This document shows positions 1-41,842 of a stretch of 41,842 nt of DNA, piece after piece. The stretch spans positions 1 to 41,842 of the forward strand of contig JAEEYU010000026.1 in NCBI GenBank assembly GCA_016288315.1, read 5' to 3'. Every line of letters begins with the position of its first letter. The first letter of the stretch is position 1. The translations under genes were made by a program, and so were the position numbers. This DNA is from Clostridiaceae bacterium (GTDB lineage Bacteria; Bacillota; Clostridia; Oscillospirales; Acutalibacteraceae). The notes below the pieces were generated by a model. It saw nothing but the letters and a program-made list of their open reading frames with translations, had not been told where the DNA came from and searched no databases.

Positions 1-2
1 AG

Positions 3-75
3 AGCCGCAGAACAAGGAAGATTTGTGAGAGCATACTTAATGTATGGTAAGCAAATCTGACGATGTTATGCGGCT
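3..75 (+). other. Nested hairpin (possible structured RNA, terminator or mobile-element end)
   Basis: Three nested complementary pairs are visible: AGCCGCA (3-9) with TGCGGCT (69-75), AGATTTG (19-25) with CAAATCT (52-58), and CATAC (32-36) with GTATG (42-46). The outer stem is followed by TTTT. It lies directly upstream of a helix-turn-helix gene whose 5' part is broken. It could be a terminator of an upstream gene, the structured end of a mobile element, or a small RNA. No known family was recognised, and the window edge hides what precedes it. Confidence 0.35.
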
Positions 76-127
76 TTTAGTTTGATGTGAAAACCAATAC
101 CGGTTTATGAGTGACTGCCCTTAGGCT

Positions 128-586
128 TTGGGCGTTTATCTTATTATTGTTTCACGCCCTGCAAACTGGCACTTCACCGTCCGCGGGCTGTGCACTTTGT
201 GCTCCGACGGTGTCAGCTGCGTAAAGGCCGCAATAAAGGAACTTGAAGAAGCGGGTTATCTCAAACGCGACGGAGTTGTCTTCGGCGAGGGCAGATTTCA
301 TCAGGGAGAGTGGATTGTTTATGACAGACCCGTAAAGGACTCCGGTGCTGTCGAAAATCCGGTGTCGGAAAATCCGACGTCGGAAAATCGCACACAAATA
401 AATAATAATAGAATAATTACTGATATAATAAATACTGAACAATATAATAAGGGCGGGGTAAAATTCAAAAAAAGGGCTTCGCCTGCCGCAGTAAGCGGAC
501 GGAAACCGAGTTATGATATTGAGGCGTTCAAGCGGGACGCCATGGCTGACAACCTGGTTTATGTAAAAAGGAGTGACAGAGAATAA
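128..586 (+). pseudogene. Helix-turn-helix replication-initiation-like protein, 5' end disrupted
   Basis: The readable frame begins at a TTG and gives about 152 residues. Residues 1-70 resemble the winged-helix N-terminal domain of phage/plasmid-type helix-turn-helix proteins of Clostridia (pattern like NWHFTVRGL then ELEEAGYLKR and EWIVYDRP). A low-complexity Asn/Ile-rich linker and a short C-terminal motif (PSYDIEAFKR) follow. Family members normally carry about 20 more residues before this point. Those residues are seen upstream at about 87-125 (NTGL, then VTAL) but in a different frame and after an in-frame TGA, and the +128 frame is closed by a TAG at 122. I infer a frameshifted or decaying gene; an assembly error is possible. 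There is no convincing ribosome binding site at 128. Confidence 0.5.
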
Positions 587-603
587 CTGCCTGCCGCTTT
601 GAC

Positions 604-737
604 TGTCATTCTGAGCCCGCAGGGCGAAGAATCTCATAAACAGAGCGCAAACAGTGATAAGCCGGGGAGATCCTTCGCTGACGCTCAGGATGACAGTTCG
701 TTTTGGCTAACGATATTCGCTTCGCTCAGGATGACAG
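604..737. repeat. Dispersed TGTCATTCTGAG / GAAGAATCTC repeat, three partial copies in opposite orientations
   Basis: A forward copy lies at 604-635 (starts TGTCATTCTGAG, ends GAAGAATCTC). Two reverse-oriented, slightly diverged copies lie at about 667-696 and 715-737 (ending CTCAGGATGACA). A fourth copy occurs at 20937-20966. Each unit is itself partly palindromic around GCGAAG/CTTCGC. From general knowledge, similar repeats are scattered through many bacterial genomes as non-coding, MITE-like elements. The 587-849 stretch holds nothing else that I can support. Confidence 0.6.
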
Positions 738-849
738 CGGGTTTTGGTAAACGGTTTTCACTTCTCACAGGACGACAAAAACGGAACGCCGGCGGCGCTC
801 CGTTTAATACTGATAATATTCTGTTAAATTATAAACAATTAATATCCGC

Positions 850-3318
850 TTACCACAGCACATTGACAAAGCAGTATTTCAGCTTCTGTTTAAAGCCGAG
901 TTCCCCGAACATACTGCGCCTTGCCTTAATCAGGATGTCAATAAGGGGCGCGACTGTCTGCGCGTTTTCATCTTCGCCCGAGAAAAGCAGTTTTTCAAAT
1001 TCCGCGCAGAACGCCCCGGAATCGTCAAGCGCTCCTTTTTCTTCAAGCAGGCGGAAAAGCTCGCCGTAAGAGATATTGTCTGCGTCTTTGCCTTTGGCAA
1101 ACCGCCTTATTTCAAACAGATGGGCGCATCTGCTGCCGAGCGCCTTCTTCGGGTTTTTCAGCGAAAACTCCCTGTGCCGCTTAATCACGAGAACGGCAGA
1201 GCGGATAACATAAATCATAACAGCCGTCAGAAGGGCGGCGGCAAACATAACTGCCAGCCGTCTTTTTGTCTTTGCGGCGTCGAGCTTCTGTATTGTTTCG
1301 GAGATGTTTCTTGTTGCCGATGAGAGCGGACCCGCCGCGCGGAAAATATTCTGCAGCAGGGTGGGGGCGTCGTCTGCGGAGGGCGCCGTTGTTGCCTCAA
1401 CAACCACCCAGCCGATGCCGTCCTTGTATATTTCAACCCAGGCGTGCCCGGAGGAGTCCTTGACGGATACCTGCGAAACAATCGTGTCTGAAGCGTAGGG
1501 CGTGTCTATCCACTGCCTGTAATCTTCATCAAACAGGGTGTCGGAGTTGTAAAAATCCTCCCTGTTCACAACATAGCCCTCAGCGTATCTTGCCGGTATG
1601 CCGAGGTAGCGGAAGATGAGCGTTGCCGAGGTTGCAAAATGCTGGCAGTAGCCCTTCTGGTTGGCGAGAAGAAAGTAGTTCACATAGTCCTCGCCGTATG
1701 GAATCTTGCCGGGTCGCAGGGTGTATTCATAGTCGGTTTCGAGCGCCGCTGTCACCTTCTCGACGGCATCGGGGTCGCCCGGCTTTATGCTATAGGCGCT
1801 GCAGAATTTTTCAATGGCGCGTATGTTCTCTTCGGGAACGCTCATCGCGTTTTCAAGCGCCTCTTTTTTTGCATCCGCCTCAATTCTTTTTGCTTCCTCG
1901 TCCATAAGCGGGGTGTAATCGTCAAGCTCCTCGTCGAGCGTATAGACGGTGTATTCTCTGGGTGCCTTGGCGTCGGTAAGGTCGGGGGAGCGCACCTCGC
2001 CCGAGGTCGGGTAGTTGAATTCGCCTTCGGGAACGGAATAATACGGAACGTTGAGCGGCTCGTTTATCAGAGCGGAGTCCGTAAGCTCAACAACAATTTT
2101 ATGTTTGCTCTTTGCCGCCGTTTTGCCGTTTTCAAAATCTTTTTTCAGCAGGTCGGCAGTGTAGGAGTAAAGCTCGTCGGTGTTTTCGGTTTTTGCGTGG
2201 TTCTGCCAGCTTAAGTTGTTGCCGTTGTAGTCGTAGCCGGTGAAGCTGCGAAGATAAACCCTGCTTACACGGTAATTGACAAGCGTTACCTTCAAATCCT
2301 CGTTGCCGTCGTATGAAACCTGCGAGAGGTTTGAGAGCTGACCGGGCGAGGCGGAAACCCTGTCGGATGAGAACAGCGAAGCAAAGCCGTATGAAAGAAA
2401 GTTCTTTACCGGGCGTTCGGTGCTCTCTTTTATGACGTTTGTGGGCAGGTTGACTTTAAAATCCTCCGCAGGCACCGCCGCAAAGGCAAAGCCCGTGACA
2501 ATCAGAATAAACGCAAGCCACACGCAGGCGATTGCCGCAACATTGTGCGAGTCGGTAACAAAGCCGTAGCTGTGCCGGTGCTTTTTGACCGAGGATTGCG
2601 AAATCATCTGCCGCGTAAGACCATTGTAGGAGTTGGTAAAACGCACGCCCGCCACAAGCACCCAGCTGACAACAACAAAGAGCATGTGGATTTTTGACGG
2701 GTGAAAGTCAAAGAACATACCCGCCTGGGCGGCAGGCAGGGTGAGAAAGAACATCGCCATCAGGTCCATGCGCTCCGAGATGAAGATGTTGAGAACAATC
2801 ATCAGAACAATCGCAATAACGCAGAACGTCAGCGACATGGCGAAGTATTCATCTTCGTAATAGACGTTGTATTCGCGCAGGTATGGCAGACCGACCTTGC
2901 CGTCAATATAGCTGAGGCATTTGTTGACTACGGAGTTCATACCGGAGTTTACTTCCCTGAAATAGGTGCCCGAAATAAAAATGCTGAAGGCGAGTATTCC
3001 GAGGTAGGTCGCAATCTTTGCTTTGTTGCTGAAATACATAAACGACAGGGCGAGCGCCGTTACCGCACAGGTCACCGCAAGGGGCACGATGTTAAGCTCC
3101 AGCTCAAACGCCGTTATAAAACAGCCGAGTGAACCGAAGACGGCGGTGAAAAGTATAAGCGCATTTATCAGGTATTTGAGAAACGGGAAGCCGTCCTTCT
3201 CAGCCGAAAGAGCGGGGGCAAAGTAGATGCCCGTTGTTTTTGTAAGCTCCTCGCGGTATGCCTGCTGCTTTCGCGCCCTTCTTTTCTGTATTGCCTTTTT
3301 GATGCTTAAAGAAGGCAT
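850..3318 (-). CDS. Transglutaminase-like membrane protein (TgpA-type)
   Basis: 822 residues. The N-terminal third carries about six to seven membrane segments (roughly 47-70, 78-95, 101-120, 158-180, 186-203, 210-226, 258-282). A large external region follows, with a transglutaminase/cysteine-protease core: Cys558 in KGYCQHFATSATL and His625 in SSGHAWVEIY. A further membrane helix lies near 690-710 with a short cytoplasmic tail. The third catalytic position, usually Asp in WxxxDPT, reads Glu641 (WVVVEATTAP). The start overlaps the DUF58 stop by 13 bases, so translation is probably coupled. The moxR-DUF58-transglutaminase trio is a conserved bacterial arrangement, but its substrate is generally unknown; a cell-surface crosslinking or proteolytic role is plausible. 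Confidence 0.88.
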   Translation of the reverse strand: MPSLSIKKAIQKRRARKQQAYREELTKTTGIYFAPALSAEKDGFPFLKYLINALILFTAVFGSLGCFITAFELELNIVPLAVTCAVTALALSFMYFSNKAKIATYLGILAFSIFISGTYFREVNSGMNSVVNKCLSYIDGKVGLPYLREYNVYYEDEYFAMSLTFCVIAIVLMIVLNIFISERMDLMAMFFLTLPAAQAGMFFDFHPSKIHMLFVVVSWVLVAGVRFTNSYNGLTRQMISQSSVKKHRHSYGFVTDSHNVAAIACVWLAFILIVTGFAFAAVPAEDFKVNLPTNVIKESTERPVKNFLSYGFASLFSSDRVSASPGQLSNLSQVSYDGNEDLKVTLVNYRVSRVYLRSFTGYDYNGNNLSWQNHAKTENTDELYSYTADLLKKDFENGKTAAKSKHKIVVELTDSALINEPLNVPYYSVPEGEFNYPTSGEVRSPDLTDAKAPREYTVYTLDEELDDYTPLMDEEAKRIEADAKKEALENAMSVPEENIRAIEKFCSAYSIKPGDPDAVEKVTAALETDYEYTLRPGKIPYGEDYVNYFLLANQKGYCQHFATSATLIFRYLGIPARYAEGYVVNREDFYNSDTLFDEDYRQWIDTPYASDTIVSQVSVKDSSGHAWVEIYKDGIGWVVVEATTAPSADDAPTLLQNIFRAAGPLSSATRNISETIQKLDAAKTKRRLAVMFAAALLTAVMIYVIRSAVLVIKRHREFSLKNPKKALGSRCAHLFEIRRFAKGKDADNISYGELFRLLEEKGALDDSGAFCAEFEKLLFSGEDENAQTVAPLIDILIKARRSMFGELGFKQKLKYCFVNVLW

Positions 3319-4376
3319 ATAAGGTCAACACTCTCCCTGAATGTCCCGAGCTTGTTGTCGGGGTTGTAATCGCTGAATGAGGGCGATGTGAAATAAATCG
3401 CCATATCGTTTCTGCCGTGCGGCAGTTCTTTGTAATGCTCGTATGCGAGGTAGCCGTTGTAGCTGTCCGACATATAAAGCTGCTGCAAAACGTCGTTAAG
3501 GCCGTCCGCCTCCTCAACGTTCTGGCTCTGAAAGGCGCCGAGCGAGGAGTTGAACCACTGCACGCTGAATCTTATCTCCATGTCGATAAGCTGGCACGCT
3601 GCCGAATAAAAGGCGGTAATCAGCTCGTTCAAAAAGCCGACCTCGTCAGAATCCTTGCGCAGTTCAACAAGCAGCGTTAAATTGCGGCTGTATTCAAGCT
3701 CGAACTCCTTTACATAGATTTCATCGTGCCTTGCGCTTATTTTCCAGTTCACCCTCTGCATGCGGTCGCCCGGCCTGTAAAGGCGGAATTCTTTGACCTG
3801 CGAGACGTTTTCGGTTGAGAGACCGGAGTCATAGTCGTGCTCGTCGCCCTCGGTGAGCGTGGTTTCAATAATATTCATTATTACCTCGCTTCGTCCGGGA
3901 ATAACCGACACGCCCGCATCGCACTCCCAGTCCCTTTTAAAGACGAAAAGCCCCATAAAATCCTGCGCGCGCATTTTGCCGCCGTGCAGACCGACATAGC
4001 CGGAATAAACCGATTTTATGTTCCAGGTGTATTTGTTTGTGCCCTTCCTTATCGGCAGCGACATCTCCTGCTTTTCTTCGTTCGGGTAGAACCTGTTGTC
4101 GGCGGTGAACTGTATTCTCACGCCGGGCAGGGGCAGAAAAGTCGGGTTGTGAACGGTGAACTCGACGGGTATGTCGTTGTTTTCGCCCACGTTGTAAAGC
4201 GGAATTGCCGCCGTCACCTCAAGACGGTTCCAGACATAGCGCGAAACAAAATAGCTGATGAAGGGCAGGGCGGCGACAACAAGAAGAAGGTAGAAAAAGA
4301 AAAAATTGTGAAAGAAGATAAACAGCGCAATGCTCACTACCGTTATGGTAAAATATTCGTCACGGCTTCTCGGCAC
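3306..4376 (-). CDS. DUF58 domain-containing protein
   Basis: 356 residues. Two hydrophobic segments near the N-terminus (about 10-45, including a run of Phe before YLLLVVAALPF) should anchor it in the membrane. The C-terminal half has the DUF58 signature YRPGDRMQRVNWKISAR followed by EIYVKEFE, near residues 205-235. DUF58 proteins adopt a von Willebrand A-like fold and are encoded next to MoxR ATPases, as here: the moxR stop lies about 40 bases upstream and the transglutaminase start overlaps the end of this gene. They are thought to be partners or substrates of the MoxR chaperone. Membership of the family is clear; the molecular function is not known. Confidence 0.88.
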   Translation of the reverse strand: MPRSRDEYFTITVVSIALFIFFHNFFFFYLLLVVAALPFISYFVSRYVWNRLEVTAAIPLYNVGENNDIPVEFTVHNPTFLPLPGVRIQFTADNRFYPNEEKQEMSLPIRKGTNKYTWNIKSVYSGYVGLHGGKMRAQDFMGLFVFKRDWECDAGVSVIPGRSEVIMNIIETTLTEGDEHDYDSGLSTENVSQVKEFRLYRPGDRMQRVNWKISARHDEIYVKEFELEYSRNLTLLVELRKDSDEVGFLNELITAFYSAACQLIDMEIRFSVQWFNSSLGAFQSQNVEEADGLNDVLQQLYMSDSYNGYLAYEHYKELPHGRNDMAIYFTSPSFSDYNPDNKLGTFRESVDLICLL

Positions 4377-4416
4377 TGTTCCCCACTCCTTTCACAAGAT
4401 GATTTTTTACTGTATC

Positions 4417-5358
4417 TTATTTCACAACGGGCATTGCAACCTGCCCCATAACGTCGCGGATAATCTCCTCCTCGGTCATACCCGCCGCCTTTGCCTTGGC
4501 GCTGAGCGTCACGCGGTGGCACGACACCATAGGCATAACGGCAAGCACATCCTCCGGCACAACATAGTCCCTCTTTGCAAGAAAGGCGTGCGCCCTTGCC
4601 ATGCGCAGAATCGCCTTGCCTCCGCGCGGGCTTATGCCGCTTTTGAGGAATTCGGTGGTGCGTGATTTGAGAACAAGATTTGCTATGTATTCGAATATGC
4701 ACTGTTCAACGTGCAGGTCGTTTATGATTTTTTGCATTTCGATTATTTCGCCGAGCGTTACAACGGATTGTATGCTGTCCATCTGATTGTTGTTTTCGCC
4801 CTTTAAGATAAGAACCTCGCTTTCAAGGTCCGGGTAGCCCATAGTCAGACGCACCATAAACCTGTCAAGCTGCGACTCGGGCAGCTTCTGCGTGCCGGCG
4901 GAGCCGAGCGGGTTCTGTGTGGCAATAACAAAAAACGGCTGCGGCAGGTCGTGCGTAACGCCGTCAACGGTTACCCTGCATTCCTCCATAACCTCAAGCA
5001 GTGCGCTCTGCGTTTTGGGCGAGGTGCGGTTTATTTCATCCGCCAGAAACAGGTTGCACATAACGGCGCCCTCTTTGTATTCAAACTGCTCCGTGTGCTT
5101 GTTGAACATTGAAAAGCCGGTGACGTCCGCAGGCAGAACGTCGGGGGTGAACTGCATACGGTTGTAGCGCAGCGAGAGCGTTTTTGAAAATGCGAGGGCA
5201 AGCGTTGTTTTGCCAACGCCGGGGATGTCCTCAAGCAGAACGTGACCGCCCGAGAGCACCGTCATAAGAATAGCTTCAATGACGTCGTCCTTGCCGATAA
5301 TCACCTTTTTTATTTCATCACGCACAAGCTCAAGCTTGTTCTGATAGCCGTAATCCAT
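4417..5358 (-). CDS. MoxR family AAA+ ATPase
   Basis: 313 residues from ATG at 5358. Walker A is EDIPGVGKTTLA, Walker B is LFLADEINRT, and sensor 1 lies in VIATQNP; a C-terminal lid domain follows. This is the usual length and layout of MoxR proteins, which act as chaperone-like ATPases that assemble or activate complexes, often with DUF58/VWA partners. A longer in-frame reading exists up to 5574, but those extra residues are an AT-rich translation of the promoter. The chosen ATG has GAAAGG about 10 bases upstream and matches the family N-terminus (start at MDYGYQNKLE). It is the first gene of a three-gene operon and has its own consensus promoter. Confidence 0.92.
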   Translation of the reverse strand: MDYGYQNKLELVRDEIKKVIIGKDDVIEAILMTVLSGGHVLLEDIPGVGKTTLALAFSKTLSLRYNRMQFTPDVLPADVTGFSMFNKHTEQFEYKEGAVMCNLFLADEINRTSPKTQSALLEVMEECRVTVDGVTHDLPQPFFVIATQNPLGSAGTQKLPESQLDRFMVRLTMGYPDLESEVLILKGENNNQMDSIQSVVTLGEIIEMQKIINDLHVEQCIFEYIANLVLKSRTTEFLKSGISPRGGKAILRMARAHAFLAKRDYVVPEDVLAVMPMVSCHRVTLSAKAKAAGMTEEEIIRDVMGQVAMPVVK

Positions 5359-5412
5359 ACAAAACTGCCTTTCATAATATAGTATTAAAAATCTTAAAAT
5401 ATTTCCGATAAT

Positions 5413-5441
5413 ATTATAATTGAAAAATATGAACATTTCAA
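5413..5441 (-). promoter_or_regulatory. SigA-type promoter of the moxR operon
   Basis: Read on the minus strand: TTGAAA (5441-5436), a 17-base spacer, and TATAAT (5418-5413). It is about 55 bases upstream of the moxR ATG and back to back with the rsmJ promoter. Confidence 0.7.
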
Positions 5442-5459
5442 TAACAAACAGCCCCTCAA

Positions 5460-5487
5460 TTGACAAGTGAACGCTCAATGCTATAAT
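5460..5487 (+). promoter_or_regulatory. SigA-type promoter of rsmJ
   Basis: TTGACA (5460-5465), 16-base spacer, TATAAT (5482-5487). The rsmJ ATG follows at 5509, so the 5' leader is very short. Confidence 0.7.
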
Positions 5488-5508
5488 TAAAACGGGACGG
5501 TAAATAAT

Positions 5509-6267
5509 ATGAACACAAACGAAAACAAAAACAGAATAATTCCGCCCGTTACGGCAGAAGGGGAGTTTTTGCAAGAGGGCAGGGCGCTCGCCGAAAAGCT
5601 CGGCGCCGCCTTCGTTGAAGAAAAGCCGGATTCCCTGTGCCTCTGCCTTGATGAAAACGGTCTGTCTCTCGCTCGGGGCGAAACCGCCGTTTCGGTTGAT
5701 TTCTCAAAGCTTCTCCGCAGAATAAGCAAAAGCAACCCCTTGGGCGAAATGATTGTCAAAGCCGCCAGAATAAAGGGTAAAGAGACCCCCTCGGCAATCG
5801 ACGCAACTGCGGGGCTGGGCGAGGATTCCTTCCTGCTCGCGGCTGCGGGCTTTGAAGTAACCCTCTGCGAATACAACCCTGTCATATGCGCCATGCTGCA
5901 GGACGGAATCGAACGCGCAAAAGGCATCACCTGTCTTAGTGCGGCGGCGGGCAGAATGACGGTTTATGAGGGCAACAGCATTGAATATATGGCTTCTTTA
6001 AGTAAGGCGCCGGATGTTGTTGTGCTTGACCCGATGTTCCCCGAAAGGCAGAAAAGCGCCTTGATTAAAAAGAAATTCCAGCTCATTCAGCAGCTTGAAA
6101 GCCCCTGCTCGGGCGAGGAGGAGCTGCTAAACGCCGCCGTCAACCTGCGCCCGCACAAGATAGTCATAAAACGTCCGCTCAAAGGCGCCTTTCTCGCGGG
6201 CAGAAAGCCCGATTATTCGCTTGCCGGCAAGGCGATAAGATACGACTGCTTCGTTTTCGCTGATTGA
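5509..6267 (+). CDS. rsmJ: 16S rRNA (guanine1516-N2)-methyltransferase-like, RsmJ family
   Basis: 252 residues, class I SAM-dependent methyltransferase. The SAM-binding motif is AIDATAGLGEDSFLLAAAGF near residue 85. The family-specific block LDPMFPERQKSALIKKK sits near 160, and the C-terminal IVIKRPLKGAFLAG motif near 220. These match RsmJ, which methylates G1516 of 16S rRNA. The 80-residue N-terminal domain is more divergent. GGGACGG lies about 8 bases before the ATG. The gene is apparently monocistronic, divergent from moxR. Family assignment is secure; the exact target in this species is inferred. Confidence 0.85.
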   Translation: MNTNENKNRIIPPVTAEGEFLQEGRALAEKLGAAFVEEKPDSLCLCLDENGLSLARGETAVSVDFSKLLRRISKSNPLGEMIVKAARIKGKETPSAIDATAGLGEDSFLLAAAGFEVTLCEYNPVICAMLQDGIERAKGITCLSAAAGRMTVYEGNSIEYMASLSKAPDVVVLDPMFPERQKSALIKKKFQLIQQLESPCSGEEELLNAAVNLRPHKIVIKRPLKGAFLAGRKPDYSLAGKAIRYDCFVFAD

Positions 6268-6347
6268 TGTTGTATTTCTGTTTGCGCAATATGCACATAC
6301 AAATCTTAAAAAAATATTAAAACTTGTTTATACTGCCTTAAAAACTG

Positions 6348-6376
6348 TTGACAGACGTCATTACAGTAATTACAAT
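6348..6376 (+). promoter_or_regulatory. SigA-type promoter of the secreted protein at 6399
   Basis: TTGACA (6348-6353), 17-base spacer, TACAAT (6371-6376). The ribosome binding site AGGGGG (6385-6390) lies 8 bases before the ATG at 6399. Confidence 0.65.
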
Positions 6377-6398
6377 AAATGTAAAGGGGGTATGTATA

Positions 6399-7340
6399 AT
6401 GAAACATACATTTAAAAAATCAATTTCACTCATTCTCGCGCTCTCAATAGTTCTCGCCGCAGCGTTTTCGGCAAGTGCCGTCAGCTTCAGCGAGACAAAG
6501 GCAAACGCCTTCCTCAAAAAATTCGCCTCCGAGAAAGCAGTCACCGTCAGAATGGCGGACATTCAGCAGGACCCGCTGAGCGTCAAAGACCTTGTGCTTT
6601 CGGCAAAGCTCAATGACAAAGACAAGCTTGAACTCAAGGCGAGCGCAAAGGTCAAACTGAGCTTCCTCTCAGCAGACGCCTACTTCGACGGCAAAGATTT
6701 AACCGCATATCTCTGGATTTTCAAAATCAACGCCACCGACATTCTCAAGGATGTCGCCGGTTTTGACGCAGCAATGATTGATGAAAGCAGCGCCGAAATC
6801 GCAGAAATCTTCAAGAGCATTGCCGAACTTGCGGACAGCCCCGTTCTCTCCGCGCTGAGCGTTGACCAGAAGACCGACACGGTTGAGAAATTCTCCGTTT
6901 CGGCTGTGTCGCTGATTGCCGCGCTTGCAGGCGCAGGCGATGATCAGGTAACCGCAGCCCTTGCCGCAGCCGGCTATGACACAAAGGGCAAGACCGACAA
7001 AGAAATCAAGGATATGCTCGTTGAAGCCAACAAGGCGGGCGCGCTTCTGCCCATACTCAAGGCGGCAGGCGCAGATGTCACGCAGGAGACGCTTGACATG
7101 GTCATGGAATACATCTATGACAGCTTTGAATTCACCTACAGCGGCAATGATATAAAAGACATCGCCGTCTATGATGAAAACGGAGCGGAGGTGTTCAAGC
7201 TCTCGAAGCTTCTTCCCTTCGAAATCAAGGCGGTCTCCGCAGGCGAAGGCAACGTTAAGAAAGCTCCCGTATTCGGCATCGACATCACCGGTATTGTCAA
7301 AAGCATCATCAAGAGCATAATGAGCAAAATCGGCGGATAA
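6399..7340 (+). CDS. Secreted protein of unknown function with hydrophobic C-terminal tail
   Basis: 313 residues from ATG 6399. A reading from an upstream ATG at 6348 would begin inside the -35 promoter element and is not favoured. The signal peptide is clear: KHTFKKS, then a hydrophobic core, then AFSASA before VSFSE (cleavage near 25). The mature protein is Lys/Asp/Ala-rich, with no motif I recognise, no cysteines of note and no transmembrane segment in the middle. The last 22 residues (DITGIVKSIIKSIMSKIGG) form an amphipathic, hydrophobic helix like the tails of other secreted proteins in this window. It has its own promoter and a strong downstream terminator. I do not assign a function. 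Confidence 0.8.
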   Translation: MKHTFKKSISLILALSIVLAAAFSASAVSFSETKANAFLKKFASEKAVTVRMADIQQDPLSVKDLVLSAKLNDKDKLELKASAKVKLSFLSADAYFDGKDLTAYLWIFKINATDILKDVAGFDAAMIDESSAEIAEIFKSIAELADSPVLSALSVDQKTDTVEKFSVSAVSLIAALAGAGDDQVTAALAAAGYDTKGKTDKEIKDMLVEANKAGALLPILKAAGADVTQETLDMVMEYIYDSFEFTYSGNDIKDIAVYDENGAEVFKLSKLLPFEIKAVSAGEGNVKKAPVFGIDITGIVKSIIKSIMSKIGG

Positions 7341-7384
7341 TCAGACAGTTTAATAAAAAGTAATATTAATTTCAAATAACAGAA

Positions 7385-7409
7385 ACGCCCGTCCCAAAAG
7401 GACGGGCGT
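7385..7409. terminator. Bidirectional rho-independent terminator
   Basis: A perfect 10-bp stem ACGCCCGTCC / GGACGGGCGT with loop CAAAA, between convergent genes (secreted protein ending 7340, rubrerythrin ending 7442). The flanks are only moderately T-rich. Confidence 0.75.
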
Positions 7410-7441
7410 AATCTTTTAGTCAGCAGTTTTATCTTTTAAAC

Positions 7442-8086
7442 TCAATAGTTTTCGCAGGTGATTTCAAAATATGCCTGCGGATGGTCGCACACGGGGCAGA
7501 CCTCGGGGGCGCTTGTGCCGACAACTATATGACCGCAGTTGCGGCACTCCCAGACCTTGACTTCGCTCTTCCTGAATACCTCCTGCGCCTCAACGTTTTT
7601 GAGAAGGGCGCGGTAGCGTTCCTCGTGGTGCTTTTCAATAAGGGCAACGGCGCGGAATTTTGCCGCGAGCTCGGTGAAGCCCTCCTCCTCGGCCGTCTTC
7701 GCGAAGCCCTCATACATATCGGTCCACTCGTAGTTTTCGCCGTCGGCGGCAGCCGCAAGGTTTTCAGCCGTTGAGCCGAGACCGCCGAGCTCCTTGAACC
7801 ACATTTTGGCGTGTTCTTTCTCGTTGTCGGCTGTTTTCAGGAAGATTGCCGAAATCTGCTCGAAGCCCTCTTTTTTTGCCTTTGAAGCAAAGTAGGTGTA
7901 TTTGTTTCTCGCCTGGCTCTCGCCCGCAAAAGCGGCTTCAAGATTTTTCTCTGTCTGTGTGCCGGCATAGGGGTTTGCGAGCTTTTCGAGGTTGTCGCCG
8001 TCAACTCCGCAAACGGGGCAAACGGGTGTTTCGCCGTCTTTGACATCAAAGGTGACACCGCAGACTTTACATTTGTATTTTGCCAT
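7442..8086 (-). CDS. Rubrerythrin with rubredoxin domains at both ends
   Basis: 214 residues. The N-terminal rubredoxin-like knuckle is KCKVCG with CPVCG (Cys6, 9, 23, 26). The ferritin-like diiron domain spans about 45-165, with Glu56, the ExxH pair Glu89/His92 and Glu151/His154. A second rubredoxin knuckle lies at the C-terminus (CRNCG, CPVC; Cys181, 184, 197, 200). Rubrerythrins reduce hydrogen peroxide in anaerobes using electrons passed through the rubredoxin irons. An N-terminal rubredoxin is typical of the reverse-rubrerythrin group; carrying both is less common. AAGGAG precedes the ATG. It lies 24 bases after the sugar isomerase on the same strand and is probably co-transcribed with it. 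Confidence 0.9.
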
Positions 8087-8110
8087 AATTATTCTCCTTA
8101 TTACTGATTA

Positions 8111-9586
8111 TCAGAACGGATTTTCCGTCTTGTATCTGTCACCCGCGGGCTGATTGAAATCGACGCTCCCGGCTCCGAGATATTTGAAAACCTCAAAGAG
8201 CTGTCTGCCGTAGTGGCCGAAAACGACGGCGCCGTGGTGCGGGAAGTTCTTTTCAACAAGCACGTGGCGGTAGAATCTGCCCATCTCGTTAATTGCGAAA
8301 ACGCCGATTGAGCCGAAGGAGCGGCAGTCAACGGGCAGAACCTCGCCCTGCGCAACATAGGCGCGAAGCGTTGTGTCGGCTGTGCTCTGAAGGCGGAAGA
8401 ATGTGATTTCGCCGGGGGCTATATTGCCCTCGAGAGTGCCGTTGGTGAACTCCTTGGGGAGCGTTCTCGCCATAATCTTCTGGAACTTCATTTCGCCCGC
8501 GCACAGTTTGCAAGAGGGCGTGTTGCCGCAGTGGAAGCCCATAAACGTGTCGGTGTGCTTGTAATTGTATTTGCCCGCAATGCTGTTTTGGAACATATCC
8601 TCGGGCACGGAGTTGTTGATGTCAAGCAGGGTTACGCTGTCAAGCGAAATGCAGGCGCCTATGTATTCGCTCAATGCGCCGTAGATGTCAACCTCGCACG
8701 AGACGGGTATGCCTCTTGAAGCAAGGCGGCTGTTTACATAGCAGGGAACAAATTTGAACTGAGTCTGGAATGCTGGCCAGCACTTGTTTGCAAAGCAGAC
8801 GAATTTACGGCCGCCCTTGTGATTCTCCGCCCAGTCGAGGAGTGTCAGCTCATACTGCGCAAGCTTCGGCAGAATCTCCGGCTTCATATTGCCCGCGCCG
8901 AGCTCCTTCTCCATATCGGCGACAACGGCGGGTATTCTCTCATCGCCCTCGTGGTTGTTGAACGCCTCAAACAGGTCAAGCTCCGAGTTTTCTTCAATTT
9001 CAACGTCAATGCCGTAGAGCGCCTTTATGGGGGCGTTGCAGGCGAGGAAGTCCTGCGGACGGGGTCCGAAGGAGATAATCTTTAAACCCGAAAGAGCGAT
9101 TATCGCTCTTGCAATCGGTATGAATTCTTTAATCTTTTGAGCAAGCTGAGCGGGTGTGCCGACGGGGTATTCGGGAATATACGCCCTGATTTCACGCAGC
9201 TTAAGGTTGTAGCTGCAGTTGAGCATTCCGCAGTAGGCGTCGCCTCTGCCGTCGAGAAGGTCATTTTCAGAATCCTCCGCAGCGGCAACAAACATAACAG
9301 GGCCGTCAAAGTATTTTGCCAGCATTGTCTCGCTTGTTTCGGGGCCGAAGTTGCCGAGGTAAACAACAAGAGCGTTGCAGCCGGCGTTTTTGACGATTTC
9401 AAGCGCCTCGAGGGCGTCCTTCTCGTTTTCAACCGCCTTTTCGCACTCGAAAATCTCTGCGCCCTGCTCCTTACAGGCGGCGCAGACGGCTCTTCTTCTT
9501 GACTCTGAAAGTGAAATGGGGAAGCAATCGCGGCTCACGGCAATAATGCCAGCCCTGACTTCGGGGATATTTTCAAAACTTTTCAT
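8111..9586 (-). CDS. L-fucose/L-arabinose isomerase family protein
   Basis: 491 residues from the ATG at 9586, chosen because AAAGGA precedes it; a start six codons earlier has no such signal. The fold is that of the large ketol isomerases. Candidate metal ligands are the Glu in CEVDIYGALSEY, the Asp in TLLDINN, and a His in HGAVVFGHYG near the C-terminus. A Cys-containing stretch (NTPSCKLCAGEM) is also present. Such enzymes interconvert aldoses and ketoses (fucose, arabinose and related sugars); the substrate here cannot be told from sequence. No transporter or kinase lies beside it. It is the first gene of a two-gene unit with rubrerythrin. Confidence 0.8.
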   Translation of the reverse strand: MKSFENIPEVRAGIIAVSRDCFPISLSESRRRAVCAACKEQGAEIFECEKAVENEKDALEALEIVKNAGCNALVVYLGNFGPETSETMLAKYFDGPVMFVAAAEDSENDLLDGRGDAYCGMLNCSYNLKLREIRAYIPEYPVGTPAQLAQKIKEFIPIARAIIALSGLKIISFGPRPQDFLACNAPIKALYGIDVEIEENSELDLFEAFNNHEGDERIPAVVADMEKELGAGNMKPEILPKLAQYELTLLDWAENHKGGRKFVCFANKCWPAFQTQFKFVPCYVNSRLASRGIPVSCEVDIYGALSEYIGACISLDSVTLLDINNSVPEDMFQNSIAGKYNYKHTDTFMGFHCGNTPSCKLCAGEMKFQKIMARTLPKEFTNGTLEGNIAPGEITFFRLQSTADTTLRAYVAQGEVLPVDCRSFGSIGVFAINEMGRFYRHVLVEKNFPHHGAVVFGHYGRQLFEVFKYLGAGSVDFNQPAGDRYKTENPF

Positions 9587-9612
9587 GGGAATCAATCCTT
9601 TCAATAAAAGAT

Positions 9613-9631
9613 TGTTGAGTTGCTGTCAACA
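9613..9631. promoter_or_regulatory. Inverted repeat upstream of the sugar isomerase (possible operator)
   Basis: TGTTGA (9613-9618), 7 bases, TCAACA (9626-9631), located 27-45 bases upstream of the isomerase ATG. The second arm overlaps a TTGACA on the minus strand, but no good -10 sits at the right distance. It could be a regulator site; the evidence is symmetry and position only. Confidence 0.3.
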
Positions 9632-9695
9632 GTTTTATTTTATATTATCGGCAGGAATATTGCAACAGCAAATAAGATTGTTTACAAATTATTTA

Positions 9696-9723
9696 TTGTA
9701 TATAAATCATTTTGTGTTATAAT
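9696..9723 (+). promoter_or_regulatory. SigA-type promoter of the CPBP protease-tadA unit
   Basis: TTGTAT (9696-9701), 16-base spacer, TATAAT (9718-9723), 41 bases before the ATG at 9764. Confidence 0.55.
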
Positions 9724-9763
9724 ACACACAATGCAAATAACTGAAAAGAGGAAATCTTTTTTT

Positions 9764-10828
9764 ATGGATAATTACAACCCCTATCAGCAGGGCGGCAGTC
9801 AGTATCAGCCGCCGTCATATTACGGCAACTATGTTATTCCGGGAACGCCCTACATTGACCCGTTCTACGAGCAGAGGCAGGAGAAAAAGAAAATAAAGCG
9901 CCTGAGCTGTGTCGCAGGTCTGTGCGTGCTCGGCTACATTGTTATTCAGAACATACTCGGTATGATAATCGGCTTTTCCCCCTCGCTCAGGCAGGCGTAT
10001 CTCGGCAACGCCGATTTTCAGAACATATTAGGCATACTTTTCTCGCTTTCGGGCGTGCTTCTGCCGTTTGCGGCAGGCGCCCTCTTCCTTAAAGGCAGGG
10101 GAATCTCCACCGTATCGGACGCCCTGGAACTCCCCAAAGACAAGCTCAACGCGCTTTGTATGGTTCTTGCCGGCTTTATGCTTTGCATCGGCGTGAATTA
10201 CCTTTCAACCCTGCTGACCGACCTCATTGAAGCCGTCGGTTTTTCGCTTCAGGATGTTGAATTTGCAACACCCTCAACGGCGGCGGGCTGGGCAATCTAT
10301 TTTGTTGAAATCGCCATTGTTCCGCCCCTCTGCGAGGAGTTCGCAATGCGCGGCGTTGTCATGCAGCCGCTTCGCAGATACGGCGAGGGCTTCGCAATAA
10401 CAATGTCGGCTCTGGTTTTTTCGGCAATGCACGGCAACTTAACACAGCTCCCCTTCGCCTTTATGGCGGGCATAATTATCGGCTATGCAGTGTGCAAAAC
10501 CGGCTCGCTGTGGACGGGCATGCTCATTCATTTCTTAAACAACGCCTTTTCGGTCGCAACGGAATTCCTCGTTGAAAAGGTCAGCGACATCTTTGTTCAG
10601 AACGTGATTTATTATTTCACGCTCGGTCTGATTGTTTCACTCGGAATATTCGCGGCAGTCGTTCTCATCAAAAGGAACGGCGCTTCGCTCAAGCCCGAAA
10701 GGGTTAAAACAAACCTCACAACCGGCAAAAAGGTGTCGGCTTACATCCTTACAATACCCATGCTTTTAGCCCTTGCCTCAATGCTTGTCATAACCGCTCA
10801 ATACGTTAAATGGACGGGAGGCAAATAA
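9764..10828 (+). CDS. CPBP family intramembrane glutamic endopeptidase
   Basis: 354 residues from ATG 9764, preceded by AGAGGAAA; starts further upstream fall in the promoter. The first 40 residues are Tyr/Gln/Pro-rich and cytoplasmic. Several membrane helices follow (about 50-70, 87-110, 128-150, 175-190, 212-225, 230-245, 275-300, 325-345). The CPBP/Abi motifs are present: Glu191-Glu192 in CEEFAMRG, His223 in AMHGN, and His256/Asn260 in LIHFLNN. These proteases include CAAX-processing enzymes and bacteriocin self-immunity proteins; the substrate here is unknown. The stop codon lies 22 bases before the tadA ATG, so the two genes are probably co-transcribed. Confidence 0.88.
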   Translation: MDNYNPYQQGGSQYQPPSYYGNYVIPGTPYIDPFYEQRQEKKKIKRLSCVAGLCVLGYIVIQNILGMIIGFSPSLRQAYLGNADFQNILGILFSLSGVLLPFAAGALFLKGRGISTVSDALELPKDKLNALCMVLAGFMLCIGVNYLSTLLTDLIEAVGFSLQDVEFATPSTAAGWAIYFVEIAIVPPLCEEFAMRGVVMQPLRRYGEGFAITMSALVFSAMHGNLTQLPFAFMAGIIIGYAVCKTGSLWTGMLIHFLNNAFSVATEFLVEKVSDIFVQNVIYYFTLGLIVSLGIFAAVVLIKRNGASLKPERVKTNLTTGKKVSAYILTIPMLLALASMLVITAQYVKWTGGK

Positions 10829-10850
10829 AATAGACAGCGACCGTATTTTT

Positions 10851-11297
10851 ATGAGCGCCGCGCTCTCGCTGGCAAAACAGAGCGCTTTGGAGGGCGAGGT
10901 GCCCGTAGGCGCGGTGATAGTGCGCAACGGTGAGATTGTTGCAACCGGGCGCAACAGGCGCGAAAATGACAAAAACGCCACCGTTCACGCCGAGCTTCAG
11001 GCAATCGACAGGGCTTGTGCCGCTCTCGGCGGCTGGCGGCTGTGGGAATGCGACCTCTATGTCACAATGGAGCCCTGCCCGATGTGTGCGGGGGCAATAA
11101 TCAACTCAAGAATAAAAAGAGTTGTCTTCGGCGCCTATGATTCAAAAGCCGGCTCCTGCGGCAGCGTAATCAACCTGTTCGACCTGCCCTATAATCATAA
11201 ACCCGAGCTGACGGGCGGCTTTATGCAGGAGGAGTGCTCCGCGATTCTCTCGGATTTTTTCAAGGAACTGCGCGAAAAGAAAAAAGAAAATAAATAA
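10851..11297 (+). CDS. tadA: tRNA-specific adenosine deaminase
   Basis: 148 residues from ATG 10851. Zinc-deaminase motifs are intact: HAE (His46, catalytic Glu48) and PCPMC (Cys76, Cys79). The GEVPVGAVIV and CGSVINLF blocks are typical of TadA, which converts A34 to inosine in tRNA-Arg. No ribosome binding site precedes this ATG. GGGAGG (10816-10821) instead sits exactly 8 bases before an in-frame ATA at 10830. Starting there would add seven residues (IDSDRIF) and restore the usual TadA N-terminus, where the Met of MSAAL is internal. The true start is therefore uncertain: a non-standard AUA start, or a base error. The gene is likely coupled to the CPBP gene. Confidence 0.92.
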   Translation: MSAALSLAKQSALEGEVPVGAVIVRNGEIVATGRNRRENDKNATVHAELQAIDRACAALGGWRLWECDLYVTMEPCPMCAGAIINSRIKRVVFGAYDSKAGSCGSVINLFDLPYNHKPELTGGFMQEECSAILSDFFKELREKKKENK

Positions 11298-11300
11298 AAA

Positions 11301-11326
11301 AAGACGGATGTTTCGGCATCCGTCTT
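11301..11326. terminator. Bidirectional rho-independent terminator
   Basis: A 10-bp stem AAGACGGATG / CATCCGTCTT with loop TTTCGG. An A-rich flank on the left and TTCTTGTTT on the right let it serve both tadA and the convergent phosphoesterase. Confidence 0.8.
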
Positions 11327-11341
11327 CTTGTTTATAAGTGT

Positions 11342-12538
11342 TTATCCGATTTTAAACAGCTTTTCAAAAAACGTCGGAATATTGAGAACAAATGCGATTA
11401 TTCTGCCGATAAGGTCGGCGAAGAAATCGTTTTCATCCGTCTGCAGTTCAAAACGGGCGTTGCCGAGTGCAACACTGCCCTCGTAGGTGTAAACATCGTT
11501 TTTGTAGTTCTTTATGTCGTTTTCGTCAAGCTCGAAAATTCTGTAACCGTAGGGTCCGGGCTTTGCGAACTCAGCGCCGTAGGTTATGCCGAGCTCAATG
11601 CCGTCAACCGTGCCCGAAAAGCCGTCAATGTGCGAGTGGCCGAAGAAGGCTCCTATGATGTCGCCGCACTCCTTCCACGCTCTGAACTGCGCCGTCGGCT
11701 CGCAGGGCTCGTAGCCGTAGGATGAATAGCCCTTTGATGTTTCGGGGTTGAGCCTGTAAAAGCCGGTGCCGGCAGCCCTCGCTCCGTTATCAAACGGGGA
11801 GCACTTGACAAATGCGTTGCCGACGTCGTCGGTGTATATGTGCTGGAACAGAAATGCGGGGAGGGGCTTTCCGCCGTTTTCCGCCGTTATCTCAGCGGAT
11901 TTTGTTTTATACCACTCAATCTGGTCGTCGTTTATTCCGCCTCTGCCCGTGTCGGTAAGCCAGATGTTGAACTTCGGCTCGCCGTCGGTGCCGTTGATAA
12001 TCACGTTGTAGTCAAGTCTGCCGTCGGCGTCATCGCTGTCATCCCTGACAATGCAGTGCGGATATTTTGCGTAGATTCTGAGCCAGTCCTCATTTGTTAT
12101 TCCGCACTTGTGGTCGTTGTTGCCCTGTGCGACAACAAAGGGGATTTTGTATTCTTCAAGAACGCCGAAAACGTAATCGACGGCTTTTTCAATATTCTTT
12201 GTTGTTGCCTCAATGTCGGTCTCTCCGTTCTTTTCAACAACAACGCCTTCGCTCAGCGGGTCGTCATCCGTGAAGGAGTCGCCGAAGCGGGAGTCTTCAA
12301 CAAGGTCGCCCGTGTAAACGATTAAATCGGGCTTCGATGTTTCAACCGCAAGGCGCAGGAAGGTTTCAAGGTCCTTCGCCGGGTGTGCGTCGTCCTGGGT
12401 GTCGGTTATGTGGAGAATGCGGAATTTTCCGTTTTGCGAAAATGTCAGCGGCTCTTTTTCATCAGCCGAATATGCGTTGAGAGCAAACGCCGATGAGGCA
12501 ATAACAAGGCACAAAAGCAGTGCGGTTATCTTTTTCAT
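11342..12538 (-). CDS. Secreted calcineurin-like metallophosphoesterase with hydrophobic C-terminal tail
   Basis: 398 residues. The signal peptide is KKITALLLCLVIASSAFA, with likely cleavage near 20-24. Metallophosphoesterase motifs run in order: HITDTQDD near 45, YTGDLVED near 75, QGNNDHK near 140, and GHSHIDGF near 300. These residues bind two metals in purple-acid-phosphatase-like enzymes; the substrate is unknown. The last 28 residues (DLIGRIIAFVLNIPTFFEKL then FKIG) are hydrophobic and amphipathic, unrelated to the catalytic fold, and resemble the tails of other secreted proteins in the window. It starts 36 bases after trkH with AAGGAGAAAA upstream and may be the last gene of the trk operon. 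Confidence 0.87.
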   Translation of the reverse strand: MKKITALLLCLVIASSAFALNAYSADEKEPLTFSQNGKFRILHITDTQDDAHPAKDLETFLRLAVETSKPDLIVYTGDLVEDSRFGDSFTDDDPLSEGVVVEKNGETDIEATTKNIEKAVDYVFGVLEEYKIPFVVAQGNNDHKCGITNEDWLRIYAKYPHCIVRDDSDDADGRLDYNVIINGTDGEPKFNIWLTDTGRGGINDDQIEWYKTKSAEITAENGGKPLPAFLFQHIYTDDVGNAFVKCSPFDNGARAAGTGFYRLNPETSKGYSSYGYEPCEPTAQFRAWKECGDIIGAFFGHSHIDGFSGTVDGIELGITYGAEFAKPGPYGYRIFELDENDIKNYKNDVYTYEGSVALGNARFELQTDENDFFADLIGRIIAFVLNIPTFFEKLFKIG

Positions 12539-12574
12539 TTCCTTTTCTCCTTTTTATTATTTGATTTGTCCGGT

Positions 12575-14050
12575 TTATTCGTCTGTTCCTGCCTTTTTGC
12601 GTATTCTGTATTTCTTTAAAAGCGAGGGGTTGAAAAGCAGAAGAATCGGGAATATTTCAAGGCGGCCCAGCAGCATGTCAACAATCAGAACAAGCTTTGA
12701 CAGCGGGCTGTAAAGCGAGTAGTTGCCTATGGGACCCACCCTGCTCAAGCCGGGGCCTATGTTGTTGAAGGTTGCCAGAACGGCGGAGAAATTCGACGTG
12801 AAGTCATACTCGTCAAACGACACGACAAGCACCGAGATTCCCACAATCATAACATAGAGCATAAGGTAAACGTGGGCGGTCTTGACTATGCCGTCATCCA
12901 TACGCTTTTTTTCAAAACGCACAACGCTCACGCTCCTCGGGTGAAGGAGCTTGTGAATCTCGTGGTGCGCCGTCTTGAAAAGCAGGCACAGACGCGAAAT
13001 CTTAATTCCGCCGCCCGTGCTGCCCGCGCAGGCGCCTATGCACATAAGCAGAAGCAGCAGGTAGCGGCTCAGCTCCGGCCAGGCGGCAAAGTTCGCCGTC
13101 GAAAAGCCGGTGGTAGTCATAATCGAACCAACCTGGAAAAAGCTTAAAAGCACGCACTGCGAGGCGGTGCGGTAGATGTTGCGTATGTTGAACGCAATCA
13201 GCAGTGAAAACGAGAAATATATTCCGAGGTAAACACGCAGCTCCTCGCTTCTGAGAGCGTCTTTTATGCGCCCGCATATAATAAGGTAATAGATGCTGAA
13301 GTTTACTCCGAAAAGCACCATAAACACGGTAATAACTATCTGGCAGTAGGTGCTGTAGGCGGCAACGCTGCTGTTGAGAACGCCGAAGCCGCCGGTGCCC
13401 GCCGTGCCGAAGGTCAGGCATATCGAGTCAAAAACGGGCATACCGCCTGCCGCAAGCAGCACAAATTCAATAACGGTCATGCCGCTGTATATGGCATAGA
13501 GTATTCTCGCGCTCTGCGAGGTTTTGGGAACGAGCTTGCCTACATCGGGTCCGGGGCTCTCCGCGCGCACAAGCTGCAGGTTGCCGCTGCCCGAGGCGAG
13601 GGGAATTACCGCCATAACAAAAACAAGCACGCCCATGCCGCCTATCCAGTGCGTGAAGCTCCTCCACAGAAGCATTGATTTGCTCAGCGCCTCAACGTCT
13701 GTGAGAATTGACGCGCCCGTTGTCGTGAAGCCCGAAACGGTTTCAAACAGGGCGTCGATGATGTTGGGAATTTCACCGCTGAAAACAAAGGGCAGGCAGC
13801 CGAAAAAACTCAGGACTATCCACGACACGGCTGTCATGACATAGCCGTCGCGGGCAAACACGGTTTTGGTGCGGGTTTTTACGGATGCAAAAAGCAGACC
13901 GAGGGCTATAAGCATTGCCATCGGAATAACAAAGGCGATTACGCTGTGCTTTTCTTTGTAAAACACGGCGGTGATTACCGGGAACACCATAAGCACGCCT
14001 TCGACCGCCATTATTTTGCCCAGTATGTTTAAAATCAGTCGTCTGTTCAT
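12575..14050 (-). CDS. trkH: Potassium uptake membrane subunit TrkH/KtrB family
   Basis: 491 residues, polytopic. The four pore-loop motifs of the Trk/Ktr/HKT family are visible in order: TTTGASI, TAGTGGFG, TTTGFSTANF and FNNIGPGLSR. Each contributes a filter glycine. A GSTGGGIKISR block follows the third loop, as in TrkH. It forms the K+ channel-like translocating subunit in the cytoplasmic membrane and is gated by TrkA. The start overlaps the trkA stop by four bases, so the subunits are translationally coupled. Confidence 0.92.
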   Translation of the reverse strand: MNRRLILNILGKIMAVEGVLMVFPVITAVFYKEKHSVIAFVIPMAMLIALGLLFASVKTRTKTVFARDGYVMTAVSWIVLSFFGCLPFVFSGEIPNIIDALFETVSGFTTTGASILTDVEALSKSMLLWRSFTHWIGGMGVLVFVMAVIPLASGSGNLQLVRAESPGPDVGKLVPKTSQSARILYAIYSGMTVIEFVLLAAGGMPVFDSICLTFGTAGTGGFGVLNSSVAAYSTYCQIVITVFMVLFGVNFSIYYLIICGRIKDALRSEELRVYLGIYFSFSLLIAFNIRNIYRTASQCVLLSFFQVGSIMTTTGFSTANFAAWPELSRYLLLLLMCIGACAGSTGGGIKISRLCLLFKTAHHEIHKLLHPRSVSVVRFEKKRMDDGIVKTAHVYLMLYVMIVGISVLVVSFDEYDFTSNFSAVLATFNNIGPGLSRVGPIGNYSLYSPLSKLVLIVDMLLGRLEIFPILLLFNPSLLKKYRIRKKAGTDE

Positions 14051-15420
14051 TTGCTGCTTATCGATCCTTTTATGTCATCTAAATCGGAAAGACCGGTTAT
14101 TGTTGTAACAACAACGACGGAGTCGCCCGGGCGCAGGTCATCTTTACCGTGGGGAATAAACGTCTTGCCGTCGCGGTTGATAAAGCCGATAATAACGTTT
14201 TTGCGAAGGCGGAGCTCCTCAAGCGTTTTGTTGATGAGCGAGCTGTTCTCGCCCACGTGGAAGGCGAGCGCCTCGACCTTGTTGTCAATGATTTTGTAAA
14301 GGGTTTCAACGTTGCTGCCGATTTTGTTCTGCCTTGCGCGCACGTGCTGAAGGATGAGGTTTGCCGTAGTGTGCTTGGGGTAGATTACGCTGCCGACGTC
14401 AAGCGTGCGCAGCACCTCGAGAAAGTTTGTGCGGTTGACCTTTGTTATGGTCTTTATTTTCGGCACCATGCTTTTTGCGTAAAGCGAGAGCAGTATGTTC
14501 TCCTCGTCAAAGCCGGTGAGCGAGCACAGGGCGTCCGTTTCGCGCAGACCCTCTTCAAGCAGGAGCGAACGGTTTGTGCCGTCGCCGTTTATTATGCTCG
14601 CGTTGGGGAAGGCGAAGCTCAGGTTCTCGGCGGTTTCCCTGTTCTGTTCAATTACCGTCACGTTCATATTCAGCGCGCAGAGTCTGCCGATGAGGTATGA
14701 GGCAAGACGGCCGCCGCCGATTATCATAACGTTCTTTATGTTTGTTACGGGCATGCCGATGCTCTTGAAAAACGGGTTGATGTCGCCGGGCGCGGAGAGA
14801 AAGGCAACTGTGTCGCCCTCCTTTATTACCGAGTCGCCGTAGGGGATGAACGCATTTTTCTCCCTCTCAACGGCGCAGGCGAGCACCTTGCTGTTTAACT
14901 TTGCAAAGGATTCTTTTACCGGCTTGCCTACAAGCGTGCAGTTTCTGCCCGCGTCAAAGCGCACAAGGTCAACCTTTCCGCGTGAAAAAATGTCAATATT
15001 CTTCGCCGCCGGGAAGGTCAGTATTCTCAGAATTTCGGTTGCCGCCTCGCGCTCGGGGTTGACAGCCATTGTAAGGCCGAGACTGTCCTTTATGATGTTT
15101 AAATCTTCATATAGCTCAGGCGTGCGCACCCTGGCTATTGTTTCGGCAACGCCTATGTTGCGCGCAATAAGGCAGCACATAATGTTCAGCTCATCGCTGC
15201 CCGTGAGGGCAATAAGCAGGTCGCATTCGAGAATGCCCGCCTCCATAAGCACCTTTGAGGATGTGCCGTTGCCCTTTATGCAGATAACATCAAGCTCGCG
15301 GTCCGCATCGGCAAGGGGACGCTCGTTTATGTCAATTACCGTAACGTCGTGCTCCTCGCTCGAAAGCTGCTCCGCCACTGCGGAGCCGACCTTGCCCATT
15401 CCGACAATAATAATATTCAA
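14047..15420 (-). CDS. trkA: Trk system potassium transporter regulatory subunit TrkA
   Basis: 457 residues with two RCK modules. Each has a Rossmann nucleotide-binding half (IIVGMGKVGSAVAEQL at residue 3, VMIIGGGRLASYLIGRL near 230) followed by an RCK_C half (KVDLVRFDAG near 145; KVEALAFHVG near 375). TrkA is a peripheral cytoplasmic subunit that binds NAD(H)/ATP and gates TrkH. AAAGGCGG lies upstream of the ATG. It is first in the trkA-trkH unit and is transcribed from a promoter at 15459-15487. Confidence 0.93.
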   Translation of the reverse strand: MNIIIVGMGKVGSAVAEQLSSEEHDVTVIDINERPLADADRELDVICIKGNGTSSKVLMEAGILECDLLIALTGSDELNIMCCLIARNIGVAETIARVRTPELYEDLNIIKDSLGLTMAVNPEREAATEILRILTFPAAKNIDIFSRGKVDLVRFDAGRNCTLVGKPVKESFAKLNSKVLACAVEREKNAFIPYGDSVIKEGDTVAFLSAPGDINPFFKSIGMPVTNIKNVMIIGGGRLASYLIGRLCALNMNVTVIEQNRETAENLSFAFPNASIINGDGTNRSLLLEEGLRETDALCSLTGFDEENILLSLYAKSMVPKIKTITKVNRTNFLEVLRTLDVGSVIYPKHTTANLILQHVRARQNKIGSNVETLYKIIDNKVEALAFHVGENSSLINKTLEELRLRKNVIIGFINRDGKTFIPHGKDDLRPGDSVVVVTTITGLSDLDDIKGSISSK

Positions 15421-15458
15421 AAAATATCGCCGCCTTTAACGGAAAGTAAAGTTCTTGT

Positions 15459-15487
15459 ATTATAGCACCTTTATTATTTTAAATCAA
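15459..15487 (-). promoter_or_regulatory. SigA-type promoter of trkA-trkH
   Basis: Read on the minus strand: TTGATT (15487-15482), 17-base spacer, TATAAT (15464-15459), about 40 bases before the trkA ATG. Confidence 0.65.
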
Positions 15488-15601
15488 GTATATAATATAT
15501 GTAAACCGCCCTGCCGCCGGCGTTTTTTCCTTATTGACAAAATGTTGACAAAATTTTCGGGGGTATAATAAAAGTGTATAATATTAAAAGGAAGACTTGA
15601 A

Positions 15602-15667
15602 ATGTTTAAATTCATAACAACATTAATTGCTCTTTCTGACTGCGCGGATTATTCCGTCATCTTATAA
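15602..15667 (+). CDS. Possible 21-residue leader peptide upstream of pgk
   Basis: The frame reads MFKFITTLIALSDCADYSVIL and is preceded by AAAAGGAAGA at good spacing. TATAAT-like boxes occur at 15564-15569 and 15577-15582, and TTGACA at 15534-15539 and 15545-15550, though no pair has ideal spacing. The frame may be a leader peptide, a small membrane-active peptide, or chance. The rest of the 15421-15892 gap holds the trkA and pgk promoters and otherwise nothing I recognise; no terminator or antiterminator fold was obvious. Confidence 0.3.
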   Translation: MFKFITTLIALSDCADYSVIL

Positions 15668-15815
15668 TTACGTGCTTTTGACTGTCTGCCGGTTTATTGC
15701 TTTTCGGTTAACGTAATAAATGCAATTCCGTCATTTTTACAAAATGATTGTTAATTTAACCATAATTTTGCACCGATACCGCTATTGTTGTGTGTTTTCG
15801 CCGATAATTTACCCC

Positions 15816-15844
15816 TTGAAAATCGGACTGCAGTATAATATAAT
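15816..15844 (+). promoter_or_regulatory. SigA-type promoter of the pgk-tpiA-gpmI operon
   Basis: TTGAAA (15816-15821), 17-base spacer, TATAAT (15839-15844), inside a TATAATATAATAATAAAT run. The pgk ATG is at 15893, preceded by GAAAGGA. Confidence 0.65.
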
Positions 15845-15892
15845 AATAAATCGGTAAAAATCTAATTTACATTCTGAAAGGACGAAACGTAA

Positions 15893-17104
15893 ATGAGCAT
15901 ACTTAACAAAAAGACCGTTGACGACATCAACGCAAAGGGCAAAAGAGTTCTTGTGCGCTGCGACTTCAACGTTCCCCTCAAAGACGGCGTAATCACAGAC
16001 GAGAACAGAATAAACGCCGCTCTTCCCACAATTCAGAAGCTTATCAATGACGGCGCAAAGGTTATTCTCTGCTCCCACCTCGGCAAGCCGAAGAACGGCC
16101 CCGAAGCAAAATTCTCGCTCGCTCCCGTAGCGGCAAGGTTAACCGAAAAGCTCGGCAAAGAGGTTGTTTTTGCGGCTGATGACACAGTAGTCGGCGAAAA
16201 CGCAAAGGCGGCTGTTGCCGCAATGAAGGACGGCGACGTTGTTCTTCTCGAAAACACAAGGTTCCGCGCTGAAGAAACAAAGAACGGCGAAGCTTTCTCA
16301 AAGGATCTCGCCTCTCTTTGCGACATCTATGTAAACGACGCTTTCGGAGCGGCTCACAGAGCGCACTGCTCAACAGTCGGCGTTACGGAATATGTTGAAG
16401 AGGCGGCTGTCGGCTACCTTATGGGCAAAGAGCTCAAATACCTCGGCAACGCGGTTGAAAACCCCGAAAGACCTTTCGTAACAATCCTTGGCGGCGCAAA
16501 GGTCGCAGACAAGCTCAATGTTATTGAGAACCTTCTCAACAAAGCGGACGTTCTCATTATCGGCGGCGGCATGGCTTTCACCTTCCTGAGAGCTCTCGGC
16601 TACACAAGCGGTCTTTCAATCGTTGATGAAACAAAGATTGACTACTGCGGCGAAATGCTTAAAAAGGCGGAGGAAAAGGGCGTCAAAATCCTTCTCCCCG
16701 TTGACACAATAGCGGCAGACCATTTCCCCGACCCCATCGATGAAGACATCAAAACCGTTCTCATCGACTCCGACGACATCCCCGACAACCTCGAAGGTCT
16801 TGACATCGGCCCCAAAACAGCGGCTCTCTACGCTCAGGCGGTCAAAGAGGCAAAGACAGTTGTCTGGAACGGTCCCATGGGCGTTTTTGAAAACCCCAAC
16901 CTCAACAAGGGCACAATCGAAGTTGCCAAGGCAATGGCGGAGACCGACGCGGTTACAATAATCGGCGGCGGCGACTCTGCGGCTGCTGTCAACACACTCG
17001 GCTTCGGCAGCAAGATGTCGCACATCTCAACGGGCGGCGGCGCATCCCTTGAATTCCTTGAGGGCAAAGCTCTTCCCGGCATTGAAGCAGTCAACGACAA
17101 ATAA
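15893..17104 (+). CDS. pgk: Phosphoglycerate kinase
   Basis: 403 residues, normal bacterial length. Substrate-binding N-domain motif [12 protein letters not shown], hinge motif [12 protein letters not shown], and C-domain nucleotide-binding motifs [11 protein letters not shown] and GGGDSAAAV are all present. It transfers phosphate from 1,3-bisphosphoglycerate to ADP in glycolysis (cytoplasm). First gene of a glycolytic operon followed by tpiA (22 bases) and gpmI. Codons are strongly biased towards GGC, AAG and CTC, as expected for high expression. gap and eno are not in the window. Confidence 0.97.
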
Positions 17105-17126
17105 TTCAATATAAGGAGTAACCGTT

Positions 17127-17894
17127 ATGAATAAAACTCTGCGCACACCTGTTATTGCAGGCAACTGGAAAATGAACAACACCCCCGAAGAGACCAAGGC
17201 GCTTATAGCACAGATGAAGCCCCTCGTAGCGGGCGCTGACTGCAAAGTCGTTCTCTGCGTTCCCTACATCGACCTCTATGCTGCCATGGAAGCGGCACAG
17301 GGCTCAAACATCGAAATCGGCGCCGAGAACTGCCACTGGGCTGAGAAGGGCGCTTTCACGGGCGAAGTTTCCGCAAAGATGCTCAAGGCGGCGGGCGTTC
17401 CCTATGTTATCATCGGCCACAGCGAACGCAGACAGTATTTCGGCGAGACCGACATCACCGTTCGCAACAGAGTCAGAGCGGCTCTCAACGAAGGTCTTAA
17501 AATCATCCTCTGCGTAGGCGAAATGCTTGCAGAGAGAAAAGCGGACATGACGGCTGAAATCGTCGCCGCACAGACTGAGGTAGCCCTTTCCGGCGTTACC
17601 GCAGAAGAGATGAAAAACATCATCATCGCCTACGAGCCCGTATGGGCAATCGGCACCGGCGAGACCGCAACTCCCGAGCAGGCGCAGGAAGTCTGCGGGC
17701 TCATCCGCAAGCTCATCGCACGCCTTTATGACAACGCCGTTGCAGACGCAACCGTTATTCAGTATGGCGGTTCAATGAACGAAAAGAACGCAGCGGAGCT
17801 TCTTGCAAAGCCCGACATCGACGGCGGACTTATCGGCGGCGCATCACTTGTTGCGGAAAAATTCTCCGTAATAGTTGAAGCTGCAGGCAAATAA
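17127..17894 (+). CDS. tpiA: Triosephosphate isomerase
   Basis: 255 residues. Catalytic residues are recognisable: Lys in AGNWKMNN, His in IIGHSERR, Glu in AYEPVWAIGTG, and the phosphate-gripping IQYGGSM and GLIGGAS loops. It interconverts dihydroxyacetone phosphate and glyceraldehyde 3-phosphate. AAGGAG lies before the ATG. It is the second gene of the pgk-tpiA-gpmI operon; a 64-base gap separates it from gpmI. Confidence 0.97.
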   Translation: MNKTLRTPVIAGNWKMNNTPEETKALIAQMKPLVAGADCKVVLCVPYIDLYAAMEAAQGSNIEIGAENCHWAEKGAFTGEVSAKMLKAAGVPYVIIGHSERRQYFGETDITVRNRVRAALNEGLKIILCVGEMLAERKADMTAEIVAAQTEVALSGVTAEEMKNIIIAYEPVWAIGTGETATPEQAQEVCGLIRKLIARLYDNAVADATVIQYGGSMNEKNAAELLAKPDIDGGLIGGASLVAEKFSVIVEAAGK

Positions 17895-17958
17895 AAACAT
17901 CCGCGGGTAAAGCTTGAAACGGCTTTGCCCGCTTATATTTGAGAAAGGCAGAAACACA

Positions 17959-19527
17959 ATGTCAGAAAAAGTAGTTCTTATTGTTATGGACGGCGTCGGC
18001 TTTTCAAAAACAGGTCTGGGCGATGCCGTAACACTCGCAAACACACCCACCCTTGACAACCTCCTCAAAACCTGCCCCAACACCCGCCTCAAGGCGCACG
18101 GCGACGCAGTAGGTCTGCCCTCCGACGACGATATGGGCAACAGCGAGGTAGGTCACAATGCGCTTGGCTGCGGTCAGATTTATTCGCAGGGCGCAAAGCT
18201 TGTCAACGAATCAATCGAATCGGGCAAAATCTATGAGTCCGACGCCTGGAAGGAGCTCTCGGCAAACTGCGTTTCAAAGGGCAGTGCGCTTCATTTTATC
18301 GGGCTTCTCTCCGACGGCAACGTTCACTCAAACATAAACCACCTCTTCCGTATGCTTGAAAAGGCAAAGGCGGACGGAATAAAAAAGGCGCACGTTCACA
18401 TCCTGCTTGACGGCAGAGACGTTCCCGCCACATCGGCTCTCACCTATGTTGACGCCCTCGAAAGCAAAATAGCGGAGCTCAACGGCGACGGCTTCACGGC
18501 GGATATCGCCTCAGGCGGCGGCAGAATGAAAATCACAATGGACCGCTACCAGGCGGACTGGAATATGGTAAAACTCGGCTGGGACACCCATGTCAAAGGC
18601 GAGGGCAGGCAGTTCTGCTGCGCAAAAAAGGCAATCGAAACTTACCGCAGCGAGAACCCCGGTGTTATCGATCAGGATCTTCCCCCCTTCGTAATCGCGA
18701 AGGACGGCGAGCCCCTCGGCAGAATAGTTGACGGCGACAGCGTCATCCTCTACAACTTCAGAGGCGACAGAGCCCTCGAAATCAGCATGGCGTTCGATTA
18801 TGACGAGTTTGACAAATTCGACCGCGGCGCAAAGCCCGACGTTGTTTACGCAGGCATGCTCCAGTATGACGGCGACCTCAAGCTCCCCGAAAAATATCTT
18901 GTAAACCCGCCCGAAATCAAAGAAACTCTCTCCGAGCTTCTCGTTTCAAACGGTATGACTCAGTTTGCCGTCTCCGAAACGCAGAAATACGGTCACGTAA
19001 CATATTTCTGGAACGGCAACAAGAGCGGCAAGTTCAGCGAAGAGCTTGAAACCTACCTCGAAATTCCCTCCGACAAGGTCTCGTTTGACGAGCGCCCCTG
19101 GATGAAATCCGCCGAGGTTACCGACGCGGTTATCGAAGCGATGAAATCGGGCAGATACGACTTCATCCGCTGCAACTACCCCAACGGCGATATGGTAGGT
19201 CACACGGGCAGTCTCGACGCCACAATCACGGCGGTTGCCTCCGTTGACCTCGGTATTGCGAGAGTGCTCAAGGTTGCGGACGAGCTCGGTGTTACAGTGC
19301 TTATCACAGCCGACCACGGCAATGCGGACGAAATGCTTGAAAAGAACAAGAAGGGCGAGCTTCAGGTCAGAACGGCTCACTCGCTCAACCCCGTTCCCTT
19401 CATCATTTATTCGAAGAACGAATACGCAATAAAAGACGGCTCCTACGGGCTTGCAAACGTTGCCCCCACAGTTGCAAAAATCTTCGGTCTCAAGCCATAC
19501 GACAGCTGGCTTGACAGTATGATTTAA
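17959..19527 (+). CDS. gpmI: 2,3-bisphosphoglycerate-independent phosphoglycerate mutase
   Basis: 522 residues from the ATG at 17959, chosen because AAAGG lies upstream and the protein then begins MSEKVVLIVMDGVG as in the family; a reading from 17914 adds unrelated residues. The catalytic Ser62 lies in DDMGNSEVGH. Other metal and substrate motifs include GLLSDGNVHS, LLDGRDVPATSA, FRGDRALE and TADHGNADEM. It converts 3- to 2-phosphoglycerate with two Mn(II) ions. Last gene of the glycolytic operon, followed by a terminator. Confidence 0.96.
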   Translation: MSEKVVLIVMDGVGFSKTGLGDAVTLANTPTLDNLLKTCPNTRLKAHGDAVGLPSDDDMGNSEVGHNALGCGQIYSQGAKLVNESIESGKIYESDAWKELSANCVSKGSALHFIGLLSDGNVHSNINHLFRMLEKAKADGIKKAHVHILLDGRDVPATSALTYVDALESKIAELNGDGFTADIASGGGRMKITMDRYQADWNMVKLGWDTHVKGEGRQFCCAKKAIETYRSENPGVIDQDLPPFVIAKDGEPLGRIVDGDSVILYNFRGDRALEISMAFDYDEFDKFDRGAKPDVVYAGMLQYDGDLKLPEKYLVNPPEIKETLSELLVSNGMTQFAVSETQKYGHVTYFWNGNKSGKFSEELETYLEIPSDKVSFDERPWMKSAEVTDAVIEAMKSGRYDFIRCNYPNGDMVGHTGSLDATITAVASVDLGIARVLKVADELGVTVLITADHGNADEMLEKNKKGELQVRTAHSLNPVPFIIYSKNEYAIKDGSYGLANVAPTVAKIFGLKPYDSWLDSMI

Positions 19528-19571
19528 CGCCGACGGCGGCAAAAACAAAACAAGCAAACTATACAAAACAG

Positions 19572-19597
19572 GCGGCGGAAATTTTCCGCCGCTTTTT
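19572..19597 (+). terminator. Rho-independent terminator of the glycolytic operon
   Basis: GCGGCGGAA / TTCCGCCGC (19572-19580 with 19584-19592), a very short loop, then TTTTT. Confidence 0.85.
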
Positions 19598-19618
19598 GCT
19601 TTTTCGGAATAATAAATA

Positions 19619-19647
19619 TTGACCGCAGGGCAAATGTCAATTATAAT
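19619..19647 (+). promoter_or_regulatory. SigA-type promoter of the aminotransferase gene
   Basis: TTGACC (19619-19624), 17-base spacer, TATAAT (19642-19647). The ATG follows at 19683 after GAGG. Confidence 0.7.
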
Positions 19648-19682
19648 AAAAGGGTAAATTATTTTTAAAATGAGGTGTAACT

Positions 19683-20900
19683 ATGGAACCAATTATGCGA
19701 AGCGATAAACTTGCAAACGTTCATTCCGACATAAGAGGCCCCGTCTTTGTTGAGGCAATGCGTATGCGCAAAGAGGGCATCGACGTTCTGCGCCTTAACA
19801 CGGGCAACCCCGCCACCTTCGGCTTCGGTATGCCCGACAGCGTCAGAAATGCGCTTATAAACAACGCCGACAGGGCAGTGGCATACTGCGACCTCAAGGG
19901 TATGCCCGACGCGCGTGAGGCAATCTGCAACTACCATAAGAGCAAGGGCATCGAGGGCATCAACCCAGACGATGTTTTTATCGGCAACGGCGTCAGCGAG
20001 CTTGTCACAATGTCATTGACCGCTCTTCTCAACTACGGCGATGAGATTCTCGTTCCCGCTCCCGACTACTCGCTGTGGACAAATTCCGTCTGGCTTGCAG
20101 GCGCAAAACCCGTTCACTACATCTGCGACGAGCAGTCCGAGTGGTATCCCGACCTTGATGATATCAAAAAGAAAATCACCTCAAAAACGAGGGCTATAGT
20201 CATTATAAACCCCAACAACCCGACGGGCGCTCTCTATTCAAAGGATTTTCTCGAAAAGCTCGTTCAGATTGCAAGAGAGCACAAGCTCATAATCTTCTCC
20301 GACGAGATTTACGACCGCCTTGTTATGGATGACCTCGAGCACGTCTCAACCGCAACGCTTGCTCCCGACCTGCTTGTTGTCACGATGAACGGTCTTTCAA
20401 AATCGCACATTATCTGCGGCTTCCGCTGCGGCTGGATGGTATTCAGCGGAGCCAAGGAGGCGGCAAAAGATTTTATCGCGGGCGTCAACGGCCTTTGCGC
20501 CATGCGTCTTTGCGCAAACGCCCTCACACAGCTTGTCATACCCGCCGCCCTCGCCGACCCCGAAAGCACAAGGGCAATGATGGTGCCCGGCGGCAGAATC
20601 TATGAGCAGAGAGAGGCAACCTGCCGCGAGCTTGAAAAGATTGAAGGCCTCACCTTCGTAAAGAACAAGGCGGCTTTCTACATCTTCCCGAAGCTCGACA
20701 TTGAAAGGTTCAACATCCACGACGACCAGCAGTTTGCAATGGATTACCTCCACAGCAAAAACGTTATGATTATCCCCGGCAGGGGCTTCAGCTGGGACAA
20801 GCCCGACCACTTCCGCATTGTTATGCTGCCCGAGCCCGAAGTGCTCGCAAAGGCAATGCGCGACCTTGGCGACTTCCTCAAAGATTACCGCCAGGAGTAA
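19683..20900 (+). CDS. Pyridoxal phosphate-dependent aminotransferase, class I/II (AlaA-like)
   Basis: 405 residues. Fold-type I aminotransferase motifs in order: LNTGNPATFGF near 35, YCDLKGMPDAREAI near 66, NNPTGALYS near 180, FSDEIYDRLV near 205, the PLP lysine in NGLSKSHIICGFRCGW near 240, and PGRGFSW with FRIVMLPEPE near the C-terminus. The pattern is closest to alanine/glutamate-pyruvate aminotransferases of the AlaA type, but substrate specificity cannot be proved here. It is monocistronic, with its own promoter, a dispersed repeat just downstream and a terminator. Confidence 0.88.
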   Translation: MEPIMRSDKLANVHSDIRGPVFVEAMRMRKEGIDVLRLNTGNPATFGFGMPDSVRNALINNADRAVAYCDLKGMPDAREAICNYHKSKGIEGINPDDVFIGNGVSELVTMSLTALLNYGDEILVPAPDYSLWTNSVWLAGAKPVHYICDEQSEWYPDLDDIKKKITSKTRAIVIINPNNPTGALYSKDFLEKLVQIAREHKLIIFSDEIYDRLVMDDLEHVSTATLAPDLLVVTMNGLSKSHIICGFRCGWMVFSGAKEAAKDFIAGVNGLCAMRLCANALTQLVIPAALADPESTRAMMVPGGRIYEQREATCRELEKIEGLTFVKNKAAFYIFPKLDIERFNIHDDQQFAMDYLHSKNVMIIPGRGFSWDKPDHFRIVMLPEPEVLAKAMRDLGDFLKDYRQE

Positions 20901-20936
20901 TTCACTCCGCCTGTCACCCGGCATCTTTGAAAAACC

Positions 20937-20966
20937 GTCATTCTGAGCCGCAGGCGAAGAATCTCA
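20937..20966 (+). repeat. Copy of the dispersed TGTCATTCTGAG / GAAGAATCTC repeat
   Basis: GTCATTCTGAGCCGCAGGCG followed by AAGAATCTCA; nearly identical to the copy at 604-635 apart from a short length difference in the GC-rich centre. It lies between the aminotransferase stop and its terminator. Confidence 0.65.
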
Positions 20967-20993
20967 CACAGACAAGGCATAATAAAACCAACG

Positions 20994-21024
20994 GCTTGCA
21001 GATTAATCTCTGCAAGCTTTTTTT
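20994..21024 (+). terminator. Rho-independent terminator
   Basis: GCTTGCAGA (20994-21002) pairs with TCTGCAAGC (21009-21017), followed by seven T. Its left arm shares the 11-mer ACGGCTTGCAG with the terminator at 35002. Confidence 0.85.
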
Positions 21025-21046
21025 ATGCAGCAGAACATCAAAAAAA

Positions 21047-21066
21047 GAGCCGCCCGCAGGCGGCTC
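21047..21066 (-). terminator. Rho-independent terminator of the LexA-box gene
   Basis: GAGCCGCC (21047-21054) pairs with GGCGGCTC (21059-21066). Read on the minus strand it is followed by TTTTTT. It lies just beyond the stop of the gene at 21119-21391. Confidence 0.75.
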
Positions 21067-21118
21067 TCCAAAAAAGAAAGGTAAGAATGGTATGAAACGG
21101 AATGATAACCGGTATTAA

Positions 21119-21391
21119 TTATGCAACGCGGTGGATGGATTCTCTGCCCGAAACAACCGTAACGGCAATTTCCTCCTCGGGCAGGTCTGCCGGCGCCCTG
21201 GACTGAATCTGACGGGCGGCGCGGTTCTTTTCATACTGTTTGCGACGGCGGTAGTTGCGCCAGTGAATGCCGATTGCCCTGAAAAGTTTATTTTCAAAAT
21301 CGAGCAGCTTTTCTCTGTAAGCAAAACCGACAACCGCAAGTATGACGGCGATTAATTCAAAAAACGAACGGATAATAAGTGAGAGCGTCAT
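21119..21391 (-). CDS. Small single-pass membrane protein under predicted LexA (SOS) control
   Basis: 90 residues from the ATG at 21391, chosen because GAGGAGGAAC sits just upstream; a longer frame to 21481 would run through the promoter and operators. The first 25 residues (core FFELIAVILAVVGFAY) form one membrane helix. A basic region with WRNYRRRKQYEKNRAAR and an acidic/Pro stretch near the end (ADLPEEEIAV) follow. I do not recognise the family. Its size, single N-terminal helix and LexA-box promoter parallel the SOS-induced division inhibitors of Firmicutes (YneA, SosA), but there is no LysM domain and lexA is not adjacent. SOS regulation is well supported by the sequence; division inhibition is only an idea. 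Confidence 0.75.
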   Translation of the reverse strand: MTLSLIIRSFFELIAVILAVVGFAYREKLLDFENKLFRAIGIHWRNYRRRKQYEKNRAARQIQSRAPADLPEEEIAVTVVSGRESIHRVA

Positions 21392-21428
21392 TGTATGTTC
21401 CTCCTCATCATTTTTTTGTTTCCATATT

Positions 21429-21492
21429 GAACATTTGTTCTCTACGACTGCTATTATAGCACCCGAACAATTGTTTGTCAATACAAATGTTC
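21429..21492 (-). promoter_or_regulatory. Consensus promoter overlapped by two to three LexA (SOS) boxes
   Basis: Minus-strand promoter: TTGACA (21481-21476), a spacer of exactly 17 bases, TATAAT (21458-21453). Box 1 at 21429-21440 is GAACATTTGTTC, a perfect GAAC-N4-GTTC site just downstream of the -10. Box 2 at 21464-21477 is CGAACAATTGTTTG, one mismatch from the core, inside the spacer and touching the -35. A degenerate third site at 21481-21492 (ATACAAATGTTC) overlaps the -35 and extends upstream. The Gram-positive LexA consensus is CGAACRNRYGTTYG-like. A repressor here would block RNA polymerase directly. The remainder of 21493-21650 is AT-rich with no gene seen. Confidence 0.8.
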
Positions 21493-21653
21493 GATTATTT
21501 TGAAAATTTTTGTTCCTTTATCACGCTCTCATAATACCACAATATATAGTTGTTGTCAATAGAACAAAGCACAATTTGTAGTTTTATTTTCGATATTTAA
21601 AATAAGCGCCCGGAGATATTTTTAAAAAATAATCCGGTTGAAATAAAAAAACA

Positions 21654-21672
21654 GCAGGGTTGAATACCCTGC
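21654..21672 (-). terminator. Rho-independent terminator of the secreted beta-helix-like protein
   Basis: GCAGGGT (21654-21660) pairs with ACCCTGC (21666-21672). On the minus strand the hairpin is followed by TGTTTTTTTATTT. Confidence 0.8.
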
Positions 21673-21698
21673 CGTTCTGATTATAATTCTGTTTTATC

Positions 21699-23696
21699 TC
21701 AGCAGATTCCGCCGAGGAACTCGCCGAGCGTTCCGCCTATGATTGCGTCTATAATTCCCGCGAAGAAGGCAATAAGTCTGTCAAAGAAGGTCTTTTTAAC
21801 CGTAACGTTCATAACTTCGCTCTCTGCAAGAACGCTGCCGTCTTTGCCTATGATTTTTGCCTGAACGGTGTAGTCGTCGGTCGGCTCCTCAACGCCGATA
21901 CCTTCGCCCGCGCCGATATCCTCGTCATTTACAAACCAGTGAATCGCGGCGCCTTTTGGCACGTCAACCGCCGTGGCTCTGTAAATCATGCTGTCCTTGT
22001 AGCCGATTTCGAAATTCTCTTCATAATCGTCAATAACAACAGCGGGCTCATATTCGGTGTAAACGGGCCTGACCGTAATCCCGCCGGGCGTGAGAGTGTA
22101 TTTCTCCCAGTTTGCGTGGCAATCCTCTTTTTCGGGAACTGCGGGGGGAGTAATTGATTTTGTGTTGACCGTGTATGCAATCTCGCCGACGGTCTCTCCG
22201 TTTTCATCAACGAAGGTTGCCGTATATTCAATGGGCGTTGCCGTGTAAACGGCAGTGTAGGTTGCCTCCCGCTCAACGGGAACAACCTCGGGGCTCCACG
22301 CCGAGAATTCGTATGTGAACCAGTCGTCCGCCTCTTTTGTCGGCGCAGTGCATTCGGGCATTTCGCGTTTTGCGTATTCCCTGCTCTGAAGCTCTGTGCC
22401 GTCTTCGTCAACAAAGGCGACGGTTATGTTTGTCGCGTCTTCATAAACGGGAGTGCGGGTGCCGTCCGATTGCGCGCGGACAACTGCGGGTTTGTTTATT
22501 TCAACCTTTTCCATCTGAGCAGGCAAGACCTCGCTCCCTACGCAGCGGCCGGATCCGATACCGTTTGCTCCGCTTTCGGCAACTGCCGTTACCTGCGCAT
22601 TCTCTTTTATAACAATTGTGCCTTTCGGTTCGTCTTCAATCGCGAAACCTCTGCCCAGACCTATTGCCGCACCGCCTTCAGGAGACTGACCCTCTCTTTT
22701 GTCCTTCGTTGCCAGAGCAGTAACCGTTGCATTGCCCCCGATTGTTACGCTGCAGTCAGCATTATCTGCGTCAAAATTAGCAACTTTTGAAGTGCCTCTG
22801 CCCGTGCCTATGCCCGCGCCGCCGGAAGAACCGATTGCCGTGACAACGGCAGTGCCTTCAATGACTATATTGCCTGAGGAGGCGCCGTAGCCGCCGCCTA
22901 TGCCTGCGGCGTGGTTGTTTTGTGCGGGATATGTTGAAGGGTCGGAAATGTCAAAACTGTCAAAACTGAAATCTCCGCCGGTCGCCGAAGTTGCGCGCAC
23001 CGTGCCGCCTGAAATCGTTATATTGCCTCCGTTATAAAATCCGACACCCGCGCCCGTGAAATTGCCCTGATTATCACGAGGCGTGCCGCCGCTTGTGCCG
23101 TAGCCGGAGCCGATGCCTGCGCCACAGCCCGTGCCGTATGCGGTGATGTAACCGTCATAAATATTTATTTCACTCGCGGAGCTGTGGTAGCCAGAGCCGA
23201 TGCCTGCAGCTCTGCTTCCGCCGGTGGCGGTAATTGTGCCGCTGTAAATATTTATTTTGCCCGCTTTGGGGTTGGTTGCGGATGCGCTGTTGAACCCTAT
23301 ACCGCCGATTCCCGCGCTGTATTTGCCGCCAGTAACGGTAAGCGTTGAGCCGTCACGACCGTAAATGTTGACGGTCGAACCCTCTTCAACTTCGATGCCC
23401 GCGCCGACATAATCGGAATTGGCGGAGAGAACGTTGTTACCCTCAAAAACAAGGTTCACGACCGCGCCGCCGCAGATTCTGATTGCTGAGCCGGGCGTTG
23501 AGCCAGTGTTTTCATGCGTTACGCCTGAAATGAGAACGGTTTTGTTTTCATCAATAACAAGCGTGCCATCCCAGTTGCTTTCGGCATTGTAGGTTATTTC
23601 CGGTTCGGGAATGTCAGCCGCTGTTGAAGCCGCAGACATACCGAGCGCAAAAACAAGGGCGAGAACAACCGCCGTAATCTTCCTGATTATTTTCAT
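21699..23696 (-). CDS. Secreted Gly-rich beta-helix-like surface protein with InlB-type repeat, Ig-like domain and hydrophobic tail
   Basis: 665 residues. The signal peptide (KIIRKITAVVLALVFALG core) ends near 25. Residues about 95-385 hold roughly seven imperfect repeats of the form GAGIGSGYG...NIxIxxGxxTA, suggesting a right-handed beta-helix. Residues 424-490 and 490-548 are InlB/Listeria-type repeats (YTATFVDENG, W..YTL). Residues 550-633 look Ig-like. The last 28 residues (FFDRLIAFFAGIIDAIIGG and on) are strongly hydrophobic. The last three parts align by eye with the C-terminus of the LRR protein at 32501. There is no LPXTG or SLH domain. It lies 91 bases after the rhamnosidase on the same strand. 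ACGGAGG precedes the ATG. Adhesion or carbohydrate binding is plausible but unproven. Confidence 0.8.
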   Translation of the reverse strand: MKIIRKITAVVLALVFALGMSAASTAADIPEPEITYNAESNWDGTLVIDENKTVLISGVTHENTGSTPGSAIRICGGAVVNLVFEGNNVLSANSDYVGAGIEVEEGSTVNIYGRDGSTLTVTGGKYSAGIGGIGFNSASATNPKAGKINIYSGTITATGGSRAAGIGSGYHSSASEINIYDGYITAYGTGCGAGIGSGYGTSGGTPRDNQGNFTGAGVGFYNGGNITISGGTVRATSATGGDFSFDSFDISDPSTYPAQNNHAAGIGGGYGASSGNIVIEGTAVVTAIGSSGGAGIGTGRGTSKVANFDADNADCSVTIGGNATVTALATKDKREGQSPEGGAAIGLGRGFAIEDEPKGTIVIKENAQVTAVAESGANGIGSGRCVGSEVLPAQMEKVEINKPAVVRAQSDGTRTPVYEDATNITVAFVDEDGTELQSREYAKREMPECTAPTKEADDWFTYEFSAWSPEVVPVEREATYTAVYTATPIEYTATFVDENGETVGEIAYTVNTKSITPPAVPEKEDCHANWEKYTLTPGGITVRPVYTEYEPAVVIDDYEENFEIGYKDSMIYRATAVDVPKGAAIHWFVNDEDIGAGEGIGVEEPTDDYTVQAKIIGKDGSVLAESEVMNVTVKKTFFDRLIAFFAGIIDAIIGGTLGEFLGGIC

Positions 23697-23787
23697 GATT
23701 CATCCTCCGTATTTCAATTAATCAGCGGATTAAACAACAGATAAATTGTAACATAACAGGTGTGAAATATGCAATAGCGGTTAATAA

Positions 23788-26151
23788 TTATATACACATT
23801 TTTTCGGCTTTGTATTCGCCTGCCGCAAGCGGAATAACCGTTGAGCCGTGAAGGGCGGAATATGTGTTGTCGGCAGTGAAGCGCCAGCCCTTCGGCACAA
23901 CAATAAAGCCCGTCGCCCCGTCGGGGCATTCAACACTGAGGCAGACTGAATTCCCGCTCTTTTTCCACTCAACCGAGATTCTTCCGCAGGGCGCGTCGTA
24001 ATGCGCCTTTGCAAAATCCAGGGCGTCAATAAAATCGGGGGCGATGTCAAAATCATTGCAGCCGTCACCCCTCGGGTTTACTTTTATTCCCGCCACGCGC
24101 TGAATAAACCAGCTGACAATGTCGCCGAAGAAATGGTGGTTGAGCGAGTTGGGCGTGTCGTTCTCCTCTTCGGGCAGAAAGTCTTCGGGCAGGGCGGTTA
24201 AACCGCGCTTTACAAAATTGCCGTAGGAGGGGAATTCCTCTCTCGTAATCATTTTATATGCCAGGTTCCCTTTGCCGAGGTCGGAGAGCACGTGGAACAG
24301 CACCCGCAGACCTATCATACCGCAGGCGATAAAATCATTTTTCTCACGGCACAGCTCAACAAGCCGTCTGCCCGCCTCGGGAATCTCGCTTTTTTCAAAC
24401 ACTCCGTAATAAATGCAGATTGCCTGCGCCGTCTGGCAGCGCGAGCGCACCGACATTGTGCCGGGGTTAATAAAATTTTTGCGGATTGCCTCTTTAAAAG
24501 ATAAGGCGAGGGACTCTGCGAAATCAGCGTGAATTTTCATACCCAGCGCGTCAAAGAGCTTTGCGGATTTGTCGCAGATATACATTGCAATCACGCTGTC
24601 TGTCAGGTAAAGCGGAGCGTCGGGGTCTCCCGCGCCCTTCATCGGCTGAAGCCAGTCGCCCAGACCTATTGCAAGCAGACCGTCTGCCCTTCTTTTCTGC
24701 GAGATGTATGAGAGGTAGCGCAGCATTGAGGGGGCGCACTCCCTCGCGGGCTCAAGGTCGCCCCTCAGGCGGAACATCTGCCAGCAAAGCTCGGTGAGCA
24801 CATTGTCCCAGGCGGGGCCGTTGCCCCAGGCAAAGCCCCAGCCGCCCGTGGGAACTATTCCCGGCAGGGCGCCGTCAATGCGCTGAGCCCTGCAGATGTT
24901 GCGAAGCCACTCTTTATAGCTCTTTTCGGGCGTGAGTGTGAGAACAACTCTCTCGCACGAAACGGCGGCGTCTCCCGTCCAGCCGTTTTTCTCCCTGTGC
25001 GGGCAGTCCGTCGGGAAGTAGTAGAAATTGGCAAGGTCGCTGACCCTGCTCATATCGCGCAGCCTGTTCATAACGGGGTCGCTGCACTCGAAAGAAGCCC
25101 TCTCCTTAAGGTCGGAATTTGCCCTGAGCATAACAAGCGTCTCTTCGTTTACCTGCCCTTCGTCAAGCCCGAAAACAACGGCATAGCGGTAGCCGAAGTA
25201 GGTGAAGGGCGGGGTGAAGGTTTCGCCTTTTTCGCCCTTGCAGATGTAAAGTGCGCTCTGACCGTAGCCGTCGGGATAAAACGAGCCCGTGTTCCTGTAT
25301 GACGGCTCGCCATTTTCCGTTACAAACTCGCAGAGCTGAATATAGATTCTCTGACCTTTTCTGCCGTTGATTTTAAGGCGGAAGATGCCAGCCGTGTTAA
25401 TTCCGAAATCAAAAATATATCCCTTTTCGCCCTTCTGACGGTAATCAAATCTGAACTGTGTGTCAAGCTTCATATTGTCGCGGTTGCCGAAGGCGTTGCT
25501 CAAAACGCCCTGCCTTATTTCAACCGCCTTTATCTCTTCGGTAACAACAACGGGATCCGCTTCGCAAAGTCTGTATTCGCCCCGCGGTTTTTCGGCAGCT
25601 TTCACGTTCTGCCAGGCGCTGTCGTCATAATCATTATTCAGCCAGCCCGGGCTCTCAAGATTTGCGTCATAAAAGCAGCCGCTTCTCAGGTCGTCAAATA
25701 TTATTGCGGAGGGCTTGCACTTAAACGATTCATCTGCGCTGATAACTGTCTCCGCGCCGTCTTTGCCGGTGAGAACAAGCGAAAACGCAAAGCGGGGCGC
25801 GCCGCGGAAACGGGCGATGTCAAAATCCCAGACTCTGCCGCCCATGGAGTTCTGCATACCGTTGCCGAGAATTATACCTACGGTGTTTGCGCCTTTTCTG
25901 AGAATGTCTGTTACATCGTATTCATCAAAATAAACAATGTCGTCGGGGTTGGAGATGTAGGGTGCAAGAAGCCCCTTAGTGATTTTTCTGCCGTTCAAAA
26001 ACAAATCATAAAAGCCGAGACCGCTTATGAGAACTGCGGCTTTTTCAAAATCGCCCGCCTCAAACGTTTTGCGGATAAGCGGTGCGCTCAAGTGCTTTTC
26101 ATAGGTGCAGTATTCATCCGTTGCCTTGAAAAATAACTCGGGAAATTTCAT
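23788..26151 (-). CDS. Alpha-L-rhamnosidase, glycoside hydrolase family 78
   Basis: 787 residues from the ATG at 26151, preceded by AAAGGAG; an in-frame reading up to 26214 lacks a signal. The N-terminal beta-domain has the typical FYDLFLNGRKI and DVTDILRKGANTVGIILGNG motifs near 50 and 95. The (alpha/alpha)6 catalytic domain carries the GH78 hallmark DCPHREKNGWTGDA near 385. A C-terminal beta-sandwich starts near 700. There is no signal peptide, so it is probably cytoplasmic and acts on imported rhamnosides. GH78 enzymes hydrolyse terminal alpha-L-rhamnose from plant glycosides and pectin. No transporter or regulator gene lies nearby. Confidence 0.9.
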   Translation of the reverse strand: MKFPELFFKATDEYCTYEKHLSAPLIRKTFEAGDFEKAAVLISGLGFYDLFLNGRKITKGLLAPYISNPDDIVYFDEYDVTDILRKGANTVGIILGNGMQNSMGGRVWDFDIARFRGAPRFAFSLVLTGKDGAETVISADESFKCKPSAIIFDDLRSGCFYDANLESPGWLNNDYDDSAWQNVKAAEKPRGEYRLCEADPVVVTEEIKAVEIRQGVLSNAFGNRDNMKLDTQFRFDYRQKGEKGYIFDFGINTAGIFRLKINGRKGQRIYIQLCEFVTENGEPSYRNTGSFYPDGYGQSALYICKGEKGETFTPPFTYFGYRYAVVFGLDEGQVNEETLVMLRANSDLKERASFECSDPVMNRLRDMSRVSDLANFYYFPTDCPHREKNGWTGDAAVSCERVVLTLTPEKSYKEWLRNICRAQRIDGALPGIVPTGGWGFAWGNGPAWDNVLTELCWQMFRLRGDLEPARECAPSMLRYLSYISQKRRADGLLAIGLGDWLQPMKGAGDPDAPLYLTDSVIAMYICDKSAKLFDALGMKIHADFAESLALSFKEAIRKNFINPGTMSVRSRCQTAQAICIYYGVFEKSEIPEAGRRLVELCREKNDFIACGMIGLRVLFHVLSDLGKGNLAYKMITREEFPSYGNFVKRGLTALPEDFLPEEENDTPNSLNHHFFGDIVSWFIQRVAGIKVNPRGDGCNDFDIAPDFIDALDFAKAHYDAPCGRISVEWKKSGNSVCLSVECPDGATGFIVVPKGWRFTADNTYSALHGSTVIPLAAGEYKAEKMCI

Positions 26152-26253
26152 TTTAAAACTCCTTTCGGGCTGGTTTTTTTGCATAGATTGATACAACAGA
26201 ATTATAGCACACAAATATAAAAATATTCAATAAAAAATCGACGTTCTCTTTTA

Positions 26254-26282
26254 TTGACAAGAGTGCTTTTCGGGACTATATT
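26254..26282 (+). promoter_or_regulatory. SigA-type promoter of the alkaline phosphatase gene
   Basis: TTGACA (26254-26259), 17-base spacer, TATATT (26277-26282). AAGGAGG (26306-26312) lies 8 bases before the ATG at 26321. No Pho-box repeat was apparent. Confidence 0.7.
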
Positions 26283-26320
26283 TATATATGTAATCTTATT
26301 GAATTAAGGAGGATATGCAG

Positions 26321-27478
26321 ATGAAAAAACTCACATCCGTTATTCTTGTTCTTTTAATGGTTCTCTCGCTCGTGCCCTTCGGTGCGTCGGCGGCGGACTC
26401 ACCCGAAATTCGCAATGTTATTTTTATGATAGGCGACGGTATGGGAACTAATCACCTTGAATGGGCAAAGGCGGAAACCGGCGAAAAACTCGCCATGGAT
26501 GAAATGCCTGTCAAGGGCTTCCGCGTTACCGACTCGCTCACCGGTCTTACAGACTCCGCGGCGGGCGGCACGGCTCTTGCCTGCGGACTTCTTGCCTTCA
26601 ACAGCAATGTAGGCACAATGTCGGTGTCTCTCGACGGTCACGCCTTCGTTGTTCTCAACTATGTAAACCTCTGCGAAGCGTCGCAGAAGGCAGGCAAAAA
26701 GACGGGCGTTGTCACCTCCGACTCAAACACGGGCGCCACACCCGCCACCTTCAGCGCACATGCGGCAAGACGCTCCTATGCGGATATTATCTCCGCCCAG
26801 CAGCTCGAATGCGGGCTTGACCTGCTCTGGACAAGGGCAGACGGAATAATCACAGAGAGCACGGCGACAAAAGCGGGCTGGACCTACATTGACAAATTAA
26901 GCGAAATCTACGACCTGCCCGCAAATTCAAAATCGCTCGCACAGTTCTCCGGCAAAATCGAATATGACGACGGCGATGAAAACGGCGCTCCTTTAAGCGT
27001 GCTCACCTCGCTCGCAATCAGTCAGCTCGACGGCTCCGACAACGGCTTCTTCCTTATGGTTGAGGGCGCGCACATCGACAAATACAGCCACGCAAACGAA
27101 AAAGATGACATGGTAAAGAGTCTTATTGAATTCGACAAGGCGGTCGAAGAGGCGGTTAAATTCGCAAAGATGGATGAAAACACAATGGTTATCGTAACCG
27201 CCGACCACGAAACGGGCGGAATAGTCTATGACAGCGGGGCAAAAGAGTGGAAGTTCACCGTCGGCGACCACACGGCGGCAGACGTTCCGCTCAGAGTTTA
27301 CGGCGACGAAGGAATGTTAAAAGACGGCGAAACGCTCAAAAACGTAGCCGTCGCAAGATACGTTGCAAAAGCAACCGGGCTCAGCGGTATCCCCTCGTTC
27401 TCACTCAATATATTTGTTGTCATCGACTTCTTCAAAGCCCTCGGCGACCTCATCTCCGCCAAACTCAAAGGAGAATAA
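26321..27478 (+). CDS. Secreted alkaline phosphatase with hydrophobic C-terminal tail
   Basis: 385 residues. The ATG at 26321 is preferred over one two codons earlier because AAGGAGG is 8 rather than 2 bases away. The signal peptide is KKLTSVILVLLMVLSLVPFG, with cleavage near ASAA. The alkaline phosphatase core follows: metal ligand MIGDGMG, nucleophile Ser in TDSAAGGTALACG, EGAHIDKYSHAN, TADHETGG and VGDHTAADVPL. It removes phosphate from external monoesters. The last 28 residues (SLNIFVVIDFFKALGDLISA and on) are hydrophobic and resemble the other tails in the window. With the metallophosphoesterase at 11342 it makes two exported phosphatases here. Confidence 0.9.
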   Translation: MKKLTSVILVLLMVLSLVPFGASAADSPEIRNVIFMIGDGMGTNHLEWAKAETGEKLAMDEMPVKGFRVTDSLTGLTDSAAGGTALACGLLAFNSNVGTMSVSLDGHAFVVLNYVNLCEASQKAGKKTGVVTSDSNTGATPATFSAHAARRSYADIISAQQLECGLDLLWTRADGIITESTATKAGWTYIDKLSEIYDLPANSKSLAQFSGKIEYDDGDENGAPLSVLTSLAISQLDGSDNGFFLMVEGAHIDKYSHANEKDDMVKSLIEFDKAVEEAVKFAKMDENTMVIVTADHETGGIVYDSGAKEWKFTVGDHTAADVPLRVYGDEGMLKDGETLKNVAVARYVAKATGLSGIPSFSLNIFVVIDFFKALGDLISAKLKGE

Positions 27479-27559
27479 ACAAACATAAAACGGCAGTAAT
27501 CAAAGATTAATCAGAACCTGAAAACCGTAACCGCAAATCAAAATTTAATCAAAAAACAC

Positions 27560-27583
27560 GGGAGCCGCACGGCTCCCTTTTTT
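27560..27583 (+). terminator. Rho-independent terminator
   Basis: GGGAGCC (27560-27566), loop GCAC, GGCTCCC (27571-27577), then TTTTTT. It marks the boundary before the AT-rich block that follows. Confidence 0.85.
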
Positions 27584-27677
27584 ACTCCTTCTTCAAGGAT
27601 TTTTTTTTAATAATAAAATTCAAAAAATTTTTTAAAATTTTTCAACTTTTTTTCTTTTTATTGCATCTTTACTTATG

Positions 27678-27756
27678 GAGACAAACAGTCTCTGATATAA
27701 AAATAGGGCAGGCAAAGGTATGATCAACCGTTGCGCCGCCTGCCTGTAAAAAAAAG
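27678..27756 (+). promoter_or_regulatory. Putative extended -10 promoter and leader hairpin of the small-gene block
   Basis: GAGAC-AAACA-GTCTC (27678-27692) is an inverted repeat directly upstream of TGATATAAA (27693-27701), which fits an extended -10. A second pair, GGCAGGC (27707-27713) with GCCTGCC (27738-27744), would form a leader hairpin just before the ribosome binding site AAAAGGAGGG. The 27584-27677 stretch is almost pure A/T with no gene. Confidence 0.4.
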
Positions 27757-27769
27757 GAGGGTTCGCTTT

Positions 27770-27949
27770 ATGTCAATAATGATAAACTTCATAACTGATT
27801 ATGTCTCGACTATGATAGAGGGTAGCAAACTGCTTGCTGACCTGCTTTTTTCGGAACAGGCAATTTATCACTTTTTCTATGAAGGCGGTTGGATGGTCTT
27901 TTTAAGAGGCATACTGCGCGGAATACATATAGCACGCTTCGGTTGGTAA
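27770..27949 (+). CDS. Small hypothetical protein, 59 residues
   Basis: The frame starts at ATG 27770 after a strong AAGGAGGG. The sequence begins MSIMINFITDYVSTMIEGSK and contains LLADLLFSEQAIYHFFYEGG; it is hydrophobic and amphipathic but has no clear single membrane span. No family was recognised. It is the first gene of a run of short genes, each with its own good ribosome binding site. The composition is more AT-rich than the flanking housekeeping genes. Confidence 0.6.
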   Translation: MSIMINFITDYVSTMIEGSKLLADLLFSEQAIYHFFYEGGWMVFLRGILRGIHIARFGW

Positions 27950-27988
27950 TAAAGACCGGATAAAAACACTTGTTGAAGGGAGTATTGG

Positions 27989-28147
27989 ATGTTAATTGTT
28001 ATCGGAATTATGTTTGCAATAGGAGCATTTCTTATAGCCGCACAAAACAAGGTTGAAGGCGCAACGGGAAGTAAAGGGCTGGGATGTCTTGTCGTTATTA
28101 TACTGATAATAATTATAGCTGTAATTGCCGAAATTTCGGAAAATTGA
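27989..28147 (+). CDS. Small membrane protein, 52 residues, two hydrophobic segments
   Basis: ATG at 27989 preceded by GAAGGGAG. The frame gives MLIVIGIMFAIGAFLIAAQN, a short loop KVEGATGSKGLG, then CLVVIILIIIIAVIAEISEN. Two membrane helices with a short glycine-rich loop are likely. No family is recognised. It lies 39 bases after the 59-residue gene on the same strand. Confidence 0.6.
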   Translation: MLIVIGIMFAIGAFLIAAQNKVEGATGSKGLGCLVVIILIIIIAVIAEISEN

Positions 28148-28232
28148 AAGTGTTATATTAATATAAGCTGTTTCAATACTCCTTTAAAGCGTTTATGTTT
28201 TTGAATTATTTTATAAAGGAAGGTTTTGAATT

Positions 28233-28715
28233 ATGAAAAAGAAAATATGTATCTTATTATTTACAGCATTGCTGCTTGTTGCTTTTGTAGGTTTGTTTAC
28301 ATCATGCTCGTCAGATGTCTATGAGACATCAGAAACAACAACAGAAGCAACAACGAGCAATAATGACTATAACGACAGTGATGATGATTATAATTATGAT
28401 TATGATTATGACGATGACGATGATGATTATGAATACGGCAACAATTACGGGTCATCGTATACCACAACCAAAAGCTACAACAGTTACAACAATTACAATT
28501 ACAATTATAATAATACTTCGCGCTATACAACAAAAAGCTATAATTACTATAACAGCTATAACTATAACACAACACGATATAAAGCGGATGATACACCTAC
28601 ATATAAGCAGGATGACCCTTATTACCGGGCAAATGACTACAATAATGACGGAAAACTCAGCCAGGATGAGTTCCAAGGTGCAGTAGATGACTGGATGTCG
28701 GCTCACGGTTATTAA
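28233..28715 (+). CDS. Asp/Tyr/Asn-rich lipoprotein with C-terminal EF-hand-like loop
   Basis: 160 residues after AAAGGAAGG. A lipoprotein-like signal (hydrophobic core, then GLFTSCSS) places acylated Cys near residue 25. Residues about 45-70 are almost entirely Asp, Tyr and Asn; residues 70-120 are Tyr/Asn/Ser/Thr repeats. The C-terminus has one canonical calcium-binding EF-hand loop, DYNNDGKLSQDE, followed by FQGAVDDW. A surface-exposed calcium-responsive or cation-binding protein is plausible. The middle is low complexity, so homology cannot be judged there. Confidence 0.72.
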   Translation: MKKKICILLFTALLLVAFVGLFTSCSSDVYETSETTTEATTSNNDYNDSDDDYNYDYDYDDDDDDYEYGNNYGSSYTTTKSYNSYNNYNYNYNNTSRYTTKSYNYYNSYNYNTTRYKADDTPTYKQDDPYYRANDYNNDGKLSQDEFQGAVDDWMSAHGY

Positions 28716-28731
28716 AAGGGGGGACGATTAA

Positions 28732-29118
28732 ATGGCACTTATAACCTGTCCCGATTGCGGAAAACAAGTTTCGAGCAGGGCGGTTGCGTGCCCTGATTGC
28801 GGATGTCCGATAGGTTCACTTCGGGGAGGCATTTTAAGGGTTGAATGCAGATTTTTCGGACTGTTAGGTAACTGCAGAATCACCGTGAATTTTTGCGGAA
28901 AAAGCAGTGTTATCAAAAACGGCTTTTATGATGATTTTCCTGTTCCGTCAGACGGAAAAGAACACACTGCAACAATTTACTGTTCCAAAGGTCTTGATGC
29001 GGCAAATATCCCTGTAAAGATTAAATCCGGCGAGAGCAAAAAGGTTACGGTGTTCTATGATGATTCAAAATTTCTGAATCATTGGAAGTATAAAGAAGAA
29101 ATGTTTATTACAAAATAA
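28732..29118 (+). CDS. Zinc-ribbon domain protein
   Basis: 128 residues. The N-terminal zinc ribbon is TCPDCGKQVSSRAVACPDCG (two CxxC knuckles, residues 6-24). The remaining 100 residues look like a beta-rich domain (ILRVECRFFG, CRITVNFCGK, HTATIYCSKG, KKVTVFYDD). There is no signal peptide or membrane helix, so it is cytoplasmic as read. AAGGGGGG precedes the ATG, 16 bases after the EF-hand lipoprotein. Such ribbon-plus-domain proteins are common in Firmicutes, but their roles are unknown. Confidence 0.75.
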   Translation: MALITCPDCGKQVSSRAVACPDCGCPIGSLRGGILRVECRFFGLLGNCRITVNFCGKSSVIKNGFYDDFPVPSDGKEHTATIYCSKGLDAANIPVKIKSGESKKVTVFYDDSKFLNHWKYKEEMFITK

Positions 29119-29176
29119 CAGGTAAAAATCTGAACGCACAACCAAGCATATATTGTTTAAAAAAGGAGATTTTTTT

Positions 29177-29347
29177 GTGAAAAAGATTGTCGTTTTTATT
29201 ATTATAGCTCTTATTATTGCAGGCATAGCGTCCTGCGGTAATTCGGGAGGTTCCTCATCCTACGATGATGCAATGGCAAGTTATGACTGGGGCGACCATT
29301 ACTATTACAACAGAAGCAGCCACAAGGTTGAAAGAACACTTTGGTAA
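29177..29347 (+). CDS. Small lipoprotein, 56 residues
   Basis: Read from GTG at 29177, because AAAGGAG lies 8 bases upstream; an earlier in-frame ATG (29153) has no signal. The signal is KKIVVFIIIALIIAGIASC, a good lipobox with Cys near 20. The mature part is only about 37 residues (GNSGGSSSYDD, then DWGDHYYYNR). It lies 58 bases after the zinc-ribbon gene. No family was recognised. Confidence 0.6.
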   Translation: MKKIVVFIIIALIIAGIASCGNSGGSSSYDDAMASYDWGDHYYYNRSSHKVERTLW

Positions 29348-29422
29348 CCTCTTGAACCGACCAAAGTTTTTTAATACTCGGACAGCGGTTGTTTATTATC
29401 GACAATAACTTAGGAGAAAAGT

Positions 29423-29941
29423 ATGAATCAAGTAACATTTATCAGAAGAAGCGTTTGCTTTTCAGTTATGATTATAATGATTTTTGTGCTCAGTGGCTGC
29501 TCGCAGACATGTGAAGTTTGCGCAGGCACCGGCACTGTTGCCTGTGATAATTGCTCCGACGGAACAATAACCTGCCCGGAATGTGAAGGAAAAGGGTTTT
29601 TTGATTGTGAAAAATGTGATGGCACGGGAAACATAAAGACCAATGAAGAATGTCCGAAATGTGAAGACAGTAAAAGAAAAGGATATAAATATGATACAGC
29701 TCAGGCGCTTAAAGATTTGTGGTATGGTGTAAAAAGAGACCAGGAAGAGTATTGGTCAAAGTGTTTCCAATGTGACGGAACCGGTTATGTTTTAGAAGAA
29801 TGCCCTGATTGCAAAGGAACAGGGCACGGCTCAGATTGCAAGTCCTGCAATGCCACCGGAAAAATTGCTTGCCCGAAGTGCTCCGGAACAAAAGAAGTAG
29901 TATGCACGGTTTGCGAAGGAGCAGGGAAAGTGAAAAAATAA
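29423..29941 (+). CDS. Lipoprotein with about ten DnaJ-type CxxCxGxG zinc-finger motifs
   Basis: 172 residues. The signal and lipobox are FSVMIIMIFVLSGCSQ, with Cys near 27. The mature part is built of CxxC motifs of the DnaJ central-domain type: CEVCAGTG, CDNCSDG, CPECEGKG, CEKCDGTG, CPKCEDS, a 35-residue spacer, then CFQCDGTG, CPDCKGTG, CKSCNATG, CPKCSGT, CTVCEGAG. DnaJ itself has four and is cytoplasmic; here they are predicted to be outside the cell on a lipid anchor, with no J domain. Roles could include metal binding, thiol chemistry or holding unfolded proteins. AGGAG precedes the ATG. Confidence 0.82.
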   Translation: MNQVTFIRRSVCFSVMIIMIFVLSGCSQTCEVCAGTGTVACDNCSDGTITCPECEGKGFFDCEKCDGTGNIKTNEECPKCEDSKRKGYKYDTAQALKDLWYGVKRDQEEYWSKCFQCDGTGYVLEECPDCKGTGHGSDCKSCNATGKIACPKCSGTKEVVCTVCEGAGKVKK

Positions 29942-30017
29942 TTATCTCGACAAATGACGCAAACATTATTCCTAAAGGATAATCGGATTAATTAATACTG
30001 CAGAAAGGACAGCAAAA

Positions 30018-30122
30018 ATGATAGCTTTTACACTCGGTTTTTTATCTTATCTTAATTTCTTCGCAATGGTGATTTCGGGTCCGCTTACATTCCTTATGGC
30101 TCTTCTCAGCATTGCGCCGTAA
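30018..30122 (+). CDS. Very small hydrophobic protein, 34 residues
   Basis: ATG at 30018 with GAAAGGA upstream. The frame reads MIAFTLGFLSYLNFFAMVIS followed by GPLTFLMALLSIAP: essentially one or two membrane-inserted stretches with no charged residue. It lies 18 bases before the next gene. Similar size and lack of charge occur in small membrane toxins, but there is no antitoxin evidence here. Confidence 0.5.
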   Translation: MIAFTLGFLSYLNFFAMVISGPLTFLMALLSIAP

Positions 30123-30140
30123 AATAATCGGAGGTTAAAA

Positions 30141-30629
30141 ATGAATACAAAAACTTTAAACAAATTTCAGGGAATCTTACTGACTGTTACCGGCATTCTC
30201 TCCGTAATCTTCGGATTTATCTGCAACGGTTCCGGTAATTATTCTTCACATACGTCAGATAAATATACATATGGCGGCGACGCCTACACCGGCATACAGA
30301 ACGCAGCTGCGCAGACCGCAAACAATGTGAGTTATTTTCAAGACTCTTTTAACTCCATAGCCGGACGCGGATTTATGTTTATTCTGCTTATAGCCGGGCT
30401 TGTATTGATTATTACGGGCATTTTTATGATTTTAAAGGCAAAACCGGCAAACACACAGCCGGGCATTGCTTCGCAGGTATATGATACTCCGTCAGCTCCT
30501 GTATATGGCAATACTGCCGGTAAGCAGACCGATAATCAGCCGGCAGTTGAAAGCCTGCCTCAGGACGCTCCTGTGTATAATGAGACTGTTGAAGAGCAGA
30601 CCGAAGCTCAGCCGGAAACGGAACTGTAA
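30141..30629 (+). CDS. Membrane protein with two transmembrane segments, unknown function
   Basis: 162 residues after GGAGG. Membrane helices lie at about 9-30 (FQGILLTVTGILSVIFGFIC) and 75-98 (FMFILLIAGLVLIITGIFMI). A roughly 45-residue Ser/Tyr/Gly/Ala-rich loop lies between them and an 60-residue Pro/Gln/Glu-rich tail after them. With both helices spanning, loop and tail are on opposite sides of the membrane. No family was recognised. Confidence 0.65.
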   Translation: MNTKTLNKFQGILLTVTGILSVIFGFICNGSGNYSSHTSDKYTYGGDAYTGIQNAAAQTANNVSYFQDSFNSIAGRGFMFILLIAGLVLIITGIFMILKAKPANTQPGIASQVYDTPSAPVYGNTAGKQTDNQPAVESLPQDAPVYNETVEEQTEAQPETEL

Positions 30630-30674
30630 GAGCATTTTACATAAAGTCGGTCTTTTAATCACGGAGGTGATTTA

Positions 30675-30812
30675 ATGTTAAACATAGATGAAATAATCCG
30701 CCTCACGCTTGACGCCGAGGCGGAAGTCACCGCTTTGACAAATGAACAGAAAACAGAGATTCTTCTCAGAATTCTGACTTTGTATCTTGAAAGCAGACTG
30801 AATCTGAAATAA
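30675..30812 (+). CDS. Small acidic helical protein, 45 residues
   Basis: ATG at 30675 after an excellent CGGAGGTGAT site. The frame reads MLNIDEIIRLTLDAEAEVTA, LTNEQKTEILLRILTLYLES, RLNLK; a soluble amphipathic helix or coiled coil is likely. It lies immediately upstream of the sigma-factor promoter. It is unrelated by eye to known anti-sigma factors, although its size and position make that worth testing. Confidence 0.5.
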   Translation: MLNIDEIIRLTLDAEAEVTALTNEQKTEILLRILTLYLESRLNLK

Positions 30813-30816
30813 CAGT

Positions 30817-30845
30817 TTGCCAACAAATAATTATTATGATACAAT
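30817..30845 (+). promoter_or_regulatory. SigA-type promoter of the sigma factor-LRR unit
   Basis: TTGCCA (30817-30822), 17-base spacer, TACAAT (30840-30845), 34 bases before the ATG at 30880. No ECF-type AAC...CGT/GTC motif was evident. Confidence 0.55.
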
Positions 30846-30879
30846 ATGTTAAATAAAAACAGCGGTTTACGGGGATTAT

Positions 30880-32460
30880 ATGGGTAATGAACAATATGAC
30901 CTGATACAGGAAGTTGTAAAACTGAGATCAGGCGACGGAAAAGCATTTGAAAAGATATACAATTTAACAAACCGTTCTGCATATTTTACCGCTTTGAAAA
31001 TTGTCGGCAACGAAACAGACGCACAGGATGTCGTTCAGGAAAGCTACATGATTATGATTGACAAAATAGGCGATCTTGAAAATCCTGCCGCGTTTTCAAA
31101 CTGGTTCAGTGTGATTGTCGCTAACAAAGCAAGGGAATTTCTGAGAAAAAACAAAAAGTATGTTTTTACTGATGACATCGATGAGATGAGCGATGAAGAG
31201 GTAAAAGCGTTCAATGATTCTCTTGAAAGTGAAAAAGAAGAGTTCAGACCGGGCACGCTCATTGAACAGCTTGAACTAAAAAGTCAGGTTATGGCGCTGA
31301 TTGACGGTCTCAGCGATGACAAAAGAACGGCAATATTGCTTTATTACTACAACCGTCTTTCCGTTAAAGAAATATCGGAAGCTCTCGGTGTAAATGAAAA
31401 CACCGTCAAAAGCCGTTTGTTTTATGCAAAAAAAGACCTTGCAAAAGGTATTGAAGAAATTGAAAAGAAAAACGGAAAACTGCTCGGCGCGGCACCCGCT
31501 TCTGTTGCTGCCTGGGCGCTGAAAACGGCATCGGCAACGGCGTCAACTGCGTTTGTTTCAGGCGGAGCGGCTGCCGAAACGCTTGCCGCAGTTACCGCAG
31601 GCGCCGCTGCAGCTGGCTCTCTTACATTGACGGCTGCCGCTTCAGGTGCCTCAACGGCGTCAACAGTTGTTACAACAAGTGCGGCTGCCGGTGTTTTGCA
31701 GAAGGTTGCCGTCGGAATAGCGGCAGTGACCGTAATCGGCTCAGCGGCAACCGTTCTTATGAGAGTGCAGAGGCAGAGAATGACTGCCGAACAAACCCAG
31801 AGCGTTTCTCAGATTGAAGAAGCATTAACCGAAGAAAGCACAGCGCCGGTGTTCTTTGTTGAAGAATCCGGAACTTTTGAGGCAGACACCGAAGAACAAA
31901 CAACGCAGATGTCACGCGAAAATTCAACAACATCTGAAACTGCCTCCGCAAGGCAGTCAACGTCAGATAACACTCAGACGGCGTCAGCCGGCACTTCATC
32001 GGAACGCAGAACAACAAGGCAGAGAACCACAAGAGCCAAAGCAACAACAACGACACGCGCTGCAAAAGAAACAACAGCCGCCGCAACATCGGCAACAACA
32101 AAAGCTGCGCAGCAAAGCGAAACGGTCTCACAGAAACCGTCTGAAAGGCAGCAACCTGAAACCGCCGAGAGCAAAACATTCGCAACTTCTGTGTCAACAA
32201 CAAGCCCGCCGACACAGGCGCCGACCGAAGCTGAGAAAAACCCCGCAACGGTAGAAATAAGAATCACAAAAGACGGTGTAAACATAATTGACACACTGAA
32301 AATATCTGTCAAAGCCGGCACGGCATTCACAAAAGAGGATGTCTTAAAGGCAGTCGGCGACAAAGGGTATAACACAGATATGGTGCCGATTGAAGGTCAC
32401 ACGTTGCCTCTTACTGCTGAGGCAGATAAAACATACACCATTGTTGCAAACGTTGAATAA
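30880..32460 (+). CDS. ECF-type sigma-70 factor fused to a membrane segment, Thr-rich linker and C-terminal beta domain
   Basis: 526 residues. Region sigma2 spans about 20-95 (LKIVGNETDAQDVVQESYMI, then FSNWFSVIVANKAREFLRK). Region sigma4 spans about 130-190, with the helix-turn-helix LSVKEISEALGVNENTVKSR. An Ala/Thr-rich hydrophobic stretch runs 203-270, and a probable membrane helix 271-294 (QKVAVGIAAVTVIGSAATVL). Residues 320-455 are Thr/Ser/Ala/Lys-rich, like an extracytoplasmic stalk. Residues 456-526 form a small beta-rich domain (TVEIRITKDGVNIIDTLKIS). No separate anti-sigma gene is recognised. Arg residues right after 294 make topology uncertain. It lies 40 bases before the LRR protein gene and is probably co-transcribed with it. 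The single open frame argues against a chance fusion. Confidence 0.8.
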   Translation: MGNEQYDLIQEVVKLRSGDGKAFEKIYNLTNRSAYFTALKIVGNETDAQDVVQESYMIMIDKIGDLENPAAFSNWFSVIVANKAREFLRKNKKYVFTDDIDEMSDEEVKAFNDSLESEKEEFRPGTLIEQLELKSQVMALIDGLSDDKRTAILLYYYNRLSVKEISEALGVNENTVKSRLFYAKKDLAKGIEEIEKKNGKLLGAAPASVAAWALKTASATASTAFVSGGAAAETLAAVTAGAAAAGSLTLTAAASGASTASTVVTTSAAAGVLQKVAVGIAAVTVIGSAATVLMRVQRQRMTAEQTQSVSQIEEALTEESTAPVFFVEESGTFEADTEEQTTQMSRENSTTSETASARQSTSDNTQTASAGTSSERRTTRQRTTRAKATTTTRAAKETTAAATSATTKAAQQSETVSQKPSERQQPETAESKTFATSVSTTSPPTQAPTEAEKNPATVEIRITKDGVNIIDTLKISVKAGTAFTKEDVLKAVGDKGYNTDMVPIEGHTLPLTAEADKTYTIVANVE

Positions 32461-32500
32461 ACCGGCAGGCAATGTGCTATGCGTTTTTGGAGGTAAGACT

Positions 32501-34987
32501 TTGAAAATCAGTTTCAGAAAAACAGTTTGTGTTTTAGCTGCGTTTGTTATGCTTTTCTGCTCTGCTCCGTTGAATACATCTGCCGACAGCTACGGTGTTT
32601 TTCAATGGACTTATACAGACGACGGAGCGGTAATAAACGGTGTTGACGGGACCGTGAGCGGAATTGTTACGTTTCCGTCTTCAATCGACGGTTACCCCGT
32701 TGTTGGAATAGGCAAGGATGCGTTTAAAAACTGCACTTCTCTGACAGGTGTTGCTTTCCCGGAGAGTCTCAAAAAAATTGAGCAGGGCGCATTTTACGGA
32801 TGCACCGGTCTTACTGAAGTGAATATTCCTTCATGCGTCACTTCAATCGGCAAAGAAGCGTTTGAAAACTGCACAGCTCTGACAGACGTTGCTTTCCCGG
32901 AGAGTCTCAAAACAATTGAGCAGGAAGCGTTTTACGGATGCACAGGTCTTACTGAAGTGAATATTCCTTCATGTGTCACTTCAATCGGACTTGATGCGTT
33001 CGGTTACTGCTCTTCAATAGAGTCATTGACTGTTTCAGAATCCAACACTGTTTTTTACAGCGAAAACAACTGTGTTATAAGCAAAACCGATGCACCTCTC
33101 TGCCCCGAATCAACTGCCGTTTTCCCCGCAAAGACTCTGTTTCTCGGGTGCAAAAACAGCGTTATTCCGGCAGACGGAAAAGTTGAAACAATAGGTCCGT
33201 TTGCTTTTCTCGGCTGTTCCGGACTTACCGAAATAATCATCCCAGAAGGAGTCACCGGTTTTTTCAACTATGATCCCGTGCGTTTCAGCCACGCTTTCAA
33301 GGATTGCACAGGCCTTCGCAATGTAGTTTTTCCCGATTCACTGACAAATCTGGGAGTCAATGCTTTCAGAAACTGCACGTCGCTCACTGAGATTACAATT
33401 CCCGAAAACATGAAGATTATAAAAGGCGGCGCTTTCGCGGATTGCTCAAACCTGGAAACTGTTCATTACTACGCAAAAGATCTGACGTCGGTTTCGGAAG
33501 ATCTATACAGCACCGGCTTCTGGCTGAACGGCTGTTATTCGCTTAAAAAACTGTTTATTGAAAACACAGTAAGAAAAATACCCCCACATCTCTTTACCAA
33601 CTGCGGCAGCGTTCAGGAGATTACAATTTACAACACAGTCGAATCATTAGAATACAGTTCGTTTTCATCCTGCAGCAGTTTTTCAAAACTGTTTTTCAAA
33701 GGCACTCCTGAGGAGTGGATGGAGAATTACAACAGATACTTTTCAAGCAGCGCTTATGTTCGTGAAATCTATTATCAGGGCGGTATATGCACAAAAACAG
33801 ACGCCCCGTCCAATATCAGCATAGAGTTTGAATACGGCACTTTCGGCACGCCAAACGACAGTGAGCTCAACCTGATTGTTGAGAATATTGCGGAATATGA
33901 ACCTAAATTCAGCTCCTTCAAAGCGTATGTAAACGGGGTTCCTGTTGCGCTTTATGAGATTCATATGAAAAATTCCGGCAGTCTTAACATGCAGCCGGTT
34001 GATGAAAAAGAGGTTACGGTGAAAATTCCCGTTCCCGCCAATTTAGATCCCTCGCTTTACAACTCGGTTTTTGTTTTTCACCGCAAACAGGACGGAACAA
34101 CAGAAAGATTGAAGTATATAACCGGCGACCTGGTTATTGAAGACGGCTTCTTTGTCTTTAATGTTGATTCTTTCAGCGACTTTGCCGTTTGCACTGATGA
34201 CAACGGCAACCATATTGATATGGACGGCGACCACATCTGCGATTTGTGCGCGGCGGATCTTTCTTACAAAGTGAAGCTCATTTTTGACGGCGAAAATCTC
34301 GGTGATATTACATATTACTACAATGATAATTATATTGAAAACCTCCCCGATGTGCCTTCAAAAGAGGGCTATACCGGCAAATGGGTTTACTCTGTGCAAG
34401 GCAGTGAACTGAGCATTAAACCGGAGTATACCCCGATTGTTTATTACGCAACATTTATTGCAGACGGAAGACAGATCGACAATAAAATACCGTTTACGGT
34501 TGAAGATAAATCACTTAATGAACCCGCAGTGCCGCAAAAAGAGGGCTATACCGGCAAATGGAATGACTACACCTTAGGTGCGGGCGACATAACCGTAACA
34601 GCGCATTATACAAAAACAGTGAATCCGGCAGCAAAAGCGACAATAAATGTTGCTGGCACAGCCCGTTTCAGCTTCGGAACAAAACTCATAATCAAGGCAA
34701 CAGCCGACAATCTTGAGCCCGGATACCGGCTTGTAATGGCTATAAATGAAAAAGAGGTTACGGGCAACAACAAAGAAGTTGTTTGCGAATACGGTGAACT
34801 TAAAAGCGATGTTGACTATTATGTTAAAATCGTTGATGCAAACGGAAATGCTTTAAAAGACACCGACGGAAAAGTAATCAGAAAAGACGGCGGAACAATC
34901 ACCTGCAAAGCGGGTTTTATACAAAGATTATTTGCCGTCTTGCTGAGATTGCTGGGAATACTTCCCGAAAAAACCGTTAAACCGTAA
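32501..34987 (+). CDS. BspA-like leucine-rich-repeat surface protein (LRR_5) with shared C-terminal module
   Basis: 828 residues from TTG 32501, chosen because TGGAGG lies 7 bases upstream and a signal peptide follows at once (VCVLAAFVMLFCSAPLNTSA); the open frame extends upstream to 32390 over the sigma-factor end. LRR_5 repeats fill about residues 60-420 (pattern AFxxCTxLTxVxxPxSLKxI). A beta-domain follows, then a Cys/His/Asp motif (HIDMDGDHICDLC) near 570. Two InlB-type repeats (590-700), an Ig-like domain (about 713-800) and a hydrophobic tail (FIQRLFAVLLRLLGIL) complete it. Residues about 85-165 contain a near-perfect tandem duplication. BspA-type proteins are often adhesins; function here is inferred from family only. 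Confidence 0.85.
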   Translation: MKISFRKTVCVLAAFVMLFCSAPLNTSADSYGVFQWTYTDDGAVINGVDGTVSGIVTFPSSIDGYPVVGIGKDAFKNCTSLTGVAFPESLKKIEQGAFYGCTGLTEVNIPSCVTSIGKEAFENCTALTDVAFPESLKTIEQEAFYGCTGLTEVNIPSCVTSIGLDAFGYCSSIESLTVSESNTVFYSENNCVISKTDAPLCPESTAVFPAKTLFLGCKNSVIPADGKVETIGPFAFLGCSGLTEIIIPEGVTGFFNYDPVRFSHAFKDCTGLRNVVFPDSLTNLGVNAFRNCTSLTEITIPENMKIIKGGAFADCSNLETVHYYAKDLTSVSEDLYSTGFWLNGCYSLKKLFIENTVRKIPPHLFTNCGSVQEITIYNTVESLEYSSFSSCSSFSKLFFKGTPEEWMENYNRYFSSSAYVREIYYQGGICTKTDAPSNISIEFEYGTFGTPNDSELNLIVENIAEYEPKFSSFKAYVNGVPVALYEIHMKNSGSLNMQPVDEKEVTVKIPVPANLDPSLYNSVFVFHRKQDGTTERLKYITGDLVIEDGFFVFNVDSFSDFAVCTDDNGNHIDMDGDHICDLCAADLSYKVKLIFDGENLGDITYYYNDNYIENLPDVPSKEGYTGKWVYSVQGSELSIKPEYTPIVYYATFIADGRQIDNKIPFTVEDKSLNEPAVPQKEGYTGKWNDYTLGAGDITVTAHYTKTVNPAAKATINVAGTARFSFGTKLIIKATADNLEPGYRLVMAINEKEVTGNNKEVVCEYGELKSDVDYYVKIVDANGNALKDTDGKVIRKDGGTITCKAGFIQRLFAVLLRLLGILPEKTVKP
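32753..33000 (+). repeat. Tandem 138-bp duplication inside the LRR gene
   Basis: The segment beginning GCTTTCCCGGAGAGTCTCAA at 32753 recurs at 32891, exactly 138 bases (46 codons, two LRR_5 units) later, with only a few substitutions up to about 32987. This high nucleotide identity points to recent duplication. Confidence 0.8.
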
Positions 34988-35001
34988 AAACAAATAAAAC
35001 A

Positions 35002-35032
35002 AACGGCTTGCAGGTTCTGCCTGTAAGCCGTT
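35002..35032. terminator. Bidirectional rho-independent terminator
   Basis: AACGGCTTGCAGG (35002-35014), loop TTCTG, CCTGTAAGCCGTT (35020-35032), 13 bp with one G-U pair. A-rich on the left and T-rich on the right, between the convergent LRR and capA-type genes. Confidence 0.8.
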
Positions 35033-35077
35033 ATTGTTTAGTGTATAATTCAATATTAATTCTTTAAAATTATTTTA

Positions 35078-36406
35078 TTATTGTTTATTATTTTCGGCGG
35101 GGGTTACGTTGCCTTCGCTGTCAATTTCAATCGGGGCGGGTGAGATTGAAATGAGGCGGTTGAAAAGAATTTTGCGCTCGGTCTCGATTTTAACATATTT
35201 CAGCTCGCTGTTTATCTGCCTGCCCGGTATGAATCTCAGCCCGATGCCGCCGTTTTCAATTCTCAGCACGGCCATACCCGAATCGAGCGTTTTTGTGTTG
35301 AAAAGGAAGTTGCCCAGACTGTAAACTATGGGCTTGCCGTTGTAGAATTCCATACCCTGCAGTATGTGCGGGTGCGCTCCTATAACTGCGTCTGCGCCTG
35401 CATCAATATACTTCCTCGCAAGTTCCTTCTGGGAGCTCTGCAGCTCGGTTGAATACTCCGTTCCCCAGTGAACATAGACCACAACGTAGTCGTTTCTGAC
35501 GGCTGCTTTTTTTATGTTTTCAATGAACTCTTCACTGTCGCCGTAGCAGCTGCATACGCCCTCCGATTTTTCGGTTGCAAGGGGAGTGAGCCGCAGGTTT
35601 TCCGCCCTCGATGCGGCAAGGTATGCTACTTTACACCCGTTGATTATGTAGCTGACGCTTCTGTTTGCCTCTTCAAGATTACTGCCCGCTCCCACACGCG
35701 CAATCGCAGCATTGTCAAGGGCTTCGAGCGTGTCCTGAAAAGCGTCGGAGCCATAGTCGTAGGTGTGGTTGTTGGCAAGCGAAACAATGTCAACATCCAG
35801 CAAGTTAAGATACTTTACACTTGACGGGTCAGCCCTGAAGGTGAACTGCTTGTTGGGCGTGGGTGTTCCGCGTTTTGAGTAGGTGAATTCGTTGTTGAGC
35901 ATCATTATGTCAACCGCCTTCATCGCCTCTCTGAACTCGGGGTCTATGCAGTCAAGCACGCCGTTTACAAAGGTCTGAGCGTGCGGCATTATGTATTCAT
36001 CCGGCGTAAAGTTTATGTCGCCGCCGAAGCCGAGCTCAAAATACGAGTTGCCGTTTGAGCCGAGGTCAAAAACCGTCTTGCCGTCAATTTCGCCCGTAAA
36101 ACGCGAGAACATAACATTGAGCGTCTCGCCGTTTATTGTAACCGGGCTGATTCCCTGCTCCGCCTGTGCGACCATTTCATCAACGGTCTGCTTTTCAAGC
36201 GATTCAAGAAACTGCCTCGGAATTGTTCTGCCCGATGCCTCCGTGAGAACGGAGCAGGCGTGCTGATAATCGTAAGGAGTCTGCGCGGCTATTATCGACG
36301 CCTCTTCCGCCTTTACGCGGTCGTCAATGACCTTCGCCCTGTATGAAAACACAAGCGGGGTGAAGAATATCAGAATAAGAATCAGCGTGAGCTGAAGCTT
36401 TTTCAC
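35078..36406 (-). CDS. CapA family (poly-gamma-glutamate synthesis-like) metallophosphatase-fold protein
   Basis: 442 residues from GTG 36406, preceded by AAGGAGGG at 6 bases; an upstream ATG at 36469 has no signal. An N-terminal signal-anchor (LQLTLILILIFFTPLVFS) should tether it outside. CapA/PgsA motifs in order: GGDINFTPDEYI near 150, MLNNEFTYS near 190, SLANNHTYDYG near 235, VYVHWGTEYS near 335, GAHPHILQG near 370 and YSLGNFLFN near 385. The first 130 residues are specific to this protein. The family includes PgsA of poly-gamma-glutamate synthesis, but no pgsB or pgsC is present here, so the role is open. Confidence 0.87.
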   Translation of the reverse strand: MKKLQLTLILILIFFTPLVFSYRAKVIDDRVKAEEASIIAAQTPYDYQHACSVLTEASGRTIPRQFLESLEKQTVDEMVAQAEQGISPVTINGETLNVMFSRFTGEIDGKTVFDLGSNGNSYFELGFGGDINFTPDEYIMPHAQTFVNGVLDCIDPEFREAMKAVDIMMLNNEFTYSKRGTPTPNKQFTFRADPSSVKYLNLLDVDIVSLANNHTYDYGSDAFQDTLEALDNAAIARVGAGSNLEEANRSVSYIINGCKVAYLAASRAENLRLTPLATEKSEGVCSCYGDSEEFIENIKKAAVRNDYVVVYVHWGTEYSTELQSSQKELARKYIDAGADAVIGAHPHILQGMEFYNGKPIVYSLGNFLFNTKTLDSGMAVLRIENGGIGLRFIPGRQINSELKYVKIETERKILFNRLISISPAPIEIDSEGNVTPAENNKQ

Positions 36407-36531
36407 CGTGCAGCCCTCCTTCCTGTTTTTGATTAAGCATTTCCCGATTTGCCCGGTGAAAAAACTCAACGGTTTTTAACACCGCAAATCAATCAATATA
36501 ATTGTGAAATAAAATAAATAACGGATTCAGT

Positions 36532-38445
36532 TTAAAATATTTCTTTGCTTTCAACCTGACCTTTTGCAAGGGCGATGAATTCGTCAAGCTTCATGGCGGT
36601 TGTGCCCTCTTCGCCTCTTCTGCGGACGGAGACCGTGCCGTTTTCAATGTCTTTGTCGCCGAGAACGATTATGTAAGGAATCTTCTTGAGAAGCGCCTCG
36701 CGGATTTTGTAGCCCGTCTTTTCGCTTCTGTCGTCAACAGTGCCTCTGAAGCCCTGCGCCTCAAGGTCGGCGAGTAGCTTGAAGCTTGCCTCGTGATGTC
36801 TGTCGGCTATGGGCAGAATTCTTATCTGCTCGGGGGCGAGCCAGAGCGGGAATGCGCCTGCAAAGTGCTCGGTGATAACGCCGATAAAACGCTCAACCGA
36901 ACCGAAAACAACGCGGTGAATCATAACGGGAGTGTGCTTCTCGCCGTCTGCGCCCGTGTATTCGAGGTTGAATCTGCCGGGCAGCTGGTAGTCGAGCTGA
37001 ATTGTGCCGCACTGCCACGTTCTGCCGAGAGAGTCTTCAATGTGGAAGTCGAGTTTGGGACCGTAGAATGCGCCGTCGCCCTCGTTGATAATGTATGTTT
37101 TGCCTATGCTCGTGATTGCATCGGCAAGGTTCTTTGTTGCGATTTCCCAGTCCTCAACGGAACCGATATGGTCCTCGGGCATTGTGGAAAGCTCAATGGT
37201 GTAGGGGAGCTGGAATACCGAGTAAACCTCGTCAAACAGCTTTGCTATGCGGATAACTTCATCCCTTATCATTTCGGGAGCGAGCAGAATATGCGCGTCA
37301 TCCTGTGTGAAGCAGCGCACGCGGAACATTCCGTGAAGAGCGCCTGAAAGCTCGTTGCGGTGAACCTTGCCGAGCTCGCCGTAGCGAAGCGGGAGCTCCT
37401 TGTATGAATGGGGCTCAAGGTCATAGACGAGAATGCTGCCGGGGCAGTTCATCGGCTTTATGGCAAAATCCTCATCGTCAATAACCGTTGTATACATATC
37501 GTCGTGGTAGTGCTCCCAGTGCCCCGAAGTTTCCCACAGCGTGCGTTTCATAATCTGAGGAGTGGAGATTTCAAGATAATCCCACTTCTTGTGAACCTGA
37601 TGCCAGTAGTCAATAAGCGTGTTGCGAAGCAGCATGCCGTTGGGAAGGAAGAACGGCATACCGGGCGCCTCGTCGCGGAATGCGAAAAGGTCAAGCTCCC
37701 TGCCGAGCTTGCGGTGGTCGCGCTTTTTCGCCTCTTCTATTGCCTCGAGGTAGGCGTCAAGGTCCTCTTTCTTTGTGAAAGCGGTGGCGTAGATTCTCTG
37801 AAGCATCTTGTTTTTCTCGCTGCCGCGCCAGTAAGCGCCCGTGCAGGATGTGAGCTTGAACGCCTTTATTCTGCCCGTCGATGCAACGTGAGGTCCCGCG
37901 CACAGCTCGGTGAATTCGCCCTGCTTGTAGAAGCTGATGTTTTCACCCTTGCCCGCGTGCTCCTCAACAAGCTCAACCTTGTAGATTTCGCCGAGGTTTT
38001 TGTAGTATTCAATCGCCTCTTCGGGAGTCATTTCAAAATGCTCAAGGGGTAAGTCCTCCTTGATGATTTTCTTCATTTCCGCCTCGATTTTTTCAAGGTC
38101 TTCTGGAGTGAAGGGGCTGTCAACATCAAAATCGTAATAAAAACCGTTCTCGATTGACGGACCTATTGCGAGCTTTGCCTCGGGGTAAAGGCGCTTTACC
38201 GCCTGGGCAAGCACGTGCGAGGCGGTGTGGCGGTAGGTGCTCTTGCCGTCGTCGTCGTCAAATGTGAGAATCTGCAGCTCGCAGTCCTCGTTTAAAGGTG
38301 TTCTTAAATCTTTGACCTCGCCGTTGATTTTTGCAACGCAGGCGGCCTTGTAAAGCCCCATGCCGAGGTCCTTTGCGATTTCCATGGCGGTAATGCCGTT
38401 TTCATACTCTTTTACGACTCCGCCTTTGAGTGTTACGTTAATCAT
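36532..38445 (-). CDS. thrS: Threonyl-tRNA synthetase
   Basis: 637 residues, full length. N-terminal TGS domain (1-60), editing domain with the HTASHVLAQA motif near 73, class II catalytic core from about 240 (motif 2 region RNELSGALHGMFRVR; Cys in MNCPGS; motif 3 VFGSVERFIG), and C-terminal anticodon-binding domain from about 540. It charges tRNA-Thr. AGGAGG precedes the ATG. Expression is controlled by a T-box leader immediately upstream. Confidence 0.97.
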   Translation of the reverse strand: MINVTLKGGVVKEYENGITAMEIAKDLGMGLYKAACVAKINGEVKDLRTPLNEDCELQILTFDDDDGKSTYRHTASHVLAQAVKRLYPEAKLAIGPSIENGFYYDFDVDSPFTPEDLEKIEAEMKKIIKEDLPLEHFEMTPEEAIEYYKNLGEIYKVELVEEHAGKGENISFYKQGEFTELCAGPHVASTGRIKAFKLTSCTGAYWRGSEKNKMLQRIYATAFTKKEDLDAYLEAIEEAKKRDHRKLGRELDLFAFRDEAPGMPFFLPNGMLLRNTLIDYWHQVHKKWDYLEISTPQIMKRTLWETSGHWEHYHDDMYTTVIDDEDFAIKPMNCPGSILVYDLEPHSYKELPLRYGELGKVHRNELSGALHGMFRVRCFTQDDAHILLAPEMIRDEVIRIAKLFDEVYSVFQLPYTIELSTMPEDHIGSVEDWEIATKNLADAITSIGKTYIINEGDGAFYGPKLDFHIEDSLGRTWQCGTIQLDYQLPGRFNLEYTGADGEKHTPVMIHRVVFGSVERFIGVITEHFAGAFPLWLAPEQIRILPIADRHHEASFKLLADLEAQGFRGTVDDRSEKTGYKIREALLKKIPYIIVLGDKDIENGTVSVRRRGEEGTTAMKLDEFIALAKGQVESKEIF

Positions 38446-38469
38446 ATATTTTCCTCCTGTTATTAATTA

Positions 38470-38732
38470 AATAAAAAAGCTTCATCCCGCTGTCAACAGG
38501 ATGAAGCTTGTAAACTGCTCCACGGTTCCACCCGTAATTGCGGGCAAAAACCCGCCTCTCATACGGCCTTTAACGGTGCCTGCCGGCACGGCTTATCGTC
38601 AAAAACGCTTCGCCGCACGCTCCGCAGCGGTGGTGCCTTTAAGATTATTGAAAGCGATTTCAGCCGCGTCGCTCTCTCTCTGAAACAACCTGCGCAAAAG
38701 GCACGTTCTGCATCAATGCTTTGAAAATATCG
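38470..38732 (-). ncRNA. T-box riboswitch (tRNA-Thr sensing) of thrS
   Basis: On the minus strand the leader carries the conserved T-box GGGTGGAACCGTGGAGC (38533-38517), which binds the free tRNA acceptor end. A rho-independent terminator follows: AGCTTCATCC/GGATGAAGCT (38478-38508) and a T run. A long stem I can form from GTGCCTTTT with AAAGGCAC, near 38695 and 38635. Uncharged tRNA-Thr would favour antitermination. The specifier codon is not resolved with confidence, though an ACC occurs at the end of stem I. Boundaries run from the predicted transcription start to the terminator. The 38446-38927 gap is otherwise two back-to-back promoters. Confidence 0.88.
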
Positions 38733-38738
38733 AGATTA

Positions 38739-38767
38739 ATATTAACACCGATTAACTGCATTGTCAA
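38739..38767 (-). promoter_or_regulatory. SigA-type promoter of thrS
   Basis: Minus strand: TTGACA (38767-38762), 17-base spacer, TAATAT (38744-38739), just upstream of the T-box leader. Confidence 0.7.
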
Positions 38768-38784
38768 TAATATAAATAAAAATC

Positions 38785-38813
38785 TTGACATTTGATTTAT
38801 TTAAGTATATTAT
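38785..38813 (+). promoter_or_regulatory. SigA-type promoter of rny
   Basis: TTGACA (38785-38790), 17-base spacer, TATTAT (38808-38813). The -35 boxes of rny and thrS are only 17 bases apart. A 115-base 5' leader follows. Confidence 0.7.
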
Positions 38814-38927
38814 CTACTTTAATAGTGCTATTTTGTGCCGGAATGGTGGATTCCGGCCTGAAATATACAACAAGTGCTATTCATCACTTTAATATTTAAA
38901 ATTTCAAAGAAGGAGGAATGCTTTTCA

Positions 38928-40502
38928 ATGCCAGTTGTTGTTGCATTAATTATCATCGCAGTTGCAGCCGTTGTTTGCTTTATCGTCGGCTACATTGCAG
39001 GTCAATCGCATAGAAAAAAGACTGCGGAACAGGCAATCGGCTCGGCTGAAAAAGAGGCCGCCCGCATAGTCAACGACGCAGTTAAAGCCGCTGAAGAAAA
39101 GAAAAAGGAAGCGGAAGAGCAAAAGAAAGAAGCAATAATCGAAGCAAAAGAAGAAATTCACAAACAGCGCACCGAAGCGGAAAAGGAACTCCGCGAAAGG
39201 CGCAAAGAGGTTCAGCGTTCCGAAAACAGACTTATTCAGAAAGAGGAATCCCTCGACAAAAAGACAGAGAACCTTGAAAAGAAAGACGAAATTCTCAATG
39301 AGAAAATCAAGCAGGCGGAGGCAAAGCTCGACGAGGTCGAAAGTATTAAACGCAGCCAGTTTGAAATGCTTGAAAGAATTTCGGGCTACACAAAGGAACA
39401 GGCAAAGGATTACCTTCTCACCGCTCTTGAGCAGAGTCTCGCTCACGAAAAGGCGCTGCGTATTCAGGAGTGCGAGCAGAAAACCAAGGATGAATCCGAA
39501 GCTCTCGCAAGGGAGATTATTTCTACCGCAATTCAGCGCTGCGCAGCAGACCACGCCGCAGAGGCAACCGTCTCTGTCGTAACCCTTCCCAATGATGAAA
39601 TGAAGGGCAGAATCATCGGCAGAGAGGGCAGAAACGTCAGAACGCTTGAAACAATCACGGGTGTTGACCTCATTGTTGACGACACACCCGAGGCAATAAC
39701 CGTCTCCAGCTTTGACCCCGTGCGCCGCGAGGTTGCTCGCTTAACGCTTGAAAAGCTTATTGCAGACGGCAGAATTCACCCCACAAAAATAGAAGAGATG
39801 TTCGAAAAATCCAAGCGCGAGGTCGAGCAGACCGTCAAGCAGACAGGTGAAAGAGCAGTTGTAGATGCAGGTGTCAACGGAATCCACCCCGAACTCATCA
39901 AGCTTCTCGGCAAACTCAAATACCGCACAAGCTACGGCCAGAACGTTCTCAACCACTCGCTCGAGGTCTCCTATATTGCGGGTCTTCTCGCCTCCGAACT
40001 CGGCATTGACCCCAAGCTCGCAAAAAGAGCGGGTCTTCTGCACGATATAGGCAAGGCGCTTGACCACGAAATTGACGGTTCACACGTTCAGCTCGGTGTT
40101 GAATACGCCAGAAAATACAAAGAGAACGAGCAGGTTATCCACGCCATCCAGGCGCACCACGGCGACGTCGAGGCAAAAACAATCACTGCCTGCCTTGTTC
40201 AGGCGGCGGATGCCATCTCGGCGGCAAGACCGGGCGCAAGACGCGAGAATGTCCAGAACTACATCAAGCGTCTCGAAAAGCTTGAAGAAATTGCTTCCGG
40301 CTTCGAGGGCGTTGACCGCACCTACGCCATCCAGGCGGGCAGAGAAATCCGACTTATGGTCAAGCCCGAAAAAATCAGTGATGACGATATGGTGCTTCTT
40401 GCCCGTAACGTTGCACAGAAGATAGAAGAAGAACTCGAATATCCCGGCCAGATCAAGGTCAACATCATCAGAGAAAGCAGAGCTGTGGATTACGCAAAAT
40501 AA
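38928..40502 (+). CDS. rny: Ribonuclease Y
   Basis: 524 residues from ATG 38928, with AAGGAGG upstream; a longer reading from 38874 is not favoured. N-terminal membrane anchor ([20 protein letters not shown]), a long Lys/Glu-rich coiled coil (about 30-195), KH RNA-binding domain ([17 protein letters not shown] near 225) and HD domain ([15 protein letters not shown] near 370; metal-binding HD). It is the membrane-bound endoribonuclease that starts mRNA decay in Firmicutes. It precedes ymdB, as in Bacillus and many Clostridia, and is followed by a terminator. Confidence 0.96.
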
Positions 40503-40509
40503 ACCAAAG

Positions 40510-40540
40510 CCGCCCATAGCAAAGGTTATGGGCGGTTTTT
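40510..40540 (+). terminator. Rho-independent terminator after rny
   Basis: CCGCCCATA (40510-40518) pairs with TATGGGCGG (40527-40535), followed by TTTTT. ymdB starts only 22 bases later, so readthrough is possible. Confidence 0.75.
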
Positions 40541-40562
40541 CCGTATAGTAAGGGGAAGCATA

Positions 40563-41333
40563 TTGAATATTTTCGCAATAGGCGATGTCGTGGGGCAGGA
40601 GGGCTGTGAGTTTTTAAGAAAAGCTCTGCCTTCATTCAAAAAGCTCAAGGGCATTGATTTCACAATAGCAAACGGAGAAAACTCGGCTGCCGGCAACGGG
40701 ATAACCCCGTTTTCGGCGGAGCATCTTTTTGCAAGCGGCGTCGATGTCATAACAACGGGCAACCACGTTTACAAACGCAGAGAGGTTTACGATTTTCTCG
40801 ACAGCCGCTTCGACATTGTCCGCCCGGCGAATTACGGCAAAAACAATCCGGGCAGCGGCTTCACCGTAATCGACAGGGGCAGCGTGCAGATAGGAGTAAT
40901 AAACCTCGCAGGCATCTCATATATGGACCCTGCCGCAAACCCGTTTGAGACGGTTGACTGCGTCCTGCCGGAGCTCGGCGGCTGCAAAGTGATACTTGTC
41001 GATTTTCACGCCGAGGCAACCGCCGAAAAAAAGGCGCTCGGCTATTATCTCGATTCAAAGGTCTCCGCCGTTTTCGGCACGCACACCCACGTTCAGACCT
41101 CCGACGCAAAGGTGCTTGAAGGCGGCACCGCCTACATAACCGACCTCGGTATGACGGGGCCCGAAAAATCCGTGCTCGGCATAAAGCACGAAATCGCAAT
41201 AACCCGCTTCAAAACAGGTATGCCCGCAAGGTTTGAGACCGCAAAAGGGCAGTGCTTTATGTGCGGATGCATTTTTGAAATTGATGAAAAAACAGGCAGA
41301 GCCCTCTCTGTTGAGAGCGTCTGCGTGGAGTGA
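40563..41333 (+). CDS. ymdB: Metallophosphoesterase YmdB (TIGR00282 family)
   Basis: 256 residues from TTG 40563, with AAGGGGAAG upstream; the frame then begins at the conserved FAIGDVVGQEG. Metal-binding motifs: GDVVG, ANGENSAAGNGIT, TTGNHVYKRRE, DFHAEATAEK and GTHTHVQTSD. YmdB proteins of Bacillus are phosphodiesterases affecting biofilm and sporulation decisions. It lies 61 bases after rny, a conserved neighbourhood, and 3 bases before a DUF896 gene. Confidence 0.93.
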   Translation: MNIFAIGDVVGQEGCEFLRKALPSFKKLKGIDFTIANGENSAAGNGITPFSAEHLFASGVDVITTGNHVYKRREVYDFLDSRFDIVRPANYGKNNPGSGFTVIDRGSVQIGVINLAGISYMDPAANPFETVDCVLPELGGCKVILVDFHAEATAEKKALGYYLDSKVSAVFGTHTHVQTSDAKVLEGGTAYITDLGMTGPEKSVLGIKHEIAITRFKTGMPARFETAKGQCFMCGCIFEIDEKTGRALSVESVCVE

Positions 41334-41336
41334 TAT

Positions 41337-41552
41337 ATGGAACAGTCACGCATTGACAGAATTAACGAGCTCGCCCGCCTCTCGCGCGAAAGGGAGCTGA
41401 CTCCCGCCGAAAAGGAAGAGCAGGCAAAACTCCGCAGGGAGTATGTGGCGGCTTTCAAGGCAAGTCTGGTCGCCCAGCTTGACAACACCTACATTATTGA
41501 TGAGAACGGCAACAAAACCGCCGTTAAAGACAGAAGAAAAAACAGGAACTGA
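41337..41552 (+). CDS. DUF896 (YnzC-like) small protein
   Basis: 71 residues. The sequence RIDRINELARLSRERELTPA then EKEEQAKLRREYVAAFK is the DUF896 signature: a short two-helix cytoplasmic protein. YnzC of Bacillus is encoded in an SOS-related locus; function is unknown. It starts 3 bases after the ymdB stop and is followed by the PP-loop gene after 4 bases, so the three are probably one operon. Confidence 0.9.
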   Translation: MEQSRIDRINELARLSRERELTPAEKEEQAKLRREYVAAFKASLVAQLDNTYIIDENGNKTAVKDRRKNRN

Positions 41553-41556
41553 TTTT

Positions 41557-41842
41557 ATGCAGAAGCTGCTTGGTTACATAAGGTCCGCCGTGCAGGATTA
41601 CAATATGATTGAAGACGGCGACCGCATAGCCGTCGGACTTTCGGGCGGTAAGGATTCCGTAGCCCTTCTTGCGTCCCTCGCAAAGCTGCGCTCCTTCTAC
41701 CCCAAAAAGTACGACCTCGTTGCAATAACGCTCGATATGCGTTTCGGCAAAGAGGATACCGATTACTCCGCGCTCGAAAAGCTCTGCGAAGACCTTGACG
41801 TGCCCTATGTAATAAAGCGCACTCAGCTTGCGGAGATTATCT
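41557..41842 (+). CDS. TtcA-like tRNA 2-thiocytidine synthetase / PP-loop ATPase (partial, runs off the window)
   Basis: The first 95 residues are visible from ATG 41557. The PP-loop AVGLSGGKDSVALLASLAKL (near residue 28) is diagnostic of the N-type ATP pyrophosphatase fold. The following ITLDMRFGKEDTDYSALEKLC matches the TtcA/TilS-like group, which adenylates or thiolates tRNA bases. The CxxC pair that separates TtcA from others lies beyond the window, so the exact member is uncertain. Last gene of the rny-ymdB-DUF896 run. Confidence 0.85.
   Translation, partial: MQKLLGYIRSAVQDYNMIEDGDRIAVGLSGGKDSVALLASLAKLRSFYPKKYDLVAITLDMRFGKEDTDYSALEKLCEDLDVPYVIKRTQLAEII

Follow-up and report, generated by a model that had tools for sequence, protein, structure and literature searches.

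The C-terminal tails of the exported proteins encoded in this stretch of DNA are, on the evidence of sequence comparison and with a probability that we put at a little under 0.6, amphipathic membrane anchors of the kind known from DacA/PBP5, used throughout one bacterial lineage. The window, i.e. the whole stretch of 41,842 nucleotides that was analyzed, is one contig (C37) of a genome of 2.15 Mb in 74 contigs that is 77.7% complete. Judging from the sequences, such a protein would be exported by the Sec pathway and lose its signal peptide, and its last 15 to 30 residues would form an amphipathic helix that is embedded in the cell membrane, in its outer leaflet, thereby holding the protein at the cell surface. 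An Ig-like domain followed by the terminal helix GFFxKIIAFFxxLFG constitutes a ready-made end module, which we observed on LRR, InlB-repeat, CUB, DUF6273 and cohesin carriers, while other exported enzymes end in tails that are unrelated in sequence and equally amphipathic. A cohesin-bearing protein with such a tail would tether its dockerin partners to the membrane.

An earlier note on this DNA had drawn attention to five proteins with a signal peptide, a hydrophobic or amphipathic end and differing folds. The five ORFs and the quoted tails were found by translation where that note had placed them, and our strict rule calls a cleavable signal peptide in exactly these five proteins of the window, designated here by their first coordinate (6399, 11342, 21699, 26321 and 32501; Table 1). 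Genes were called with a simple codon-usage script, and signal peptides by rules of our own, three of which were tried, rather than by a trained predictor; several tail rules were also tried. The folds do differ according to Pfam, since the set comprises a Metallophos, an Alk_phosphatase, a BspA-type LRR and a beta-helix repeat protein and one protein without any known domain. An amphipathic tail is present in all five signal-peptide proteins versus one of nine cytoplasmic proteins of the window (p 0.003). The statement that LPXTG, SLH and dockerin are missing from the five proteins was also confirmed: a pattern search detected neither LPxTG nor NPxT[NDG] in any of them, and no SLH or dockerin model of Pfam matched. 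No NCBIfam model, those for CTERM signals included, matched their tails at E values up to 0.1.

Table 1. Features of the tailed proteins, with positions in the window
Feature	Position	Strand	Evidence
Beta-helix protein 21699: signal peptide, InlB-like repeat, Ig-like domain, tail	21699..23696	-	Pfam Beta_helix_3, E 3.8e-6; signal-peptide rule
InlB-type repeat of 21699 (residues 487-550), homologous to that of 32501	22047..22238	-	BLASTP; no Flg_new match
Ig-like domain and tail (module) of 21699	21702..22070	-	hmmsearch with module profile; E 2.1e-38 in genome search, itself a profile seed
Tail of 21699, TFFDRLIAFFAGIIDAIIGGTLGEFLGGIC	21702..21791	-	Translation; tail profile score 28, itself among the 37 in the profile
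BspA-type LRR protein 32501: signal peptide, InlB-like repeat, Ig-like domain, tail	32501..34987	+	Pfam LRR_5, E 2e-67; signal-peptide rule
InlB-type repeat of 32501 (residues 644-705)	34430..34615	+	BLASTP; Flg_new E 0.0095, below cut-off
Ig-like domain and tail (module) of 32501	34604..34984	+	Profile searches; AlphaFold2, mean pLDDT 94.3
Tail of 32501, GFIQRLFAVLLRLLGILPEKTVKP	34913..34984	+	Translation; tail profile score 20, profile member
Calcineurin-like phosphoesterase 11342: signal peptide, amphipathic tail, no module	11342..12538	-	Pfam Metallophos, E 2.1e-7
Tail of 11342, DFFADLIGRIIAFVLNIPTFFEKLFKIG	11345..11428	-	Translation; maximum hydrophobic moment 0.54
Alkaline phosphatase 26321: signal peptide, C-terminal extension	26321..27478	+	Pfam Alk_phosphatase, E 7.8e-44
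Tail of 26321, SFSLNIFVVIDFFKALGDLISAKLKGE	27395..27475	+	Translation; homologue comparison
Exported protein 6399 without known domain: amphipathic tail	6399..7340	+	No Pfam/NCBIfam match
Tail of 6399, DITGIVKSIIKSIMSKIGG	7281..7337	+	Translation; maximum moment 0.45

The same note had aligned by eye the repeat and the Ig-like domain of 21699 and 32501 and had proposed a shared C-terminal module. For these two proteins homology is borne out by BLASTP (58.9 bits, E 5e-13, 30% over 177 columns) in a region that spans the InlB-like repeat, the Ig-like domain and the helix, the repeat itself matching Flg_new of Pfam marginally in 32501 and not at all in 21699. What the three other proteins have in common with them is amphipathicity. 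Indeed, when the five tails are scored with a profile derived from 37 modules, 21699 and 32501 included, only these two score (Table 1); 11342, 26321 and 6399 reach 4, -5 and -11, so that their tails are alike physically and not in sequence, and a single homologous module in all five is ruled out. The C-terminal extension of 26321 is missing in most of the homologues compared from other genera.

A profile made from six C-termini of the own genome (alignment A1) gives 19 matches in that genome, of which the weakest are short or have low scores. Among 40 genomes searched, own included, the module is present in 24 of the 25 from the same genus and in none of the 15 from other families, with up to 37 matches per genome in the genus. 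When 120 genomes of the family were searched (own included), seven matched: the own genome, G054 of the same genus (37 matches) and five from other genera, of which G095 and G118 have one weak match each. Ten of 295 genomes of the order match, strongly only in the own genome and G057, the eight others being weak and stopping short of the tail. In addition, 73 loci of named relatives were collected by the tail pattern. Their record titles read Clostridia, Clostridiales, Clostridiaceae, Ruminococcaceae or Oscillospiraceae bacterium, and their stated sources (goat, sheep, reindeer, water buffalo, yak, roe deer, horse) are mostly guts of hoofed animals. The window and these loci hold 88 frames with one module each, 87 of which have it ending at most 15 residues before the stop codon. 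LPxVEIKP and NRTVVQ recur as the ends of modules. By eye, a basic cluster after the helix is lacking in most module ends.

Pfam provided no match for the module itself among the best stretches in the window proteins and 20 module ORFs, Ig-like families such as Big_2 and Big_3 included; in L020 and L073, the best Big_2 and Big_3 stretches, respectively, precede the module. As to the cargo, 20 of the 70 closed module ORFs were compared with Pfam, giving overlapping counts of seven for LRR_5, seven for Flg_new, seven for DUF6273, two for cohesin and one for CUB, and two with nothing. By a lenient rule, the N-termini of the 70 ORFs comprise 42 cleavable signal peptides, 16 uncleaved and six lipobox-like ones, and six without a call.

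The alkaline phosphatases allow tailed and tail-less homologues to be compared. They were sought in 24 and in 120 genomes, own included, and 43 loci were examined, of which 37 hold full-length ORFs; six were dropped (G027, the second G007 copy, G012, G009, G144 and G102), and short matches (L297, L311), repeat loci of the same ORF and second copies without a locus of their own (for example in G042, G115 and G119) stand outside the count. Tails assigned from the alignment are present in 13 of the 37, which end 24 to 53 residues past the last conserved column; ten come from the genus and the others from G126, G082 and G099. The dropped fragment from G009 is also tail-ended. A cleavable signal peptide is called in 10 of the 13 tailed versus 3 of the 24 tail-less phosphatases (p 1.7e-4). 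The three remaining tailed ones are lipobox-like (G004, G001, G015), with a later cleavage site by eye. The tail-less ones comprise, besides the three cleavable, eight bearing a lipobox, ten without a cleavage site and three without a call. Three of them (G127, G091, G100) possess long unrelated extensions, that of G100 ending by eye in a TM helix, and the copy of G014, from the same genus, is both tail-less and uncleaved. As the tree needs two tail changes, the pattern corresponds to about two events and not to 37. On the basis of these about two evolutionary events, the data support the view that the phosphatase tail appears to have been swapped against a lipobox or an uncleaved N-terminal stretch.

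The tail profile also recognizes the C-terminus of E. coli DacA, NFFGKIIDYIKLMFHHWFG, with a score of 6.2. Outside the named loci, none of 536 cytoplasmic tails reaches even 3; adding these loci gives 6 tails out of 702 that reach 6.1, and by eye five of these are plainly module tails. The same level is attained by 1 of 3216 internal blocks and by 2 of 846 hydrophobic blocks taken from membrane proteins, and 25 of 5000 shuffles of the last 25 residues of E. coli DacA reach its score. The comparison with shuffles and with membrane-protein blocks took in the tails of E. coli and of four relatives, out of 28 S11 proteins listed. Among these 28 from relatives, two score at least 6, four lie above zero and 24 below; the two are L229 (9.8), the only one from the genus, and L226 (9.0), from another family. 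In another seven S11 proteins from the genus (L234 and L236-L241, the own one among them), the C-terminus is a plain TM helix with a basic end. This poor match of most relatives' DacA tails is one of the main doubts about a DacA-like anchor. No homology of the module to the C-terminal domain of DacA (PBP5_C) was detected: Pfam gives no match and hhalign a probability of 5.6% with only the helices aligned; Peptidase_S11 had no Pfam match either in the five window proteins or in 20 of the 70 module ORFs.

The terminal helix is strongly conserved. In alignment A2 (37 rows, not gathered by the tail pattern), six columns are nearly invariant and four of these lie in the helix (F99, F106, F107 and L110). 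In the set collected with the whole module, the helix holds 2.86 bits per column and the Ig part 1.74; in the six-row A1 the values are 2.69 and 2.27, hardly any difference. Conservation in the named loci is biased, because these were found by the tail pattern. This conservation and the recurring ends LPxVEIKP and NRTVVQ seem to exceed the needs of a passive anchor, and both they and the high copy number would suit a sorting signal of the CTERM sort, cut or attached after recognition by a dedicated enzyme or transporter. We nevertheless consider such a signal unlikely: neither CTERM nor any other NCBIfam model matches the five tails, the three module-free tails of the window are devoid of the motif, and most module ends lack the basic cluster. 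As for a linked processing enzyme, which the earlier note had proposed to seek by phylogenetic profile, none was found; sortase, the sole enzyme profiled, is present in 37 of the 40 genomes with or without the module, and no link between the two was seen.

The structure predicted by AlphaFold2 for the module of 32501 from a 70-row alignment (mean pLDDT 94.3) consists of a beta domain, a helix at 105-117 and a strand at 122-125. A fold search of the PDB gave weak, mostly generic Ig matches, none of them at E 0.001 or better. Because this strand after the helix is confidently predicted, the helix might lie against the Ig domain of the same module, and helix and strand could be part of the Ig-like fold or of a dimer interface with no membrane role. 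We regard this as rather improbable, since the helix motif also terminates proteins that lack the Ig module (L018:9588-10592, scoring 22, L019:4263-5717, 19, and L184:7822 of G126, 19), the tail profile picks up the anchor of E. coli DacA as well, and the phosphatase tails track the type of signal peptide. Still, the predicted strand and the strong helix conservation would suit a folded element or a recognized signal equally well, and this is the other main doubt about the membrane anchor.

The enrichment over cytoplasmic proteins that the earlier note had asked for is observed within the genus and not among module-free genomes of the family. Stretches from six genomes of the genus contain 54 signal-peptide proteins without the module, and 26 of these carry an amphipathic tail versus 39 of 373 cytoplasmic proteins (p 4e-10); the counts are 13 of 27 versus 21 of 244 when the own genome is removed. 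Seven module-free genomes of the family display no significant excess (4/25 versus 37/351, p 0.28), the difference between genus and family having a p of 0.005. The counts are 1/3 versus 16/147 in two genomes of other families, and 5/10 versus 6/38 in G126, which belongs to another genus with the module and was counted separately. Other rules applied to the own genome gave 14/42 versus 0/119 (at least 9 of 15 residues among FWILVM), 17/35 versus 2/125 (hydrophobic 15-mer) and 6/35 versus 0/125 (tail profile at a cut-off of 12). With the rule from the hydrophobic-15-mer round, we obtained 3/23 versus 11/305 in five module-free genomes, 5/15 versus 1/33 in G054 and 2/7 versus 0/36 in G021. A loose tail rule marks three of nine lipoproteins, too few to judge. 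Only 5 of the 54 module-free tails of the genus reach at least 6 on the tail profile.

Ordinary C-terminal TM anchors that are amphipathic by chance would account for the 7 of these 54 proteins that end in an uncharged TM-like segment, versus 3 of 373 cytoplasmic proteins (p 3e-5), some with a basic end (L012:2752, L026:2841). As an explanation of the tails in general this is very improbable, because by rule the 26 amphipathic ones are free of any such uncharged segment and their mean hydrophobic moment is 0.29 versus 0.15 in TM segments, which are also more hydrophobic (mean H 0.74 versus 0.52 for the tails). Compared with shuffled sequences, the 26 tails have a mean z of 1.20 (p 1.8e-4) and module tails a z of 0.82 (p 0.055, n=7); cytoplasmic ends (0.18) and TM segments (0.30) are slightly yet significantly above their shuffles. 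Finally, that the tails have no function, being hydrophobic ends tolerated by composition or produced by gene-calling errors, is hardly credible: about one cytoplasmic protein in ten is indeed amphipathic-ended, but the tails are conserved across paralogues and genomes, adjoin the stop codon and are enriched on exported proteins of the lineage.

In the own genome, L020:1549-6435, with Dockerin_1, a weak cohesin match and no tail, is followed 31 bases further on by L020:6467-8041, which combines Cohesin, Big_2 and the module with its tail; the second dockerin ORF, L342:166-4773, is also tail-less. Cohesin and module are joined in one protein in L070, L140 (two genes), L073 and L048 as well, and no rate can be given because all but those of the own genome were fetched for carrying the module. 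In L070, the cohesin-module protein lies behind a large InlB-repeat protein. The end of this neighbor is dockerin-like by eye, with no Pfam match. L073, the start of which is cut, contains three cohesins, two dockerins, ten Big_3 and the module; dockerin and tail are therefore not mutually exclusive. Over the 40 genomes, cohesin matches occur in 16 and dockerin matches in 33.

Of the surface-retention or export signal proposed in the earlier note, it is thus retention, by an anchor absent from the usual lists, that our data favor. It is supported by the enrichment in the lineage, the phosphatase swap, the likeness to E. coli DacA and the finding that, in the own genome, the cohesin protein bears the tail and neither of the two dockerin ORFs does. 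There is no need to invoke an export signal, as the proteins already have Sec-type signal peptides. A broader and more tentative hypothesis, plausible though we would not bet on it, is that this lineage of gut Clostridia possesses a general display system of its own, in which multi-copy modules would place as many as a few dozen of the exported proteins encoded in a genome, including cohesin scaffoldins, on the external side of the membrane rather than on the wall, possibly with a dedicated factor recognizing the helix and the LPxVEIKP end. To see how Gram-positive gut bacteria retain exported proteins, genomes are usually read by lipobox, LPxTG, SLH, dockerin and TM segments, and proteins with such tails would be filed as freely secreted. 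Provided that the tail does act as an anchor, a large share of the predicted secretome of this lineage would be cell-bound and the cohesin proteins would become a new sort of anchoring scaffoldins. With the tail profile this can be tested in further genomes, and the tail could be of use as a small tag for display.

Several known systems invite comparison. Like sortase substrates, the tailed proteins would be exported and retained through their C-terminus, and the own genome does encode two sortases, together with an LPQTG protein (at C23); the five proteins differ in having no LPxTG and in carrying a helix at their extreme end. CTERM signals are laid out as a motif, a TM segment and a basic end. 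As far as the sources seen in part allow a comparison, PEP-CTERM and GlyGly-CTERM resemble the module in being short homologous tails found in many copies on unrelated exported proteins; they differ in that no NCBIfam model matches here, the helix is amphipathic and no partner enzyme was found. The cohesin proteins recall anchoring scaffoldins in joining a cohesin to a C-terminal end module, with a dockerin protein adjoining in the own genome. However, the anchors listed in a scaffoldin survey, in the part of it available, are SLH, LPxTG, LysM, a C-terminal TM helix and a Cu-amine-oxidase-like domain, and the word amphipathic is absent from its main text (PMC11557425). Likewise, amphipathic, amphiphilic and monotopic appear nowhere in the accessible text of a review of surface display in monoderms (PMC5817068). 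This kind of anchor is thus absent from both surveys of surface anchors, as far as their available text goes, and no description of such tails was found among titles and the beginnings of abstracts, in which subscription journals are thinly covered.

The closest parallel is DacA/PBP5, in which a signal peptide is likewise combined with a C-terminal amphipathic helix, the E. coli tail even matching the tail profile. In DacA, too, a beta-rich domain precedes this helix. The differences are that most relatives' DacA tails fail the profile and that here the putative anchor is found on unrelated proteins and in many copies. According to the available part of a study of PBP5, its last 18 residues are a membrane-binding amphipathic helix without which the protein becomes soluble and mislocalized (PMC2909392).

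DUF6273 is present in 7 of the 20 module proteins scanned against Pfam (loci L070-L142), the module being an Ig-like domain followed by the C-terminal tail helix; because of this recurrence, DUF6273 is probably a surface domain in the lineage carrying the module. One module gene is adjoined by a single tail fragment, GFFDKLIAFFKALFGLLPTVKIKP, on the other strand (G000:C56:12019-12111).

Features of the window

Position	Feature	Remark
9620-10828	membrane protein, CAAX-protease-like (Rce1-like)	
28233-28715	lipoprotein-like protein, Asp/Tyr/Asn-rich	
29423-29941	short protein, lipobox-like N-terminus and DnaJ-type CxxCxGxG repeats	lipobox by eye
30880-32460	ECF sigma factor domains and Thr/Ser-rich C-terminal part, fused	hydrophobic stretch by eye

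The ECF sigma factor fusion lies directly upstream of the leucine-rich-repeat tail protein 32501, and its hydrophobic stretch precedes the Thr/Ser-rich part. The DnaJ-type repeats fall slightly under the Pfam cut-off. The Asp/Tyr/Asn-rich protein, which ends in NDYNNDGKLSQDEF and a short remainder, had no match in Pfam.

Three proteins (L016:4489-5367, L023:3965-4849 and L009:3634-4308) start with an F-rich hydrophobic stretch, for example MLNRIYAFIMAIIAFFSSLFG, and show no clear cleavage site. These starts look like the tails' N-terminal counterparts.

On another contig of the same genome (C23), a protein closed by LPQTG, a transmembrane helix and a basic end is encoded with a sortase on either side (L235:1643-3877). 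The two sortases and the LPQTG protein are a classical sortase system, separate, within this genome.
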